Below, piece after piece: positions 1 through 64,000 of a DNA stretch of 64,000 nt. The position numbers were made by a program, and so were the translations under genes. The stretch is taken from the NCBI RefSeq assembly GCF_029094505.1, contig NZ_CP119108.1, forward strand, positions 372,001 through 436,000, in the 5' to 3' direction. Position 1 is the stretch's first letter. Every line of letters begins with the position of its first letter. This DNA comes from Microbacterium horticulturae. Its GTDB lineage: Bacteria; Actinomycetota; Actinomycetes; Actinomycetales; Microbacteriaceae. The notes beneath the pieces are model-generated. The model did not search any database. It was not told the origin of the DNA and worked only from the letters and a program-made list of their open reading frames with translations.

Positions 1-1
1 C

Positions 2-514
2 TTTCTCGTCACGATCGTGATCGTCATCGTCTTCGCGGTGAAGCTCGGCTGGTTCCCCGCCGTCGGCTACACGCCGATCACCATTTCGTTCACCGGGTGG
101 CTGTCGACGATCACGCTGCCGGTGATCTCGCTGTCACTCGCAGCCGTCGCCGGCGTCGCCCAGCAGGTGCGCTCGTCGGTCATCGAGGTATCGCGCTCCG
201 ATTACATCCGCACACTGACCACGCGCGGACTGCCGCGGCGCCGCATCCTCTTCCGTCACGTGTTGCGTAACGCCTCGGCCCCGGCGCTCACCGTGCTCGG
301 TCTGCAGTTCGTCGGCCTGCTGGGCGGCGCGGTCATCGTGGAGCAGATCTTCGGACTGCCCGGCATCGGATCGATGACCATCAAATACACGTCGCAGGGC
401 GACATCCCGATCATCATGGGCCTGGTGATGCTCACCGCGATCGGCGTCGTCATCATCAACCTGCTCGTCGATCTCGCGATCGGCGCGCTGCTGCCGAAGG
501 CGAGGGTGTCATGA
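2..514 (+). CDS. ABC transporter permease, DppB/OppB type (5' end cut by window)
   Basis: Inner-membrane permease of a peptide/nickel/oligosaccharide-type ABC importer. The reading frame is open from base 2, so the N-terminal half lies outside the window. What remains has several hydrophobic helices and the EAA-type coupling loop near residues 55-85 (SDYIRTLTTRGLPRRRILFRH), typical of the binding-protein-dependent permease family, followed by FGLPGIGSM, a hallmark of DppB proteins. The stop overlaps the next start by four bases (ATGA), so it is translationally coupled to the permease-ATPase fusion. The substrate-binding protein of the system should lie upstream of the window. The substrate is inferred from the downstream GH20 and GH1 hydrolases. 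Confidence 0.9.
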   Translation, partial: FLVTIVIVIVFAVKLGWFPAVGYTPITISFTGWLSTITLPVISLSLAAVAGVAQQVRSSVIEVSRSDYIRTLTTRGLPRRRILFRHVLRNASAPALTVLGLQFVGLLGGAVIVEQIFGLPGIGSMTIKYTSQGDIPIIMGLVMLTAIGVVIINLLVDLAIGALLPKARVS

Positions 515-2310
515 CACAGGATGCCGCACCCCTGACCGCCGGTCTCGCACAGGCCGAGGCATCCCGCCCCGTCGGCATCTGGCGGGCGCTGCTCTCGCGT
601 CCGCTTGCGGTGATTTCTGCCGCCCTCCTGCTCGTCGTCGTCCTCGTGGCGATCCTCGCGCCCTGGATAGCCCCGTTCGGCGCGAACCAGGCCGATCTCA
701 TCCACGCGTTCGAGGGCCCCCAAGCCGGCCATCCGCTCGGCTTCGACTCCGCCGGCCGCGACGTGCTCTCGCGCCTGATCTACGGCGCGCAGAACACCAT
801 CGGCGGGGCCGGGATAGCGCTGGTCGTCGCGCTCGTGATCGGCGTGCCCGCGGGCCTGATCGCCGGCTACTGCGGGCGCTGGTTCGACTCGGTGTCGAAC
901 TGGATGACCAACCTCGTCATGTCGCTGCCGGCCATGATCATCCTGCTGGCGTCGCGGGCCGTGCTCGGCCCCACCGTGTGGGTGCTGATGGTCGTGCTCG
1001 GCTTCCTCGTCTCGCCGTCGTTCTTCCGCCTCGTGCGCGGGGCGGTGGCCGGCGTGCGCGGCGAGCTGTATGTCGACGCGGCGCGGGTCTCTGGCCTATC
1101 CGACGCGCGCATCATCGCTCGGCACGTGCTGACCGTGGTGCGGGCACCCGTGATCATCCAGGTGGCGCTCGTGGGCGGTATCGCGATCGGCCTGCAGGCG
1201 GGCCTGGAGTTCATCGGCATCGGCAGCGGCAACATCCCCACCTGGGGTGCCATGCTCAACGAGGCGTTCACGAACTTCTACCGCGCGCCGCTGCTGCTGC
1301 TCTGGCCGGGACTCGCACTGGGCCTGACCAGCGCCGCGCTCGTGCTGCTGGCCGCCGGCATCCGCGACGCGCTCGACGATCGGGGCCGCGAGCCCCGGGC
1401 GCCCGCTCGCGCACGCCGCCAGGCGATGGCGGCGCAGCGGGCCGCCGAGCGCGCGGAGCTGCCCGCCGACGGTCGTGGCGACCTGCTCTCGATCCGCGGG
1501 CTGCGCGTCGCGTACCGGCAGGGTGAGGGCGACGACATCGAGGTCGTGCACGGCGTCGACCTCGATGTGGCCCGGGGGCAGATAGTGGGCCTGGTCGGCG
1601 AATCCGGGTCGGGCAAGAGCCAGACGGCGTTCTCGGCGCTGGGCATCATCCCGACCGACGGGTACGTGCGGTCGGGGTCGATCCTGGTGACAGGGCGGGA
1701 GGTCGTGGATGCCGCCCCCGACGACGCCCGACGCGCCCGGCGTGCGCTCGGCTACGTGCCGCAGGAGCCCATGAGCAACCTCGACCCCTCGTTCACGATC
1801 GGGTCGCAGCTGACCGAGCCGCTGCGCGTCGGCGGCGGAATGCGCCGTGTCGACGCGAAGCGCACCGTGCTCGACCTGCTGCGTGCGGTGGAGATCGCCG
1901 ACCCCGAGCGCGTGTACCGCTCGTACCCCCATGAGATATCGGGCGGCATGGCCCAGCGCGTGCTCATCGCCGGCGCCCTGTCGACCGATCCGGCGCTGAT
2001 CATCGCCGACGAGCCGACCACCGCGCTCGACGTCACCGTGCAGGCCGAAGTGCTCGGCATCCTGCGCCGCCTGCGCGACGAGCGCGGGGTGGGCGTGCTC
2101 ATCGTCACCCACAACCTCGGCGTGATCGCCGACCTCTGCGACCGCGTCTGCGTGATGAGCGACGGACGCATCGTCGAAGAGGGCGAGGCGGCCCAGGTGC
2201 TCACCGCGCCGCGGCATCCCTACACCCAGCGCCTTGTCGCATCGGTGCCCGACGAGTCGGTCACGCGCGGTCCGTGGCGCGATCCGGCGCTCATCGAGGA
2301 GGCCTCATGA
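511..2310 (+). CDS. ABC transporter permease-ATPase fusion (DppC-DppD type)
   Basis: A 599-residue natural fusion. Residues 1-290 are a DppC-type permease (N-terminal helix, GADQ-like segment, coupling loop with AARVSGLSDARIIARHVL near 190). After an Arg/Ala-rich linker (about 290-325) comes a full nucleotide-binding domain with Walker A GESGSGKS near 363, an ISGGMAQR signature, and Walker B ending DEP at about 500. The C-terminal oligopeptide-transporter extension (HPYTQRLVASVP) is present. It should pair with the DppB-like permease upstream and the DppF-like ATPase downstream. Start ATG overlaps the previous stop; the stop overlaps the next start. Such permease/ATPase fusions are known in actinobacteria, but they fix the stoichiometry of one half of the importer. 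Confidence 0.92.
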   Translation: MTQDAAPLTAGLAQAEASRPVGIWRALLSRPLAVISAALLLVVVLVAILAPWIAPFGANQADLIHAFEGPQAGHPLGFDSAGRDVLSRLIYGAQNTIGGAGIALVVALVIGVPAGLIAGYCGRWFDSVSNWMTNLVMSLPAMIILLASRAVLGPTVWVLMVVLGFLVSPSFFRLVRGAVAGVRGELYVDAARVSGLSDARIIARHVLTVVRAPVIIQVALVGGIAIGLQAGLEFIGIGSGNIPTWGAMLNEAFTNFYRAPLLLLWPGLALGLTSAALVLLAAGIRDALDDRGREPRAPARARRQAMAAQRAAERAELPADGRGDLLSIRGLRVAYRQGEGDDIEVVHGVDLDVARGQIVGLVGESGSGKSQTAFSALGIIPTDGYVRSGSILVTGREVVDAAPDDARRARRALGYVPQEPMSNLDPSFTIGSQLTEPLRVGGGMRRVDAKRTVLDLLRAVEIADPERVYRSYPHEISGGMAQRVLIAGALSTDPALIIADEPTTALDVTVQAEVLGILRRLRDERGVGVLIVTHNLGVIADLCDRVCVMSDGRIVEEGEAAQVLTAPRHPYTQRLVASVPDESVTRGPWRDPALIEEAS

Positions 2311-3143
2311 CCCCGCTGCTGGACGTGCGCGACCTGCACGTGTCGTTCCCCGGGCGCGGACTGCGCGCTCCCCGGGTCGAGGTCCTGAGGGGCGTGTCGC
2401 TCGACATCCGTCCCGGCGAGACGCTGGGGCTGGTCGGCGAGTCGGGCTCCGGCAAGACGACGATCGGCCGCGCTGTGCTGGGACTGGTGCCCGTGGCATC
2501 CGGCACTATCTCGTTCGACGGCCGGCGCATCGATCACGCGACCAGGCGCCACCGTCGACGGCTCTCGCGCGAGCTGCAGGTGGTCTTCCAAGACCCGTAC
2601 ACCTCGCTGAACCCCGCCCTGCCGGTCGGCGAGACGCTGGCCGAGCCGCTGATCGCGCAGGGAGTGGGGAAGGATGCCGCGCGCCGCCGCATCGCCGAGC
2701 TGCTCGACCGGGTCCGCATGCCGCGCACGGCGGCGGGTCGGCTGCCCCGCGAATTCTCGGGCGGTCAGCGCCAGCGCATCGCGATCGCGCGGGCGCTGGC
2801 CCTGCAGCCCAAGCTCATCGTGTGCGACGAGCCGGTCTCGGCGCTCGATTTGACCACGCAGGGCGCGGTGCTCGAACTGCTCACTGAGATCCAGGAGTCC
2901 ACCGGCGTCGCCTACCTGTTCATCTCGCACGACCTCACCGTCGTGCGGCACCTGAGCCACCGCGTCGCGGTCATCCACCACGGCGAGATCGTCGAGCACG
3001 GCGACACCGCCGAGGTCACCGAGCACCCGCGTGACCCCTACACGCGCAAGCTCCTGCTGGCGGCCCCCGTCGTCGATCCGGCTCGGCAGCGCGCGCGGCG
3101 CGAAGCGTTCGACCGGGAGTTCCGCGAACAGGCCGTCGCATGA
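2307..3143 (+). CDS. ABC transporter ATP-binding protein, DppF/OppF type
   Basis: Second ATPase of the importer, 278 residues. Walker A GESGSGKTT at about 44-52, the Q-loop QVVFQDPYTSLNP, the signature FSGGQRQRIAIARAL, Walker B IVCDEPVSALD, and the C-terminal PYTRKLLLAAP extension are all typical of the oligopeptide subfamily. The start is set at ATG 2307: it overlaps the previous stop (ATGA) and has a GAGGAGG ribosome site at 2296-2302. A longer in-frame extension to 2274 would lie inside the upstream gene and is not needed. Its stop overlaps the hexosaminidase start, tying transport directly to hydrolysis in one transcript. Confidence 0.92.
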   Translation: MTPLLDVRDLHVSFPGRGLRAPRVEVLRGVSLDIRPGETLGLVGESGSGKTTIGRAVLGLVPVASGTISFDGRRIDHATRRHRRRLSRELQVVFQDPYTSLNPALPVGETLAEPLIAQGVGKDAARRRIAELLDRVRMPRTAAGRLPREFSGGQRQRIAIARALALQPKLIVCDEPVSALDLTTQGAVLELLTEIQESTGVAYLFISHDLTVVRHLSHRVAVIHHGEIVEHGDTAEVTEHPRDPYTRKLLLAAPVVDPARQRARREAFDREFREQAVA

Positions 3144-4651
3144 CCGGACTTCCCCTTCCCGCGCGCGTGGTCCCGCACGGGACGTTGCGCCGCCTGCCCG
3201 GCCGGGTGCTGCGGGTGGATGCCGCGGCCCGCCCCGAGATCATCGATGCGGTCACCGCGCTGGCCGCGGCGGCGTTCGACGTGACCGTCACCGCCGGCGG
3301 CGCCGCGCCCGACGTCGTGCTCGTCGACGAGCGGGTGGAGGCACCGGCGCCGCTGGGCGCCGACCCGCGCCCCGGCTCGCGCCGCGGGTGCAGCGAGGCG
3401 TACCGCATCCGCCCGGCGGGCGATCGGCTCACGATCGCCGCGGGCAGCGCCGAGGGGCACTTCCGCGGACTCGTCACCCTGTTGGGGGCGTGCAGCGACG
3501 TGCTGCCCGGGCTCGAGGTCGACGACCACCCGCTGCGCGCGTGGCGCGGGCTGTCGCTCGACGTCGTGCGGCGGCGGTTCCCGGTCGATGAGGTGTGCCG
3601 TGTCATCGACCTGCTCGCCGTGCACGGCCTGAACGTGCTGCACCTGCACCTCACCGACACCCAGGGATGGGCGTTCGCGGTACCCGGGTACGCAGCGCTC
3701 GCCGATGACGATGCGTACACAGCGGCCGATCTCGACGCGCTCGAGGCGTACGCGCACGGCCGGTTCGTGACGATCGTGCCCGAGGTCGACGTGCCCGGTC
3801 ACGTGCCCGCGCGCATGGCCCGCGTCGTGCCCGTGCGCGCCGGCGTGCACCCCTTCCTCACCGCGATCGACGCCGACGATCCGGGCGTCGAGGCGCTGCT
3901 GCAGGCGGCCTTCGGCGAGCTCGCCGCACGGTTCGCGTCACCGCATCTGCACCTCGGCGGCGACGAGGCGTTCGGCGCGAGCGTCGAGGGTTTCGCGCGG
4001 ACGGTGGCCGCGGCATCCCGCATCATCCGTGCGCGGGGACGGACGCCCATCGGCTGGCAGGAGGCGAGTCGTGCCGGCGCGCTCGCGCCCGGCGATCTCG
4101 GGCAGCTGTGGATCGCCGACCGCGACCGGCTCGACCCCGAGAAGGCCACGGCCGCCGTGCCGGTGGAGTTCCGTGCGCTCATCGCGCAGGCAGCGCCCCT
4201 TTTCGCCGAGTCGGCGCACGACGCCGCGCGTCTGGGCGCCGCCGGCGTCGGCGTCATCGTGTCGTCGAGCGACCCGCTCTACCTCGACCGGCGCCCCAGC
4301 GAGGCGAGTCTCGACGCGACGCAGCACGAGGCGTGGCAGCGTCTGGGCAACCCCGGGTACGAGCCGACGTCGAGCCTGTCGATCCTCGACTGGCACCCGG
4401 AGTCCCAGCCCGACATCGCGGCGAACGGCCTGACCGTCGCCGGCATCGAGGCGGCGCTGTGGTGTGAGACCGTGCGCGACCTCGACGATGCCGCCACCCT
4501 GCTGCTGCCCCGCCTCGCGCTCGTCGCGCAGAAGGCGTGGGGCGACGCCGACCGTGACCGGGTGACGGCGGCCGCGGCATCCAGCGCTCCCGTCTGGGAA
4601 CGTCTGGGGTTCGGCGCCTTCCACCGCTCCCGTGACATCTTCCGACCATGA
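3140..4651 (+). CDS. GH20 beta-N-acetylhexosaminidase
   Basis: Cytoplasmic glycoside hydrolase of 503 residues that should release terminal beta-linked GlcNAc or GalNAc by substrate-assisted catalysis. The GH20 core is clear: GLSLDVVRRRFPVDEV, LNVLHLHLTDTQGW, VPEVDVPGH, and the HLGGDE motif with the catalytic Asp-Glu pair at about residues 275-276. Tryptophans that line the -1 pocket (GWQEA, LDWHPE, LWCET) follow in the usual order. There is no signal peptide, so the substrate must be imported, which fits the ABC importer encoded just upstream with ATGA overlaps on both sides. The specificity (chitobiose, mixed glycans, other amino sugars) cannot be read from the sequence. Confidence 0.92.
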   Translation: MTGLPLPARVVPHGTLRRLPGRVLRVDAAARPEIIDAVTALAAAAFDVTVTAGGAAPDVVLVDERVEAPAPLGADPRPGSRRGCSEAYRIRPAGDRLTIAAGSAEGHFRGLVTLLGACSDVLPGLEVDDHPLRAWRGLSLDVVRRRFPVDEVCRVIDLLAVHGLNVLHLHLTDTQGWAFAVPGYAALADDDAYTAADLDALEAYAHGRFVTIVPEVDVPGHVPARMARVVPVRAGVHPFLTAIDADDPGVEALLQAAFGELAARFASPHLHLGGDEAFGASVEGFARTVAAASRIIRARGRTPIGWQEASRAGALAPGDLGQLWIADRDRLDPEKATAAVPVEFRALIAQAAPLFAESAHDAARLGAAGVGVIVSSSDPLYLDRRPSEASLDATQHEAWQRLGNPGYEPTSSLSILDWHPESQPDIAANGLTVAGIEAALWCETVRDLDDAATLLLPRLALVAQKAWGDADRDRVTAAAASSAPVWERLGFGAFHRSRDIFRP

Positions 4652-5841
4652 CCGAAAGCGAGACCATGCGACTTCCCGATTCCTTCCTCGTGGGCGCCTC
4701 CACCGCCGCCCACCAGATCGAGGGTGACAACACCACGAGTGACTGGTGGATGCTCGAGCAGACCCGCCCCGAGCGGCTGCAGCCCAGCGGGCGCGCCTGT
4801 GACAGTCTGCACCGCTGGGAGGAGGACATGGATCTGGCCGCGGCCGCCGGCCTGAACGCCTACCGCTTCAGCGTCGAGTGGGCGCGCATCGAGCCCGAGG
4901 ACGGCGTCTTCTCGCAGAGTGCTGTCGACCACTACCGGCGCATGGTCGCCGGCGCCCGCGAGCGCGGCCTCGAGCCGGTCGTGACGCTGCACCACTTCAC
5001 CAATCCGCTCTGGTTCTTCGCCGGGGGCGGCTGGCTGCGCGCCGACGCCGCCGAGCGCTTCGGCCGCTACCTGGAGAGCGTCGCCCCCGTCCTCGACGAG
5101 GGAGTGCGCACGGCGATCACGATCAACGAGCCGAACATGATCGCGATCATGCACCGCGTCATCTCGGGCGAAGTGGACCTGACAAAGGGACTGGGGGGCG
5201 GGATGCCGCTGCCCGACCCCGCGGTGACCGATGCGTTGATCGCGGTGCACCACACCGTGCGCGAGCAGCTGCGCGCGCAGCACTCCGGGCTGGCCGTCGG
5301 CTGGTCGGTGGCCAACCAGAACGTGCAGTGGCTGCCCGGGGGAGAAGACGCGGCCGCGGCCTGCTCCGAGGCGATCGAGGACGTCTTCCTGCGCGCCGCC
5401 GTCGGCGACGACCTCGTCGGCGTGCAGGCCTACAGCCGTGTAGTGTTCGGGCCCGACGGGCTCGTCGAGCCCGGGCCCGAGGTGCCGCGCACCTCGAACG
5501 GCTGGGAATACCGCCCCGAAGCCCTCGGCGAGGCGCTGCGGCACACCGCCGCGATGGTGCCGGGAGTGCCGATCATGGTGACCGAGAACGGCATCTCCAC
5601 GCGCGATGACGAGGAGCGCATCGCCTACACGACCGGCGCGCTGCGGGGGCTGGCAGACTGCCTGGCCGACGGCATCGATGTGCGCGGCTACCTGCACTGG
5701 AGTCTGCTCGACAACTATGAGTGGGGGCGGTGGGAACCCACGTTCGGCCTCGTCGCCGTCGATCGCGACACCTTCGCGCGCACCGCCAAGCCGTCGCTGG
5801 AGTGGCTGGGCGCCGTGGCGCGGTCGCGCGAGCTGCCATGA
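4648..5841 (+). CDS. GH1 family glycosidase (beta-glucosidase-like)
   Basis: Glycoside hydrolase family 1, 397 residues, shorter than the usual 440-480. The N-terminus FLVGASTAAHQIEG is the GH1 signature. The acid/base Glu sits in TINEPN (about E161) and the nucleophile Glu in MVTENG (about E313). The C-terminal WSLLDNYEWG motif that binds the substrate sugar is also present. So the active site is complete and the shortness reflects trimmed loops. ATG 4648 overlaps the hexosaminidase stop; an in-frame ATG at 4666 is possible. There is no signal peptide. Together with the GH20 enzyme it probably finishes the breakdown of an imported hetero-oligosaccharide. Confidence 0.9.
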   Translation: MTESETMRLPDSFLVGASTAAHQIEGDNTTSDWWMLEQTRPERLQPSGRACDSLHRWEEDMDLAAAAGLNAYRFSVEWARIEPEDGVFSQSAVDHYRRMVAGARERGLEPVVTLHHFTNPLWFFAGGGWLRADAAERFGRYLESVAPVLDEGVRTAITINEPNMIAIMHRVISGEVDLTKGLGGGMPLPDPAVTDALIAVHHTVREQLRAQHSGLAVGWSVANQNVQWLPGGEDAAAACSEAIEDVFLRAAVGDDLVGVQAYSRVVFGPDGLVEPGPEVPRTSNGWEYRPEALGEALRHTAAMVPGVPIMVTENGISTRDDEERIAYTTGALRGLADCLADGIDVRGYLHWSLLDNYEWGRWEPTFGLVAVDRDTFARTAKPSLEWLGAVARSRELP

Positions 5842-5885
5842 TGCCGGGCGTATCGACGGACGCGGGTGCAACGGCGGCCGCGGGA

Positions 5886-5891
5886 TACGAT
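5886..5891 (+). promoter_or_regulatory. Candidate -10 box for a leaderless TetR mRNA
   Basis: TACGAT followed by six bases and then GTG 5898. No Shine-Dalgarno sequence precedes the GTG. The spacing is right for transcription to start at the start codon itself. No convincing -35 was found. Confidence 0.45.
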
Positions 5892-5897
5892 CGACGC

Positions 5898-6545
5898 GTG
5901 ACGACCGCGGCATCCGACAAGCTGACCAAGGGGCAGCGCACGCGGCAGCGCATCTTCGATGCGGCGTTCCGGTTGTTCGGCGAGCGTGGATACCAGGCCG
6001 TCTCGCTGCGCGACATCGCGGCCGAGGTGGGCATCACGCACGTGACCGTGCTGCACTACTTCTCGTCGAAGGACGAGCTGCTCGCCGAGCTGATGGTCCA
6101 CCGCGATGAGATCGAGCGCGAGGCCGCCGCGGCGTTCCTCGCGACGGATCACGAGGCCGACGCCGAATACGGCGGACTGCACGCGCCCGCGCTGCGCTGG
6201 ATGGTCCATCGCCTGCAGGTCAACGCGCGCGAGCAGGGCGCGGTGCCGCTGTTCCTGAAGATCTCGACCGAGGCGTCGGACCCGGCGCACCCCGCGCACG
6301 AGCACTTCGTGGCCCGCTACCGCACGCTGGTCGAACTGCTGGCTCACGGCTTCGAGGAGGAGTTCTCGTACCTGCCCGCCGATGCCGTGCGGGTCGACGC
6401 GCGGGTGGCGGCCGAGCACCTGATAGCGATCGCCGACGGCCTGCAGATCCAGTCGATCTACAACGCCGACACGAACCTCATCGTCGACGACGTGTGGCAG
6501 TACCTGCGTCTGCTCGGCGTGGTCTCCGCGCCCCCCGCGCCCTGA
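5898..6545 (+). CDS. TetR/AcrR family transcriptional regulator
   Basis: Regulator closing the sugar operon. The N-terminal HTH is clear (TRQRIFDAAFRLFGERGYQAVSLRDIAAEVGITHVTVLHYFSSKDELL), followed by an all-helical ligand domain, about 215 residues in total. I set the start at GTG 5898 because TACGAT lies exactly six bases upstream, a leaderless arrangement seen repeatedly in this window. The stretch 5842-5897 uses rare codons (GTA, GCA, GGA, CGA) unlike the gene body. The alternative ATG 5838 would overlap the GH1 stop. It likely controls the upstream importer/hydrolase operon, with a mono- or disaccharide as probable ligand (inference). Confidence 0.85.
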   Translation: MTTAASDKLTKGQRTRQRIFDAAFRLFGERGYQAVSLRDIAAEVGITHVTVLHYFSSKDELLAELMVHRDEIEREAAAAFLATDHEADAEYGGLHAPALRWMVHRLQVNAREQGAVPLFLKISTEASDPAHPAHEHFVARYRTLVELLAHGFEEEFSYLPADAVRVDARVAAEHLIAIADGLQIQSIYNADTNLIVDDVWQYLRLLGVVSAPPAP

Positions 6546-6560
6546 CCCGCCCGCGCCCTT

Positions 6561-6640
6561 CCGCGAGGTCGCACCTGTTTCCGCGAGGTCGTACCCGTTC
6601 CCGCGAGGTCGTACCCGTTTCCGCGAGGTCGTACGGCTGT
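6561..6640. repeat. Four tandem 20-bp repeats with CGCGAGGTCG core
   Basis: Four consecutive 20-base units, each beginning CCGCGAGGTCG followed by T/C and AC, fill the space between two convergent genes (TetR ending 6545, MFS ending 6683). The units differ only in their last bases. The same unit recurs at 48341-48480, again between convergent genes. The 20-base period equals about two DNA turns, so every copy faces the same side of the helix. Function unknown: bidirectional terminator or binding array are the options. Confidence 0.9.
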
Positions 6641-6682
6641 CGGGATGCCGCGGCGCACCGGCCCGCGGCATCCCGCCCCCCA

Positions 6683-9009
<2,327 letters not shown>

Positions 9010-9015
9010 CGGACG

Positions 9016-9045
9016 ATTGTCACGCCGCTGCGGCTCGGTGCACAA
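9016..9045 (-). promoter_or_regulatory. Candidate promoter of the TetR-MFS pair
   Basis: On the minus strand TTGTGC (9045-9040) and GACAAT (9021-9016) are separated by 18 bases, and GTG 9009 follows the -10 by six bases. The -35 element lies inside the operator palindrome, which is how a TetR repressor normally blocks its own promoter. Confidence 0.45.
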
Positions 9046-9066
9046 ATGCAAGATTGCATTCATGCA
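9039..9066. promoter_or_regulatory. Palindromic TetR operator
   Basis: A 28-bp near-palindrome centred at 9052/9053. The core AATGCAA-GA-TTGCATT is a perfect inverted repeat with a two-base centre, and TGCA blocks sit symmetrically at both outer ends (9039-9042 and 9063-9066). It lies just upstream of the TetR gene and about 120 bases before the divergent alarmone synthetase gene, so it may affect both. Confidence 0.7.
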
Positions 9067-9182
9067 CGATTCTCAGGTTGTGCGTCGGCATCATGGTGCT
9101 GGGGGCGGCTGGAGCCCGCGCTAGGGCGCCGGCGCGCGGCATCCCCTCATCCGATGCTGACCTGACTGTCAGACGTCCGCCG

Positions 9183-9188
9183 TACGGT
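9183..9188 (+). promoter_or_regulatory. Candidate -10 box, leaderless alarmone synthetase mRNA
   Basis: TACGGT followed by seven bases and ATG 9196. There is no Shine-Dalgarno sequence. CTGAC-type motifs lie 15-20 bases upstream, but neither is a convincing -35. Confidence 0.4.
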
Positions 9189-9195
9189 GAGTGCT

Positions 9196-9903
9196 ATGCA
9201 GACCCCGTCTGATCTCGATGAGCCCGTGGAAGTCTCACCTTCGCAATTGCGGTCGGTGCGCGATGAACTGCAGAGGTTCTTGCTGCCGTACCGGTTCGGA
9301 CTGCAGGAGGTCTCGACGAAGATCGACATCCTGCGCGACGAGTTCCAGTACATGCACGATTACAACCCGATCGAGCACGTGTCGAGCCGTGTGAAAACGC
9401 CCGACAGCCTCGTCGAGAAGGTCAGCCGTAAGGGCATCGAGCCCGACTTCGAGAGCATCCGGTCGCGCATCACCGACATCGCCGGCATCCGCATCACGAC
9501 GAGTTTCACCGCCGACGCGTACCGGCTCTTCGACCTGCTGACCGCGCAGGCCGACATCTCGGTGCGGCGGGTCAAGGACTACATCGCGCACCCGAAGCCC
9601 AATGGGTACAAGAGCCTGCACGCGATCCTCGAGGTGCCGGTGTTCCTGTCCACCGGAACGCTGAGCGTGCCGGTCGAGGTGCAGTTCCGCACGATAGCGA
9701 TGGATTTCTGGGCCAGTCTCGAGCACAAGATCTACTACAAGTACGACTGCCAGGTGCCCTCCGAGCTGACCGATGAGCTCAAGGACGCCGCCGAGTCCGC
9801 GGCGCTGCTCGACGCGCGCATGGAGCGTCTGCACCAGGAGCTGCACGGCGGTCAGAAGCAGCTCGAGGCTCCGCGCGGCGACGGGCGGGTCATCACGGTC
9901 TGA
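9196..9903 (+). CDS. Small alarmone synthetase (RelA/SpoT-type GTP pyrophosphokinase)
   Basis: Single-domain (p)ppGpp synthetase of 235 residues that should transfer pyrophosphate from ATP to GTP or GDP. The RelA/SpoT synthetase core is complete: SRVKTPDSLVEKVSRKG (ATP-binding loop), ITDIAGIRITTSF with the catalytic Asp, VKDYIAHPKPNGYKSLHAIL (G-loop), and VEVQFRTIAMDFWASLEHKIYYK. No hydrolase HD domain, TGS or ACT domain is present, so it is a small synthetase of the RelP/RelQ/YjbM kind. The start is ATG 9196 with TACGGT seven bases upstream; GTG 9187 would overlap that box. Small synthetases are usually controlled transcriptionally or by tetramer allostery; here it stands alone. Confidence 0.92.
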   Translation: MQTPSDLDEPVEVSPSQLRSVRDELQRFLLPYRFGLQEVSTKIDILRDEFQYMHDYNPIEHVSSRVKTPDSLVEKVSRKGIEPDFESIRSRITDIAGIRITTSFTADAYRLFDLLTAQADISVRRVKDYIAHPKPNGYKSLHAILEVPVFLSTGTLSVPVEVQFRTIAMDFWASLEHKIYYKYDCQVPSELTDELKDAAESAALLDARMERLHQELHGGQKQLEAPRGDGRVITV

Positions 9904-10072
9904 GGGGGGGTGCCGGCCCGCGCGGGTTGTTCGTGCGCGGCTGCGCGTGGCTCTGCGCGCCGCGCCCGTGCTGCTCAGAACTCAGCCGATCTGTGCCGTG
10001 GGCGGCCCCGGCGACGGCTTTCGCCGCCGCAAGGCGGTGGATCGACGGGGTTCTGAACATCCTGCCCGCCGA

Positions 10073-10078
10073 TACCCT
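10073..10078 (+). promoter_or_regulatory. Candidate -10 box for a leaderless hypothetical gene
   Basis: TACCCT, six bases, then ATG 10085. Same spacing as in the other leaderless candidates; no ribosome site. Confidence 0.4.
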
Positions 10079-10084
10079 GGCCTG

Positions 10085-10573
10085 ATGGAGCTCGCCGCGA
10101 TCCTGGATGCCGCGCGCCAGCGCCTCGCCGGGATGCGGCAGGAGCGGCTCGGCGAGCTCGTGCAGCCACGCCGGCTGCTCGGGATCGCGCGGGCGCCGCG
10201 CATCGTGCCGCGACTGGCAGCCTGGCACCTGGGCGTGCTGCTGCTGGGCGATGACGCGCTGTACGCAACGGGCGAGATCGTGCGGGCGCGCGAAGAAGTG
10301 CGGCGTGGCTTCACCGCGGAGTCGCAGCGCGAGCGCGACGCGCTGGCGGGAGCCGCTTTCCGCGGCGGATTCGCCGAGGGTGAGGTCGTGCACATCGGCT
10401 GGACGCCCATCGACTTCGACGTGCTCGCGCAGGGCGAGGCATCGGGACCGGTGCGGGTCGTCGAGGGGATGCCGCGGGTCCGGTGGAGTCGCGCCGGCGG
10501 CGAGAGCGACCTGGCCGCCTATCTCGACGAGCGGGTCGAGCTGCTGCGGCATCCCGCTCCCGGCGCCACCTGA
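10085..10573 (+). CDS. Conserved-looking protein of unknown function
   Basis: A 162-residue soluble protein with actinobacterial codon use throughout. It is helix-rich in the first half (ELAAILDAARQRLAGMRQERLGELV), then has RIVPRLAAWHLGVLLLGDDALYATGEIVRAREEVRRGF, and ends in beta-like segments (EGEVVHIGWTPIDFDVLAQGE, VRVVEGMPRVRW) before an acidic helix. No signal peptide, membrane segment or catalytic motif that I recognise. Start ATG 10085 is preceded by TACCCT at leaderless spacing. It stands alone between the alarmone synthetase and the glycogen gene. I cannot assign a function. Confidence 0.75.
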   Translation: MELAAILDAARQRLAGMRQERLGELVQPRRLLGIARAPRIVPRLAAWHLGVLLLGDDALYATGEIVRAREEVRRGFTAESQRERDALAGAAFRGGFAEGEVVHIGWTPIDFDVLAQGEASGPVRVVEGMPRVRWSRAGGESDLAAYLDERVELLRHPAPGAT

Positions 10574-10640
10574 CGCGCGCCCCCGTCGCCGCCCTCTCTC
10601 CCGCCCGCTCCTTCTCCTGCCCGCGCTTCCTTCTCGGCGG

Positions 10641-10712
10641 ATTCATATGAATTTGTCCCACGCACACCAAACCGGCGACAGTTTGATGTGCACGAGACAG
10701 TTCCATATGAAT
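10641..10712. repeat. 72-bp imperfect inverted repeat
   Basis: Two 32-base arms (10641-10672 and 10681-10712) match in about 25 of 32 positions around an 8-base loop. Both outer ends carry CATATGAAT. It is AT-richer than everything around it. It lies between two co-directional genes and may terminate the first transcript, though no T-run follows. Confidence 0.8.
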
Positions 10713-10715
10713 TTG

Positions 10716-10774
10716 CTGCTCGCGCGCTGGCGCTGCTCGCGCGCTGGCGCTGCTCGCACGCTGGCGCTGCTCGC
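10716..10774. repeat. 17-bp tandem repeat, about 3.5 copies
   Basis: The unit CTGCTCGCGCGCTGGCG occurs at 10716-10732 and 10733-10749. A third copy with one change is at 10750-10766, and a half copy follows. It directly follows the 72-bp inverted repeat and ends about 90 bases before the glgX start. No open frame of convincing codon use runs through it. Confidence 0.85.
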
Positions 10775-10865
10775 GTAGGGTCTCTGGCCGGGCGGTGCGA
10801 CCTCGCACGTAGCGAGGGGCGGGGCGCCGCCGGGGTAACGTTGACCGGGTCAGGAAGGGGAACCC

Positions 10866-13030
<2,165 letters not shown>

Positions 13031-13040
<10 letters not shown>

Positions 13041-13061
13041 GCGAGCGCAGCGAGTCGAAAC
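13031..13061. repeat. Hairpin plus GAGCGAGCGCAGCGAG dispersed repeat at the glgX stop
   Basis: CGCTCG (13031-13036) and CGAGCG (13042-13047) form a 6-bp stem around TTGAG spanning the glgX stop codon. The longer GAGCGAGCGCAGCGAGTCGA block is a familiar dispersed intergenic sequence in Microbacteriaceae (general knowledge, not checked here). A degenerate relative occurs on the minus strand near 43568-43585. It probably terminates glgX transcription. Confidence 0.5.
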
Positions 13062-13203
13062 GGGCCAGATCGCGGCGTACCGCGGCGTGCACACCGGAGG
13101 GGATTCTGGCCGACACGCCGGCCCGCGGCATCCTGCACCCGGTCGAAAAATCTCGTGTCGTCATGTATCAGCGGCCCGACTTCCCTCCTCTCGCAGATGT
13201 GGA

Positions 13204-13213
13204 GACAATTGTC
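13204..13213 (+). promoter_or_regulatory. GACAAT -10-like box inside a GACAATTGTC palindrome
   Basis: GACAAT (13204-13209) sits seven bases before GTG 13217, so the sigma-factor mRNA may be leaderless. The box is half of the perfect 10-bp palindrome GACAATTGTC, which could be a repressor site or an autoregulatory sigma target. Confidence 0.4.
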
Positions 13214-13216
13214 ACT

Positions 13217-13837
13217 GTGACATCCCTTGACGAACCGCCGACCGGCGAAGAGCCGGCCGACGGCGAGCCGACGCGCTGGGAGCGCGCCGGCACCTTGTTC
13301 GCGCAGTGGCGTGAGGGTGACACCCGCGCGATGGACGAGCTCGTCCGCCTGATGACGCCGACGCTCTGGCACGTCGTGCGAGCGTACGGGGTGGATGCCG
13401 CGCTCGCCGAAGACGTCGTGCAGACGACGTGGCTGACGCTCGTGCGCAGGCACGAGACGATCGCCGACCCGCGCGCGGTGTCGGGGTGGCTCACGACCTG
13501 CGCGCGCCGCGAGGCGTGGCGCGCCGGCAAGGCGCAGCGACGCGCCGACGTCACCGACACCGAAGAGCTCGAGCCGCAGCTGCCGGCGGCGGAGTCGGCG
13601 GAGACGTCCGCGTCGCGCAGTGACGAGGCGCAGCGACTGTGGGCGGCTGTTGCGCAGCTGGCCGAACGGTGCCGGCGCCTGCTGCGGGTCATAGCGTTCG
13701 ACGACCGCCCCGACTACGCGCGCATCGCGAAGGACATGGCGATGCCCATCGGCTCGATCGGGCCGACGCGGCAGCGCTGCCTGAGCAAGCTGCGTGCGCT
13801 GCTCGGCGATGAGGGGGTGGCGGCATATGGAGACTGA
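13217..13837 (+). CDS. ECF-like sigma-70 family RNA polymerase sigma factor
   Basis: About 206 residues. Region 2 is recognisable: LFAQWREGDTRAMDELVRLM, then VVRAYGVDAALAEDVVQTTW and RAVSGWLTTCARREAWRAGK. After an acidic linker comes a region-4-like HTH (LAERCRRLLRVIAFDDRPDYARIAKDMAMPIGSIGPTRQRCLSKLRALL). The fold matches extracytoplasmic-function sigma factors. GTG 13217 is preferred (leaderless -10 at 13204); ATG 13163 would add 18 residues. Its 3' end overlaps the next gene by 11 bases. It heads a cluster with a TPR-CHAT protease and a subtilase, so it may drive that cluster's promoters and could itself be released by proteolysis (inference). Confidence 0.85.
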   Translation: MTSLDEPPTGEEPADGEPTRWERAGTLFAQWREGDTRAMDELVRLMTPTLWHVVRAYGVDAALAEDVVQTTWLTLVRRHETIADPRAVSGWLTTCARREAWRAGKAQRRADVTDTEELEPQLPAAESAETSASRSDEAQRLWAAVAQLAERCRRLLRVIAFDDRPDYARIAKDMAMPIGSIGPTRQRCLSKLRALLGDEGVAAYGD

Positions 13838-14291
13838 CGACTTCTCCGTCGACGCGGCGCTGTTCGCGCGGCTGCGCTCCGCGTGGGAGGAACGCGACCC
13901 GGTGCCGGCCGGACTCATCGACCGCATGGTCGCCGCTGTCGCCGTCGAAGACCTCAGCCGCGAGTACGCGCTGCTCACCCTCGTCGAGGGCGAATACGCC
14001 GAGGTGCGCGGCGAGACCGACACGTCGACGCTGCAGTTCAGCGACGGCAAGACGAGCGTGCTGCTGCACGTGACCGCGACAGAGGCCGGCGATCATCGCG
14101 TCGACGGATGGGTGGATGCCGCAGCCCGCGAGGTGCGCCTGGTCCAGGGTGACCGTGAGCAGAAGAGCCAGGTCGGCGAACACGGTCGGTTCGCGTTCGA
14201 CGGGGTGCGCGCCGGGCTCACCCGCGTACGGCTCGCGATCACGCGCGAGGGCGAGGCGAGCTGGTTCCAGACCCCGCAGTTCGAGATCTGA
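13827..14291 (+). CDS. Small protein coupled to the sigma factor; possible anti-sigma or adaptor
   Basis: A 154-residue soluble protein starting at ATG 13827 behind GAGGGGGTGG, inside the end of the sigma gene (11-base overlap), so translation is coupled. The N-terminal half is helical (SVDAALFARLRSAWEERDPVPAGLIDRMVAAVAVEDL). The C-terminal half (about 80-154) has the alternating pattern of a carboxypeptidase-regulatory or transthyretin-like beta-sandwich: VDGWVDAAAREVRLVQGD, then HGRFAFDGVRAGLTRVRLAI. No membrane segment and no zinc-binding HxxxCxxC. Overlap with a sigma gene is typical of anti-sigma factors, but the fold differs from known ones. Role unproven. Confidence 0.75.
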   Translation: METDDFSVDAALFARLRSAWEERDPVPAGLIDRMVAAVAVEDLSREYALLTLVEGEYAEVRGETDTSTLQFSDGKTSVLLHVTATEAGDHRVDGWVDAAAREVRLVQGDREQKSQVGEHGRFAFDGVRAGLTRVRLAITREGEASWFQTPQFEI

Positions 14292-14315
14292 TTCTCCTAT
14301 GACCGGCGGCTGCGC

Positions 14316-14321
14316 CAAGAT
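14316..14321 (+). promoter_or_regulatory. Weak candidate -10 box ahead of the CHAT gene
   Basis: CAAGAT six bases before GTG 14328 keeps only A2 and T6 of TANNNT. GGGAG directly abuts the start codon, too close for a normal ribosome site, so a leaderless start is the better reading. Confidence 0.25.
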
Positions 14322-14327
14322 GGGAGC

Positions 14328-16799
14328 GTGACCCCGACCGCAGTCGAGCTGCATCGTCGCGCTGTGGAGCAGTGCAACGACGGTCGTTTCGCGCTCGCCG
14401 GCCGCACGCTGCAGCGCGCGGCCGAGCGCACGGACGATCCCGACCTGCAAGCGCGGATCAAGGGCACACAGGCCGTGGTACTCCAGCGCACAGGGCACCC
14501 GGCCGAAGCCGAAGCGTTGTGCCGGGCGGCTCTGGCCGGCGACAGCATCCGCGAGTCGACACGTGCGGTGGTGCTCGGACAGCTGGGACTTCTGGCGCTC
14601 GGCGCCGGACGTCTGCATGACGCGGAGCGCGATCTGTCGGCGGCCATCGCCCGGCTGACGGACGATCCGGTGGCCGAGGCGCGAGCACGGATGAACCGCA
14701 GCGTCACCCGTCTGCAGCGACGAGACGCCTCCGGTGCCGCGGACGATCTGGAGCGCGCCGCCGAGATCTTCGCCGACGCGGGACTCACCGTCGATGAAGG
14801 ACAGGCGCAGCATAACCGCGCGTACGTCGCGCTGCTTCAGGGCGATCTCGTGGCGGCCCTGCGCGGAATGCAGGAGGCCCGTCCGCGAGCCGCGACGTCG
14901 GCGGTCGCCGGCGCCGTGTGCGACATGGACGAGGCGGAGGTTCTGCGCGACGCAGGCCTGACGCGGGATGCGGAACGCGCGCTGGTGGCCGCCGCGGCGG
15001 TCTTCGGAGCCCAGCGGATGCCGCAATCGCGGGGCGAGGCGGAGTTCCAGCTCGCCTCGTCGCAGCTTCTGCACGATCCCCGAGGGGCCGCGCGCACGGC
15101 CACGGCGGCCGAGCGCCGCTTCATCGCCCTCGGCAATACGACCTGGGCGGCGCGGGCGGCCGCGATGCGAATGCGCGCCGGACTCAGCGGAGGCAGCGTG
15201 CAGCGTGGCGGTGGACGGCTCTCGGATCCGCGACGCGTGCCCTCGGCCGAAGACGTCGAGGCGACGGCAGCCCTCCTCGATCGGGTCGCCTTCCCGGCTG
15301 AGGCGGCGGCGCTACGACTCACGCTGGCCGTCTGGCGGGCACGCCACGGCCGAGCCGACGGCATCGGGGTGATCCGCGTGCCACGGGGCGCGCCCATCCG
15401 TGTGCAGCTGCTGGCGTACGAGGCGCGCGCGGCTCGCGCCGCTGCACGTCGTCGATACGCCGACGTCCGCCGCGCCGCTGCCGAAGGGCTCGACGTGTTG
15501 ACCGGGTGGCGCCGCTCGTTCGGCAGCCTCGACCTGCAGACTTCGATCGCCATGCACGGGAACGACCTGGTGTTCGCGGGTCTCGGCAGCGCTGTTCACA
15601 CCCGACGCCCCGACATCATCTTCGAGTGGTCGGAGCGCGCCCGTCAGCTCAGCCAGCAAGTCGTCCCGCTGCGTCCGCCTCATGATCCGGAGCTGGCGGC
15701 GGATCTCGCCGAACTCCGGATGCTGCGCACCGACGATCCGGACGGCGTCGACACCGCACGGATTCTGCGGCTGCGCGAACGGACGCGCTCGCGTCAGTGG
15801 ACGCAGACAGCCGCCGGCGCCGCCTGGGAGCGTCAGAGCCTGGAAGGGTTCGTTCCCTCACTCGGCCGCGATACAGCGCTGGTCAGTTACGTATACACGG
15901 GCGACGCGCTCACGGCCCTCGTGGTGACGGACCAGGAGCAGCGGGTCATTCCGCTTCCCGGGGCGGCCGCGGCGCGGGCCCAGCTCCCGGGTCTGCGCGC
16001 AGACCTCGACATGGTCGCCACGGTGCGCACGGGTCCGCTCGCAGAGGTCGTCCGACGTTCGCTCGACGCAAGGCTCGCAACGCTCTCGGATGTTCTGCTG
16101 GATCCTCTGTTGCGCGTGGTCGGCGACCGACGCATGGTCGTCACCGCCCCCGGCATCCTGGCGGGGATCCCCTGGGCGATGCTCCCCGGCGCGAGGGAAC
16201 GGGCGTTCACCCTGGCGCGGTCGGCGGCGCAATGGGCCGAGAGGCACGGCGCACCCTTTTCGATGCACGCGGCGGGCTTCAGCGTCGGCCCGCGCGTCGC
16301 CCGCGGTGGTGAAGAGGTACGCGCAGCGGCAGACGCGTGGGCGTCGCCGACGGTGCTGGAGGGGAAAGCCGCGTCCGTCGACGCGGTCGCCGCGCTGGCG
16401 GAGCGCGTCGATGTGCTGCATGTCGCGGCACACGGTCGGCACGCCGTCGACAACGCGCTGTTCTCGGGCCTCGAGCTGGCCGACGGCACACTTTTCGGGT
16501 ACGACATCGACCGCGTCGGCCACGTCCCTGACGTCGTCGTGCTGTCGGCCTGCGAAGGCGGACGGTCATCGGTGCGTTGGGGTGAAGAGGCCGTGGGCAT
16601 GGCACGCATCTGGCTGGCGGCGGGTGCCCGTTGCGTGATAGCGGCGCCGGTCGTCGTCGCGGACGATGACGCCTGTGAGCTGCTCGGCGCGCTGCACGCC
16701 GAACTCGCGGCGGGAGCAGTGCCGGCAGACGCCCTGGCCGCGGCATCCATCCGAACCGGTCTCGTCACGCCCTTCCAAACGCACGGCACCGGTTTCTGA
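14328..16799 (+). CDS. TPR-CHAT caspase-like protease
   Basis: An 823-residue soluble protein. Residues 1-400 are helical-hairpin repeats of TPR type (LHRRAVEQCNDGRFALAGRTL, ARMNRSVTRLQRRDASGAADDLERAAEIFADAG). A linker rich in Arg/Thr follows, and the C-terminal third is a CHAT cysteine-protease domain. The catalytic dyad is visible: His in LHVAAHGRH (about H702) and Cys in VVLSACEGG (about C742), followed by the RWGEEAVGMARIWLAAGARCVIAAPV strand that closes the fold. No signal peptide. CHAT-TPR proteins serve as regulated proteases in bacterial defence and cell-death systems. Between a sigma factor and a subtilase, it probably senses a partner through the TPRs and cleaves one of its neighbours (inference). 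Confidence 0.9.
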   Translation: MTPTAVELHRRAVEQCNDGRFALAGRTLQRAAERTDDPDLQARIKGTQAVVLQRTGHPAEAEALCRAALAGDSIRESTRAVVLGQLGLLALGAGRLHDAERDLSAAIARLTDDPVAEARARMNRSVTRLQRRDASGAADDLERAAEIFADAGLTVDEGQAQHNRAYVALLQGDLVAALRGMQEARPRAATSAVAGAVCDMDEAEVLRDAGLTRDAERALVAAAAVFGAQRMPQSRGEAEFQLASSQLLHDPRGAARTATAAERRFIALGNTTWAARAAAMRMRAGLSGGSVQRGGGRLSDPRRVPSAEDVEATAALLDRVAFPAEAAALRLTLAVWRARHGRADGIGVIRVPRGAPIRVQLLAYEARAARAAARRRYADVRRAAAEGLDVLTGWRRSFGSLDLQTSIAMHGNDLVFAGLGSAVHTRRPDIIFEWSERARQLSQQVVPLRPPHDPELAADLAELRMLRTDDPDGVDTARILRLRERTRSRQWTQTAAGAAWERQSLEGFVPSLGRDTALVSYVYTGDALTALVVTDQEQRVIPLPGAAAARAQLPGLRADLDMVATVRTGPLAEVVRRSLDARLATLSDVLLDPLLRVVGDRRMVVTAPGILAGIPWAMLPGARERAFTLARSAAQWAERHGAPFSMHAAGFSVGPRVARGGEEVRAAADAWASPTVLEGKAASVDAVAALAERVDVLHVAAHGRHAVDNALFSGLELADGTLFGYDIDRVGHVPDVVVLSACEGGRSSVRWGEEAVGMARIWLAAGARCVIAAPVVVADDDACELLGALHAELAAGAVPADALAAASIRTGLVTPFQTHGTGF

Positions 16800-17041
16800 A
16801 CTCGACGTATCAGGGCCAGATGAGGGGGCTCTAACACTGTGGGACGTTCGCAGCGCCGGGGGTCATCAGACTGGGGAGTCGACCTCGACGGCGGTGCGCT
16901 GCGGCGGAGATGGGCGGACTGGGGACGCCATCGCCGAGCCCAGCGGGAAGGGCGTCGGGGGAGCCGACGTCCTTCCCGTGTGCTCGGCGAAGGATAAAGT
17001 TCGAGATCACAGCGCAGAAGCGCACGGGCGAGGAGGTCACC
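16800..17041. other. Intergenic region between CHAT and subtilase genes
   Basis: 242 bases with no credible gene. A ribosome site GAGGAGG lies at 17030-17036. TAAAGT at 16995-17000 is a possible -10, without a good -35. The base composition is looser than in the flanking genes, so an independent promoter for the subtilase is plausible. Confidence 0.5.
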
Positions 17042-18613
17042 ATGGCGGTGCAGGACGGCAGTGACGGCAAGATCGAGCGCACGCCGCGCGGCGCGAGCTG
17101 GCAGCAGCGCGAGAACAACATCCGGCCGCTCGGCGCGGTGCTGCAACCTCCGGCGGGTCAGGGAGACGACACGTTCTTTCCGACCGTCTACATTCCGGAT
17201 CGGCTTCTCGTCGATGCGGGGCGCGACGCCGGCGAGGTCGCCGCGTCGCTGAACCAGGTCTTCGCGCGCGCCGGCTGGCGTTTCGCGCCGGTGCCCGTTG
17301 TGCGAATCGACCGCCGCGCTTCGCACAGCGATGCGGACCTCGCGTCAGCCACCCGCCTGCAGATCGTCGGCGAAGAAGCCGCTGCCGGATCGATGCCGGA
17401 CGCGTGGGCGCTGCTGACGGCCGCGCGACGCGAGAACGTCGACCTGACGGGAGTGGGGCTCGACCATCTTCTGACGGTGGCACCCGTCGGCATGAATCCC
17501 TTCACCTCGACGAACCCGTTCACCTCGACGAACCCGTTCACGTCGACGAACCCGTTCACGTCGACGAACCCGTTCACCTCGACCAATCCCTTCACCTCGA
17601 CGAACCCCGCCTCAGCGGGTCTGGGAGCGTACGCGCTCCCCGGATTCGGCGGGCGACAGGTGATCTCGTGGATCGGAGCGGCACCGGCGCGCGACCGGCG
17701 CCGGAAGAAGCGCCGCCCCGTGGTGATGATCGTGGACACCGGGTGCGCCCCCCATCCGTGGTTCGGCGGGGGCGTTGTGGACTCCCATGTGACGCTGGAC
17801 GGTGACCCGATCGGCATCAGCGACCCGAGCTCGACCCCCGACCTTCATCCCGACCTGGTCGGGCCGCTGGACGGAGAGATCGATCCCGTGTCAGGGCACG
17901 GCACCTTCCTCGCTGGCATCGTGCATCAGGTGTGCCCGGATGCCGACATCCTCTCCGTGCGCATCGCGGACAGCCTCGGGCGGGTCATCGAGTCCGACCT
18001 CATGAAGGCCATGGAGCAGGTCGCCGAACTCGTGCGCCGCCAGGCGAACGGCGAGGACGGCGGGCGCCGGATCGACGTTCTGAACCTTTCGCTCGGCTAC
18101 TACCACGAGAACCCCGACGACGTGCTGTACAGTGACGGCCTTCGCGCCGTGCTCATGAAGATCGCCATGCACGGCACGACGATCGTCTGCAGCGCCGGCA
18201 ATGACGCGACCGACCGTCCGATGTTCCCGGCGGCGTTCCCCAGTGACGACGGCGCGGCGCCGTTGCTCGCGGTCGGTGCGAAGAATCCGAACGGCAACAG
18301 CGTGGCGCTGTTCAGCAACACGGCGCCCTGGGTCGACATGTACGCGTGCGGGGTGTCGGTGCTCTCGACGTTCCCGAGCTTCGACGGGGGAGCGCAGGCG
18401 GTCACACGCCGCGATGCGCATGGTCAGCGGCGGGAATCCCTCGACCCCGACGACTTCACCGGCGGCTTCGCCGTCTGGAGCGGCACGTCATTCGCGGCCC
18501 CGTACATCTCGGGCCGTCTCGCCGCTCTGCTCGACGAGTGGGACGACGACGTGGATGCCGCGACGCGCGCCTCTCGTGCGGCCGAGGCCGTGGCGAAGCT
18601 GCAGAAGGAGTAA
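17042..18613 (+). CDS. S8 family (subtilisin-like) serine protease with NPFTST repeats
   Basis: A 523-residue protein without signal peptide or membrane segment, so probably cytoplasmic, unusual for subtilases. Residues 1-150 form an uncharacterised N-terminal domain. Residues 152-187 are six exact NPFTST repeats. A basic RDRRRKKRR patch (about 217-225) precedes the catalytic domain. The triad is complete: Asp in MIVDTG (about D232), His in SGHGTF (about H286), Ser in GTSFAAP (about S483). The oxyanion region CSAGNDA is present. Start ATG 17042 has GAGGAGG six bases upstream. The domain order suggests a pro-region and repeat hinge that could be cut to activate it, possibly by the CHAT protease encoded upstream (inference). 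Confidence 0.92.
   Translation: MAVQDGSDGKIERTPRGASWQQRENNIRPLGAVLQPPAGQGDDTFFPTVYIPDRLLVDAGRDAGEVAASLNQVFARAGWRFAPVPVVRIDRRASHSDADLASATRLQIVGEEAAAGSMPDAWALLTAARRENVDLTGVGLDHLLTVAPVGMNPFTSTNPFTSTNPFTSTNPFTSTNPFTSTNPFTSTNPASAGLGAYALPGFGGRQVISWIGAAPARDRRRKKRRPVVMIVDTGCAPHPWFGGGVVDSHVTLDGDPIGISDPSSTPDLHPDLVGPLDGEIDPVSGHGTFLAGIVHQVCPDADILSVRIADSLGRVIESDLMKAMEQVAELVRRQANGEDGGRRIDVLNLSLGYYHENPDDVLYSDGLRAVLMKIAMHGTTIVCSAGNDATDRPMFPAAFPSDDGAAPLLAVGAKNPNGNSVALFSNTAPWVDMYACGVSVLSTFPSFDGGAQAVTRRDAHGQRRESLDPDDFTGGFAVWSGTSFAAPYISGRLAALLDEWDDDVDAATRASRAAEAVAKLQKE
17495..17602 (+). repeat. 18-bp coding minisatellite (six NPFTST codon units)
   Basis: Six in-frame 18-base units, differing only at synonymous third bases (AAT/AAC, CCC/CCG, ACC/ACG), encode six identical NPFTST hexapeptides. 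A seventh degenerate unit starts NP. Protein-level identity with DNA-level variation points to selection on the peptide rather than a very recent duplication. Confidence 0.95.
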
Positions 18614-18628
18614 GGGGAGCGGTGGCCC

Positions 18629-19354
18629 TCACCGCGACGAGTTCGCGGTGCGGCCGCGCACGATGCCCACGAACGCGTCGACGAGCTCGGTGGTGCGGTC
18701 CGCGTCCCACGCCAGAGCGACCGTCGAGACGGGGCCGCCGCGCAGCGGGCGGTAGGTGACGTCCTTGCGGTGGTGCAGCCGCGCCAGCGACATCGGCACG
18801 ACGAGCACCCCGACGCCCGCGGCGACGGTGGCCACGGCATCCTCTGTCGTCTCGGGCGCGTCGAAGACGGGCGCTGTCGTGCCGGGAGACGCGAAGCGCA
18901 GCACGTCGTCGGCCGGAGTGATGAGCACCTCGCCGTCGAGGTCCGAGACCTCGAGCTCGTCGGCCGCCGTCAGCTCGGAGTCGACGGAGACGACCACGAC
19001 GGGCACCTCGTCGTACAGCGCGATCACGTGCAGCCCGTCGCTGTCGATCGGCAGCCGCACGAGCGCAGCGTCGGCGCCGGCCAGGGCCTCACGCTGATCC
19101 GTGAACGGCACCGGAACGAGTTCGAGCGGGTAGCGCGGCATCCGCTCTTCCCAGATGCGGATCCACTTGCCGGGGGTCGCGCCCTCGACGGCGGCCAGGC
19201 GGAAGGGGCCTGCGGGTGGCGGTGCCGGTGAGGGGGAAGGTGCGGGCTTCTTCTTGGGTGCGGGCTTGGGCGCGGCCTTGCCCCCGGGCTTCTGCCCCGC
19301 CGGCCGCGGCGCTCGCCGCGGCGCGCGCCCGCTGCCTGATCGCCCTCTCGCCAT
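18629..19354 (-). CDS. LysR-type substrate-binding domain protein lacking a DNA-binding domain
   Basis: About 241 residues. The first 60 are Arg/Ala/Pro/Lys-rich and probably disordered (PRPAGQKPGGKAAPKPAPKK). The rest is the periplasmic-binding-like effector domain of LysR regulators: FRLAAVEGATPGKW, YPLELVPVPFTDQREALAGADAALVRLPI, VALYDEVPVVVVS-like core, VATVAAGVGVLVVPMSLARL, YRPLRGGPVSTVALAW. No winged helix is present, so it cannot bind DNA in the LysR way. The basic tail might bind nucleic acid instead. ATG 19354 has TAGGTT seven bases upstream (leaderless). Similar HTH-less proteins occur in Microbacteriaceae; the role is unknown. Confidence 0.82.
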   Translation of the reverse strand: MARGRSGSGRAPRRAPRPAGQKPGGKAAPKPAPKKKPAPSPSPAPPPAGPFRLAAVEGATPGKWIRIWEERMPRYPLELVPVPFTDQREALAGADAALVRLPIDSDGLHVIALYDEVPVVVVSVDSELTAADELEVSDLDGEVLITPADDVLRFASPGTTAPVFDAPETTEDAVATVAAGVGVLVVPMSLARLHHRKDVTYRPLRGGPVSTVALAWDADRTTELVDAFVGIVRGRTANSSR

Positions 19355-19361
19355 ACCGTTC

Positions 19362-19367
19362 AACCTA
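19362..19367 (-). promoter_or_regulatory. Candidate -10 box for a leaderless LysR-like gene
   Basis: On the minus strand TAGGTT is followed by seven bases and ATG 19354. No ribosome site is present. Confidence 0.4.
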
Positions 19368-19458
19368 GCGCGCCGCGGGGCGCACATCATCCTGCCGGAC
19401 GACCCGGATACACCCGCGGACGGACGACACCGCGCGATCCGGGGATGAGGCTGGAAGC

Positions 19459-20244
19459 ATGACTCCCGTCCTCACTGCCACCCGTCTCACCCAGCGTTAC
19501 GGCGACCTCATAGCGCTCGACGGCGTCTCGGTCACGATCGGCCGGGGCGAGTCCGTCGCCATCATGGGGGCCTCCGGCTCCGGCAAGACCACGCTGCTGC
19601 ACGCGCTCGCGGCCGTGTCGGCGGTGGATGCCGGATCCATCAGCCTCTTCGTCGACCCGACCGGCCCGCCGCTCGAACTGGTCGGCATGACCGAGTCGCA
19701 GCGGTCGGCCGTGCGCCGCGAGCATGTCGGCTTCGTGTTCCAGGAGCATCTGCTGCTGCCCGAGCTGACCGCCCTCGAGAACGCCGCGCTGCCGCTGCTC
19801 GTGCTCGGAATGCCGCGCCGCGACGCCGATCAGCGCGCCGCCGCGTGGCTGGCAGCTCTCGGTCTTGCCGGCATGGAAGACCGCCGCATCGGCCAGCTCT
19901 CCGGCGGGCAGGCGCAGCGCGTCGCCATCGCCCGCGCCCAGGTCGCCGGCGCCCCCGTGGTGTTCGCCGATGAGCCGACCGGCGCCCTCGACTCGCACAC
20001 GTCCGACGAGGTCATGACCGCGTTGCTACACGCCACGACCGGGCAGGGCCGCAGTCTCGTCGTCGTCACCCACGATGCCGGGGTCGCCGCCCGCTGCGAC
20101 CGCGCGCTGCGCATGCGTGACGGACATCTGACGGAAGAGGGGGTGGATGCCGCGACCGCCGCGCCGGCACCGGTTGCGGCGGCGGTGCCCGCGGCATCCA
20201 CCCCCGCCTTCGTCGCGCCGCAGAACAGTGAGGCGTCGCGATGA
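19459..20244 (+). CDS. ABC exporter ATPase, LolD/MacB type
   Basis: A 261-residue ATPase of the FtsE/LolD/MacB/SalX group. Walker A GASGSGKTTLLHALAAV, Q-loop VGFVFQEHLLLPELTALENAALPLL (characteristic of this subfamily), signature QLSGGQAQRVAIARA, Walker B VFADEPTGALDS, and H-loop VVVTHDAGVAARC are complete. The C-terminal 35 residues are Ala/Pro-rich. Its stop overlaps the permease start (ATGA), defining a two-gene exporter. Such pairs act in cell-envelope stress, antimicrobial peptide export or lipoprotein handling; the substrate cannot be read here. Confidence 0.9.
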   Translation: MTPVLTATRLTQRYGDLIALDGVSVTIGRGESVAIMGASGSGKTTLLHALAAVSAVDAGSISLFVDPTGPPLELVGMTESQRSAVRREHVGFVFQEHLLLPELTALENAALPLLVLGMPRRDADQRAAAWLAALGLAGMEDRRIGQLSGGQAQRVAIARAQVAGAPVVFADEPTGALDSHTSDEVMTALLHATTGQGRSLVVVTHDAGVAARCDRALRMRDGHLTEEGVDAATAAPAPVAAAVPAASTPAFVAPQNSEASR

Positions 20245-21623
20245 GCGCCGTGGCCGCGGCATCCACGTCCCGCCGGAACGGGCCGGTGCGACGTGTGCTC
20301 ACGCTGACGGCGCTGCTCGCGCGCCCCACGCGGCAGGGACGCGCGGCGCTCGTGCTGCCGGTCGTGGCGTTCGCGGTCACGACCGCGTTGCTGCTGGCGG
20401 TGGTGGGCGGCACGAAGATGTTCCTGACCGATCCGCGTGTGACGAGTGACTCGGAGTTCGGCTTTCTCTACGGGCAGCTGAGCCTGCTCGCGCTGATCCT
20501 CCTGGCGGTGCCGGTTGCGACCCTCGGTGCCGCGGCCGCGCGACTGTCGAGCAGGCGCCGCAACGACCGGCTCGCGACGCTGCGGCTGCTGGGTGCCTCG
20601 AGTGCCGAGGTGTCGGCGACGACGGTGCTCGAGGCCGCCGCGACCGCGCTGGCGGGTGCGGTCATCGGCGTCGGACTGTACGGTGCGGTGCTTCCGTTGG
20701 TGGGTCTGCTGCCGTTCTTCGGCGGACCGATTGGCGCCGGCGCGGTGTGGACCGGTTGGGGCATCGTCGTGCTCGTCGTCGCCGCGCTCACGCTGCTGGC
20801 GACGGTGAGCGCCGCGGTTGGTCTGCGCAAAGTGCGGCTGACACCCCTCGGCGTGCGGCAGCGCACCGACGCGGCACCTCGGCGCACCGCGCTCATCGTG
20901 ATCGGGATCGTCGCCGTGGCGCTCATGGTGCTGGTCGTCGCGAACGTCAACGCGCTCGGGCAGCTGCTTGGCCCGGTCGCCGCGATCGGCGTGCTGCTGG
21001 CGCTGTTCGGCGGGGCGATGCTCGTCATCAACCTGATCGGCGCGCCGCTGGTGGCAGCGCGCGGGCGGGCGATGGCGAAGAAGTCGAAGACGGCCGCGCA
21101 TCTGATCGCCGGGCGCGAGCTGGCTGCGCACGCCGCGACCGCCTGGCGGCGTGTCTCGGCGATCGCGATGATCTCGTTCATCGCCGTTGTCGGCGGGGCG
21201 GGCGTGTCGATCGCCGATCTGGCCGGCGATCAGGCGGGGCCGATGTTCGCCGATATCCGCACGGGGGTCATGGTGACGCTGGTGGCGGGATTCCTGTTGC
21301 TGGCGTGCTCGGTCGGTGTCACCCAGGCCGCGTCGGTGCTCGAAGACCGCGAGCTCATCGTCGGGCTCGACCGGCTCGGCATGCCCGAGGTGCAGCTGCG
21401 CCGCGCGCGCCGGATGACGGTGCTCGTGCCGCTGCGCTGGGCAGCGCTGGGCGGCGTCGCGGTCGGGTTCGTGCTGAGCCTGCCGCTGGTGGGGATCGCG
21501 CTGTTCGTCGCCCCGATCTCGCTGGTGATCGTGGCCGGGGCGTTCGCGCTCGGCTTCGCGCTCGTGCTGGTTGCGCTGGCGGCGGTGCGTCCGTTGTTGA
21601 CCGCGGTGCGCCGCGGGGCGTAG
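20241..21623 (+). CDS. FtsX-like ABC permease
   Basis: A 460-residue membrane protein with about ten hydrophobic segments. It has an FtsX-like core (LRLLGASSAEVSATTVLEAAATALAGAVIGVGLY near residue 110) and a second, weaker copy near the C-terminus (LIVGLDRLGMPEVQLRRARRMTVLVPLRW). This matches the actinobacterial MacB/SalY-like permeases that pair with LolD-type ATPases. It starts within the ATPase stop codon. No large extracytoplasmic MacB domain is seen, so it is of the compact type. Convergent with the hexapeptide-repeat gene across a repeat-rich gap. Confidence 0.88.
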   Translation: MSAVAAASTSRRNGPVRRVLTLTALLARPTRQGRAALVLPVVAFAVTTALLLAVVGGTKMFLTDPRVTSDSEFGFLYGQLSLLALILLAVPVATLGAAAARLSSRRRNDRLATLRLLGASSAEVSATTVLEAAATALAGAVIGVGLYGAVLPLVGLLPFFGGPIGAGAVWTGWGIVVLVVAALTLLATVSAAVGLRKVRLTPLGVRQRTDAAPRRTALIVIGIVAVALMVLVVANVNALGQLLGPVAAIGVLLALFGGAMLVINLIGAPLVAARGRAMAKKSKTAAHLIAGRELAAHAATAWRRVSAIAMISFIAVVGGAGVSIADLAGDQAGPMFADIRTGVMVTLVAGFLLLACSVGVTQAASVLEDRELIVGLDRLGMPEVQLRRARRMTVLVPLRWAALGGVAVGFVLSLPLVGIALFVAPISLVIVAGAFALGFALVLVALAAVRPLLTAVRRGA

Positions 21624-22207
21624 GGGCTCGCCGTGCCGGCGCGCGGGGACTCATGCTGTGGCGCCGGGCTCGCCGCGCCGCGCGGTGTAGGGGGCTCGCC
21701 ATGCCGGCGCGCGCCGGGATTCCTTCCGTGGCGCCGGGCTCGCCGCGCCCAGGAGCGAGCCATCCTCCAGACGTATTGAACTTCCGGCTCACACAGCTCG
21801 TGGGGTCTGTGTGAACCGGAAGTTCACTGCGGTTTTGAGAGGGTGTGGTGCGCGACCCCGCCGCCGTGCGAGACCCAGCCGCAGTGCGCGACCCAGCAGC
21901 CGTGCGCGTGCGAGACCCGCCCCCGTGCGGGCTCGCGGGCCGCGGTGTGGGGTCGCGGGGCGCGGCATCCGAGCCTCCTCGCCTCGGGCGAGGGGAATGG
22001 ACGAGGCGAGGGTCGAATCGCGCGAAAAGGCCCTCGCTTCGGCAGATCTCCTCGCCTCGGGCGAGGGCGGGCGTGTGGGGTGGCGGCCCCGGCTCAATGA
22101 ACGGCACTCGGCTCGCTCGGCGCCCGGGTGGCACTCGGCTCGCTCAGCGCGCGGATGCACTCGGCTCGCTCGGCATCCGGCCGCGCCGGCGCGAGCCGCC
22201 GCGGGCC
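21624..22207. repeat. 584-bp repeat mosaic without genes
   Basis: Gap between convergent genes, packed with short repeats. A direct repeat of about 60 bases (21623-21679 and 21690-21749) shares GGCGCCGGGCTCGCCGCGCC. Next is the long inverted repeat at 21775-21826, then a degenerate tandem of GTGCGAGACCC (about 21848-21931). Two identical hairpins CCTCGCC-TCG-GGCGAGG lie at 21977-21993 and 22050-22066. Three copies of GCACTCGGCTCGCTC start at 22104, 22131 and 22157. No frame with host-like codon use runs through it. Confidence 0.8.
21775..21826. repeat. Long inverted repeat, copy 1 (TGAACTTCC..TCACACAG family)
   Basis: Arms 21777-21796 and 21807-21826 are 20 bases each with one mismatch, around a 10-base loop. 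The arm reads TGAACTTCCGGCTCACACAG. A second element with nearly the same arms but a different 20-base loop lies at 42020-42081. Both are between convergent genes, so a bidirectional terminator is the simplest reading. Confidence 0.9.
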
Positions 22208-22615
22208 CTACGCGGCTAGGTGAAAGCCGCGCCGGTCGGTGGCGATGTGCGCGCCGTCGTCGATGACCTCGTCATCGCCGATCAGCGATCCGGTCGCGAC
22301 GGCGGCGTGGTCACCGATGTGCGTGCGCACACCGATCTTGGCCTTGGCGCCGACCGAGGCGTGCGGGCCGATGTGTGCGTGCGGGGCGATGAAGACGTCG
22401 GGGCCGATGACCGCGTCCTCTTCGATCCAGGCGCCGCGACCGATGTGGGCACCGGCCGCGATGTGCGCCCTGGGTTCGACATACGCCCCCGCTTCGACGA
22501 CGGCGCTGGGGTGTACCTTCGCGCCGTGCGCGATCAGGCCACGGCCGTTGGCGTGCTTGCGGTAGCGCAGCGTCTCGCCCTGGTCGTTCTCGATGTCGAC
22601 GTAGTTCTTACCCAC
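22208..22615 (-). CDS. Hexapeptide-repeat (left-handed beta-helix) protein
   Basis: A 135-residue protein made mostly of [LIV]-G-x4 hexapeptide turns (VHPSAVVEAGAYVEPRAHIA, then AHIGRGAWIEEDAVIGPDVFI and IGVRTHIGDHAAVATGSLIG). This is the fold of LpxA/DapH-type acyltransferases and gamma-carbonic anhydrases. I see no acceptor-binding domain, no obvious catalytic His triad and no CoA-site extension, so activity is uncertain. The N-terminus (VDIENDQGETLRYRKHANGRG) is a short beta strand pair. GTG 22615 is chosen as start because AGGAGG lies six bases upstream; ATG 22633 is too far from it. It stands alone. Confidence 0.82.
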   Translation of the reverse strand: MGKNYVDIENDQGETLRYRKHANGRGLIAHGAKVHPSAVVEAGAYVEPRAHIAAGAHIGRGAWIEEDAVIGPDVFIAPHAHIGPHASVGAKAKIGVRTHIGDHAAVATGSLIGDDEVIDDGAHIATDRRGFHLAA

Positions 22616-22670
22616 GGTGTCCTCCTGCGGCATCCATGATGCCACTTTCTTGGAATAACCCTGTAACAAA

Positions 22671-24449
22671 TCATTCCATTCCCGGCGCAGAAGACGAAAT
22701 CGGCTCGGAGTATGCGTACTTTCCGCCACGCAGGGCCGACGCGACGGCCGCCACCAGGCACGCGACGATGGCGAACGCGAACGCGACGGTGAGCCCGTCG
22801 GCAAACGGCCCCGAGATCAACGAGGGAAAGAAGCCGCGCCCGGTCAGATACGCGGCGCTGGATGCCGGCAGCTGCGAGATCACGGCGGGCCCGAGCAGCG
22901 TCTGCACGGGGTTGTAGCCCAGCAGCGAGGCGAACAGCACGCTCACCGGCGGCAGTGCGGCGACCTTCGCGGCGGCCGCGGCGGGCACCCCGTGCGCGAC
23001 GAGTCCCGATTGCAGCGCCCCGGGCAGCGAGTGGGCGAGCCCGGTGATCATGAGCGAGAAGAAGATGCCGATCGACAGCACCATCGCCGCGTTCTGGAAC
23101 ACCGTGCTCATGCCCGCGCCCACGCCGCGCTCGCCGGGCGGCAGGCTGTTCATGATTCCGGCGCGGTTGGGCGAGGCGAACACGCCCATGCCGATGCCGT
23201 TGAGCAGCAGCGCCGACGCGAACGGAAGGTAGGTGAAATCCACGGGCAGCAGAAGGAGCCAGACGAAGGATGCCGCGGCCACCAGCATCCCGCCCGTCGC
23301 GAACGCCCGCGCGCCGAAGCGGTCTGACAGCCAGCCCGAGACCGGGCCCGCGATGAGGAATCCGACCGTGAGCGGCAGCATGTAGATGCCCGCCCACAGC
23401 GGCGTGGACGCGAAATCGTAGCCGTGCTGCGGCAGCCAGATGCCCTGCAGCCAGATGATGAGCACGAACATGAGTCCGCCGCGGCCGAGCGAGCTCAGCA
23501 GCGACGCGAGGTTGCCGGCCGTGAACGCGCGGATGCGGAACAGCGCGAGGTGGAACATCGGCTCTGCCACGCGGGTCTCGATGACGCAGAAGATGAGGAG
23601 GACAAGGATGCCGCCGCCCATCGCCGCGAGTACTGAGGGGTTCTCCCACCCCATCGTGTGCGTGCCGTAGGGCTGGATGCCGTAGGTGATGCCGACCAGG
23701 AGGGCGACGAGTCCGACCGCGAACGTGATGTTGCCCCACCAGTCCATGCGGGCGCGACGGCGCACGCCGGTGTCATGCAGGCTGACGTACGCCCAGACCG
23801 TGCCGATGAGGCCGACGGGCACCGAGACGAGGAACACGAGCCGCCAGTCGATCGGCCCGAGGATGCCGCCGATGATGAGGCCGATGAACGAGCCGGCGAT
23901 ACCGGCCACCTGGTTGAGGCCCAGCGCGAGGCCGCGCTGGTGCACGGGGAACGCGTCAGTGATGATGGCGTTCGAGTTCGCGAACAGCATCGCGCCCCCC
24001 ACGCCCTGCAGGATGCGCATGACGATCATCCAGAGCGCGCCCGCGGTGCCGTGCATCCAGGTCACCGCCAGCAGGATCGAGAAGATGGTGAAGATCGCGA
24101 ACCCGGCGTTGTACATGCGCACGCGGCCGTACATGTCGCCGAGCCGGCCGAAGCTGACCACGAGCACGGCCGTGACGACCATGTAGCCCATGATCAGCCA
24201 GAGCATGAGACTCGTGTTGCCGGGCTCGAGCGGGTTCACGCCGATGCCGCGGAAGATGTCGGGCAGGGCGATCAGCAGAATGGATGCGTTGATCGATGCC
24301 ATCAGCACGCCCAGCGTCGTGTTCGACAGGGCGATCCAGCGGTAGTGCGGGCTCGCCGTGCGCACGGCGGCGCGTCGGGCGCGGGCGGCCGCGCGCGTGC
24401 TGAGCGTCGCACGGCGGGGGAGCGTCGGGCGGGTGTCACGCACGCTCAT
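22671..24449 (-). CDS. MFS drug efflux transporter, DHA2 family
   Basis: A 592-residue antiporter-type transporter. About 40 basic N-terminal residues precede helix 1 (NTTLGVLMASINASILLIALPDIFRG). Motif A-like SFGRLGDMYGRVRMYN and the RILQGVGGAMLFANSNAI motif are DHA2 signatures, and the 14-helix pattern continues to the C-terminus. Start ATG 24449 overlaps the stop of the TetR gene. It is the second TetR-MFS pair in the window built in the same way, but the protein differs from the 6683-8308 one. A SPW-repeat membrane protein is encoded upstream in the same direction. Confidence 0.92.
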   Translation of the reverse strand: MSVRDTRPTLPRRATLSTRAAARARRAAVRTASPHYRWIALSNTTLGVLMASINASILLIALPDIFRGIGVNPLEPGNTSLMLWLIMGYMVVTAVLVVSFGRLGDMYGRVRMYNAGFAIFTIFSILLAVTWMHGTAGALWMIVMRILQGVGGAMLFANSNAIITDAFPVHQRGLALGLNQVAGIAGSFIGLIIGGILGPIDWRLVFLVSVPVGLIGTVWAYVSLHDTGVRRRARMDWWGNITFAVGLVALLVGITYGIQPYGTHTMGWENPSVLAAMGGGILVLLIFCVIETRVAEPMFHLALFRIRAFTAGNLASLLSSLGRGGLMFVLIIWLQGIWLPQHGYDFASTPLWAGIYMLPLTVGFLIAGPVSGWLSDRFGARAFATGGMLVAAASFVWLLLLPVDFTYLPFASALLLNGIGMGVFASPNRAGIMNSLPPGERGVGAGMSTVFQNAAMVLSIGIFFSLMITGLAHSLPGALQSGLVAHGVPAAAAAKVAALPPVSVLFASLLGYNPVQTLLGPAVISQLPASSAAYLTGRGFFPSLISGPFADGLTVAFAFAIVACLVAAVASALRGGKYAYSEPISSSAPGME

Positions 24450-25030
24450 GCGCGCACCGGCGCCTGGATGCCCGCCACGAGCAGCCGCGCTATGGCGCGC
24501 AGGGTGTCGGATGCATGCAGTCGCGCGATCGTGTCGGACGCCTCGAGCGGACGGGCCGTGATGGTCGCGGCCCACGCGAACGCGGCCGCCCGCACCGCGT
24601 CATCGTTGACGGGTGCAGGCAGGCTCGCGGTCAGTGCCCGCGCGATCGTGTCGTGCAGCGCATGCCGATAGCGGGTCAGCGCGCCGAGCACCTCGGGTCG
24701 GGTGTGGCTTTCGTGCCAGATGATCTCGCGCAGCACGTGGGACCCTTCGCGGTCGCGGCGCACGCCGTCGGCGACGTTGACGAGCGTCTGCAACGGGTCG
24801 CCGGCGACCGTCAGCGGCGCGGGGTCGAGCGTGTGCGCGCCGAGGCGCTCGTCGATGAGGGCCGTGAGGATCTCGGGCTTGGTGGCGAAGTAGTAGAACA
24901 GCAGACCCTTGGGCACCTCCGCCGCGCGCGCGATGCGCGCGGTGGACGTGCCGTCGAAACCGTGCTCGGCGAACAGGGTTGCCGCGGCATTCAGAATCCT
25001 CGTCCTGGCCGGGTCTGCCGTCTCTTGCAT
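24446..25030 (-). CDS. TetR/AcrR family transcriptional regulator
   Basis: A 194-residue repressor with N-terminal HTH (RTRILNAAATLFAEHGFDGTSTARIARAAEVPKGLLFYYFATKPEIL) and a helical effector domain. Start ATG 25030 is preceded by AAGGAGTCC on the minus strand. The stop overlaps the start of the MFS pump. A TetR-type palindrome (25524-25537) lies upstream of the SPW gene, so this protein probably controls the SPW-TetR-MFS group. Confidence 0.9.
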   Translation of the reverse strand: MQETADPARTRILNAAATLFAEHGFDGTSTARIARAAEVPKGLLFYYFATKPEILTALIDERLGAHTLDPAPLTVAGDPLQTLVNVADGVRRDREGSHVLREIIWHESHTRPEVLGALTRYRHALHDTIARALTASLPAPVNDDAVRAAAFAWAATITARPLEASDTIARLHASDTLRAIARLLVAGIQAPVRA

Positions 25031-25053
25031 CTCGGACTCCTTCGACCGATGGG

Positions 25054-25081
25054 CAGGGGCGACAGTTTCCCGCCGCCCCTG
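25054..25081 (-). terminator. Hairpin between the SPW and TetR genes
   Basis: CAGGGGCG (25054-25061) and CGCCCCTG (25074-25081) form a perfect 8-bp GC stem with a 12-base loop, 10 bases after the SPW stop on the minus strand. No T-run follows, so it may only attenuate read-through into tetR and the MFS gene. Confidence 0.45.
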
Positions 25082-25091
25082 GGTTCCTTCG

Positions 25092-25454
25092 TCAGGCGTG
25101 TGCCGGATGTGCCTGGTGGTGCATCTTCTCGGCCGGAGCCAGCGCCCACAGGCCTGCGACGACGCCGACGCCGCCGCAGATCCACGAGGTCCAGGCCGGG
25201 CCCATGCTGTGCATGTAGACGCCCATCCACGGCGAGACGAACAGCAGCGCGCCGAACAGGGCGACGATCCATTCCATCGACACCATGCCGGGGGCTGTCA
25301 GGCTCCAGAGCCCGGCGGCGATCATCAGGACGCCGAAGACGATCATCAGCGACATCGACGTGCCCGTGCGGGGCGTCGTCCAGATGCTCGCGAGAGCGGC
25401 GTACAGGCCTGCGGCCACGGCCACCCAGTCTTGCCAGCGTGTCCACCTCTTCAT
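25092..25454 (-). CDS. SPW-repeat membrane protein
   Basis: A 120-residue membrane protein with four hydrophobic helices. It carries two SPW-type repeats: WQDWVAVAAGLYAALASIW and SMEWIVALFGALLFVSPWM, the second with the SPW motif. This family is common in actinobacterial membranes and has no known function. The start is ATG 25454, nine bases after AGGAGG. The ATG at 25463 directly abuts that site. Co-oriented with the TetR-MFS pair, it sits under a promoter with a TetR-like operator. Confidence 0.85.
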   Translation of the reverse strand: MKRWTRWQDWVAVAAGLYAALASIWTTPRTGTSMSLMIVFGVLMIAAGLWSLTAPGMVSMEWIVALFGALLFVSPWMGVYMHSMGPAWTSWICGGVGVVAGLWALAPAEKMHHQAHPAHA

Positions 25455-25507
25455 TGAACTCATCCTCCTCAGTGGTCAGATGGCTCCCGAATCGGGGGTC
25501 AGCGTCC

Positions 25508-25537
25508 ACTATACGCCCCTGATTGACCGGTCGGTCA
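25508..25537 (-). promoter_or_regulatory. Promoter and TetR-type operator of the SPW gene
   Basis: On the minus strand TATAGT (25513-25508) is a strong -10. About 19 bases upstream is CTGACC. The overlapping sequence 25524-25537, TGACCGGTCGGTCA, has perfect TGACC/GGTCA arms and looks like classic TetR/AcrR operators. A repressor there would block the -35. Confidence 0.6.
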
Positions 25538-25585
25538 GTAATGGGGATGCCGTCGGTCGCGGCATCCCGTCCCGCCCGCCGTCGC

Positions 25586-26185
25586 TCAGCCCCCGAGCGT
25601 GCTGATGAGCAGCTCGGCGGTCGCGCGGGCCGCGGCGTTGCGTGCCGGCGTCACCTCGATGTCGTTCATGAAGACGTTGCCGAGTGCGATCGAGACGACG
25701 CCGGCGGCGACGCGTGCGCATTCGGCGGCATCGACGGAGGGGGATGCCGCGGCCAGCACTGCCGCGACCTCATCGTGCATGCTCTCGTATGCCTTCGCGA
25801 CGATGCGGTGGATGTCGGGGTTCATGCGACCCGCCTCGACGAACGCCAGGGCGGCTGTGTTCTCCAGACCGGGCGTCCCGAAGTCACCGAACAGGTAGTC
25901 GAGCGCTGTCTCGACGTCGTGCACCTCGGTGGGCAGGAATGATCCGCCAGTCGGAGCGGCATCGTCGTCGCCGCTGGGAAAGTCGCTGAAGTACAGGTAC
26001 CAAGCTGCCGCGACGAGCATCTCGTCGCGGTTTCCCGCGAAGTGGCGCACGTGGCCGCGGGCCATTCCCGCCTCTTCTGCGACCAGGTCGAGCGTTGTGC
26101 CGGCGTATCCGTGGGCGCCGATGCAGCGGATCGTCGCCTCGGCGATCTGGACGCGTCGCTCGGCGGCGACGGAGGGGCGGGCCAC
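25586..26185 (-). CDS. TetR family regulator divergent from the hydrolase/ABC operon
   Basis: A 199-residue regulator. HTH: RVQIAEATIRCIGAHGYAGTTLDLVAEEAGMARGHVRHFAGNRDEML. A helical effector domain follows (DVETALDYLFGDF, MHDEVAAVLAAASPSVDAAECARVA). GTG 26185 is preceded by GAGGAGGATCC. It is transcribed away from the CocE-like hydrolase operon, and the 97-base gap holds an inverted repeat overlapping the operon's -35. So it is most likely the local repressor, with a substrate or product of the operon as ligand. Confidence 0.9.
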   Translation of the reverse strand: MARPSVAAERRVQIAEATIRCIGAHGYAGTTLDLVAEEAGMARGHVRHFAGNRDEMLVAAAWYLYFSDFPSGDDDAAPTGGSFLPTEVHDVETALDYLFGDFGTPGLENTAALAFVEAGRMNPDIHRIVAKAYESMHDEVAAVLAAASPSVDAAECARVAAGVVSIALGNVFMNDIEVTPARNAAARATAELLISTLGG

Positions 26186-26216
26186 GGATCCTCCTCAGGT
26201 CTGTCGAAATTGTTAT

Positions 26217-26255
26217 TAGTCGGGCTTGACTAGAAACTACCAGGCGCTCTAGCGT
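26217..26255 (+). promoter_or_regulatory. Operator and promoter of the hydrolase/ABC operon
   Basis: TTGACT (26226-26231), 18-base spacer, TAGCGT (26250-26255) is the best sigma-70-type promoter in the window. TAGTC (26217-26221) and GACTA (26228-26232) form a perfect inverted repeat with a 6-base centre that covers the -35, as expected for the divergent TetR protein. Confidence 0.65.
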
Positions 26256-26282
26256 ATCGGGAACAACCACCCCAACGAAGGG

Positions 26283-27932
26283 ATGACAGTGACCGAGTTC
26301 ATCCGGATCGGCCCGGCCGAACCGAGCGCCCTCGCCGTCGAGGAATTCGTGCGGATGCGCGACGGGGTGCGCCTCGCGACCGACGTATACCTCCCCGGCG
26401 GCGATGACGCTCCCGGCGACACGATCCTGATCCGCCTGCCCTACGACAAGGGCGGCGCCTACACGTTCATCCCGCTCATCGCGGAGTACTTCATGGGCCG
26501 CGGCTACCGCGTCGTGGCGCAGGACGTGCGCGGCAAGTTCCGCTCCGAGGGCGAGGCGCTCCTCCTCGTGAACGAGGCCGACGACGGCTACGACACCATC
26601 GAGTGGATCACCCGGCAGCGCTGGTCGAACGGCCGCGTCGCGATGTGGGGCGACAGCTACTACGGCTTCGCGCAGTGGGCCGCGGCATCCACCCACCATC
26701 CTGCGCTGAAGGCGATCTCGCCGCGCGTCACGGGCACGCAGCTCGGCGAACCGGCTCGCGGCGACACGGTCGAGATGGGCATCACGTACCTGTACGCGCT
26801 CACGTACTTCCACTCCGCGGACGCGTACTTCTGGGAGATGGACTGGACCCGGCGCCCCTACGCCGCACAGGTCGAGGAGTTCCTGGCCACGGTCGGCGCG
26901 CGCTCGATCTCGTACGACCAGTGGTACCCGCACGTGGTGCGGCTGCGGCGCTTCCGTCAGGGAAGCCCGTTCGACGGCCCCGCCGTGCCGGTGCTGCACA
27001 CGATCGGCTGGTGGGACAACTGCGCGCCCCTCTCCTGGGCCGACGTCGCCGAGATCCAGAAGCGTCCCGCGTGGGACCAGAACCACTTCCTGCGCATCGA
27101 GCCGATGGACCACGAGGCGTTCTCCCTGCTCGACGGCCCCGAACAGCTGGTCGAAGATCGCCCGGTAGAGCAGATCCGCTCCGAGCTGCCGCGCATGCTC
27201 GACCCGACGCTCGCATTCTTCGAGGTGTTCGTGCGCGGCAACGGCAGCGCCCGCGACATCCCGCGCGTGGCCTGGAACCTCGCCGGCACCGAGGGCATGC
27301 GCACGAGCGAGAGCTGGCCGCCGGCGGGCGTGCGCGAGGTCCAGTACGCGGCGACGCCCGACGGCGCGCTGACGACAGGCGGGGCGGCGGAGGGGATGGA
27401 TGCCGCGGCCGACGTCACCTGGACGCACGACCCCGACGACCCCGTGCCCTCGAGCGTCGAGAACGCGTTCGCGTTCCTGCTGTTCCGGCCCGACGAGGCG
27501 CCGCTGGCAGAGCGCGACGACGTGCTCGCGTTCACCTCCGCGCCGGTCGAGCATGACGTCGACCTCGTCGGGCCTGTGCGGGCCACCGCCACCGTGCACA
27601 GCGACGGGCCGGTCATGGACGTCTTCGTGCGCCTCCTCGACCTTGCCCCCGACGGCACCGCACTGCGCATCGCGCGCGGGCAGGTGCATGTGGTGGATGC
27701 CACAGCCGAGACCGCTGTGGAGATCGACCTGGGGCAGCTCGGCTACCGACTGAGGGCCGGTCACGCTCTGCGCGTGCACGTTTCGGCCAGCGATGCGCCC
27801 GAGTTCATCCCGCTGCCCGGCACGGGCGAAGATCCGTGGGGCGCGACCGAGACCACGCCCAACACCGAGCACCTCACCGTGGGCGGGCCCGACGGGCTGC
27901 GCATCCGCCTGAGCATTCTGGAGGAAGAATGA
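26283..27932 (+). CDS. CocE/NonD family (X-Pro dipeptidyl-peptidase S15-like) hydrolase
   Basis: A 549-residue alpha/beta-hydrolase. MRDGVRLATDVYLPGGD and GRGYRVVAQDVRGKFRSEGE are family hallmarks. The nucleophile elbow is MWGDSYYGFAQW (GxSYxG, Ser in SYYG), and the acid/base part is in the GWWDNCAPLS and PMDHEAF regions. The C-terminal jelly-roll domain (VEHDVDLVGPVRATATVHSDGP, LFRPDEAPLAERDD) completes the CocE/PepX layout. Members hydrolyse esters or amides such as cocaine or X-Pro dipeptides. No signal peptide. The AAGGG site directly abuts ATG 26283 and fits GTG 26289 better (two residues shorter). First gene of a catabolic/import operon. Confidence 0.88.
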   Translation: MTVTEFIRIGPAEPSALAVEEFVRMRDGVRLATDVYLPGGDDAPGDTILIRLPYDKGGAYTFIPLIAEYFMGRGYRVVAQDVRGKFRSEGEALLLVNEADDGYDTIEWITRQRWSNGRVAMWGDSYYGFAQWAAASTHHPALKAISPRVTGTQLGEPARGDTVEMGITYLYALTYFHSADAYFWEMDWTRRPYAAQVEEFLATVGARSISYDQWYPHVVRLRRFRQGSPFDGPAVPVLHTIGWWDNCAPLSWADVAEIQKRPAWDQNHFLRIEPMDHEAFSLLDGPEQLVEDRPVEQIRSELPRMLDPTLAFFEVFVRGNGSARDIPRVAWNLAGTEGMRTSESWPPAGVREVQYAATPDGALTTGGAAEGMDAAADVTWTHDPDDPVPSSVENAFAFLLFRPDEAPLAERDDVLAFTSAPVEHDVDLVGPVRATATVHSDGPVMDVFVRLLDLAPDGTALRIARGQVHVVDATAETAVEIDLGQLGYRLRAGHALRVHVSASDAPEFIPLPGTGEDPWGATETTPNTEHLTVGGPDGLRIRLSILEEE

Positions 27933-28390
27933 CCCTGCCCGACCCGCAGCTCGAATTCGCGTTCGAGATCCGTGCCGACATCGGTCCGTTCCTGCGCATC
28001 GGCCGCAGCACCGACGAAGAGCTCACGTTCACTCCGGTCACCGGCGGCACCGTCGAGGGTCCACTGCTGAACGGAAGGATCGTCGCCGGCGGCGGCGACT
28101 GGGCCGTCGAGCGCAGCCGCACCGCGCAGCTGGAGGCGCGCTACGTCGTGCAGGCCGACGACGGCGCCTACATCGACGTGCTCAACCGCGGCTACTACCG
28201 CGCGTCGCAAGAGGTGGTCGGCCGCGTCGAGGCGGGCGAGAACGTGCCCGAGACGGAGTACTACTTCCGCACGGCACCGGTCTTCCAGACGGATGCCGCC
28301 GCCCATCGCTGGCTCGCCGAGCACCAGTTCGTGGGGCTCGCCCGCGACGAGGACGGCCATGTGTGCGTCCGGGTCTTCCTGGTGAAGTGA
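27929..28390 (+). CDS. DUF3237 domain protein
   Basis: A 153-residue protein of the DUF3237 family (LEFAFEIRADIGPFLRIGRS; GPLLNGRIVAGGGDWAVERS; LEARYVVQADDGAYIDVLNRGYYR; YFRTAPVFQTDA; FVGLARDEDGHVCVRVFLVK). It is all-beta and soluble, about the usual family length. DUF3237 proteins often sit beside aromatic or amide degradation genes but have no established reaction. The start lies inside the stop of the CocE-like hydrolase (ATGA), and the amidohydrolase follows two bases after its stop, so the three are made together and may act on one compound. Confidence 0.9.
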   Translation: MTLPDPQLEFAFEIRADIGPFLRIGRSTDEELTFTPVTGGTVEGPLLNGRIVAGGGDWAVERSRTAQLEARYVVQADDGAYIDVLNRGYYRASQEVVGRVEAGENVPETEYYFRTAPVFQTDAAAHRWLAEHQFVGLARDEDGHVCVRVFLVK

Positions 28391-28392
28391 CC

Positions 28393-30042
28393 ATGGCCGC
28401 CTTCGACACCATCTTCATCGGCGGGTCCGCCTTCACCGCGGGGTGGGAGACCTCGCGCCCGGTCGGGATCGGCGTGCGCGACGGCCGCATCGCCGCGGTC
28501 GCACCTGACGACGAGCTGCGCGACGCGGGTGCCGCCGAGATCGTGGACCTGCGCGGCGGGCTCGTGCTGCCCGGCTTCCATGACGCCCACGCGCACCCCG
28601 TGGTGGGCGGCCTCGAACTGCTGCAGTGCGACCTGACCGCGGCAACCGACGCCGACGACGCCGTCGCACGCGTCGCGGCCTACGCCGCCGCGCACCCCGG
28701 CGAGGAGTGGATCCGCGGCGGGGGATGGACGATGTCGCACTTCGCCGGCGGCACGCCGACGCGTCAGCTGCTCGACGCGGTGGTGCCCGACCGGCCGGTC
28801 GCCCTGAGCAACCGCGACCACCACGGCACCTGGGCGAACTCGCTCGCCCTGCGCCTGGCCGGCGTCGACGCGACCACGCCCGACCCCGCCGACGGGCGCA
28901 TCGAGCGCGAGAGCGACGGCACGCCCGCGGGCACCCTGCACGAGGGTGCCGCGAGCCTGCTCGACCCGGTGCTGCCGAGCATCGACCGGGCCACCGCGCT
29001 GCGCGCCCTCGACCGCGCGCAGCAGGAATTCTTCGCACTCGGCATCGTCGGCTGGCAGGACGCGTGGGTCGGAAACACCGCCGGCATCGACGACGTGCTC
29101 GACGCGTACCTGGACGGGGTGGATGCCGGAACCCTGCGCATGCGCGTCACCGCCGCGCTCTGGTGGCAGCGCGACCGCGGCCTCGACCAGCTCGACGACC
29201 TCGTGCGGCGCCGGGAGCGCGCCGCGGACGTCGGGCGCCCCGACATTCTGCAGGCCGACACCGTCAAGATCATGGTCGACGGCGTCGCCGAAGACTTCAC
29301 GGCCGCCCTCTCCGCGCCCTACCTCGACCGCTGTGGGCACGCCACCGACAACCGTGGCCTCACCTTCGTCGCACCTGACGCGCTGGCCGATGCCGTGACG
29401 GCGCTCGACGCCGCAGGCTTTCACGTGCACTTCCACGCGCTCGGTGACCGCGCCGTCACCGTGGCGCTCGACGCCATCGCGGCCGCCCGCGCCGCGAACG
29501 GGCCTCGCGCGGCCCGCCATCAGCTCGCGCACCTGCAGATGGTGCGGAGCGCGGACGTGCGGCGGTTCGCCGAGCTGGGCGCGACGGCCAATCTGCAGAT
29601 GCTCTGGGGCGGGCTCGACGAGCAGCTCGAGCAGCTCACGTTCCCGTTCGTCGCGCGCGAGCTCGTCGCCCGGCACTATCCCTTCCGCGAGCTGCGCGAC
29701 GCCGGTGCGGCGCTGTGCGCAGGATCGGACTGGCCGGTGTCATCGGCCGACCCGCTCGCAGCGATCCACGTCGGCGTCAATCGGGCCGAGCCCGGGGCGG
29801 CGCCCGACGCACGCATGAACCCCGAGCAGGCGCTCGACCTTGCCACAGCCCTGTCGGCGTACACCGCGGGCTCTGCACGCGCGTGCGGGCGGGCATCCCT
29901 CTCCGGATCGCTCACCACCGGCAACGCAGCCGATCTCGCCGTGCTCGACGCCGACCCGTTCGCCGTCGACCCCCGCGAGCTGCACGGTATCGGTGTGCGG
30001 CACACCCGTGTGGGCGGCCAGACCGTCTACGACCACCCCTGA
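28393..30042 (+). CDS. Amidohydrolase, YtcJ-like (amidohydrolase 3 family)
   Basis: A 549-residue metal-dependent hydrolase. Metal-site motifs: GFHDAHAHP (HxH), the HFHALGDRAV and HQLAHLQMV histidines, and GSDWPVSSADPL with the catalytic Asp. The VKIMVDGVAEDFTAAL segment holds the usual bridging-residue region of this subfamily. The N- and C-terminal strands form the beta-sandwich (FDTIFIGGSAFTAG ... ADLAVLDADPF). YtcJ-like enzymes cleave amides, formamides or cyclic amides; the substrate is unknown. A paralogue of similar length lies at 35263-36903 at the other end of the same operon. Confidence 0.9.
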   Translation: MAAFDTIFIGGSAFTAGWETSRPVGIGVRDGRIAAVAPDDELRDAGAAEIVDLRGGLVLPGFHDAHAHPVVGGLELLQCDLTAATDADDAVARVAAYAAAHPGEEWIRGGGWTMSHFAGGTPTRQLLDAVVPDRPVALSNRDHHGTWANSLALRLAGVDATTPDPADGRIERESDGTPAGTLHEGAASLLDPVLPSIDRATALRALDRAQQEFFALGIVGWQDAWVGNTAGIDDVLDAYLDGVDAGTLRMRVTAALWWQRDRGLDQLDDLVRRRERAADVGRPDILQADTVKIMVDGVAEDFTAALSAPYLDRCGHATDNRGLTFVAPDALADAVTALDAAGFHVHFHALGDRAVTVALDAIAAARAANGPRAARHQLAHLQMVRSADVRRFAELGATANLQMLWGGLDEQLEQLTFPFVARELVARHYPFRELRDAGAALCAGSDWPVSSADPLAAIHVGVNRAEPGAAPDARMNPEQALDLATALSAYTAGSARACGRASLSGSLTTGNAADLAVLDADPFAVDPRELHGIGVRHTRVGGQTVYDHP

Positions 30043-30082
30043 CCCTCCATCGACATTCAACGGCGAATCGAAAGGACCCGAA

Positions 30083-31723
30083 ATGAGAGTTAGCACCATG
30101 ACCGCGGCAGTGGCCGCGGCAGGCGCCCTCGCGCTCGTACTCAGCGGCTGCACGTCCGACGGCGGCACCGACGGCGACACGGCGAAACCGGTCGACACCG
30201 ACGCGCTCGTGACCGCGCTGCCGGCGGCGACGAAAGACGTCGACAGCGTCACCTGGGGCCTCGTCGAGGGCGAGCCGCTCTCGCTCATCCCGGGCCAGGA
30301 CTACAACTTCGTATCGCCGAACCTGTGCACGAGCCTGCTCACACTCAACGGCGACTTCACCGCGGCGCCGGGCATCGCCGAGAAGGCCGACTGGGTGAAC
30401 CCGGTCACGTTCCAGATCGACCTGCGCGACGGCGTGAAGTTCTGGGACGGCAACCCGGTCACGCCCGAGGACGTCGTCTACAGCCTGACGCGACACTGGA
30501 AGGACGTCACCGACGCCTTCTACGGCGCGTTCGTCTTCGTGAAGTCGATCAGCATCACCGGCGACAACCAGGTGACCGTCAGCTTCACCGCACCCGACTC
30601 CACGTTCCGTGACGCCATGACCGGCGGCTCAGGTGCCGTGCTCGAGAAGGCGTTCAGCGAGAAGGCGGGCAAGGCGCTGGGCACCGCCGCGGGCGGTGTG
30701 ATGTGCGCGGGTCCGTACAAGCTCGACAAGTGGACGCCGGGCCAAGACATCGTCACGACGGCGAACGAGGACTACTGGGACGGCGCACCGAAGGTCAAGA
30801 CGCTCACCTATCAGTTCATCTCCGACGGTGCGACGATGACCAACGCGCTGCTGTCCGGCGACGTGGACGGGGCGTACAACGTGGCGCCGTCGAGCCGGGC
30901 CACGTTCGAATCGGCGAAGGACGGCAAGCTCTACCTCGGCCCGTCCACGTCGTCGTTCTCGTTCGGTCCGGTCCGTGACACGGGCCTCGGGGCGAACATC
31001 AAGATCCGTCAGGCACTGAACCTGGCCATCGACCGTCAGCAGTACATCCAGACCGTGCTGCACGGGCTGGGGTACGTGCAGAGCACCTTCGTGGCGCCGT
31101 TCTCGTGGTCGGGATCGCCGGCCGCCGACACGTACCAGAAGGCGTACGACGCGCTGCCCGAGCCGAAGGTCGACCTCGAGGCCGCCAAGAAGCTCGTCGA
31201 GGAATCGGGCGAAGACACCTCGCAGCCGATCAACCTCGGCATCCCGGCGGGCAGCAAGGAACTGTCGCAGACGGCGGCGATCGTCCAGTCGGCCGCGCAG
31301 CAGATCGGCCTGACAGTGAAGATCGAGGAGCTGCAGGCGGCCGACTTCTCGGCGATCTTCGTCGACAAGGATGCCCGCGGCGACCTCGACCTCATTTCGA
31401 CGGTCGGCTACACCGAGACGCCCGGGGTGCTCACCTACCCGCAGCTGTTCGTGCTGCCCCCCGAGCAGGGCGGCATCTTCAACTGGACGGGCTATGACAA
31501 GCCCGAGGTGACCCAGCTCATTCAGTCGGCACGAACGGCGACCGACCCGCAGGCGGCGGCCGAGTCCTATGTGAAGGCGCAGGAGATCTTCGCCCCTGAC
31601 ATGCTGCAGGTGACGCTTGCCGGTGCCTACCACACCACGTTCCTGAACAACCGGCTGACCGGGGCGGTCACATCCGTGGCGTCGTACTCGACGCCGTGGG
31701 CGGCCAAGCTCGGCGGGAAGTGA
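30083..31723 (+). CDS. ABC transporter substrate-binding lipoprotein, family 5
   Basis: A 546-residue extracellular solute receptor anchored by a lipid. The signal ends in the lipobox LVLSGC with lipidated C23. The mature protein has the family 5 signature (DLRDGVKFWDGNPVTPEDVVYSL) and later AGPYKLDKWTPGQDIVTTANEDYW. The lobes and length match DppA/OppA proteins. AAAGGA precedes ATG 30083. It lies between the first amidohydrolase and the two permeases. So imported peptides, amides or other compounds are delivered to the cytoplasmic hydrolases encoded on both sides. Confidence 0.93.
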   Translation: MRVSTMTAAVAAAGALALVLSGCTSDGGTDGDTAKPVDTDALVTALPAATKDVDSVTWGLVEGEPLSLIPGQDYNFVSPNLCTSLLTLNGDFTAAPGIAEKADWVNPVTFQIDLRDGVKFWDGNPVTPEDVVYSLTRHWKDVTDAFYGAFVFVKSISITGDNQVTVSFTAPDSTFRDAMTGGSGAVLEKAFSEKAGKALGTAAGGVMCAGPYKLDKWTPGQDIVTTANEDYWDGAPKVKTLTYQFISDGATMTNALLSGDVDGAYNVAPSSRATFESAKDGKLYLGPSTSSFSFGPVRDTGLGANIKIRQALNLAIDRQQYIQTVLHGLGYVQSTFVAPFSWSGSPAADTYQKAYDALPEPKVDLEAAKKLVEESGEDTSQPINLGIPAGSKELSQTAAIVQSAAQQIGLTVKIEELQAADFSAIFVDKDARGDLDLISTVGYTETPGVLTYPQLFVLPPEQGGIFNWTGYDKPEVTQLIQSARTATDPQAAAESYVKAQEIFAPDMLQVTLAGAYHTTFLNNRLTGAVTSVASYSTPWAAKLGGK

Positions 31724-31752
31724 TCTGAGATGCGCGGCAGGGAGAGGGATCA

Positions 31753-32712
31753 ATGAGAGGACGAGCGCTGGTCAGTCTGCTCGCAAAGCTCGGCGGGCTG
31801 CTGCTGACCCTCTTTCTGTCGAGCATCGTCATCTTCTCGGCGCTGCTGCTGACGCCGGGCGATCCGGTGGCCACGCTGGCCGGAGGCAAGCGGCCGACGC
31901 CGGAGATGATCGCGGCCATCCGCGAGCAGTTCCGTCTCGACGACCCGATCTGGCTGCGGTACATCGACTGGCTCGGCGGCGTGCTCACCGGCAATCTCGG
32001 AGAGTCGTTCGTGTACAAGACGCCGGTCGGCGAACTCATCGGGCCCCGGATCGGCGTCACGCTCACGCTCGTGATCTTCGCCGTCATCCTCATCGCGGTC
32101 TTCGGCATCGGTTCGGGGATCCTCGCCGCCACCCGCGGCCCCAAGGCCGACCGGGCCGTGCTGCTGTCGACCTCGATCGGCATGGCGCTGCCGACGTTCG
32201 TCATGGCGATCCTGCTCATCTGGATCTTCGCGAAGATGCTCGGCTGGTTCCCGGTGTACGGGGGCGGCACGGGTCTTCTCGACCAGATACACCACTTGAC
32301 GCTGCCGGCGATCTCGCTGGCCGTGGTCTACATCGCCTACATCAGCCGCATCACACGGGCCTCCCTCGTCGGCGAGCTCAGCTCAGAGCATGTCGACACG
32401 GCGCGGGTCCGCGGCATCCCTCGCTCCCGCATCTTCCGCTCGCACGTGTTCCTGAACGCATCGCCGCAGATCCTCGCGGTATCGGGCGCCACGATCGCGG
32501 GGCTGTTCGCCACATCGGCGATCGCCGAGCAGGCGTTCGGCATCAACGGCCTCGGGTCGTTGCTGACTGAAGCCGCCGCTCGAAAGGACCTGCCCGTCGT
32601 GCAGATCATCTCGCTGCTGCTGGTCGCGATCTTCGTGATCCTCAACGCCATCGCCGACACCGTCAATGCGCTGATCGACCCCGACAGCCTCACGTCCGGG
32701 AGGAATGCATGA
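31753..32712 (+). CDS. ABC transporter permease, DppB type
   Basis: A 319-residue permease with six membrane helices. The N-terminal helix (LGGLLLTLFLSSIVIFSALLLTPGDPV) and the following IREQFRLDDPIWLRYIDWLGGVLTGNLGES loop are typical of DppB/OppB. The coupling loop is EHVDTARVRGIPRSRIFRSHVF, and the C-terminal FGINGLGSLLTEAAARKDLPVVQ is conserved. GGAGAGGG precedes ATG 31753. The stop overlaps the next permease (ATGA). Confidence 0.93.
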   Translation: MRGRALVSLLAKLGGLLLTLFLSSIVIFSALLLTPGDPVATLAGGKRPTPEMIAAIREQFRLDDPIWLRYIDWLGGVLTGNLGESFVYKTPVGELIGPRIGVTLTLVIFAVILIAVFGIGSGILAATRGPKADRAVLLSTSIGMALPTFVMAILLIWIFAKMLGWFPVYGGGTGLLDQIHHLTLPAISLAVVYIAYISRITRASLVGELSSEHVDTARVRGIPRSRIFRSHVFLNASPQILAVSGATIAGLFATSAIAEQAFGINGLGSLLTEAAARKDLPVVQIISLLLVAIFVILNAIADTVNALIDPDSLTSGRNA

Positions 32713-33572
32713 GCGTCGCGCAGCTCTCCGGCGGCAGGGTGTCGCAAGCCGCGCGCCGGGCGTCGCGCCGTGACCCGCTTGTCGTCGTCGCGCTCGTCGT
32801 GCTGGCGATCCTGGTCGTCATCGCGGTCGTCGGACCGATCCTCGCCCCGTACGACCCGAACCAGCTGTTCGTCGGACCCGCGGGCGGGCACCCCACGCTC
32901 AGCCACCCGTTCGGCACCGACGACCTGGGTCGCGACATCCTCTCCCGCATCCTCGCGGGCGGACGGGTCAGCCTGTTCGCCCCGGTCTTCATCGTGCTGA
33001 TCTCGAGCGCGCTGGGACTGGTGGTATCGATCCTCGCGGCGTGGTTCCGTGGCTGGGTCGACGGGTTGCTGGCACGGGTCATCGACGTCGTCTTCGCCAT
33101 TCCGGGTCTGGTCATGGCGGTGCTGGCGGTCGCGATGTTCGGCAAGGGCGTGGTCGCCCCCATCGTGGCGCTGTCGATCGCCTACATGCCGATCCTCGCG
33201 CGACTCATGCGGGCGGCGGCGATGACCGAGCTCGGCAAGCCGTACATCGCCGCGCTGCGCATCCAGGGTCTCGGCGGGTTCGCGATCTTCTGGCGTCACC
33301 TCATCCCCGCGCTGCTGCCGACGCTCCTCGCACAGGCAACCGTTGGATTCGGGTATTCGATGCTCGATCTGGCGGCGATCTCCTACCTGGGCCTGGGGCA
33401 GCAGCCGCCCACTGCCGACTGGGGCGTGATGATCTCCGCCGGCCAGCCGTCGATCATCTCCGGGTCGCCGGAGCAATCGCTGTTCCCGGCGGCGCTCATC
33501 GTGATCACCGTGTTGGCCGTGAACGTCGTCGGTGCCCGCATGACCGTCTGGGCCGAAGGGAAAGACCGATGA
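32709..33572 (+). CDS. ABC transporter permease, DppC type
   Basis: A 287-residue permease with the DppC-specific N-terminal extension, then ILAPYDPNQLFVGPAGGHPTLSHPFGTDDLGRDILSRIL. This is the classic family 2 permease motif. The coupling loop ELGKPYIAALRIQGLGGFAIFWRHLIPALLPTL contacts the ATPase, and SYLGLGQQPPTADWGVM closes the fold. It overlaps genes on both sides by four bases, so stoichiometric production with the DppB partner and the double ATPase is expected. Confidence 0.93.
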   Translation: MSVAQLSGGRVSQAARRASRRDPLVVVALVVLAILVVIAVVGPILAPYDPNQLFVGPAGGHPTLSHPFGTDDLGRDILSRILAGGRVSLFAPVFIVLISSALGLVVSILAAWFRGWVDGLLARVIDVVFAIPGLVMAVLAVAMFGKGVVAPIVALSIAYMPILARLMRAAAMTELGKPYIAALRIQGLGGFAIFWRHLIPALLPTLLAQATVGFGYSMLDLAAISYLGLGQQPPTADWGVMISAGQPSIISGSPEQSLFPAALIVITVLAVNVVGARMTVWAEGKDR

Positions 33573-35263
33573 GCGTCCCTGTTCTCGAACTCGATGCCGT
33601 GCGCGTGGACGCCGCCGTCGGCGGCGAGATCCGCACCCTCGTGCACGACTGCACGCTGACCGTCGCCGATGGCGAAGCGGTGGGTCTGGTCGGCGAGTCC
33701 GGGTCGGGCAAGACCCTCTCGACGCGGGCGGTCGTCGGGCTCATTCCCGACTACATGGAGGTCGGCGGAACTATTCGCATCGACGGCATCGACGTCGATC
33801 AGATGTCGCCCAGGGCTCTGCACGATGTGCGCGCGCGGCGCATCGGCATGGTGTTCCAGACTCCGCGTGCGCACCTGAACCGCCTGCGCACGGTCGGCGA
33901 CTTCATGACCGAGGCACTCGTGCACGTGGCGGGAGTGAAGCAGGATGCCGCGGAGCGGCGCGCCGCGGAGCTGCTCGATGAGGTCGGCATCACCGACCCG
34001 TATCGCCGGCTGCGCCAGCATCCCGGAGACCTGTCGGGCGGTCTGCTGCAGCGCGTGATGATCGCTGCGACGCTCGCGATGGACCCGCACATCCTGCTGG
34101 CTGACGAGATCACCACCGCGCTGGATGTCACCACGCAGGAAGAGGTGATGGCCGTTCTCGCCGACCTGCGCCGCGAGCGCGAGCTGGCAATGCTGTTCAT
34201 CACCCACGACCTGGCCCTGGCCCAGGCCGTCTGCGACCGGATCGCCGTGATGAAGGACGGCCGCACGATCGAGACGCATCCGGCCGCGACGATCGCTCGG
34301 GATGCGACCGACGAGTACACGCGGGCGCTGCTGTCGGCCTCGTCGGGCCTTGATGCGCTGACCGTGGTGGCGGCGGATGCGGCATCCATCCCCCTTCTTC
34401 AGGTGAGCGACCTGCACAAGACCTTTCAGGTGCGTGGTGCTTCCGGTGTCGGCCGCGAGGCGTTCGTCGCCGTCGACGGCGTCGGGTTCACGCTCGACGC
34501 CGGCGGCGCGCTCGGGATCGTCGGCGAATCGGGGTCGGGCAAGTCGACGACGGCGCGCATCGTCTGCGGTCTTGAGAGCGCGGACGGCGGTTCGGTGACG
34601 GTGAAGGGCGAGTCGTGGGATGCCCCGGCTCGCGGCAAGCGCGAACGGCGGCGGCGCGCGAGGGTCGTGCAGATGGTGTTCCAGGACCCGTACCAATCGC
34701 TCGATCCGCGGCAGACCGTGCGGGCGTGCTTGGCCGAGGCGGTGCGCGTGCACCGGTCGCGCGCGTCGACCGCCGACGTCACCGCGCGCGTCGACGAGCT
34801 GCTCGCCGCGGTGACGCTCGACCGGTCGCTGGCCGATGCGCGCCCGCGGGCGTTGTCGGGCGGGCAGCGGCAGCGCGTCGCGATAGCGCGGGCGCTCGCC
34901 GCCGACCCTGAGATCCTCGTACTCGACGAGGCCGTGTCGGCGCTGGATGTCACGACCCAGGTCGAGATCCTGAAGCTCCTCGACCGCATCCGGCGAGAGA
35001 CCGGCGTCGCGCTGCTCATGATCTCGCACGACCTGAACGTCGTGCGCCGGCTGTGCGACCACGTCGTGGTGATGCGCAGCGGGCGCATCGAAGAAACGGG
35101 GCCGGCCGCCGCCGTGCTCGAAGATCCGCAGGCGCAGTACACGCGCGATCTGCTGGCGTCGATCCCGCGACCGGGCTGGGTGCCGACCCGCCGTCGTCTC
35201 GGGCGGACCAAGCCGCTCGCCGTGGTGACCAGCGTCACCCCCACAGTGAAGGAGAGGCGCTGA
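33569..35263 (+). CDS. Fused double ABC ATPase (DppD-DppF type)
   Basis: A 564-residue protein with two complete nucleotide-binding domains. Domain 1 (about 1-260): Walker A GESGSGKT at 42-49, signature LSGGLLQRVMIAATLAM, Walker B LADEITTALDVT (Ile replaces the usual Pro after Glu). Domain 2 (about 275-550): Walker A GESGSGKSTTARI, VFQDPYQSLDPRQTV, signature LSGGQRQRVAIARALA, LDEAVSALDVT. Both keep the C-terminal oligopeptide-family extension. It is one chain supplying both ATPase halves, unlike the 511-3143 system where one half is fused to a permease. Start ATG 33569 overlaps the permease stop. Confidence 0.93.
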   Translation: MSVPVLELDAVRVDAAVGGEIRTLVHDCTLTVADGEAVGLVGESGSGKTLSTRAVVGLIPDYMEVGGTIRIDGIDVDQMSPRALHDVRARRIGMVFQTPRAHLNRLRTVGDFMTEALVHVAGVKQDAAERRAAELLDEVGITDPYRRLRQHPGDLSGGLLQRVMIAATLAMDPHILLADEITTALDVTTQEEVMAVLADLRRERELAMLFITHDLALAQAVCDRIAVMKDGRTIETHPAATIARDATDEYTRALLSASSGLDALTVVAADAASIPLLQVSDLHKTFQVRGASGVGREAFVAVDGVGFTLDAGGALGIVGESGSGKSTTARIVCGLESADGGSVTVKGESWDAPARGKRERRRRARVVQMVFQDPYQSLDPRQTVRACLAEAVRVHRSRASTADVTARVDELLAAVTLDRSLADARPRALSGGQRQRVAIARALAADPEILVLDEAVSALDVTTQVEILKLLDRIRRETGVALLMISHDLNVVRRLCDHVVVMRSGRIEETGPAAAVLEDPQAQYTRDLLASIPRPGWVPTRRRLGRTKPLAVVTSVTPTVKERR

Positions 35264-36903
35264 TGACCGCAGACCTCGTGATCGTGAACGGCCACGTGTT
35301 CGACGGGCGGGTGCGCACCGCGCACACCGCGGTGGCCATGGCGGAGGGGCGGATCGTGGCGGTGGGTTCCGACACCGACGTCGTCGCGCTGCAGGGGCCA
35401 TCGACCCGGGTGGTCGACGCGGCCGGCGGGCTCATCCATCCGGGATTCGTCGATGCGCACGTGCACGCGGCGTTCGCAGGCGTCGAGCGGCTGAGCATCG
35501 ACCTGACGACGGCGACAAGCGTGGACGAGACTCTCGCACTGATCCGTGCGGGAGCCGAGCGCACGGCGGCCGAGTGGGTCACCGGGGGCGGCTGGAGCCA
35601 CGAGCTGTTCCCCGCGCCGACCCGCTGGCAGCTCGACGAGATAGTGCCCGACCGGCCGGTCGCGCTCAGCGACGCCGGCCATCACACCCTGTGGGTGAAC
35701 TCGCGGGCGTTGGAGATCGCCGGGATCGACCGCGACACCATCGCCCCGCACAACGGGCACATCTACCGGGACGACGACGGTGAGGCGATCGGCTACCTGA
35801 ACGAGACCGCCGCCGAACTCGTCGGTCGCGTCATTCCGCCGGCGACCGACGACGAGATCCATGCCGGGCTGCTGAACGCGCAGGATCACCTCTGGACCCT
35901 CGGGATCACCGGCTGGCATGAGGCGATCCTCGGTGAGTTCAACGGCAAGGCCGACTGCACCGGCGCCTACCTGCGCGCGATAGCGTCGGGCGAGCTGCGC
36001 AGCGACACCTCGGGTGCGCTGTGGATCGCGCCGGGCCTTTCGGCCGCCGATGTGCCGGCACTGGTGTCGCGCTTCGCCGCGTTGCGCGCGCAGAACGCGG
36101 CTGCCGGCTTCGCGACAGCGACCGCGAAGGCGATGATCGACGGCGTGCCGCACGGCGAGACCGCGGCGCTGCTCGAGCCGTACTGCACCCACGCCGATGG
36201 GTTCGCGGGCGAGCTGCACTTCGACGAAGAGGCCATTCGCGCGTTCGTCGTGGCGTTGGATGCCGCGGGCTTCGCCCTGCACCTGCACATCATGGGCGAC
36301 CGCGGCGTGCGCGTCGCGCTGGATGCCATCGAGACCGCCCGCGTGAAGAACGGGCCGGGACCGCGGCACCACATAGCGCACCTGTCGATGGTCGATGCCA
36401 CCGACGCCGCGCGGTTCGGGCCCCTGGGTGTGACGGCGAACATCCAGGGGCTGTGGGCGTCGCCCGATCCGTTCCTGGCGACCGTCGTCGGCGATACCCG
36501 AATGGGGCACGGCTACCCGTTCCGCACTATCGCCGACGGGGGAGCCGATCTTGCGATGGGCTCGGACTGGCCCGTCTCGCCGCCCGACCCGTGGCTGGCG
36601 ATCCACGTTGCGGTGAACCGGTGGGCGCCCGCGCCGCCCGGGATGCCGTCGTTGCCGGCAGGCGCTCCGGCGACGCTGGATGCCGAGCACCAGGCGCTGA
36701 CGCTGGCCGAGGCATTGGGCGCGTACACGGCGGGCTCGACGTCGCTGGTGCTCGGGCGCTCGGGCCGGTTGCAAGTGGGGGAGCGAGCGGATGTCGCGGT
36801 CGCGACGGCCGACCCGTTCGCGCTGCCCACCGAGGCGCTCGCCTCCGTGCGCACGGCCGTCACTGTCGTGGCGGGCGAGGTGGTGTTCGCGGCCGCCCCG
36901 TGA
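35263..36903 (+). CDS. Amidohydrolase, YtcJ-like, second copy
   Basis: A 546-residue enzyme of the same family as the 28393-30042 product. HPGFVDAHVHAAF (HxH), AKAMIDGVPHGETAALLEPY, LHLHIMGDRGVRVALDA, HHIAHLSMVDATD, and GSDWPVSPPDPWLAIH give the full metal site. The two copies are clearly diverged (DLVIVNGHVFDGRVRTAH here against FDTIFIGGSAFTAGW), so they probably act on related but different substrates or successive steps. AAGGAGAGG precedes ATG 35263, whose first base is the last base of the ATPase stop. Last gene of the operon. Confidence 0.9.
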   Translation: MTADLVIVNGHVFDGRVRTAHTAVAMAEGRIVAVGSDTDVVALQGPSTRVVDAAGGLIHPGFVDAHVHAAFAGVERLSIDLTTATSVDETLALIRAGAERTAAEWVTGGGWSHELFPAPTRWQLDEIVPDRPVALSDAGHHTLWVNSRALEIAGIDRDTIAPHNGHIYRDDDGEAIGYLNETAAELVGRVIPPATDDEIHAGLLNAQDHLWTLGITGWHEAILGEFNGKADCTGAYLRAIASGELRSDTSGALWIAPGLSAADVPALVSRFAALRAQNAAAGFATATAKAMIDGVPHGETAALLEPYCTHADGFAGELHFDEEAIRAFVVALDAAGFALHLHIMGDRGVRVALDAIETARVKNGPGPRHHIAHLSMVDATDAARFGPLGVTANIQGLWASPDPFLATVVGDTRMGHGYPFRTIADGGADLAMGSDWPVSPPDPWLAIHVAVNRWAPAPPGMPSLPAGAPATLDAEHQALTLAEALGAYTAGSTSLVLGRSGRLQVGERADVAVATADPFALPTEALASVRTAVTVVAGEVVFAAAP

Positions 36904-36910
36904 CGCGTGG

Positions 36911-36959
36911 GTGGACGCGATGTCACGCTCGGGGCGGCGTCGTGTGGGATCACGTCCAC
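36911..36959. repeat. Inverted repeat with 16-base arms just after the operon stop
   Basis: Arms 36911-36926 and 36944-36959 begin and end with GTGGACG/CGTCCAC and match in 13 of 16 positions, around a 17-base loop. It starts eight bases after the amidohydrolase stop codon, a position expected for a terminator. Confidence 0.6.
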
Positions 36960-37085
36960 TCTGCTCCGGATCGGGATGTGGCCGCCCGCAGAACTGTCGT
37001 TCCTGCGCGCTTTCGCGCCCCCGAACTGCACAATAGCGACCACTCTGTGTGCGCCGCATCGCGGCATCCCGCCCCCTCCACTCGC

Positions 37086-37152
37086 TGAGAGTGCAGCTGG
37101 TCGCCGAGAGGTAGGGAACCACCCACGCTCTCGTCCACCCGCTGCACTCTCA
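37086..37152. repeat. Inverted repeat with perfect 12-base arms
   Basis: TGAGAGTGCAGC (37086-37097) and GCTGCACTCTCA (37141-37152) are exact reverse complements. Inside the 43-base loop a second pair, CGAGAG and CTCTCG, continues the stem after a symmetrical 7-base interruption. So the whole element can form one long imperfect hairpin. Confidence 0.8.
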
Positions 37153-37247
37153 CTGTCAGGGGACGGCGAGGGGGAGCCGGCGGTGTCGGCGGCCGGTGCC
37201 AGGATGGGACGGATGCCGCGGGCCGCCGCGGCGGGAGAGGATGCGCG

Positions 37248-38165
37248 ATGCGCGCGGTGCGGTTCGACGAGTACGGTTCCGAAGACGTTCTGAAGGTGGT
37301 CGACGTCGCCGATCCGCAGGCGGGGCCCGGCCAGGTCGTCGTCGCGGTACGCGCGGCGGGTATCAATCCGGGCGAGGTGGGCATCCGCACTGGGGCGATG
37401 CGGGAGCGGTGGCCGGCGCACTTCCCTGAGGGCGAGGGCAGCGACTTCGCCGGCGTCGTGCGCTCGGTCGGCGAGGGCGTGACGGCGTTCGCGCCGGGCG
37501 ATGAGGTGATCGGCTACACCGACGAGCGCGCGAGCCATGCCGAGCAGGTCGCCGTGCCGGCCGAGCAGCTCACGCCGAAGCCGCAGGCCGTGCCGTGGGA
37601 CGTCGCCGGAACGCTGTATGTCGCTCCGACCGCCGGGCATGCCCTGGTGGATGCCGCGGCCGTCGTCCCCGGCGACGTCGTGGTCGTCGCGGGCGCGGCA
37701 GGCGGTGTCGGCTCGGTCGCCGCGCAGTGGGCGCGCCGTGCGGGCGCGACCGTGGTCGGGCTCGCGAGCCCCGACAACCACGCGTGGTTGCAGTCGCGCG
37801 GCGTGCTCCCGGTCGACTATCACGGCGACGATCTGGCCGCACGCATCCGCGAGGCTGCCGGCGCCCCGGTGACGGTGCTGCTCGATGCCTTCGGCGCACC
37901 CTACCCGCAGCTCGGTGTCGAGCTCGGCGTGGATCCTTCGCGCATTGCGACGGTCGCCGACTTCGGGGCCGGGGCGTTGGGTGCTCAGATCGTGCTCCAC
38001 CATGCGACGGCGGACGCGGCGATGCTCGCCGAGCTCGCCGAGGCGGTGGCAGACGGCTCGCTCGAGATCCCGATCCACGCGACGTTTTCGCTGGACGAGG
38101 TAAGCGACGCGTACCGGCTGCTCGCCGACCGGCACACACGGGGCAAGATCGTGCTCATTCCCTGA
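37248..38165 (+). CDS. Quinone oxidoreductase-like NADP-dependent reductase (MDR superfamily)
   Basis: A 305-residue zinc-free medium-chain reductase. The N-terminal GroES-like domain (MRAVRFDEYGSEDVLKVVDV; VRAAGINPGEVGIRTGAM) and Rossmann domain (VVVVAGAAGGVGSVAAQWARRAGATVVGLAS; GxGxxA-type loop) match NADPH:quinone reductase QorA-like enzymes. The zinc ligands of alcohol dehydrogenases are absent. The C-terminus FSLDEVSDAYRLLADRHTRGKIVLIP is typical. Upstream GGGAGAGG supports ATG 37248. Physiological substrate unknown; single gene flanked by repeat elements. Confidence 0.9.
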   Translation: MRAVRFDEYGSEDVLKVVDVADPQAGPGQVVVAVRAAGINPGEVGIRTGAMRERWPAHFPEGEGSDFAGVVRSVGEGVTAFAPGDEVIGYTDERASHAEQVAVPAEQLTPKPQAVPWDVAGTLYVAPTAGHALVDAAAVVPGDVVVVAGAAGGVGSVAAQWARRAGATVVGLASPDNHAWLQSRGVLPVDYHGDDLAARIREAAGAPVTVLLDAFGAPYPQLGVELGVDPSRIATVADFGAGALGAQIVLHHATADAAMLAELAEAVADGSLEIPIHATFSLDEVSDAYRLLADRHTRGKIVLIP

Positions 38166-38180
38166 GCAGGCCGGCGGGCC

Positions 38181-38284
38181 GCGGCATCCGGCCCGTCCGT
38201 TCGCGCCTGACGCGGCATTCGGTCCGCGCCTTCCGCCCGCGCGGCCCGCGGCATCCGGCCCGTCCGTTCGCGCCTGACGCGGCA
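38181..38284. repeat. 37-bp perfect direct repeat, two copies
   Basis: Copies at 38181-38217 and 38248-38284 begin GCGGCATCCGGCCCGTCCGT and are identical over 37 bases, 67 bases apart. They contain the window-wide GCGGCATCC motif. Confidence 0.85.
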
Positions 38285-38356
38285 CGCGGCCCGCGACCCG
38301 CGGCATCCCGCCCCGCGGATCGTGGCGTGCGGTCGGGGCCCGTCGCATTTCGCTCC

Positions 38357-38426
38357 CGCGAAATCAGGTGTTCTGGCGAGAACAGGACGTTTCGCCGCCG
38401 AATCTGCCTGATCTCGCGAGATCAGG
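38357..38426. repeat. Palindromic CGCGAxATCAGGTGTT elements
   Basis: CCTGATCTCGCGAGATCAGG (38407-38426) is a perfect 20-bp palindrome. CGCGAAATCAGG (38357-38368) is its degenerate upstream partner, so the pair also forms a larger inverted repeat. Both are followed by TGTT. The TCGCGAG-TC core resembles the CGCGAGGTCG arrays at 6561 and 48341, and this is again a convergent junction. Confidence 0.75.
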
Positions 38427-38559
38427 TGTTTTCGTGGGGCCGACCACGGCGGGCCGCGGCATCCTGGTGCATTTCGACTCGCCCCAGCGGCGCCCGCTCA
38501 ACGCACAGAACGCCAGGCGCGGTCAAGCCCGGCACACCCGGCGTCGCCGGCCGCCGACC

Positions 38560-39966
38560 TCAGAGCCGCGTCCAGGCCTCCGTCAGCACGCTCCGCAGGA
38601 TCTGCTCGATCTCGTCGAATTCGCTCTGTCCGATCGTCAGCGGCGGTGCGAGCTGGATCACGGGGTCGCCGCGGTCGTCGGCGCGGCAGTACAGGCCCGC
38701 GTCGAACAGCGCCTTCGAGAGGAACCCGCGCAGCAGCCGCTCGGCCTCGTCGTCGTCGAAGGTCTCTTTCGTCGCCTTGTCCTTCACGAGCTCGATGCCG
38801 AAGAAGTAGCCGTCGCCGCGCACATCGCCCACGATCGGCAGGTCGAGCAGCTTCTCGAGCGTCGCGCGGAACGCCGCCGAGTTCGCCTTGACGTTCTCGA
38901 GCAGGCCCTCCTCGGCGAAGATGTCGAGGTTCTCCAGGGCGACGGCCGTCGAGACGGGGTGTCCGCCGAAGGTGTACCCGTGGGGGAAGGATGCCTCGCC
39001 GTGCGCGAACGGTTCATACAGCCGGTCGCTCACGATGGTTCCGCCCAGCGGCGAATACCCGCTGGTGACAGCCTTCGCGAATGTGATCATGTCGGGCTTG
39101 TAGCCGTAGGCGTCGCAGGCGAAGTATTCGCCGATGCGCCCGAACGCGCAGATGACCTCGTCGGAGACGAGCAGCACGTCGTACTTGTCGCAGATCTCGC
39201 GCACCCGCTGGAAGTATCCGGCCGGCGGCGGGAAGCATCCGCCCGAGTTCTGCACGGGCTCGAGAAAGACAGCGGCGACCGTGTCGGGCCCCTCGAACTG
39301 GATCATCTCCTCGATGCGATTGGCCGCCCACAGCCCGAACTGCTCGGGCGTGCCGCCCGCGAAACCCATCTCTTCCGCGCGGTAATAGTTCGTGTTCGGC
39401 ACGCGGAAGCCGCCGGGTGTGACCGGTTCGAACATCGCCTTCATGTCGGGCAGCCCGGTGATGGCCAGGGCCCCCTGCGGTGTGCCGTGGTAGGCGATGA
39501 ACCGCGAGATGACCTTGTGCTTGGTGGGCTTGCCCTGCAACTTCCAGTAGTACTTGGCCAGCTTGAACGCGGTCTCGACCGCCTCGCCGCCGCCCGTCGA
39601 GAAGAACACGTGGTTCAGGTCACCGGGCGCGTAGTCGGCCAGCCGGTCGGCCAACTCGATCGCGCTCGGGTGCGCGTACGACCAGATCGGGAAGAACGCG
39701 AGTTGCTCCGCCTGGCGGGCGGCGGCATCCGCCAGTCTCTTCCGACCGTGCCCGGCGTTGACGACGAACAGTCCGGAGAGCCCGTCGATGTACTTCTTGC
39801 CCTGCGAGTCCCAGATGTGATGGCCCTCGCCGCGCGTGATGATGGGCACGCCGGGGCCATCGGTCATGACGGACTGCCGCGCGAAATGCATCCAGAGATG
39901 GTCGCGGGCCATCGCCTGCAGTTCGGCCTCGGTGCGTTCGGCGCGCGTGGTGCTCGTGGTGGTCAT
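38560..39966 (-). CDS. Class III (omega) aminotransferase, putrescine/beta-alanine-pyruvate type
   Basis: A 468-residue PLP enzyme that should move an amino group from an omega-amine or omega-amino acid to pyruvate or 2-oxoglutarate. Fold type I, class III motifs: VFFSTGGGEAVETAFKLAKYYW, RFIAYHGTPQGALAITG, VLLVSDEVICAFGRIGEYFACDAYGYKPDMITFAKAVTSGYSPLGG with the PLP lysine in FAKAVTSG. The N-terminus (HLWMHFARQSVMTDGPGVPIITRGEGHHIWDSQGK) is like putrescine-pyruvate (SpuC) and beta-alanine-pyruvate aminotransferases. Its start overlaps the stop of the Lrp-type regulator gene. Neighbouring PuuB-like oxidase and aldehyde dehydrogenases support polyamine use. Confidence 0.9.
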   Translation of the reverse strand: MTTTSTTRAERTEAELQAMARDHLWMHFARQSVMTDGPGVPIITRGEGHHIWDSQGKKYIDGLSGLFVVNAGHGRKRLADAAARQAEQLAFFPIWSYAHPSAIELADRLADYAPGDLNHVFFSTGGGEAVETAFKLAKYYWKLQGKPTKHKVISRFIAYHGTPQGALAITGLPDMKAMFEPVTPGGFRVPNTNYYRAEEMGFAGGTPEQFGLWAANRIEEMIQFEGPDTVAAVFLEPVQNSGGCFPPPAGYFQRVREICDKYDVLLVSDEVICAFGRIGEYFACDAYGYKPDMITFAKAVTSGYSPLGGTIVSDRLYEPFAHGEASFPHGYTFGGHPVSTAVALENLDIFAEEGLLENVKANSAAFRATLEKLLDLPIVGDVRGDGYFFGIELVKDKATKETFDDDEAERLLRGFLSKALFDAGLYCRADDRGDPVIQLAPPLTIGQSEFDEIEQILRSVLTEAWTRL

Positions 39967-40427
39967 CGTGTCCCCCAGTCGTAGAGCTGTTTGTGGAGTT
40001 TGAGGTAGACGAACGTCTCGGTCGAGATGACGCCGGCAAGTCCGCGGATGTCGTTGTTCAGGATGCCGATCAGCTCGTCGTCGCTGGTGCAGACGACCTC
40101 CACCAAGAGGTCGAACGAGCCCGCCGTCATCACGACGTAGCTCACGCTCGGCAGCGCGGACAGCGCATCGGCGACCACGCCGATGTCACCCGACACCGTG
40201 ATGCCGATCATCGCTTGGCGAGCGAAGCCCAGCTGCATCGGGTCGGTCACGGCGACGATCTGCATCGCGCCGCTCTCGGTCAGGCGTTGCACGCGCTGGC
40301 GCACGGCAGCCTCGCTGAGACCCACGGCCCGGCCGATCTCGGCATACGAGCGACGGCCATCGGCCTGCAGCTGCTCGATGATCGCCTTCGACGTGTCGTC
40401 CAGCGGCGGGCGCGGGGGTTGCGGCAT
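39963..40427 (-). CDS. Lrp/AsnC family transcriptional regulator
   Basis: A 154-residue regulator with N-terminal HTH (LDDTSKAIIEQLQADGRRSYAEIGRAVGLSEAAVRQRVQRLTESG) and C-terminal RAM/AsnC effector domain (FARQAMIGITVSGDIGVVADALSALPSVSYVVMTAGSFDLLVEVVC). Its stop overlaps the aminotransferase start. It is divergent from the FAD oxidase across 115 bases, so it probably controls both directions in response to an amino acid or amine. Confidence 0.92.
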   Translation of the reverse strand: MPQPPRPPLDDTSKAIIEQLQADGRRSYAEIGRAVGLSEAAVRQRVQRLTESGAMQIVAVTDPMQLGFARQAMIGITVSGDIGVVADALSALPSVSYVVMTAGSFDLLVEVVCTSDDELIGILNNDIRGLAGVISTETFVYLKLHKQLYDWGTR

Positions 40428-40542
40428 CCTTCGTCTCCTTACTTGTCTCGACGGTATCAGTGGTGATCTGCTCTATTCAAGAGGGAATCCGCACAGTAAA
40501 CTCGATGTCAGCGACTGAAATCGCATAGACAAGGGAGTCAGC

Positions 40543-41898
40543 GTGCGCAATGGGGACGTCTCGTTCTGGTGGAACCAGATCGGCCTGCCGCAGCCGCGCC
40601 CCGCTCTCGGCAGCGATCTCGACGTCGACGTGTGCATCGTGGGCGCGGGCTTCACCGGGCTCTGGGCGGCGTACTACCTGCGCCTGCTCGATCCCTCGGT
40701 GCGGGTCGCGCTCGTCGAGGCGCGATTCGCCGGCTTCGGGGCGTCGGGGCGCAACGGCGGGTGGCTCACGAATTCGGTCACCGGCGGGCGCGAGCGCTAC
40801 GGGCGCGACGGCGGCGTCCGGCAGCAGGCGGCGCTCAACGACGCCGTCGACGAGGTGATCCGGGTGGCGGATGCCGCGGGCATCGACGCCGACATCGCCC
40901 GGGGCGGTGAGCTCAACGTCGCCTACAACGACGCGCAGCTCGCGCGTCTGCGGGCGTTCGCCGCGACCGAGGCGGAGTGGCCGGGGGCGGATGTCGTCAC
41001 GCTGGGCCCCGCGGAGACTGCGGCGCGCGTGGGGGTCGCCGCCCCGCTCGGGTCGGTGTGGCACCCGCACTGCGCCCGCGTGCACCCGGCCAAGCTCGTG
41101 CGGGGGCTCGCTGAGGCCGTCGAGCGGGCCGGTGCCGTGATCTACGAGAACACGCCGGCGCTGGCCATCGAACCCGGGCGGGTCGAGACCACACACGGTG
41201 TCGTTCGGGCCGGGCACATTCTTCGCGCGACGGAGGGGTTCACCGCGAACCTGCGCGGCGAGCACCGCACCTGGCTGCCGATGAACTCGTCGCTGATCGT
41301 CACCGATCCGCTGCCGAAAGCGGCGTGGGATGCCGTCGGCTGGGAGCACGCCGACACCCTGGGTGACCTCGCCCACGTGTACACCTATGCCCAGCGGACC
41401 GCCGACGGTCGCATCGCGTTCGGCGGTCGCGGCATCCCGTACCGCTACGGCTCACGTGTCGACACCGACGGCCGCACGCAAGATCGGACGATCGCGGGCC
41501 TGGCGCGGCTGCTGCACACGGCGTTTCCCGCCGTGGCGGATGTGCCGATCGCCCACACGTGGTCGGGGGTGCTCGGCGTGCCGCGCGACTGGGCGGCCAC
41601 CGTCGGCTACGACCGGGTGACCGGGCTCGGCTGGGCCGGCGGCTACGTCGGCACCGGCGTGACGACGACGAACCTCGCCGGGCGGACGCTGGCCGACCTC
41701 GTGCTGGGGCGCGACACCGACCTCGTGTCGCTGCCGTGGGTCGGCCACCAGGCGCGCCGCTGGGAGCTCGAGCCGCTGCGCTGGCTGGCGGTGAACGCGA
41801 TCTATGCGGCGTACGGCATCGCCGACCGGCAGGAGGCCCGTGGCGGCTCGCGCACGGCGGCCGTTGCGCGGGTGGCCGATCTCATCTCGGGGCACTGA
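40543..41898 (+). CDS. FAD-dependent amine oxidase, DAO family (PuuB-like)
   Basis: A 451-residue flavoprotein. The Rossmann start is DVCIVGAGFTGLWAAYYLRLLDPSVRVALVEA (GxGxxG...E). GASGRNGGWL binds FAD as in gamma-glutamylputrescine oxidase and glycine oxidase-type proteins, and the C-terminal WAGGYVGTGVTTTNLAGRTLADLVLG closes the FAD site. The family oxidises primary or secondary amines to imines/aldehydes with H2O2 release. Start GTG 40543 has AAGGGAG upstream. It is divergent from lrp/aminotransferase. A second, different member is at 48826-50262. Confidence 0.87.
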   Translation: MRNGDVSFWWNQIGLPQPRPALGSDLDVDVCIVGAGFTGLWAAYYLRLLDPSVRVALVEARFAGFGASGRNGGWLTNSVTGGRERYGRDGGVRQQAALNDAVDEVIRVADAAGIDADIARGGELNVAYNDAQLARLRAFAATEAEWPGADVVTLGPAETAARVGVAAPLGSVWHPHCARVHPAKLVRGLAEAVERAGAVIYENTPALAIEPGRVETTHGVVRAGHILRATEGFTANLRGEHRTWLPMNSSLIVTDPLPKAAWDAVGWEHADTLGDLAHVYTYAQRTADGRIAFGGRGIPYRYGSRVDTDGRTQDRTIAGLARLLHTAFPAVADVPIAHTWSGVLGVPRDWAATVGYDRVTGLGWAGGYVGTGVTTTNLAGRTLADLVLGRDTDLVSLPWVGHQARRWELEPLRWLAVNAIYAAYGIADRQEARGGSRTAAVARVADLISGH

Positions 41899-42141
41899 GA
41901 TCTTCGCCGCCTGCTCGTTCGGTCGTCACGGATTACCGGTTTTCGTGTGCAAAACGGTCATGTGTGACGACAGAACGCACCGTGCGGGCGTGCGCGAGGC
42001 GGGACATCCCCGAAACCGCATTGAACTTCCCGCTCACACAGGTGCGTTCCCCCGGGCGGGTGTGTGAACGAGAAGTTCAATACCGATTTACAACGTGTCG
42101 GGTGGAGCTCCTGAGCGCTCACGTGTCAACCGAGAGCGCCC
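41899..42141. other. 243-bp convergent intergenic region
   Basis: No gene. The only structured element is the inverted repeat at 42020-42081. Flanks are lower in GC than the genes. Confidence 0.6.
42020..42081. repeat. Long inverted repeat, copy 2 (TGAACTTCC..TCACACA family)
   Basis: Arms 42020-42040 and 42061-42081 (21 bases, two mismatches) surround a GC-rich 20-base loop. The arm starts ATTGAACTTCCCGCTCACAC, nearly the same as the 21775 element, but the loop is unrelated and twice as long. Conserved arms with free loops mean that the stem or arm sequence is what is kept. Confidence 0.9.
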
Positions 42142-43560
42142 CTACTCCAGGCTCGACATCACGTGCTTGATGCGCGTGTAGTCCTCGAAGCCGTAGATCG
42201 AGAGGTCTTTGCCGTAGCCCGACTGCTTGAAGCCGCCGTGCGGCATGTCCGACACGAACGGGATGTGCGCGTTGATCCACACGCAGCCGAAGTCGAGCGC
42301 CCGGCTCATACGCAGCGCGGTGGCGTGGTCGGTCGTCCAGGTCGAGGCCGCCAGGGCATAGGGCACGCCGTTGGCGAGGGCCACGGCATCCTGTTCCGTC
42401 GCGAACGGCTGCACGGTCAGAACCGGACCGAACACCTCGGACTGCACGATCTCGTCGTCCTGCCGCACGCCGCTGACCACCGTCGGCTCGAAGAAGAAGC
42501 CCGTCGACCCCTGCCGGTGGCCGCCGACCTCGACTCTCGCGTGTGCGGGCAGTCGCTCGATGAACCCGCTCACGCGCTCGAGCTGGCCGGCGTTGTTCAG
42601 CGGTCCGAAGAACGCGCCCGAGTCGGGTGCACCGGTCGAGATGCGCGACCTTACGTATGAAACCAACGCGCGCACGAACGCGTCATGCACCGACTCGTGC
42701 ACGATCACGCGGGTGGCGGCGGTGCAGTCCTGCCCGGCGTTGAAGTACGCGGCCTCGGCGATGCCGGCGGCCGCGCGCGCAAGGTCGGCGTCGGCGAACA
42801 CGACCGCGGGCGCCTTGCCGCCGAGCTCGAGGTGCACGCGCTTGAGCTGTGTCGCGGCAGAGGATGCCACGGCCATCCCTGCGCGCACCGATCCGGTGAT
42901 CGCGACGAGGGCGGGGACCGGATGCACGGTCAGCAGCGTTCCCGTCTCGCGATCGCCCAGCACCACGTTGAACACGCCCGCGGGCAGGATCTCCGCGGCG
43001 AGTTCCGCCAACCGCACCGTGGACGAAGGCGTCGTCTCGCTCGGCTTGAGCACGATGGTGTTGCCGGCGGCCAGGGCCGGGCCGATCTTCCAGATCGCCA
43101 TGTTCAGCGGGTAGTTCCAGGGCGTCACCTGCGCCACGACGCCGATCGGTTCACGCCGCACGTACGACGTGAACCCCTCGGCGTACTCGGCGGCGGCACG
43201 GCCGTTCAGCTCGCGCGCGGCCCCGGCGAAGAAGCGCAGCTGGTCGACGGACTGGTCGATCTCGTCGGCCACGAGCGTCGCGCGGGGCTTGCCGGTGTCG
43301 AGCGACTCGAGGTCGGCGAACTCGTCGGCGTGGTCGGCCAGCGCATCGGCCAGACGGAACAGTGCCAGCTGCCGCTGAGCAGGGGTCGCATCGCGCCAGC
43401 CCGGAAACGCACGAGATGCCGCGGCGAACGCCACATCGACATCCTCGGCCGTCGACACCCCGGCCTGCCCGTACACCTCGCCGGTCACCGGCGACACGAG
43501 GTCAAGCAGCGGCCCGGACGGCGCGACGGCCTGCCCGTCGATGATGTTGTGCAGGGTCAT
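42142..43560 (-). CDS. Aldehyde dehydrogenase, gamma-aminobutyraldehyde/betaine aldehyde type
   Basis: A 472-residue NAD(P)-dependent aldehyde dehydrogenase. Motifs: VTPWNYPLNMAIWKIGPALAAGNTIVLKPSE (cofactor binding), LELGGKAPAVVFADADL with catalytic Glu, NAGQDCTAATRVIV with catalytic Cys, and EVFGPVLTVQPF. QDCTA in place of GQRCTA is characteristic of aminobutyraldehyde dehydrogenases (PatD-like). It would oxidise 4-aminobutanal from putrescine to GABA. Start ATG 43560 (a longer frame to 43692 would run into the neighbour). Separated by 37 bases from the class III aminotransferase, same direction. Confidence 0.9.
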   Translation of the reverse strand: MTLHNIIDGQAVAPSGPLLDLVSPVTGEVYGQAGVSTAEDVDVAFAAASRAFPGWRDATPAQRQLALFRLADALADHADEFADLESLDTGKPRATLVADEIDQSVDQLRFFAGAARELNGRAAAEYAEGFTSYVRREPIGVVAQVTPWNYPLNMAIWKIGPALAAGNTIVLKPSETTPSSTVRLAELAAEILPAGVFNVVLGDRETGTLLTVHPVPALVAITGSVRAGMAVASSAATQLKRVHLELGGKAPAVVFADADLARAAAGIAEAAYFNAGQDCTAATRVIVHESVHDAFVRALVSYVRSRISTGAPDSGAFFGPLNNAGQLERVSGFIERLPAHARVEVGGHRQGSTGFFFEPTVVSGVRQDDEIVQSEVFGPVLTVQPFATEQDAVALANGVPYALAASTWTTDHATALRMSRALDFGCVWINAHIPFVSDMPHGGFKQSGYGKDLSIYGFEDYTRIKHVMSSLE

Positions 43561-43597
43561 GGTTCCATCCTCTCGGCTTCGCTCGCTCGACCGCGGG

Positions 43598-44956
43598 TCA
43601 CAGGTACTCGTCGGCCGCGTGCAGGGCGCCGTCGATGACGTCGAGGCCGCGAACGAGCTCCTCCTCCTCGATAACGAGCGGCGGCGCCACATGCACGCGG
43701 TTGAAGTGGCTGAACGGCCACACGCCGCCCTTCTTGGCCGCGGCCATCACGGCGGCCACGGGCGCAGCATCCACCCCCGTCGCATTGAACGGGACGAGCG
43801 GTTCCCGGCTCTCGCGGTCGCGCACGAGCTCGATGGCCCAGAACAGGCCCCGCCCGCGCACGTCGCCGACCGACGGGTGGCGGCGGGCGATCTCGTGCAG
43901 CGCGGGCTCGACCACGCGCTGCCCGAGATCGCGCACACGCTCGAGGATCCCGTCGCGCTCGAACACCTCGAACGTCGCCACACCGGCGGCGCAGGCGAGC
44001 GGGTGGCCCGAGTAGGTCAGCCCGCCGGGGAACGTCACGGTGTCGAAATGCTCCGCGATCCGGTCCGAGATCACGACGCCGCCCAGGGGCACGTACCCGG
44101 AATTGACGCCCTTGGCGAAGGTGACGAGGTCGGGCACGACATCGAACGCCTGGAACGCGAACCACTCGCCGATGCGGCCGAAGCCGACCATGACCTCGTC
44201 GGCGATGTACACGATGCCGTACTTGTCGCACAGCTCGCGCACGCCGGGCAGGTACCCGGGCGGCGGCACGAGCACACCGTTGGTGCCGACGACGGTCTCG
44301 ATGATGACGGCGGCGATGGTCTGCGCGCCCTCGAGCACGATGGTCTGCTCGAGGTGCTCGAGCGCCCGGGCGGTCTCCTGCTCGGGCGAGTCGGAGTGGA
44401 ACGGCGACCGGTACGTGTACGGGCCGAAGAAGTGGGCGACCGAGCCGTCGCCGGGCTCGTTCGCCCAGCGCCGCGGGTCGCCGGTCAGCGAGATAGCGGT
44501 GGTCGTGTTGCCGTGGTAGCTGCGGTACATCGAGAGCACCTTGCGGCGTCCGGTGAACTGGCGTGCCATGCGCACGGCGTTCTCGTTCGCGTCGGCGCCG
44601 CCGTTGGTGAAGAACACCTTCTCGAATCCGTCGGGGGCGACGTCGCTGATGCGCCGCGCGAGCTCGCCGCGCACATCGTTGGCCATCGACGGCTGGATCG
44701 TCGCGAGACGCCCGGCCTGCTTCTGGATGGCCTGGACGAGATCGGGATGCTGGTGCCCCAGGTTCAGGTTCACCAGCTGGCTTGAGAAGTCGAGGTAACT
44801 GTTGCCCGCGTAGTCCCAGAACGTCGAGCCCTGCCCGCCGGCGACCGGCAGCGGGTCGATGAGAGCCTGGGCGCTCCACGAGTGGAAGACGTGTGCGCGG
44901 TCGTCGGCGCGCACGGCGGCGTCGGCGGTGAGGTCTGCGGTGAGAGTGCCGGTCAT
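43598..44956 (-). CDS. Class III aminotransferase
   Basis: A 452-residue PLP enzyme, second omega-aminotransferase of the cluster. Motifs: KVFFTNGGADANENAVRMARQFTGRRKVLSMYRSYHGNTTTAISLTGDPRRW, IVYIADEVMVGFGRIGEWFAFQAFDVVPDLVTFAKGVNSGYVPLGG with the PLP lysine in FAKGVNSG. The N-terminal HVFHSWSAQALIDPLPVAGGQGSTFWDYAGN matches the family often annotated as taurine- or aspartate-type class III aminotransferases. Ten bases separate it from the acyl-CoA-forming dehydrogenase upstream, so they are one operon. Exact donor unknown (GABA, beta-alanine or taurine are candidates). Confidence 0.88.
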   Translation of the reverse strand: MTGTLTADLTADAAVRADDRAHVFHSWSAQALIDPLPVAGGQGSTFWDYAGNSYLDFSSQLVNLNLGHQHPDLVQAIQKQAGRLATIQPSMANDVRGELARRISDVAPDGFEKVFFTNGGADANENAVRMARQFTGRRKVLSMYRSYHGNTTTAISLTGDPRRWANEPGDGSVAHFFGPYTYRSPFHSDSPEQETARALEHLEQTIVLEGAQTIAAVIIETVVGTNGVLVPPPGYLPGVRELCDKYGIVYIADEVMVGFGRIGEWFAFQAFDVVPDLVTFAKGVNSGYVPLGGVVISDRIAEHFDTVTFPGGLTYSGHPLACAAGVATFEVFERDGILERVRDLGQRVVEPALHEIARRHPSVGDVRGRGLFWAIELVRDRESREPLVPFNATGVDAAPVAAVMAAAKKGGVWPFSHFNRVHVAPPLVIEEEELVRGLDVIDGALHAADEYL

Positions 44957-44966
44957 GATGCTCGTT

Positions 44967-46538
44967 TCAGTTGTTCTGGGGGAAGCCGAGGTTGATGCCG
45001 CCGTGGGTGTTGTCGTCGCGGGTGGCGGGGTCGATCCAGCGGGTGGTGATGGCTTTCTCGCGGGTGAAGAAGTCGAACCCGTGGCGGCCGTAGGCTTTCG
45101 CGTCGCCGAACAGGGAGTTCTTCCACCCGCCGAAGGAGTGGTACGCGACCGGGACGGGGATGGGCACGTTGATGCCGATCATGCCGACCTGGATTTCGGA
45201 CTGGAACCGGCGGGCGGCGCCGCCGTCGTTGGTGAAGATCGCGGTCCCGTTGCCGAACACCCCCGAGTTGATCAGGTCCACGCCCTCATCGAACGTGTCC
45301 ACCCGCACGATCGAGAGCACCGGGCCGAAGATCTCCTCCGTGTACGCGCGGGAGGTGGTGGGGATGTTGTCGATCAGGGTGGGTCCGAAGAAGAACCCGT
45401 CCTCGTGCCCGTCCACGGTGAACCCGCGTCCGTCCACGACGATGTCGGCCCCATCGGCCTCGGCGATGTCGACGTAGGAGGCGACCTTGTCGCGGTGTGC
45501 GGCCGAGATCAACGGGCCCAGGTCGGGCTCTGCGACATCCCGCCCGTTCCCCACCCGCAGCCTGCCGATCCGGTCGGCGATCTTTGCCTGCAGCGTGTCG
45601 GCGACCCCGCCGACCGCGATCACGACCGATACGGCCATGCACCGTTCCCCGGCCGCCCCGTACCCGGCGTTCACGGCCTGGTCGGCGACCAGGTCCAGGT
45701 CCGCGTCGGGCAGCACCATCATGTGGTTCTTCGCCCCACCCAACGCCTGCACCCGCTTGCTCGTCTTCGCGGCGGCCTCGTAGATGTTCTGGGCGATCGG
45801 GGTGGACCCCACGAACGACACCGACTGCACGACCGGGCTCTCCAGCAGCCCGTCCACGGCCTGCTTGTCGCCCTGCAGCACCGTGAACACCCCGTCGGGC
45901 AGCCCGGCCTCCTGCCACAACCGCGCCATCCACAACGCGGCCGAGGGGTCCTTCTCGCTGGGCTTGAGGATCACACTGTTCCCGGCGGCGATCGCGACCG
46001 GGAAGAACCACAACGGCACCATCGCCGGGAAGTTGAACGGGCTGATGATCGCCGTGACCCCCAACGGCTGCTTGAGCGTGTACACGTCGATCCCGGTCGA
46101 CGCGTTCTCGGAATACCCGCCCTGCACCAGCGCGGGAAACCCGCACGCCAGCTCGACAACCTCAAGCCCCCGGGCGATCTCGCCCGCCGCGTCGGAGAGC
46201 ACCTTGCCGTGCTCGGCCGAGATGATCGCGGCCAACTCACCCCGCCGAGCCGAAAGCAGCTCACGGAACGCGAACAGCACCGCCTGCCGCTTCGCGATCG
46301 AGTACCCGCCCCACACCCGTTGACCAGCCGCGGCTGACGCGAGCGCCGCCGCGATCACGTCATCATCGGCGAGTGCCACCGACGCGGTGACCTGACCGGT
46401 CGCCGGGTTGAACACCGGCGCCGTGTGCCCGCCCGCAGGCGCCACCACGGCGCCATCGATCCAATGGCCGACCACGGGCACACCCTCGGGCGCCTGTTCG
46501 CTGAAATCGGTGTGCGCTGTGGTCTGGGCGATGGTCAT
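44967..46538 (-). CDS. mmsA: CoA-acylating methylmalonate-semialdehyde dehydrogenase
   Basis: A 523-residue enzyme that converts malonate or methylmalonate semialdehyde to acetyl- or propionyl-CoA with NAD and CoA. The MmsA/IolA signatures are clear: HWIDGAVVAPAGGHTAPVFNPATG, ISAEHGKVLSDAAGEIARGLEVVELA, FNFPAMVPLWFFPVAIAAGNSVILKPSE, LGGAKNHMMVLPDADLD, GERCMAVSV with catalytic Cys, and HSFGGWKNSLFGD. The Gly-Gly-Ala-Lys-Asn segment distinguishes it from hydrolytic dehydrogenases. The start is ATG 46538. Beside an omega-aminotransferase it fits beta-alanine (or valine/inositol) breakdown: transaminate, then make acetyl-CoA. Divergent from pucR. Confidence 0.93.
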   Translation of the reverse strand: MTIAQTTAHTDFSEQAPEGVPVVGHWIDGAVVAPAGGHTAPVFNPATGQVTASVALADDDVIAAALASAAAGQRVWGGYSIAKRQAVLFAFRELLSARRGELAAIISAEHGKVLSDAAGEIARGLEVVELACGFPALVQGGYSENASTGIDVYTLKQPLGVTAIISPFNFPAMVPLWFFPVAIAAGNSVILKPSEKDPSAALWMARLWQEAGLPDGVFTVLQGDKQAVDGLLESPVVQSVSFVGSTPIAQNIYEAAAKTSKRVQALGGAKNHMMVLPDADLDLVADQAVNAGYGAAGERCMAVSVVIAVGGVADTLQAKIADRIGRLRVGNGRDVAEPDLGPLISAAHRDKVASYVDIAEADGADIVVDGRGFTVDGHEDGFFFGPTLIDNIPTTSRAYTEEIFGPVLSIVRVDTFDEGVDLINSGVFGNGTAIFTNDGGAARRFQSEIQVGMIGINVPIPVPVAYHSFGGWKNSLFGDAKAYGRHGFDFFTREKAITTRWIDPATRDDNTHGGINLGFPQNN

Positions 46539-46729
46539 GCGCGGTCCTTTCCGGAGTGTCTCGCCGCGGCATCCGGACAGATCGACCGGTGCGGCACTGG
46601 TGGGTCGCTCCCCAGTGTCGCAGCGCGGACGACGTGATCGAAGAGCCGGTCCGTCGCGAACCCGCGTTCGGATCGGACGCACTGTCCGGGCTATGCTGGG
46701 GCATCCCCGCGATCCGAGGAGGGGAATCT

Positions 46730-48331
46730 ATGCCGATACCCGCTGCCGCGCCCGAGCGCCGCGACCCCGACCCCCACGCCGCGCTGCCGACGGTGCGCGA
46801 GCTGCTGCGCCTCGACGCCGTGGCCGAGGGGCTGCCCGAGGTGCTCAGCGGCGCCGCGGATGTCGACGCACGCGTCCGATGGGTGCACGTCTCCGACTCG
46901 GCCGGCGTCGCCCGGCTGCTCAACGGCGGCGAGCTGCTGCTGTCGACGGGGTCGGGCTGGCCCGCTGAGCCCGACGCGCTGCGCGCGTTCATCGCCGAGC
47001 TCGTCGAGGTGGGTGCGGCCGGCCTCGTGCTCGAGCTGGGCACGCACTACCGCTGGGCACCCGCGGTCATCGTCGAGGCGGCCCGGACCCACGGGCTCGT
47101 GCTGGTCGTCCTGCACCGTGAGGTGAAGTACGTCGCGATCACCGAGGCCGTGCACCGGCTCATCATCGACCGGCAGTCCATCGCGCTGCGCGCTCGCGAT
47201 GAGGTGCGCGACCGCTTCACGGCGCTCACGCTGCGCGGCTCACCGGCCGACTTCGTCGTGCAGCAGCTGGCCGCGACCCTCGACGCCCCGGTCGTACTCG
47301 AAAACCTCGCGCACGAGGTGGTCGCGGCCCAGGTGCCGCCCGCACGGGAGGAGGAGCTCTTCGCCGAGTGGGAGCGCCGCTCACGCGCGGTGCACGACGC
47401 TCCCGGATGGCTGGTCGTGCCCGTCGAGGCGCGGGGGATCCGCTGGGGGCGGCTGATAGCTCTGCCGGGGCCGGAGCATCCCGCCGGCCGTGAAGGCGTA
47501 CTGCAACAAGGAGCGATAGCGCTCGCGCTCGGGCGGCTCGCCGACGGGGCTGTCGACGAGTGGGAGCGCCAGGCGCGCCGCCGCCTGCTCGACCGGTTGC
47601 TGGCCGGACGCTTCGCGAGCGTCTCGGGCGCGGCGGCGCGGCTGGGAGCCGCCGGGCTGCCGGTGCAGGGGCGCATTCTGTACGGCATGGTCGTCACGCG
47701 TGCCGCGCTGGAGACGGAGAGAGTGGATGCCGCGGCCCGCGCCCTCGACGGACGAGCTCTCGTCGGCGCGGCCCCGCCTGGCGCGCCCTGGCCCAGCGCG
47801 ACGGTGCTGCTGTCGCTGCCCGACGACACGGCGTTCGACGACGCGGTCGCCGCGTCGTTCCTGTCGGCGGCGATCGACGAGCCCGCCGAGCGCGCGGTCG
47901 TCTCGATCGGGTCGCCGGCGACGGGGCTCGACGAGGCGCTCGCATCGCTGCAGGAGGCGATCGATCTCTCGCACGGTGGGCTGCGCGGCGACGTGCGCGG
48001 GTCGCGCCTTCGCCGGGCCGACGCGCGGCCACTCGTGCGGTTGGTGACGAACCTGCGCGACGACCGCCGTCTGCTCGAGCACGGCGAGCGCATGCTTGCA
48101 CCGCTCATCGAGTACGACATGAATCGAGACGGTGACCTGCTCGACGTGCTGGGCGCTGTGCTCGCACACCCCGCGAACCGCACGGCGGCAGCCGCGGCAT
48201 CCCATCTCTCCCGCTCGGTGTTCTATCAGCGCATCGCTCTCATCGAGCGGCTGCTGGGCATGGATCTCGACGATGGCGAGAATCAGGCCGCCCTCCACCT
48301 CGCGCTGCTCGTGCGGCGCAGCGCACGCTGA
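46730..48331 (+). CDS. PucR family transcriptional regulator
   Basis: A 533-residue activator. Residues 15-150 are the PucR N-terminal effector domain (TVRELLRLDAVAEGLPEVLSGA; WVHVSDSAGVARLLNGGELLLSTGSGW). A central GAF-like part follows, and the C-terminal PucR HTH (LLDVLGAVLAHPANRTAAAAASHLSRSVFYQRIALIERLLGMDLDD) is complete. GAGGAGGGG precedes ATG 46730. TATGCT at 46692-46697 is a possible -10. Family members regulate purine, GABA or polyamine use; divergent placement from mmsA suggests control of the 42142-46538 operon. Confidence 0.9.
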   Translation: MPIPAAAPERRDPDPHAALPTVRELLRLDAVAEGLPEVLSGAADVDARVRWVHVSDSAGVARLLNGGELLLSTGSGWPAEPDALRAFIAELVEVGAAGLVLELGTHYRWAPAVIVEAARTHGLVLVVLHREVKYVAITEAVHRLIIDRQSIALRARDEVRDRFTALTLRGSPADFVVQQLAATLDAPVVLENLAHEVVAAQVPPAREEELFAEWERRSRAVHDAPGWLVVPVEARGIRWGRLIALPGPEHPAGREGVLQQGAIALALGRLADGAVDEWERQARRRLLDRLLAGRFASVSGAAARLGAAGLPVQGRILYGMVVTRAALETERVDAAARALDGRALVGAAPPGAPWPSATVLLSLPDDTAFDDAVAASFLSAAIDEPAERAVVSIGSPATGLDEALASLQEAIDLSHGGLRGDVRGSRLRRADARPLVRLVTNLRDDRRLLEHGERMLAPLIEYDMNRDGDLLDVLGAVLAHPANRTAAAAASHLSRSVFYQRIALIERLLGMDLDDGENQAALHLALLVRRSAR

Positions 48332-48340
48332 CCCGGTGCG

Positions 48341-48480
48341 ACCTCGCGGATGTAGCTACGACCTCGCGGATCTGGCTACGACCTCGCGAGGTCGCACCTT
48401 GCCTCGCGAGGTCGCACCTTGCCTCGCGAGGTCGCACCTTATCTCGCGAGGTCGCACCTTATCTCGCGAGGTCGTACCTT
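48341..48480. repeat. Seven 20-bp CGCGAGGTCG units, two inverted and five direct
   Basis: Exact 20-base spacing. Units at 48381, 48401, 48421, 48441 and 48461 read CTCGCGAGGTCG-C/T-ACCTT. The two before them (48341, 48361) are in inverted orientation (CGACCTCGCGGAT). The array fills the gap between the convergent pucR and cupin genes; its last unit ends two bases before the cupin stop. Same unit as at 6561-6640. The point where orientation changes creates the palindrome CGACCTCGCGAGGTCG. Confidence 0.92.
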
Positions 48481-48481
48481 C

Positions 48482-48829
48482 CTACGCCACGTAGACCTTG
48501 CGCAGGGTCTCGCGCACGGCCCACACCGTGCGCATCCCCTCGGTCAGCCGCACTATTACCCCTGGCCGCAGCTCGACCGGCGGCAGTGGGGGCTCGGTGA
48601 ACTCGAGCGTGCCCGAGCCTGCGACGACCACGAACACCTCGTCCGATTCGACGTCGGTCGAGACACCCGGCGTGTGCTCCCACACCCCGATCGTGCGGTC
48701 ATCGGTCTCATCGAGCTCGATGAACCCCGTCCGCGGCGAACCCGCCTGCACCTGCGATGCGTTCACCGCGTCGGAGGGAAGAACGAGGGATGCCGCGACA
48801 AGGGCGGCTCCGGCATCCATTCTGCTCAT
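48482..48829 (-). CDS. Cupin domain protein
   Basis: A 115-residue single-domain cupin of the EutQ/DUF861 type: TGFIELDETDDRTIGVWEHTPGVSTDVESDEVFVVVAGSGTLEFTE, then VELRPGVIVRLTEGMRTVWAVRETLRKVYV. Both cupin motifs are present, but metal-binding histidines are few, as is common in DUF861. Its start overlaps the stop of the FAD oxidase (ATGA), so it is an accessory to that enzyme. Small cupins are frequent partners of PuuB-type oxidases; function uncertain. Confidence 0.87.
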   Translation of the reverse strand: MSRMDAGAALVAASLVLPSDAVNASQVQAGSPRTGFIELDETDDRTIGVWEHTPGVSTDVESDEVFVVVAGSGTLEFTEPPLPPVELRPGVIVRLTEGMRTVWAVRETLRKVYVA

Positions 48830-50262
48830 GAGTCGAACCCTAGTCCGAGGGCGTCCAGAGTCTTCAGGAGCAGGTTGCGCTTGCCCTGGTTGTGATCGGC
48901 GCGATCCATCGACCAACGCGTGGCATTGATGCCGATCGCGGCGGCGGGCTCGGGCGGGAACGGCACGGGGCGCTTGCGCACCATCTCGAGCTCGGTGCGC
49001 TCGTTCTTCACCCCCGCGAGCAGATCGAGCATGACGTCGGCGGCGAACCGGGTCGACCCGACGCCCAGGCCCGTGAAGCCTGCCGCGTAGGCGACACGGC
49101 GCTTGCGCGCGGTGCCGAAGAACGCCGTGAACTGCGTACTCGAGTCGATGGCGCCGGCCCAGCGGTGCGTGAAACGCAACCCCTCGAGCTGCGGGAACGT
49201 CGTGAAGAAGTGGCTCGCGAGCATCTCGTGCGAGCTCATCCGGTCCTCGTACTCGGGGCGCACCTTGCGGCCGAAGTGGTACACGGCGTCGTAGCCGCCG
49301 AAGAGGATGCGATTGTCGCGCGTGAGCCGGTAGTAGTGGAACTGGTTGGCCATGTCGCCGATGCCCTGCCGGTTCTTCCAGCCGATCGAGGCGAGCTGAT
49401 CGGCCGACAGCGGCTCGGTCATGAGCACGTAGTCGTACACCGGCACGGTCATGAGCCGGTTGCGCTTGAGCAGCGACGGGAACACGTTCGTCGCCAGCAC
49501 CGCGTGCTCGGCGCGCACGCGGCCGCCGTCGGTGACCACCGTCACATCGTGGTCGGTCGTCTGCAGGTGGGTCACGCGGCTGCGCTCGAAGATCTCGACG
49601 CCGCGCTCTTCGACGACGCGAGCCAGCTCTGCGGCGAGGCGGGCGGGATGCAGCATCCCGCACTCCCTCGTCTCCCAGATTCCGGCGAGGTAGGTCGGCG
49701 AGGCGACCTCGGCGCGCACGGCGGCTTGATCGAGGTACACGACATCGTCGTCTTCGGCGGTCTCGTCGCGCCAGTCGCGCAGCCACTGCAGCTGATGCGG
49801 CTCGACGGCGGGCGCGAGCTGCCCGGTGCGCTCGAACTGGAAGTCCATGCCGTATTTCGCCTCGGACGCCTCGATCGCATCGAGGTTCGCAAGCCCCAGG
49901 CGTTCGAGCGCGGGCATCTCGTCGGGCCAGCGCGCCAGCCCGTTCTCACGCCCGTGGGTGAGGCTCGACTCGCAGAAGCCGCCATTGCGGCCCGACGCCC
50001 CCCAGCCCACCCGCTGCGCTTCGATCAGCACGATGCGCGCGCCCGGCATGCGCTCGGTGGCCTCGAGGGCGGTCCATAGGCCGGTGTAGCCGCCGCCGAC
50101 GATCACGAGGTCGGCCTCGTGCTCGGCGCGCAGGGTGGGCCGATCGGGCAGGAGGTCTGCGGGCAGATCGTCGCGCCAGAACACCGACAGCTCGGTGTCG
50201 GCCAACGAGTGGGCGACGATGGATGCCGCGGGCCGTGCCCGCTCGAAGACCGTGGTTCCCAC
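48826..50262 (-). CDS. FAD-dependent oxidoreductase, gamma-glutamylputrescine oxidase-like
   Basis: A 478-residue DAO-family flavoprotein. ADLVIVGGGYTGLWTALEATERMPGARIVLIEAQRVGWGASGRNGGFCE is the FAD site. FHYYRLTRDNRILFGGYDAVYHFG and YAAGFTGLGVGSTRFAADVMLDLLAG complete the fold. The N-terminal SVFWRDDLPADLLPDRPTL leader is typical of PuuB-like oxidases. The start is set at GTG 50262, eight bases after GGGAG; GTG 50271 is possible. Translationally coupled to the cupin. It is a different type from the 40543-41898 oxidase and probably acts on another amine. Confidence 0.88.
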   Translation of the reverse strand: MGTTVFERARPAASIVAHSLADTELSVFWRDDLPADLLPDRPTLRAEHEADLVIVGGGYTGLWTALEATERMPGARIVLIEAQRVGWGASGRNGGFCESSLTHGRENGLARWPDEMPALERLGLANLDAIEASEAKYGMDFQFERTGQLAPAVEPHQLQWLRDWRDETAEDDDVVYLDQAAVRAEVASPTYLAGIWETRECGMLHPARLAAELARVVEERGVEIFERSRVTHLQTTDHDVTVVTDGGRVRAEHAVLATNVFPSLLKRNRLMTVPVYDYVLMTEPLSADQLASIGWKNRQGIGDMANQFHYYRLTRDNRILFGGYDAVYHFGRKVRPEYEDRMSSHEMLASHFFTTFPQLEGLRFTHRWAGAIDSSTQFTAFFGTARKRRVAYAAGFTGLGVGSTRFAADVMLDLLAGVKNERTELEMVRKRPVPFPPEPAAAIGINATRWSMDRADHNQGKRNLLLKTLDALGLGFDS

Positions 50263-50411
50263 GGATATCACTCCCTGTTCGGTGACGCACGCCACCCCGT
50301 GGTTCGATTCAATCCCGGGCGCGGGCGGGGTGCAATCCGCGTGGCGGGGGAACGGACGGATCCGCCGGAGGCCGCGGGAGCCCGCACACTCTGTCCGGTG
50401 TTCGTCGCGGG

Positions 50412-51185
50412 TCAGCGCTGGCAGTTCGGGCACCAGAAGACGATGCGTTCCTGCGTCGGGTCGGCGCCCAGCTCGGTGCGCTCGATGAGCCTGCCGCAGC
50501 GGCGGCAGGGCTGGTGCTCGCGCCGATAGACCCAGCGATCGCGGCCGCGACGCGCATCCCCGGTGAAAGTTCGGACCGGCCGGTCGCGGTTCGCGCGCAG
50601 CATCCTCGCCGCCGTTTCGACGAGGGCTGCGGTGTCGACCTCGCTCGCTTTCGTCTGAGGGTGGATGCCGCGGACGAAGAGCACCTCGTTCACATATTCG
50701 TTGCCGAGCCCCGCGAGATTGCGCTGATCGAGCAGCGCCACGTGGATCGGGCGGGGGTCGGCGGCGAGATTCTTGGCGGCTGTCTCCGGCTCCCAGTCGG
50801 GCTGCAACGGATCGGGGCCGAGGTACCCGACGAGGGCGTGCTCGTCGCGCGTGGGGACGACCTGCACCTGCGCGATGTCGAAGCCGACGGCCTCGACGCC
50901 GTCTGCCGCGAGGATGGCCCGTGCGGTGTGTGCCGGGCGGCGCCAGCGGGCGCCGGCGGGGTGCACGTCCCACACGCCCTCCATCTTCAGGTGGGAGTGC
51001 AGCGTGAACTCGCCGGCGCGCAGCAGCAGATGCTTGCCGCGCGGCGCGACTTCGCGGACGGTCTGTCCGGTCAGGTCGAGCATCGCCTGCCGCGGCACGC
51101 GCAGTTCGAAGCGCGTGAGCGTCTTGCCCGCGAGCGCTTCGTGCAGCCGCCGCGCGGTCTGCCAGACGGTATCGCCCTCAGGCAC
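50412..51185 (-). CDS. Fpg/Nei family DNA glycosylase (endonuclease VIII-like)
   Basis: A 257-residue bifunctional DNA-repair glycosylase/AP lyase. After Met removal the N-terminus is PEGDTVW with catalytic Pro and Glu. The helix-two-turn-helix (LLDQRNLAGLGNEYVNEVLFVRGIHP) and a C-terminal zinc finger with four Cys (CRRCGRL ... FWCPNC) are complete. Lys in RGKHLL is the expected beta-hairpin lysine. PEGDT rather than PELPE places it with Nei rather than Fpg. It removes oxidised bases. GTG 51185 is chosen so that Pro-2 is exposed; a longer frame to 51245 would bury it. Confidence 0.92.
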   Translation of the reverse strand: MPEGDTVWQTARRLHEALAGKTLTRFELRVPRQAMLDLTGQTVREVAPRGKHLLLRAGEFTLHSHLKMEGVWDVHPAGARWRRPAHTARAILAADGVEAVGFDIAQVQVVPTRDEHALVGYLGPDPLQPDWEPETAAKNLAADPRPIHVALLDQRNLAGLGNEYVNEVLFVRGIHPQTKASEVDTAALVETAARMLRANRDRPVRTFTGDARRGRDRWVYRREHQPCRRCGRLIERTELGADPTQERIVFWCPNCQR

Positions 51186-51732
51186 GGGGCGCTCCCGCGG
51201 CTGGTGCGGCGCACGATGCGGTGATGTCGAGAACCGCGACGGCATTCATGTGACTATCGTCTTAGATCGGGCCGCAGGTCGTTCCGCCACACGGCAAGCT
51301 GGGCGGCCATGACAGGTGGGATGGGAGCGTCCTGGTCGGCGCGCCTCGACTCATATGCTTCGAAAGCGTCAGCACACATATCGGCTTCCGCCGTGATGTC
51401 TTCCATCGGGCTCATCATGGTCGTTCAGGCAGGCTACAGCGCGTCCGGCGCCATGTATGGTTTCTTCGTGCATCTGAGGGATGTACCCGTGCGTCGCAAT
51501 TCGGGCGACGAGGCCCCGTCGCGGGTCGATGCCGAGCGCGATACCCAGTGCGAGTTCGCCGGCGGCGCGATCGCTGACCGAGCCCGTGAGCTCTTTGAGT
51601 TGACGAAGCTTGGTGGCGCCTACCGTCACTTTCGTGGTTCTCACCTCCTCGCTTGTCGGTGCCGATCGTACAGGGCTCGGCTCTGGGCGGAACGGTTCAC
51701 GCTCGGTCGGAGTCATCTGCGAGAGTTGCGGG
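51186..51732. other. Lower-GC intergenic segment, mostly unassigned
   Basis: 547 bases with clearly lower GC than the flanks (roughly 55-60 percent by eye). It holds only a weak minus-strand gene candidate (51369-51644). On the minus strand GATAGT near 51250 could be a -10 for the Nei gene. The composition change continues to the Lhr stop at 52477. Confidence 0.5.
51369..51644 (-). CDS. Small hypothetical protein, possibly a remnant
   Basis: A 91-residue frame. The first 60 codons have a fair coding pattern (KVTVGATKLRQLKELTGSVS, then AAGELALGIALGIDPRRGL). The last 30 degrade into His/Asp/Arg-rich, rare-codon sequence. AGGAG directly abuts GTG 51644, which is poor spacing. Helical, no recognised domain. 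It may be the surviving 5' part of an acquired gene. No function can be given. Confidence 0.3.
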   Translation of the reverse strand: MRTTKVTVGATKLRQLKELTGSVSDRAAGELALGIALGIDPRRGLVARIATHGYIPQMHEETIHGAGRAVACLNDHDEPDGRHHGGSRYVC

Positions 51733-52128
51733 ATGACCGGCTTTCATCATGTTGAGGTCTGGGTGGCCGATTTCGACCAAGCACACGCGGAGTGGGGATG
51801 GCTCCTTCCGCGCGTCGGCTTCGCACTCGCCAGCGAGTGGCCTGGCGGCGAATCGTGGTCAGCCGGCGGAGCGTACCTGACGCTGACGACCTCACCGAAC
51901 CTCTCTGCGTCGACACCTGATCGTCGGCGCCCCGGCGTAAACCACCTCGCGTTCTCTGCTGGTTCCTTCGAAACGGTCGATGCGATCATGAGCGCGGCTC
52001 CGGGTCACGCCTGGTCGCTTCTCTATCAGGACCGCTACCCGCACGCCGGTGGGCCGGATCACTACGCGGGCTGGCTGGAGAACTCGGCAGGATTCAAGGT
52101 CGAGATCGTCGGCGATAGAGCCACATAG
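51733..52128 (+). CDS. VOC family (glyoxalase/bleomycin-resistance fold) protein
   Basis: A 131-residue single-domain VOC protein: MTGFHHVEVWVADFDQAHAEWGWLLPRVGFALASEWPGGESWSAGGAYLTL, then RPGVNHLAFSAGSFETVDAIMSA, LYQDRYPHAGGPDHYAGWLENSAGFKVEIV. The pattern of beta-alpha-beta-beta-beta modules with His and Glu at metal positions (FHHVEV; NHLAF; KVEIV) fits glyoxalase-like enzymes or drug-binding proteins. Codon use is less GC-rich than in neighbours, suggesting recent acquisition. The start is ATG 51733; a longer frame to 51610 has no support. Confidence 0.82.
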   Translation: MTGFHHVEVWVADFDQAHAEWGWLLPRVGFALASEWPGGESWSAGGAYLTLTTSPNLSASTPDRRRPGVNHLAFSAGSFETVDAIMSAAPGHAWSLLYQDRYPHAGGPDHYAGWLENSAGFKVEIVGDRAT

Positions 52129-52160
52129 TGGCGCACATACGTTGGATGGGAGAGTGAGCC

Positions 52161-52453
52161 GTGCCTGATCGACCTGAGATCGTCTGCATCTGTGGCTCCG
52201 CCCGGTTCATCGAAGAGATGCGTGAGGTGGACCGCCAGTTGACGCTTGCGGGCGTCATCGTCGTCGCGCCTACCGAAGTGCCCGGCGACATCACGGATGA
52301 GCAGAAAGCTCTGCTCGGTGAGATGCACTTCCGAAAAATCGATCTGGCCGACCGCATCGTGGTGGTCAACCCGGTGGGTACATCGGTGGCTCGACGAGCA
52401 GGGAGATCGAATACGCCCGAGCCGCGGGTAAGCCTGTTGCATTCACAGACCCA
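52161..52453 (+). pseudogene. Frameshifted nucleoside 2-deoxyribosyltransferase-like gene
   Basis: GTG 52161 (with GGGAGAG upstream) opens a frame reading PEIVCICGSARFIEEMREVD and RKIDLADRIVVVNPVG, matching a small Rossmann-like family of deoxyribosyltransferase/DUF4406 type. After about base 52375 the frame turns to nonsense (TSVARRAGRSNTP). Shifting by one base restores the expected continuation GYIGGSTSREIEYARAAGKP and VAFTDP. So one base has been lost near 52371-52378. The restored frame then has no stop of its own and runs into the Lhr 3' end (TAG at 52565), so the true C-terminus is also missing. Either a decaying acquired gene or a sequencing error. Confidence 0.72.
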
Positions 52454-52476
52454 TCGGATGGTCTGTCTTCTATGGG

Positions 52477-55400
52477 TCAGCCCCGCGGCGCCTTGCGCAG
52501 CGTCAGCCCGCGGGTCGACTCGACGAAGCCGGCCTGGCGCAGTGCGCGGCCGACGGCTGTGCCGTAGACGACCTCACCGTTGACCTGTTCGATGGTCAGG
52601 GTCTCGAGGCGCCGTGTCTTCGCGGTCTCGGCGAGGCTGCGGCATCCCGCCGCCAACGTCTCGTCGTCACTCGAGAACGCCAGCGCGGTCTTGCCACCGC
52701 GCTCGAGGTACAGCACGAGCGCACCGTCGACGAGCACGACCACCGCTCCCGCCTTGCGCCCGGGGCGGTGCGCCGATCCCTCGAGCGCCGGCCATCCGAG
52801 CGCCGCCCCGTACGGATTGGCCGGATCGGTGGCGGCCAGGGTGATGCCCGCGCGCGGCGGTGGGTCGGCGAGTCCCGAGAACTCGCGCAGCCGGTCGATG
52901 GTGGTGGATGCCGCGAATTGCGCCGCCCCCAGCTTCTCGATCACGTACCCGCGGCGGCAGTGCCCTGCCTCTTCGAAGCCGGCGAGCATGCGGTAGACCT
53001 GCGCGAATCCGCCGGGCACCTGCTCGGCCTGCACGGATCCGCGCGTGACGACGCCGTAGCGGTCGAGCAGCAGGCTGCCGCTCGCCGTCGCACGCACGGC
53101 CGGGTCTCCTTCAGGCTCGGGCAAGAGCGACCATCGTCCGCCGAGCGTCGGCGGGCGTGGGGGAGTGCTCGGGCGCGGCAGCGCCATGCCCCGATACAGC
53201 CGTGCTCGCGGTGTGCGCCGGGCAGCCTTGTGCGCCTGCGATCCGCCCGAGGTCAGGGCCCGTAGCGGCGCGAAGGTGTCGTTCGTCACGCGACCCGACC
53301 AGGTCAGAGACCAGAGGGCATCGATCACGTCCTGTTCGGAATCGGCGTCGGCCAGCGTCTTCAGCTGCCCCGTGAAGTACGCGCCGCCTGCGCCGAGGAT
53401 GTTGATGAGCCGCTCCTCGAGCGACCCCGGGGTGATCTCGCCTTCGGGCTCGGGAAGTGTCAAAGGCGCATCGCCCACGGGATGCAGCGCGACCCAGCCG
53501 TCGCGGCCCGGCAAGGTTCCGTGCCCCGACCAGATCACCTCGCCGGTCGCCGTCAGCTCGTCGAGCATGCCCGAGGTGTAGTCCTTCACCCGCGACGGGA
53601 GGATGAGTGATTCCCACGCACTCGCCGGGATCGGCACGCCCGCGAGCTGCTCGATCACGGCGGCGACCCCGTCGATGCCCTCGAGCGGGCGGGTCAGGTG
53701 CTGCCACGCCGGCAGGAACCGCGCGAACGCCCGAGGTGAGACAGGCTCGACGCTGCCGCGGATCGCTGCCAGGCTGCGCATCCGCAAGCGGCGCAGCACC
53801 TCGGTGTCGCACCATTCGGTCTCGTCGGTCGCGGTCGTCTCGGGCAGGAAGAACCCGCTTGTGACGCGTCCCGCGGCCTCGAGCCGCTGCAGCGTGAGCC
53901 GTGCGACGGCGATGCCGACGCCCAGGCGTTCGGCGACCGACTCGGCGCGGAACGGCCCGTGCGTGCGCGCGAAGCGGGCCACCAGGTCACCCAGCGGGTC
54001 GGCGACCGGCTCGAGGAACGCGGTCGGGATGCCGACGGGCAGCGCCGCGCCGAGCGCATCGCGCAGACGACCGGCGTCTTCGATCGCCGCGACGCGTGGC
54101 GTGCCGCCGATCGTCACCGGGATCGCGCGGTGGGTCGCGATCAGGGTGTCGAGGTGAGTCGTGGCGTCGCCGTCATCCAGTCGCTCGGCGACCTCCGCGG
54201 CATCCAACGGTCCCAGTAGGCGGAGCAGGTCGGCCACGCCTTCCACGCCGCGCGCGTGCCGCTCGGGGTCGAGCCGCTGCACCTCGCGCTCGAACTGCGC
54301 GATGATCTCGGGGTCGAGCAGCTCGCGCATCTCGACCTTGCCGAGCAGCTCACTCAGCAGCGCCGGGTCGACCGAGAGCGCCGCCGCGCGCCGCTCGGCC
54401 AGCGGCGAGTCGCCCTCGTACATGAACGCACCGACATATCCGAACAGCAGATCGCGCGCGTACGGTGACGGCTGGCTGGTCGTGACCTCGACGAGGCGGA
54501 TGCGGCGCTCGCCGATCCCGCGGATCACGCGCAGCAGCGCGGGCAGGTCGTAGACGTCTTGCAGCACCTCGCGCAGCGTCTCGAGGATGATCGGGAACGT
54601 CGGGTACCGTCGCGCCACCTCGAGCAACTGCGACGCCCGTTGGCGCTGCTGCCAGAGCGGGCTGCGCTTGCCGGGGTTCAGCCGCGGCATGAGCAGCGCA
54701 CGCGCTGCGCACTCACGAAAGCGCGAGGCGAACAGGGCCGAGCCGCCGACCTCGTCGGTGACCATCTGGTCGATCTCGTCGGGTTCGAAGACGAACAGCT
54801 CTGCGCCCGGCGGGTCGGCCGTGGCATCCGGTATCCGCGCGATGATGCCGTCGTCGCTGGCGACCGCAGATCCATCGACGCCGAGGCGCTCGCGGATGCG
54901 GGCGTTGACCGCCAGCGCCCAGGGCGCGTGCACTTGCATGCCGTACGGCGAATGAAGGATGACGCGCCAGTCGCCGACCTCGTCGCGACTGCGCTCGACG
55001 GTCAAGGTCTTGTCGGTCGGGAGGGTGCCGGTCGACTCGCGCTGCTCGGAGAGATACCGCAGCAGATTCGTGATCGCGTTGGCGTCGAGGCCGCATTCCG
55101 CGAGCCGCATCTCGGACTTCTCCCGCGGCGCCGCGGCGAGCTCGCGGGCGAACGCGCCGAGGGCCTCGCCCAGTTCCGCCGGCCGGCCGATGCCGTCACC
55201 GTGCCAGAAGGGCACCTTGCCGGGCTGCCCGAACGCCGGCACGACGTTGACCCGGTCGTGCGTGATCTCGACGATGCGCCAACTCGTCGTGCCGAGTGTG
55301 AACACGTCGTTCACCCGCGACTCGTAGACCATCTCCTCATCGAGTTCGCCGACGCGGGCGCCGACCTTCTCGCCGGCGACGAAGACGCCGAACAATCCGC

Positions 55401-57087
55401 GGTCGGGGATCGTGCCGCCGCTCGTGACGGCGATACGCTGCGAGCCCGGGCGGCCCGTGAGCGTGCCGTGATCGCGATCCCAGACCACGCGCGGGCGCAG
55501 CTCGGCGAATTCGTCGGATGGGAAGCGTCCCGCCAGCAGATCGAGCGTCGCCTCGTACGCCGAGCGGGGCAGCGTGCGAAAGGGCGCACTGCGCTTGACC
55601 GTCTCGTACCAGCCCTCGACATCGACCGGGCCGGTCGCACAGGCCGCGATGGTCTGCTGCGCAAGAATGTCGAGCGGGTTGGCCGGCACCGTGATCGCCT
55701 CGATCTGCCCGGCGAGCATGCGCTCGGTGACCACCGCCGTGTGCAGCACGTCGCTGCGGTGTTTGGGGAACAGGTCTGCGCGGCTGATCTCGCCGACCTG
55801 GTGCCCGGCGCGTCCGATGCGCTGCAGACCGGAAGCCGCCGACGGCGGCGCCTCGATCTGGATGACCAGGTCGACCGCGCCCATGTCGATGCCGAGTTCG
55901 AGGCTGCTGGTCGCCACGACGCAGCGCAGCACCCCCGATTTCAGTTCGTCTTCGACCTGCGCGCGCTGCTCCTTCGACACCGAGCCGTGGTGGGCCTTCG
56001 CGAGCACCGGGGCGACGCCCGCGGGCGAACCCGCCTGCGCCTCCCCGGCAGCCTCGGCTGCGGGGGCCCGCAAGGCGGCGGGGATGGCAGGCTCAGGAAT
56101 CTCGGCCCCCATGCGCTCCGCATAGATCTCGTTGAGTCGGCCGGTGAGCCGCTCGGCGAGCCGCCGCGAGTTAGAGAAAACGATGGTCGAGCGGTTCTCG
56201 AGCACGCGGTCGACGATCGCCTCTTCGACGTGCGGCCAGATCGAACCGGTGACCTCGGTGTTCTCGGCCGGCCCGTCGGGGCTGAACCAGTCGTCGTCGA
56301 CGGCGGCCGTGGCATCCACCGGCACCACGGGAGGAGGATTCTGCATGTCGTCGACGGGAACCACCACGTGCAGCTCGAACGTCTTCGAGGCCCGCGGCGC
56401 GACGATCTCGACGGGAGCGGCGCCGCCCAGGAACCGCGCCACCTCGTCGATCGGCCGCACCGTCGCCGACAGACCGATGCGCTGGGCGGGTTTCTCAAGC
56501 AGATCGTCGAGGCGCTCGAGGCTCACGGCCAGATGTGCGCCACGCTTGGTCGCCGCCACCGCGTGCACCTCGTCGACGATGACGGTGTCGACGCCGCGCA
56601 GAGTCTCGGCCGCCTGGCTCGTGAGCATGAGATAGAGCGATTCGGGCGTCGTGATGAGGATGTCGGGCGGCGCGGTGAGCAGTTTTCGACGATCGGATGC
56701 CGGGGTGTCACCGCTGCGCACACCCACGGTGATCTCGGGACCGGGCACGCCGAGCCGCCGCGCGGCCTGGGCGATGCCGACCAGGGGCGAGCGGAGGTTG
56801 CGCTCGACGTCGACGCCGAGCGCTTTCAGGGGGGAGATGTAGAGGATGCGGGTGCGCTGCGTCTTCGGGCGGGGCTCGGCCGCGGCATCCTGATCATGGA
56901 ACACCCGGTCGATCGCCCACAGGAAAGCGGCGAGCGTCTTACCCGACCCTGTCGGTGCGACGACGAGCGCGTGCTTGCCGCCGGCGATGGCGTTCCACGC
57001 ACCGCGCTGGGCGTCGGTCGGCGCGGTGAAGGCGGCGCGGAACCATTCCCGGGTCGCGTCGCCGAAGCGTTCCAGCACATCGCTCAT
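52477..57087 (-). CDS. lhr: Lhr-type ATP-dependent DNA helicase (large, 1536 residues)
   Basis: Superfamily 2 DNA repair helicase with the full bacterial Lhr layout. RecA-like domains: Walker A APTGSGKT at 44-51, DEVH box in VIVDEVHAVAATKRGAHLA, SAT motif IGLSATVRP, and QRIGRAGHQVGE (motif VI). The Lhr winged-helix and core follow (DVFTLGTTSWRIVEITHDRVNVVPAFGQPGKVPFWHGDGIGRPAELGEA is diagnostic). The long C-terminal region seen only in long Lhr proteins completes it. Known members unwind DNA and RNA:DNA hybrids and are DNA-damage induced in mycobacteria. GGAGG precedes ATG 57087. Divergent from the GreA-like gene. Confidence 0.95.
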   Translation of the reverse strand: MSDVLERFGDATREWFRAAFTAPTDAQRGAWNAIAGGKHALVVAPTGSGKTLAAFLWAIDRVFHDQDAAAEPRPKTQRTRILYISPLKALGVDVERNLRSPLVGIAQAARRLGVPGPEITVGVRSGDTPASDRRKLLTAPPDILITTPESLYLMLTSQAAETLRGVDTVIVDEVHAVAATKRGAHLAVSLERLDDLLEKPAQRIGLSATVRPIDEVARFLGGAAPVEIVAPRASKTFELHVVVPVDDMQNPPPVVPVDATAAVDDDWFSPDGPAENTEVTGSIWPHVEEAIVDRVLENRSTIVFSNSRRLAERLTGRLNEIYAERMGAEIPEPAIPAALRAPAAEAAGEAQAGSPAGVAPVLAKAHHGSVSKEQRAQVEDELKSGVLRCVVATSSLELGIDMGAVDLVIQIEAPPSAASGLQRIGRAGHQVGEISRADLFPKHRSDVLHTAVVTERMLAGQIEAITVPANPLDILAQQTIAACATGPVDVEGWYETVKRSAPFRTLPRSAYEATLDLLAGRFPSDEFAELRPRVVWDRDHGTLTGRPGSQRIAVTSGGTIPDRGLFGVFVAGEKVGARVGELDEEMVYESRVNDVFTLGTTSWRIVEITHDRVNVVPAFGQPGKVPFWHGDGIGRPAELGEALGAFARELAAAPREKSEMRLAECGLDANAITNLLRYLSEQRESTGTLPTDKTLTVERSRDEVGDWRVILHSPYGMQVHAPWALAVNARIRERLGVDGSAVASDDGIIARIPDATADPPGAELFVFEPDEIDQMVTDEVGGSALFASRFRECAARALLMPRLNPGKRSPLWQQRQRASQLLEVARRYPTFPIILETLREVLQDVYDLPALLRVIRGIGERRIRLVEVTTSQPSPYARDLLFGYVGAFMYEGDSPLAERRAAALSVDPALLSELLGKVEMRELLDPEIIAQFEREVQRLDPERHARGVEGVADLLRLLGPLDAAEVAERLDDGDATTHLDTLIATHRAIPVTIGGTPRVAAIEDAGRLRDALGAALPVGIPTAFLEPVADPLGDLVARFARTHGPFRAESVAERLGVGIAVARLTLQRLEAAGRVTSGFFLPETTATDETEWCDTEVLRRLRMRSLAAIRGSVEPVSPRAFARFLPAWQHLTRPLEGIDGVAAVIEQLAGVPIPASAWESLILPSRVKDYTSGMLDELTATGEVIWSGHGTLPGRDGWVALHPVGDAPLTLPEPEGEITPGSLEERLINILGAGGAYFTGQLKTLADADSEQDVIDALWSLTWSGRVTNDTFAPLRALTSGGSQAHKAARRTPRARLYRGMALPRPSTPPRPPTLGGRWSLLPEPEGDPAVRATASGSLLLDRYGVVTRGSVQAEQVPGGFAQVYRMLAGFEEAGHCRRGYVIEKLGAAQFAASTTIDRLREFSGLADPPPRAGITLAATDPANPYGAALGWPALEGSAHRPGRKAGAVVVLVDGALVLYLERGGKTALAFSSDDETLAAGCRSLAETAKTRRLETLTIEQVNGEVVYGTAVGRALRQAGFVESTRGLTLRKAPRG

Positions 57088-57095
57088 TCCTCCAT

Positions 57096-57128
57096 TCTGA
57101 CCGGGGTGTCAGACATCCGGGATAAGCT
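57096..57128 (+). promoter_or_regulatory. Inverted repeat and -10 between lhr and the GreA-like gene
   Basis: TCTGAC (57096-57101) and GTCAGA (57108-57113) are perfect arms with a 6-base centre. TAAGCT (57123-57128) is a candidate -10 for the GreA-like gene. The repeat sits where a regulator could affect both divergent genes. Confidence 0.4.
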
Positions 57129-57175
57129 GGTCTTTCTTTGCCACCTATGAACAGTCAGTGGGAAGGGAGCCGATC

Positions 57176-57589
57176 ATGACCGACGTCACAGGGACGGCGC
57201 AGACCGTCTGGATGACCCCCGCCGCGCTCGCGGCCCTGCAAGCCGAGCTTGAGCAGCTCACTGCAGCCGGCGACGAGGCCGCTCAGGCACGGGTGCTCGA
57301 GCTGCGAGACCTCATCCGTCGAGCCGAAGTGGGCACGAAGCCCGACGACGGCGTCGTCGAGCAGGGCATGCGCATCACCGTGAAGTTCCACGTCGATGAC
57401 TCCGTCGAGACGTTCCTGCTCGGCAGCCGCGACCTCGTGCAGGCCGGCGCCGATATCGACGTGTATTCGCCGAGTTCGCCGCTGGGCTCGGCGATCGACG
57501 GACGCCATGTCGGCGACGAGGTGAGCTATACCGCGCCCAATGGCGCGCAGCTGACCGTCACGATCATCGCCGCGACGCCCTTCGCGTAG
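57176..57589 (+). CDS. GreA/GreB family elongation factor-like protein
   Basis: A 137-residue protein. A short N-terminal coiled coil (WMTPAALAALQAELEQLTAAGDEAAQARVLELRDLIRRAEV) and the C-terminal FKBP-like domain (GMRITVKFHVDDSVETFLLGSRDLVQAGADIDVYSPSSPLGSAIDGRHVGDEVSY) are those of GreA. The coiled coil is only about half the normal length and the tip acidic pair DD/E is not obvious. So it may bind RNA polymerase without stimulating transcript cleavage. GGGAAGGGAG precedes ATG 57176. Standard GreA is about 158-165 residues. Confidence 0.85.
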   Translation: MTDVTGTAQTVWMTPAALAALQAELEQLTAAGDEAAQARVLELRDLIRRAEVGTKPDDGVVEQGMRITVKFHVDDSVETFLLGSRDLVQAGADIDVYSPSSPLGSAIDGRHVGDEVSYTAPNGAQLTVTIIAATPFA

Positions 57590-57600
57590 TCGGCGGCGGG

Positions 57601-57783
57601 TCAGCGTTCGTTCGGCATCACGATCCACAGCAGGACGTAGGCCCACAGCGACAGGCCGAACACGGCGACCAGTACGACGGCGATGATGCGCATCGCCAGC
57701 GGGCTGATGCCGAAGCGAAGGGCGAGCCCGGCGCACACGCCGGCGATCATGCGGCCCCTGAGGGGTCGGACGAGTGCGTTCAT
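57601..57783 (-). CDS. PspC domain small membrane protein
   Basis: A 60-residue protein consisting of a single PspC domain: LVRPLRGRMIAGVCAGLALRFGISPLAMRIIAVVLVAVFGLSLWAYVLLWIVMP. One amphipathic segment is followed by one or two membrane helices. GAGAGGATGGGTGC precedes ATG 57783; the 14-residue longer frame lacks a site. PspC proteins act in membrane stress signalling; small stand-alone copies are common in actinobacteria. Convergent with the GreA-like gene, only 11 bases apart. Confidence 0.87.
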   Translation of the reverse strand: MNALVRPLRGRMIAGVCAGLALRFGISPLAMRIIAVVLVAVFGLSLWAYVLLWIVMPNER

Positions 57784-57829
57784 GCACCCATCCTCTCGCG
57801 GGTGCGGTCGGCCCGCAGCATCCACCCCT

Positions 57830-57910
57830 CACAGGCTTCGGAAGATCGCGCGTTCTTCGGACCGTTTGGCCAGAATGCTCCGAGCTTGGCGCGATCCTCC
57901 GAAGCCTGTG
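57830..57910. repeat. Inverted repeat with 22-base arms
   Basis: Arms 57830-57851 and 57889-57910 match in 21 of 22 positions (CACAGGCTTCGGA start) around a 37-base loop that itself contains TTCGGA/TCCGAG pairing. It lies after the ABC-F stop and before the PspC start, both on the minus strand, so it may terminate the ABC-F transcript. Confidence 0.9.
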
Positions 57911-57926
57911 CGCGGCCGCGGTCGGC

Positions 57927-59570
57927 TCACGGCCGCTCGACCATGCCGTCGGGGGTGAGCTCAAGCGTCGTGTCGATGCCGAGCCGGGCGAGGAACCCGT
58001 CGTCGTGGCTGACGACGAGCACCGCGCCGCGATAGGCGGCGAGCGCCTCGACGAGCTGGTCGACCGTGTCGAGGTCGAGGTTGTTCGTCGGCTCGTCGAG
58101 CACCAGCAACTGCGGCGGCGGGTCGGCCAGCAGCAGCCGCGCGAGTGCGACGCGGAACCGCTCGCCGCCCGACAGCGACCCGACGGGGCGCTCGACGGCG
58201 TCGCCGCGGATCAGAAACCTCGCCAGCCGGTTGCGGATGTCGGCCGGCGGCACGGCGGGCGCGGCATCCCGCACATTCTCGAGCACGGAGGCGGTGTCGT
58301 CGAGGCCGTCCACGCGCTGCGGAAGGTAGCCGATGCGGTCGGTGTGTGCCTGCGCGTGTGTCGTCGACATGCTGGATCGTTCGTTCGCCGCTCGATTGGC
58401 GGCCGAGGCGCCATATGAGCCTGTTGACGGAACGCCCGAGGCCACCAGCTGCTCGAGCAGCGTGGTCTTTCCGACGCCGTTCGGGCCGATCAGGGCAACC
58501 CGCTCCGGCCCCTGCACGATCCACGCGCGCTCGCCGTCCGCCAGCGTCGCGATCCTGCGCCCCGCCGGAACCCCCGGGTCAGGCAGGTCGATGACGACCA
58601 AGTCGTCGTCGCGTACGCGCCGCTCGGCGAGATCGAGCGCGGCGCGGGCGGCCGACTCCTTCTCGCTGACCTCGGTGCTCAGCTTGCCGGCCGACACCTG
58701 GGCGGCACGCTTTCGTCCGCCCGCGACGATCCCCGGCACACGCTTCTCGATCTGCGCCTTGCGCCCGACCGCCGCGCGGTGCGCGAGCTTGGTCTCGGCC
58801 TCGATGCGCTGCCGCTTCTCGCGGGCGAGTGACTGCGATGCCGCCCGCTCGGCCTGCCGTGCGGCATCCTGCTCCGTCTCGAGCCATGCGCGCCACGCGG
58901 AGTACGGCCCGCCGAACACGCTCAGCGTGTTCTCGTACAACTCGGCGGTGTCGTCCATGAGATCGAGCAGCGCGGTGTCGTGGCTGACCACGACGAGCGT
59001 TCCGCGCCACGCGCGCACCAGGTCGTACAGCCGCCCCCGCGCACCGCGGTCGAGATTGTTGGTCGGTTCGTCGAGCAGTGTGATCGGGGTGTTCCGCAGC
59101 CGGATGCCGGCCACGGCCGCAAGGACCGCCTCACCGCCCGACAGCTGCCCGACCGTGCGGCCCAGGGCGTCGTCGGGCAGACCTGCTTCGGCAAGGGCTG
59201 CGATCGTGCGCGCTTCGATGTCCCAGTCGTCGCCGATCGTGTCGAAGTGACGCGGGTCGATGTCGCCGGACTCGATGGCCCGCACTGCGGCGAGAATGTC
59301 GGCGACGCCCAGCAGCTCGGCGACGGGGCGCTCGGTTCCCAGCGTCAGCTGCTGGGGGAGCAGGGCGATGTCGGACGCCGCGGTCACGTGCCCACTCGTG
59401 GGGGTGAGCGTGCCGGCGATAAGGCGCAGCAGCGTCGACTTGCCCGAGCCGTTGCGGCCGACGAGTCCTGTGCGGCCGGCGCCCACGGCGCCGGACACCT
59501 CGCGCAGCGCGACGGAGCCGTCGGGCCAGGCGAACGAGACACGGTCCAAGACGATGGATGGGGTGGGCAT
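57927..59570 (-). CDS. ABC-F family ribosome-associated ATPase
   Basis: A 547-residue cytoplasmic protein with two ATPase domains and no membrane part. Domain 1: Walker A GLVGRNGSGKSTLLRLIAG, signature QLSGGEAVLAAVAG, Walker B ITLLDEPTNNLDR. A charged linker follows (REKRQRIEAETKLAHRAAVGRKAQIEKR), the P-site tRNA-interaction motif of ABC-F. Domain 2: GPNGVGKTTLLEQLV, LSGGERFRVALARLLLADPPPQLLVLDEPTNNLDLD. About 30 Ser/Ala/Thr/His-rich residues (ASAANRAANERSSMSTTHAQ region) are inserted soon after the second Walker A. Members rescue stalled ribosomes or give resistance to ribosome-targeting antibiotics. ATG 59570 has GAGGAGACACTC upstream and a hairpin overlapping that site. Confidence 0.92.
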   Translation of the reverse strand: MPTPSIVLDRVSFAWPDGSVALREVSGAVGAGRTGLVGRNGSGKSTLLRLIAGTLTPTSGHVTAASDIALLPQQLTLGTERPVAELLGVADILAAVRAIESGDIDPRHFDTIGDDWDIEARTIAALAEAGLPDDALGRTVGQLSGGEAVLAAVAGIRLRNTPITLLDEPTNNLDRGARGRLYDLVRAWRGTLVVVSHDTALLDLMDDTAELYENTLSVFGGPYSAWRAWLETEQDAARQAERAASQSLAREKRQRIEAETKLAHRAAVGRKAQIEKRVPGIVAGGRKRAAQVSAGKLSTEVSEKESAARAALDLAERRVRDDDLVVIDLPDPGVPAGRRIATLADGERAWIVQGPERVALIGPNGVGKTTLLEQLVASGVPSTGSYGASAANRAANERSSMSTTHAQAHTDRIGYLPQRVDGLDDTASVLENVRDAAPAVPPADIRNRLARFLIRGDAVERPVGSLSGGERFRVALARLLLADPPPQLLVLDEPTNNLDLDTVDQLVEALAAYRGAVLVVSHDDGFLARLGIDTTLELTPDGMVERP

Positions 59571-59579
59571 GAGTGTCTC

Positions 59580-59609
59580 CTCGGATGTCGTGGTGCGCCG
59601 ACATCCGAG
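59580..59609 (-). promoter_or_regulatory. Hairpin overlapping the ABC-F ribosome site
   Basis: CTCGGATGTCG and CGACATCCGAG form a perfect 11-bp stem with an 8-base loop. On the minus strand its 3' arm ends in GAG, the first bases of the GAGGAG ribosome site. Opening this hairpin would free the site. It fits translational or transcriptional attenuation together with the short leader frame at 59759-59733. Confidence 0.65.
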
Positions 59610-59732
59610 CCCGGGGCAACCCACAACGAGGAGGGGGAACGAGATCGACGGTCGGCGCGCGAACGTGCTGCAGAGGCAGCGGAATGTTCGGTGACGGCGC
59701 GACACGTCGAGAAACGACGGATCAGCGCAGCG

Positions 59733-59759
59733 TCAGCACGCGGCGAAGATCTCGGTCAC
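59733..59759 (-). CDS. Possible leader peptide MTEIFAAC
   Basis: GTG 59759 with GAGGA five bases upstream (59769-59765) opens an eight-codon frame ending TGA, about 160 bases before the ABC-F start and within the same predicted transcript (promoter at 59792-59821). Short leader frames that stall ribosomes are common before ABC-F antibiotic-resistance genes. Too short to prove by sequence alone. Confidence 0.45.
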   Translation of the reverse strand: MTEIFAAC

Positions 59760-59791
59760 TTCATTCCTCACGTCGGGGGCAGGGACCGTCC

Positions 59792-59821
59792 ACTGTAGCA
59801 GACACGCCCGGGCGGTGACAG
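59792..59821 (-). promoter_or_regulatory. Promoter of the ABC-F transcript
   Basis: On the minus strand CTGTCA (59821-59816), 18-base spacer, TACAGT (59797-59792). The predicted start near 59785 gives a leader of about 215 bases before the ABC-F ATG. Confidence 0.5.
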
Positions 59822-59835
59822 GGATGCTGCGCCGC

Positions 59836-61113
59836 TCAGCGCGGGGCGGCAGCGTCGGGCAGAACATCCTGCAGATGAGCGCGCAGCTGGGCCGCGACAT
59901 CCACTCCGTCCCGGTTGTACAGCCAGTGGTACTGCAGCCCGTCCCACAGAGCCAGCAGCCAGGCGGCCTCGTGGGCGGGGTCACGGTGTGCGGGGAGTTC
60001 GCCGGTGGATGCCGCGGCCCGGAACATGGTCTCGAAGCTGTCGAGCGCCTGGGCGTAGCGGCGCGCGAAGTAGGCGTGCGCGGCGTGACCGGCGGGAATC
60101 GCCTCGCACGAGATGACCGCGTACACCTCGAGAAGTCCCGGTTGTGTGCGGGCGTTCTCGTCAGCGGCATCGGGAAGCGCCCGCAGGAAGTCGGCTGCGC
60201 TCTCGGTGTTCAGCGCGACGATCGCGGTGTCGATACGGCGGTCGCGCTCTTCGAGTACCGCGAGCAACAGGGCGTCCTTGGACGGGAAGTGGTGGTAAAG
60301 CGCCGACTTCGACACACCGACCTTCGCGGCGATCTCGCGCAGGCTCGTGTCGGCGTAGCCCTCGCGGGCGAACAGGGCCATCGCGTCCGAGAGGATGCGC
60401 GCGCGGCGCTCGCGCCCGGAGCGATAGCCGGTCTCAGTCCCCGCTTCCGGCCCGATCGGCGGCATCACAGGCATGGGGACGTGGCCGCTCTCTGGTTCGG
60501 AGGGGTCGCGCCACCCGCACGGGTAGGCGAGCAGCCGCTCGTGCTCGGCGATCACAGAAGCCGTGTCGACCCGGTCGGGCAGATAGAGCTGAACGACCTG
60601 GAGCGCATCCCACGCCGCCATCAGCCGCAGCGCCTCGCCGTCGGCGTCGCGGTCGGTGGCCACCGCACCGTCGGAGATCGCCGTGCCGATCACCTCGCGG
60701 GCGACGGGAGCGAAGCGCTCCGCATGGCCGCGCATGGCGGCGTGCGCCGGATGAGCGCTGATGGATGCCTCGCCCACAAGCCCCGCAAACAGCGGGAGGT
60801 ATCCAGGAATGAGCGCGTTGCGTTCCGCGGCAGCCGAGAACGGCAGAGCACCGTCAGCCTCGGCTGCGAGACGTTCCCATGACCTGGTGTCGTTGCTCAA
60901 GTCGAACTCCTGCAGCACGACATCGAGAAGCTCGTCCTTGCCCGAGAAGTGGCGCAGCAGGCCGGGATGGGTCACCCCCGCCTCGGCGGCGATGTCACGC
61001 AGCGATACCGCGCGATAGCCGTGCGCGGTGAACAGCCGCCGTGCTGCCGCGACGATGCGCTCGCGGGTGAGCTCGGTCTGCTCGGCCCTGCTCGTCTGCG
61101 CTGCTGTCGTCAC
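59836..61113 (-). CDS. Tandem (double) TetR family regulator
   Basis: A 425-residue protein made of two complete TetR modules. Module 1 HTH: RERIVAAARRLFTAHGYRAVSLRDIAAEAGVTHPGLLRHFSGKDELLDVVL. Module 2 HTH, about 210 residues later: RERRARILSDAMALFAREGYADTSLREIAAKVGVSKSALYHHFPSKDALLLAVL. Each is followed by its own helical effector domain. TetR proteins act as dimers, so one chain could bind an operator as a pseudo-dimer. GTG 61113 has GGAGG at ideal distance; ATG 61131 is the alternative. Divergent from the MFS/GH3 operon with an operator-like repeat between them. Confidence 0.9.
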   Translation of the reverse strand: MTTAAQTSRAEQTELTRERIVAAARRLFTAHGYRAVSLRDIAAEAGVTHPGLLRHFSGKDELLDVVLQEFDLSNDTRSWERLAAEADGALPFSAAAERNALIPGYLPLFAGLVGEASISAHPAHAAMRGHAERFAPVAREVIGTAISDGAVATDRDADGEALRLMAAWDALQVVQLYLPDRVDTASVIAEHERLLAYPCGWRDPSEPESGHVPMPVMPPIGPEAGTETGYRSGRERRARILSDAMALFAREGYADTSLREIAAKVGVSKSALYHHFPSKDALLLAVLEERDRRIDTAIVALNTESAADFLRALPDAADENARTQPGLLEVYAVISCEAIPAGHAAHAYFARRYAQALDSFETMFRAAASTGELPAHRDPAHEAAWLLALWDGLQYHWLYNRDGVDVAAQLRAHLQDVLPDAAAPR

Positions 61114-61142
61114 GATCGCCTCCGCACCCATCGTACTTTGTA

Positions 61143-61191
61143 ACCAATTGGTCTCTTTTCAGTTACCAAGGGGTCGGATTGTGTGTAAGCT
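61143..61191 (+). promoter_or_regulatory. Operator and promoter of the MFS/GH3 operon
   Basis: ACCAATTGGT (61143-61152) is a perfect palindrome within GTAACCAA, and GTTACCAA (61162-61169) repeats the half-site directly. TTACCA (61163-61168) also serves as a plausible -35, 17 bases from TAAGCT (61186-61191). A regulator bound here would block it. Confidence 0.6.
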
Positions 61192-61233
61192 ATCGCCAGT
61201 CGTCGGAGCAGACGACCGGAAAGGACACAGAAC

Positions 61234-62538
61234 ATGACAGAGCTGTCTCCGGCCGCCTCGGCGGCCGCGGCGGGCACGACCGGAGTGAAGACGCCCGGCA
61301 CCACCCCGCACCGCACGCCCCGCGGCTACACGCCGGGTCTGGCGACCGTCAACTTCGGCATCTTCCTGGCCCTGCTGACGCCGGTGCTGGTGTCGATGGC
61401 GTTCAAGATCCAGCACATCGCCGGATCGGTTGAAGAGGCCACGGCCCAGCTCGGGCTGGTCCTGGGCGTCGGCGCGATCTTCGCCCTCGTCGCGAACCCG
61501 CTGGCCGGCCGCCTGTCCGACCGCACGACCTCCTGCTTCGGCATGCGCCGACCCTGGATCATCGGCGGCGGCATCATCGGCGTGGCAGCCCTCGGCCTCA
61601 TCGGGGTCGCGACATCCATCTGGGTCGTCCTGGTCGGCTGGTGCCTCGCGCAGGCAGCGCTGAATGCTGTGCTGGCTGCCGCCAACGCAACCCTCCCCGA
61701 CCAGGTCCCCGTCGAATCGCGCGGCAAGGTGTCGGGCATCGTCGGCATCACGACCCCTCTGGCGATTCTGGCCGGCAGCTTCCTCATCAACTACATCGCG
61801 AGCGACGTCATGCGCTTCTTCGCGCCGGGCCTGGTCGCCCTCGTGTTCATCGTGTTCTTCGTCGTCGTGCTGCGCGACCGCCGACTCGAGCGCAAGCCCG
61901 CACAGCGCTTCACGATCGGCCAGTTCTTCGGCTCGTTCGTGTTCAACCCCGCCAAGCACCCCGACTTCGGCTGGACCTGGCTGACCAAGTTCTTCATCAT
62001 GTTCGGCTATGCCGGCATCGCGACCTTTCTGCCCTACTACCTCACCGAGCGCTTCGAGCTGACCGAGCAGGGCGCGATCACGACGATCCTCATCGCGAAC
62101 CTCGCCTCCACCGTCATGATGGCGATCTCCAGTCCGCTGGGCGGATTCCTCTCCGACAAGGTGGGCAAGCGCCGCCCGTTCGTCGCCATCGCGGGCGTCA
62201 TCATGGTCGTGGGCCTGGTGATCCTCGCGTTCGCGCCGACGATCCCCGTCGTGATCATCGCCCAGGCGATCATCGGCCTGGGAGCAGGATCCTTCTTCTC
62301 CGTCGACCTGGCTCTGGCGACCCAGGTGCTGCCCAGCCCCGACGACACGGCGAAGGACCTCGGCGTGCTCAACATCGCCAATGCCCTGCCGCAGTCGCTT
62401 GCGCCCGCCATCGCGCCCGGCATCATCGCGCTGGGCGCCGGCACCGCCATCGGCGGCTACTCCACCTGGTACCTGTTCGGCGCGGTCGTCGCGCTGGCCG
62501 GCGCCGTGCTCGTCTACCGCATCAAGGGAGTCAAATGA
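61234..62538 (+). CDS. MFS sugar transporter
   Basis: A 434-residue, 12-helix major facilitator. An Ala/Thr-rich cytoplasmic N-terminus precedes helix 1 (LATVNFGIFLALLTPVLVSMAFKIQHIAG). Motif A-like NPLAGRLSDRTTSCFGMRRPWIIGG and its second-half copy SPLGGFLSDKVGKRRPFV are strong, and the layout resembles sucrose/glycoside:cation symporters. GGAAAGGA precedes ATG 61234. The stop overlaps the GH3 start, so it most likely imports the beta-glycoside that the GH3 enzyme splits. Confidence 0.88.
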   Translation: MTELSPAASAAAAGTTGVKTPGTTPHRTPRGYTPGLATVNFGIFLALLTPVLVSMAFKIQHIAGSVEEATAQLGLVLGVGAIFALVANPLAGRLSDRTTSCFGMRRPWIIGGGIIGVAALGLIGVATSIWVVLVGWCLAQAALNAVLAAANATLPDQVPVESRGKVSGIVGITTPLAILAGSFLINYIASDVMRFFAPGLVALVFIVFFVVVLRDRRLERKPAQRFTIGQFFGSFVFNPAKHPDFGWTWLTKFFIMFGYAGIATFLPYYLTERFELTEQGAITTILIANLASTVMMAISSPLGGFLSDKVGKRRPFVAIAGVIMVVGLVILAFAPTIPVVIIAQAIIGLGAGSFFSVDLALATQVLPSPDDTAKDLGVLNIANALPQSLAPAIAPGIIALGAGTAIGGYSTWYLFGAVVALAGAVLVYRIKGVK

Positions 62539-64000
62539 CCACGCCCGAGACCACCACCGCACGCCCCTGGCTCGACCCGGAGCTGCCGGTCGATGAGCGC
62601 GTCGAGCTGCTGCTGGGCGAGATGACGCTCGAAGAGAAGGCGGGCCTGTTCTTCCACACCATGATCGGCGTCGCCGAGATGGATGCCGCAGACCCCGTGT
62701 TCGGCATGCCCTCGGCCGTCGACCTGGTCGAGCACCGGCAGATGACGCACTTCAACCTGTTCGGCACGACCACGACAGCCCATGAGATCGCGCATTGGCA
62801 CAACGAACTGCAGCGGCTCGCGGCATCCACTCGTCTCGGCATCCCCGTCACGCTGTCGACCGATCCTCGGCACTCGTTCACCGACAACCCGGGCGCCGCG
62901 ATGCTCGCCGGGCCCTTCTCGCAGTGGCCTGAGCCGCTGGGGCTGGCCGCTATCGGCGACGCGGCGACGGTCGAGCGCTTCGCCGACATCGCCCGGCAGG
63001 AGTACCTCGCGGTCGGCCTGCGCGCCGCCCTGCACCCGCAGGTGGACCTGGCGACCGAGCCGCGCTGGTCGCGGCAGTCGTCGACGTTCGGCGAAGACGT
63101 CGAGCTGACCTCGCGCCTGGGTGCCGCGTACGTGCGGGGATTCCAGGGGGCGTCATTCGGCGCGGCGTCCGTCTCGACGATGACGAAGCACTTCCCGGGC
63201 GGCGGCCCGCAGAAGGACGGCGAGGACCCGCACTTCGCCCACGGCCGCGAGCAGGTGTATCCGGGCGGCGAGTTCGAGCGGCACCTGCAGCCGTTCGAGG
63301 CGCTCATCGCCGCCGGCACCCGCCAGATGATGCCGTACTACGGCATGCCGGTGGGCACCGAGTACGAAGAGGTCGGGTTCGGCTTCAACCGCTCGGTCGT
63401 CACCGGGCTGCTGCGCGAGCGCCTCGGCTTCGACGGCGTCGTGTGCACCGACTGGGGCCTCATCAGCGACGCCGAGATCTTCGGCCAGCCGTTCCCCGCG
63501 CGCGCGTGGGGTGTCGAGCATCTCTCGCCGCGTGAGCGGATGAAGAAGGTGCTGGATGCCGGAGCCGACCAGTTCGGCGGCGAAGCCTGCCCCGAGCTGC
63601 TCATCGCCCTGGTCCGCGACGGCGAGATCGACGAGGCACGACTCGACGTGTCGGCACGGCGGCTGCTGCGCGAGAAGTTCGAGCTCGGCCTTTTCGAGAA
63701 CCCGTTCGTGGACGAAGACGCCGCCGACGCCATCGTCGGCAAGCCCGAGTTCCGCGCGGCAGGCGAGGCCGCGCAGCGCGCGTCGATCACGCTGCTGACC
63801 AACCGTGATGCCGTGCTGCCGCTGCAGCGAGGGCTGCGCGTGTACGTGGAGGGGATGGATGCCGCGGCCGCCGCCGCATACGGCGAGGTCGTCTCGTGCG
63901 CCGAAGATGCGGACGTCGCGGTGCTGCGCCTGCAGGCGCCGTACGAGGAGCGCGCGACGACGTTCGAGAACTTCTTCCACTCGGGCTCATTGGAGTTCTC
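62535..64000 (+). CDS. GH3 family beta-glucosidase (3' end cut by window)
   Basis: 488 codons are visible. N-terminal GH3 barrel: LLLGEMTLEEKAGLFFHTM, GIPVTLSTDPRHSF, STMTKHFPGGGPQKDGEDPHFAHGR, and the nucleophile Asp in VVCTDWG (about D306). The C-terminal alpha/beta sandwich domain starts at EAAQRASITLLTNRDAVLPL and is cut at the window end. No signal peptide, so the substrate is cytoplasmic, consistent with the coupled MFS importer (ATGA overlap). Cellobiose, gentiobiose or plant glucosides are possible. Confidence 0.9.
   Translation, partial: MTTPETTTARPWLDPELPVDERVELLLGEMTLEEKAGLFFHTMIGVAEMDAADPVFGMPSAVDLVEHRQMTHFNLFGTTTTAHEIAHWHNELQRLAASTRLGIPVTLSTDPRHSFTDNPGAAMLAGPFSQWPEPLGLAAIGDAATVERFADIARQEYLAVGLRAALHPQVDLATEPRWSRQSSTFGEDVELTSRLGAAYVRGFQGASFGAASVSTMTKHFPGGGPQKDGEDPHFAHGREQVYPGGEFERHLQPFEALIAAGTRQMMPYYGMPVGTEYEEVGFGFNRSVVTGLLRERLGFDGVVCTDWGLISDAEIFGQPFPARAWGVEHLSPRERMKKVLDAGADQFGGEACPELLIALVRDGEIDEARLDVSARRLLREKFELGLFENPFVDEDAADAIVGKPEFRAAGEAAQRASITLLTNRDAVLPLQRGLRVYVEGMDAAAAAAYGEVVSCAEDADVAVLRLQAPYEERATTFENFFHSGSLEF

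What the first reader, a model, noticed from the sequence alone, without database searches (positions are those of the whole stretch)
13217..18613. Sigma factor - adaptor - TPR-CHAT protease - repeat-bearing S8 protease module
Four consecutive same-direction genes combine an ECF-like sigma factor, a small overlapping beta-rich protein, a TPR-CHAT caspase-like protease with intact His/Cys (about H702/C742), and an S8 protease with intact Asp/His/Ser but no export signal. Two different cytoplasmic proteases plus a transcription factor look like a proteolytic cascade: a TPR sensor activates CHAT, CHAT cuts the subtilase hinge or the small protein, and the sigma factor is freed. CHAT proteases are known effectors in defence systems; this exact four-part arrangement is not one I can name.
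Basis: partly seen in the sequence, partly recalled or inferred. Interest (0 to 1): 0.82.

Follow-up and report, generated by a model that had tools for sequence, protein, structure and literature searches.

The report
Two-protease sigma module with private peptide
A conserved four-gene set in actinobacteria pairs a caspase-like protease with a second protease that carries its own fast-changing repeated peptide, next to a transcription factor gene whose promoter motif recurs beside it before a small structured RNA or an enzyme gene; it looks like an undescribed internal alarm circuit.

Summary
The usual order is sigma-SML-S8-CHAT; the window's order is rare. Three things were not in the finding. 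(1) The S8 hinge is usually 3-9 copies of one 5-8-residue unit, uniform within a gene despite synonymous drift, yet 37 different units occur in 52 genes. (2) Unit similarity tracks the TPR half of the partner CHAT protein and not its catalytic half, the sigma or the S8 prodomain: the TPR probably reads the hinge. (3) A conserved promoter motif, GTATCA-N~16-CTC, precedes the operon and, beside it, a second output: in Microbacterium a structured G-loop RNA without an Rfam match where searched, elsewhere proteases or lanthionine-type enzymes. Best model: TPR-CHAT docks on the repeat, frees the S8 zymogen, and sigma, released from SML, drives operon and output. Docking, cleavage, the anti-sigma role and promoter recognition are inferred, not shown.

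The parts
13164..13190 (+). Promoter-like motif 1: TGTATCA-N16-CCTC, 53 bp upstream of the sigma start
   Evidence: TGTATCA in 33 of 38 sigma upstream regions; 62 hits in 680 kb of 37 sources vs ~10 expected from composition; wider motif 120 hits vs 6 for the reversed pattern in 76 loci
13217..13837 (+). ECF-type sigma factor (SIG)
   Evidence: Pfam/NCBIfam; best solved relative M. tuberculosis SigL 9e-4
13827..14291 (+). Small partner protein SML: conserved N-terminal segment (DP.P..L) plus C-terminal part resembling CarboxypepD_reg
   Evidence: Alignment A1; 14 of 25 members match PF13620; sigma-SML without S8/CHAT in 8 of 29 phylum loci
14328..16799 (+). TPR-CHAT caspase-like protease, H702/C742
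   Evidence: PF12770 1.2e-22; dyad kept in 69/70 and 70/70 rows with a residue
16806..16831 (+). Promoter-like motif 2: CGTATCA-N15-GCTC, 6 bp after the CHAT stop
   Evidence: Same place as the second motif of most Microbacterium relatives; one base off TGTATCA
16838..16979 (+). Candidate structured RNA (G-rich loops), ending in a 16-bp hairpin at 16943-16979; start inferred from the motif
   Evidence: Fold and hairpin, (z -4.9); not recognised by model R1 (21 bits, E 1.5; no significant hit in the own genome), so its relation to the others rests on motif, position and shape
17042..18613 (+). Cytoplasmic S8 protease (523 aa), D232/H286/S483; predicted beta-alpha-beta-beta-alpha-beta prodomain at residues 49-145
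   Evidence: PF00082 8e-20; AlphaFold2 model (mean pLDDT 71); triad conservation
17495..17602 (+). Six copies of NPFTST in the hinge between prodomain and catalytic domain
   Evidence: family D1 (18-nt spacing); the only place of the degenerate pattern for this unit in the genome, 6 of 6 hits; within residues 148-211 of pLDDT <50

Best explanation
A cytoplasmic two-protease switch that feeds an ECF sigma factor. At rest the S8 protease is a zymogen capped by its N-terminal prodomain; SML holds the sigma factor and probably also contacts the protease pair. The TPR part of TPR-CHAT recognises the tandem peptide in the S8 hinge, a lock-and-key that is private to each lineage and changes together on both partners. 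When the sensor is triggered (signal unknown), CHAT cuts in or near the repeats and frees S8; S8 and/or CHAT then removes SML, and sigma transcribes its own operon (positive feedback) plus one output unit beside it: a structured RNA in Microbacterium, and in some relatives a further protease or lanthionine-type enzymes. Shown here by sequence: conservation of the unit, catalytic residues, uniform but hypervariable repeats with mostly synonymous change between copies, TPR-repeat co-variation, conserved promoter-like motif pair, RNA covariation. Inferred: docking, cleavage and its direction, zymogen inhibition, SML as anti-sigma, sigma recognising this motif.
For: Neighbourhood. Catalytic residues. 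Prodomain topology with low-confidence repeat hinge. Repeats: 65 of 87 S8 rows have >=3 copies (5 of the 22 rows without are genes seen twice); neighbouring copies differ by 517 synonymous and 139 other base changes where 24% synonymous is expected without constraint (it allows one mismatch, and many of the 139 look like units read across the array's edge). 37 units in 52 genes; 6 of 15 pairs with >=80% identical catalytic domains share a unit (units typed). Pair L186/L187: sigma 100%, SML 98%, S8 95% identical, yet all five units differ at the same two residues, and 69 of 80 CHAT-protein differences fall in alignment columns 78-376; identity 79% over residues 1-330, 99% and 96% over the rest. 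Over 185 pairs (S8 catalytic identity 0.6-0.995), unit similarity correlates with residual TPR identity, r 0.34, 0 of 2000 label permutations as high; controls: middle -0.08, CHAT domain -0.13, S8 prodomain -0.02, SIG -0.08, SML 0.13 (269/2000). Without L186-189 r 0.29, 7/1000; peak at residues 141-250 (1/500). Motif: (strict motif: 37 of 54 hits in 29 module genomes lie within 13 kb of SML, ~0.4 expected). RNA.
Against: The permutation does not respect the phylogeny and the r values are modest; SML reaches 28/2000 in the stricter set of 88 pairs. Co-variation may reflect a shared antagonist rather than contact. Eight of 29 phylum loci have sigma-SML and three SML alone without S8/CHAT found (some are near contig ends), so sigma control may not always need local proteases. 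Six loci of one large-genome genus, and L127, L130, L135, have no repeat, so the repeat is not essential to the module. SML matches no anti-sigma family beyond one CnrY hit at 0.044. RNA: one of five pair measures is no better than shuffles (further pair types 20 vs 20.1, 335/500) and helix P1 pairs in only 75.8% of cells; several RNAs fold no better than shuffles (L004, L016, L024, L026). No complex could be modelled; the SML model and the fold search were never accepted.
Confidence: 0.5

Rival explanations
1. Tripwire: the repeat hinge is bait for foreign proteases (phage or competitor). Any cut frees S8; hinge and TPR both change fast because both face the same opponents, not because they bind.
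For: Large between-species change with multi-copy uniformity; TPR changed in L186/L187 while the rest hardly did; patchy presence, SML in 30 of 59 genomes of the genus.
Against: Unit similarity, not only rate of change, follows TPR similarity, which a shared opponent does not directly predict. No link to mobile elements in the two searches made.
Confidence: 0.2
2. Peptide signal: S8 processing releases the units as short peptides that the TPR part senses, as RRNPP regulators (recalled) sense peptides of similar length; each lineage has its own word.
For: Units of 5-8 residues, 3-9 copies, private to lineages, co-varying with a TPR part.
Against: The repeats lie inside a protein with no export signal (by eye); no exporter or importer was looked for, and no free peptide is known.
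Confidence: 0.1
3. Ordinary stress operon: sigma and SML regulate a proteolysis operon, without a cascade between the parts; repeats are a flexible linker and the RNA a leader or terminator.
For: Sigma-SML pairs occur without the proteases nearby; autoregulated ECF factors are common (PMC10028731, passage read). In the window S8 lies downstream of the RNA, and in L144 an ORF does, as for a leader.
Against: Copies keep identical residues through synonymous change, which a passive linker does not need; the closing helix co-varies apart from the terminal hairpin; TPR-repeat correlation.
Confidence: 0.2

Closest known systems
Type III-E CRISPR Craspase / CASP (Cas7-11, TPR-CHAT Csx29, Csx30, CASP-sigma); PMC10028731 (passages read)
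   Same: TPR-CHAT protease beside an ECF-like sigma factor and a small protein; in Craspase CHAT cuts Csx30, which inhibits the sigma factor, and predicted sigma sites lie in its own locus
   Different: No CRISPR-like array in window 5000-25000, no Cas1 match in the genome, no sequence match of this CHAT to a solved Csx29; a second protease with a repeat hinge and an RNA output are additions
CalpL-CalpT-CalpS and SAVED-CHAT type III effectors; PMC11229360 (passages read)
   Same: Protease that frees a sigma factor from its inhibitor (CalpL); CHAT protease that starts a proteolytic cascade (SAVED-CHAT)
   Different: No SAVED or Lon domain among the Pfam matches of the four proteins; TPR in place of the nucleotide sensor; S8 as second protease
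Caspase/EACC2 conflict systems with coupled ECF sigma and TPR genes; PMC8195603 (passages read)
   Different: EACC2, TRADD-N and DUF1822 are not among the Pfam matches here (whether Pfam holds models of the first two was not checked); S8 with repeats, SML and RNA are not in the passages read
Subtilases with inhibitory prodomains (recalled)
   Same: Predicted beta-alpha-beta-beta-alpha-beta prodomain ahead of an S8 domain
   Different: No Inhibitor_I9 match; no export signal (by eye); tandem repeat between prodomain and catalytic domain

Membership tests
Type III-E Craspase/CASP | TPR-CHAT protease with His/Cys dyad | tested here: met
   CHAT 1.2e-22, dyad kept; TPR only weakly matched
Type III-E Craspase/CASP | CRISPR array or cas genes with the protease | tested here: not met
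   No array-like repeat in window 5000-25000; no Cas1 match in the genome. Cas7-11 itself not searched
Type III-E Craspase/CASP | Sequence relation to Csx29 | tested here: not met
   phmmer against PDB chains, E<=1: only Cas11a at 0.4; a fold relation was not tested
Protease-controlled sigma/anti-sigma systems | ECF sigma encoded with a protease | tested here: met
Protease-controlled sigma/anti-sigma systems | Partner protein that inhibits the sigma and is cleaved | not testable with these tools
   SML overlaps sigma and travels with it; no binding or cleavage test
Autoregulated ECF sigma | Conserved promoter-like motif upstream of its own operon | tested here: met
   33 of 38 upstreams; 120 vs 6 reversed-pattern hits in 76 loci; recognition by this sigma not tested
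Inhibitor_I9-type S8 zymogen | I9 sequence signature | tested here: not met
   The only Pfam match of S8 up to E 1 is PF00082
Inhibitor_I9-type S8 zymogen | beta-alpha-beta-beta-alpha-beta prodomain fold | tested here: inconclusive
   Order of elements fits in the model; fold search never accepted
Rfam RNA family | Match of the candidate RNA to a known family | tested here: not met
   No match in window 12500-19000 at E<=1, none at gathering level in 7 loci
Anti-phage defence system (PADLOC) | Match to a defence model | tested here: inconclusive
   CHAT to BovA 5.6e-4; S8 to 'subtilase' 7.4e-10 and IetS 5.9e-4, domain-level only; sigma and SML none

The most novel reading that the evidence does not exclude
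A bacterial protease pair that recognises itself through a private, rapidly rewritten tandem peptide word: the TPR half of a caspase-like protease and the repeat in its zymogen partner evolve as lock and key, insulating paralogous or neighbouring circuits, and the freed sigma factor drives a dedicated, unclassified structured RNA (or an executioner enzyme) as its local output.
Probability: 0.35. Interest if true: 0.92.

Novelty: new variant of a known kind. Interest (0 to 1): 0.8.

Why it matters
It would be a CHAT-to-sigma proteolytic circuit outside CRISPR, found in several classes of actinobacteria, with a built-in and naturally varied specificity code (TPR against repeat) that can be tested by swapping units, and with a ready transcriptional read-out (two promoters, one RNA). 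It would make the question of how bacterial caspase-like proteases choose their targets directly testable, and adds an unclassified structured RNA.

Tried and rejected
Own-genome regulon with TGTATCA-N13-17-GCTC: 5 hits against 6 for the reversed control, not informative on its own; one hit (L144) does look like a second RNA copy. In one search the reversed control gives 40 hits over the 59 genomes by my sum of its columns, so the 33 motif hits away from the module are at background. RNA model R1 finds 18 places at E<1e-6 in the 66 sources given to it, 15 of them its own seeds; it misses the window's RNA, the second Microbacterium group and other genera, so I do not claim one alignable family. 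Fold energy does not tell the strand: mean z -2.5 forward, -2.7 reverse. RNAalifold on all 29 regions gave only the terminal hairpin. No shuffled control was run for the hairpin scan, which misplaces the hairpin in L007 and finds a later one in L011. CRISPR membership: tested, rejected. Mobile origin: no support in the two searches made. One search used an S8 query one base out of frame; its S8 entries are void and were redone. Literature: searches returned no paper; some searches returned listings in which no title or abstract start shows this module; of those papers I saw passages of three. The ECF classification paper I wanted is not held, so a named ECF group with this context may exist; most subscription papers are not in the library.
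Full report
What is there. The window comes from a 3.65-Mb genome in one contig (window = C1:372001-436000). The named relatives of its CHAT protein are mostly Microbacterium, and a genome listed as the same genus (G260) has a contig of the same length as Microbacterium sp. 1.5R. The four genes read as described. Sigma and SML overlap by 11 bp. The S8 frame is open from 16910, but ATG 17042 has an AGGAGG just upstream and gives 523 aa. No signal peptide is visible, judged by eye.

Neighbourhood. One search found 36 relatives of the CHAT protein in named genomes; one search found S8 matches, many of them only to the S8 domain, in 72 of 297 genomes of the order. In one search, 54 of 65 loci outside the own genome carry sigma-SML-S8-CHAT on one strand (3 with an S8 or CHAT twice); 6 put S8 first, 1 is split, 4 are cut by ends. 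In the phylum, 41 of 396 genomes have an SML match at E<=1e-3. I annotated the loci of 29 of these genomes, leaving out 8 weak ones and 4 from the order: 16 have both S8 and CHAT within about 8 kb, 2 CHAT only, 8 sigma and SML only, 3 SML only; several are near contig ends. In the genus, 30 of 59 genomes have SML, one of them at 6.5e-4. So the unit is old and patchy. The window's order, with S8 after CHAT, was otherwise seen only in L023, a cut contig.

SML is more than a sigma appendage. In L119 there are two SML, two S8, two CHAT and one sigma, in L120 three SML, two S8, two CHAT and one sigma, so SML also travels with the protease pair. Its C-terminal part resembles CarboxypepD_reg in 14 of 25 members. 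Its N-terminal segment has the invariant DP.P. Anti-sigma function is an inference from position and overlap.

The hinge. The AlphaFold2 model of S8 (23 sequences, mean pLDDT 71, pTM 0.81) gives elements in the order E49-57, H63-74, E79-84, E104-110, H121-130, E138-145, then pLDDT below 50 at 148-211, which holds the repeats, then the catalytic domain. That order fits a subtilase-type prodomain, but there is no I9 sequence match and the fold search was never accepted. Of 87 S8 rows, 65 have at least three copies and 22 do not (5 of the 22 are genes seen twice). Copies within a gene drift synonymously (517 changes) far more than otherwise (139, many at the array's edges from reading the output), where 24% synonymous is expected. 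Between genes the unit changes fast: 37 units in 52 genes. L186 and L187 show it best: PFIATN in all five copies of one, PLIETN in all five of the other, with different synonymous codons among the copies. Six loci of one large-genome genus (unnamed; Streptomyces is my guess from size) have no such repeat.

Who reads the hinge. In the same pair 69 of 80 differences of the CHAT protein lie in alignment columns 78-376; it is 79% identical over residues 1-330, 99% over 331-560 and 96% over 561-823. Of 64 complete loci I tested all pairs with S8 catalytic identity from 0.6 to 0.995 and exact repeats on both sides: 185 pairs. Unit similarity correlates with TPR identity after removing the other regions' identities (r 0.34, 0/2000), and not with the middle, the CHAT domain, the S8 prodomain or sigma; SML is weak (269/2000; 28/2000 in the stricter set of 88 pairs). 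It survives removal of the L186-189 group (7/1000) and of further near-duplicates (13/1000), and peaks at residues 141-250 (1/500). The permutation ignores the tree, so these numbers are optimistic; the flat controls under the same permutation are the stronger point. L119 and L120 each hold two S8-CHAT pairs with different units, as expected if the unit insulates parallel circuits.

Promoter-like motif. TGTATCA lies before the sigma start in 33 of 38 upstream regions, 52-54 bp away in most. Relatives have 28 second TGTATCA sites: 26 lie 10-77 bp after the CHAT stop, one after S8 in L023, one about 0.4 kb after a second, partial CHAT in L029. Four more have GGTATCA there (L008, L013, L017, L020) and the window CGTATCA; I saw none right after CHAT in L027, L032 and L033, and L021 is uncertain. 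The wider motif gives 120 hits against 6 for the reversed pattern over 76 loci, among them other families and classes, where the second site is often divergent from the operon. Genome-wide, the strict motif has 70 hits in 59 genomes of the genus: 37 within 13 kb of SML, 17 elsewhere in the 29 module genomes, 16 in the other 30. So the conserved regulon seems to be the operon and its neighbour. That sigma recognises this motif is inferred.

The RNA. I printed gene calls after the second site for 11 loci. In L002, L003, L009 and L025 the next gene is on the other strand; in L013, L026, L029 and L036 my crude caller draws long forward frames there, which I take for antisense frames but did not check. 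The 29 regions collected (window included) contain a hairpin of 10 bp or more. The closing helix pairs better with its own partner than with swapped ones (0 of 10,000 permutations as good). On 15 aligned sequences, with a structure I read off these sequences, 90.4% of cells pair, 10 pairs change on both sides (shuffled mean 3.8, 0/500), slid controls pair 41-53%; the count of further pair types is no better than shuffled, and the closing helix pairs in 75.8% of cells against 99.5% for the terminal hairpin. UGGGG occurs 45 times against 14.7 in shuffles. No Rfam match. The window's own copy fits by motif, place and shape but not by model R1, and S8 lies downstream of it here. A second place in this genome (C1:698415, minus; L144) and one in G693 (L175) show the motif followed by GGGG hairpins, so further copies may exist in trans. 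RNA-like stretches with GGGG loops also follow second sites in L107, L112, L126, L133 and L137, judged by eye.

Other outputs. Where a gene follows the second site it encodes an S8 protease (L116), a papain-family protease (L037), a HopA1-family protein (L108) followed by a LanC-like protein, an APH-like kinase (L121), or a trypsin-like protein just under its cut-off (L118); others match nothing convincing (L131, L021). One module with exchangeable outputs is the pattern of a signalling unit rather than of a metabolic operon.

Interpretation and limits. The closest logic known is Craspase (PMC10028731), CalpL and SAVED-CHAT (PMC11229360) and the caspase/EACC2 systems with ECF sigma (PMC8195603), all seen in passages. 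The first two are CRISPR effectors; this shows no sign of CRISPR. I file it as a new variant of protease-to-sigma signalling. What it senses, whether death, defence or stress is the outcome, and what the RNA does are open.

Noticed in passing
L144 (G000:C1:698415, minus strand): A second motif of the same kind in the window's genome, followed by CUGGGG-type hairpins and then an ORF.
   Followed up: partly
L119 and L120: Two S8-CHAT pairs with different repeat units, several SML genes and one sigma in one locus.
   Followed up: partly
L108:10303-12440, L111:5764-7122, L118:14519-15871, L121:24-848: HopA1-family and LanC-like (L108), LanC-like (L111, L118) and APH-like (L121) proteins behind or near the second site; resembles a lanthionine-forming enzyme set (recalled).
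   Followed up: partly
L037:1756-2871: Papain-family protease (8e-38) in the output slot after the CHAT gene of Segeticoccus.
   Followed up: no
L114, second site at 5857 (minus): Frame similar at its start to the L116 S8 output looks interrupted; left as it is.
   Followed up: no
L021:4334-5277: Protein with ALNPQPLPP motif and a divergent 94-aa protein, each behind the motif; no convincing Pfam match.
   Followed up: no
L123:8008-10491: SML followed by a protein that reads like an acyl-CoA ligase (by eye) and begins with GHGLYPA repeats.
   Followed up: no
MT838002.1 (phage collection): Short unannotated 'Bacteriophage sp.' record with a 39% identical S8 catalytic domain.
   Followed up: no
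window 6561-6634: Three tandem copies with 20-nt spacing, outside the module.
   Followed up: no
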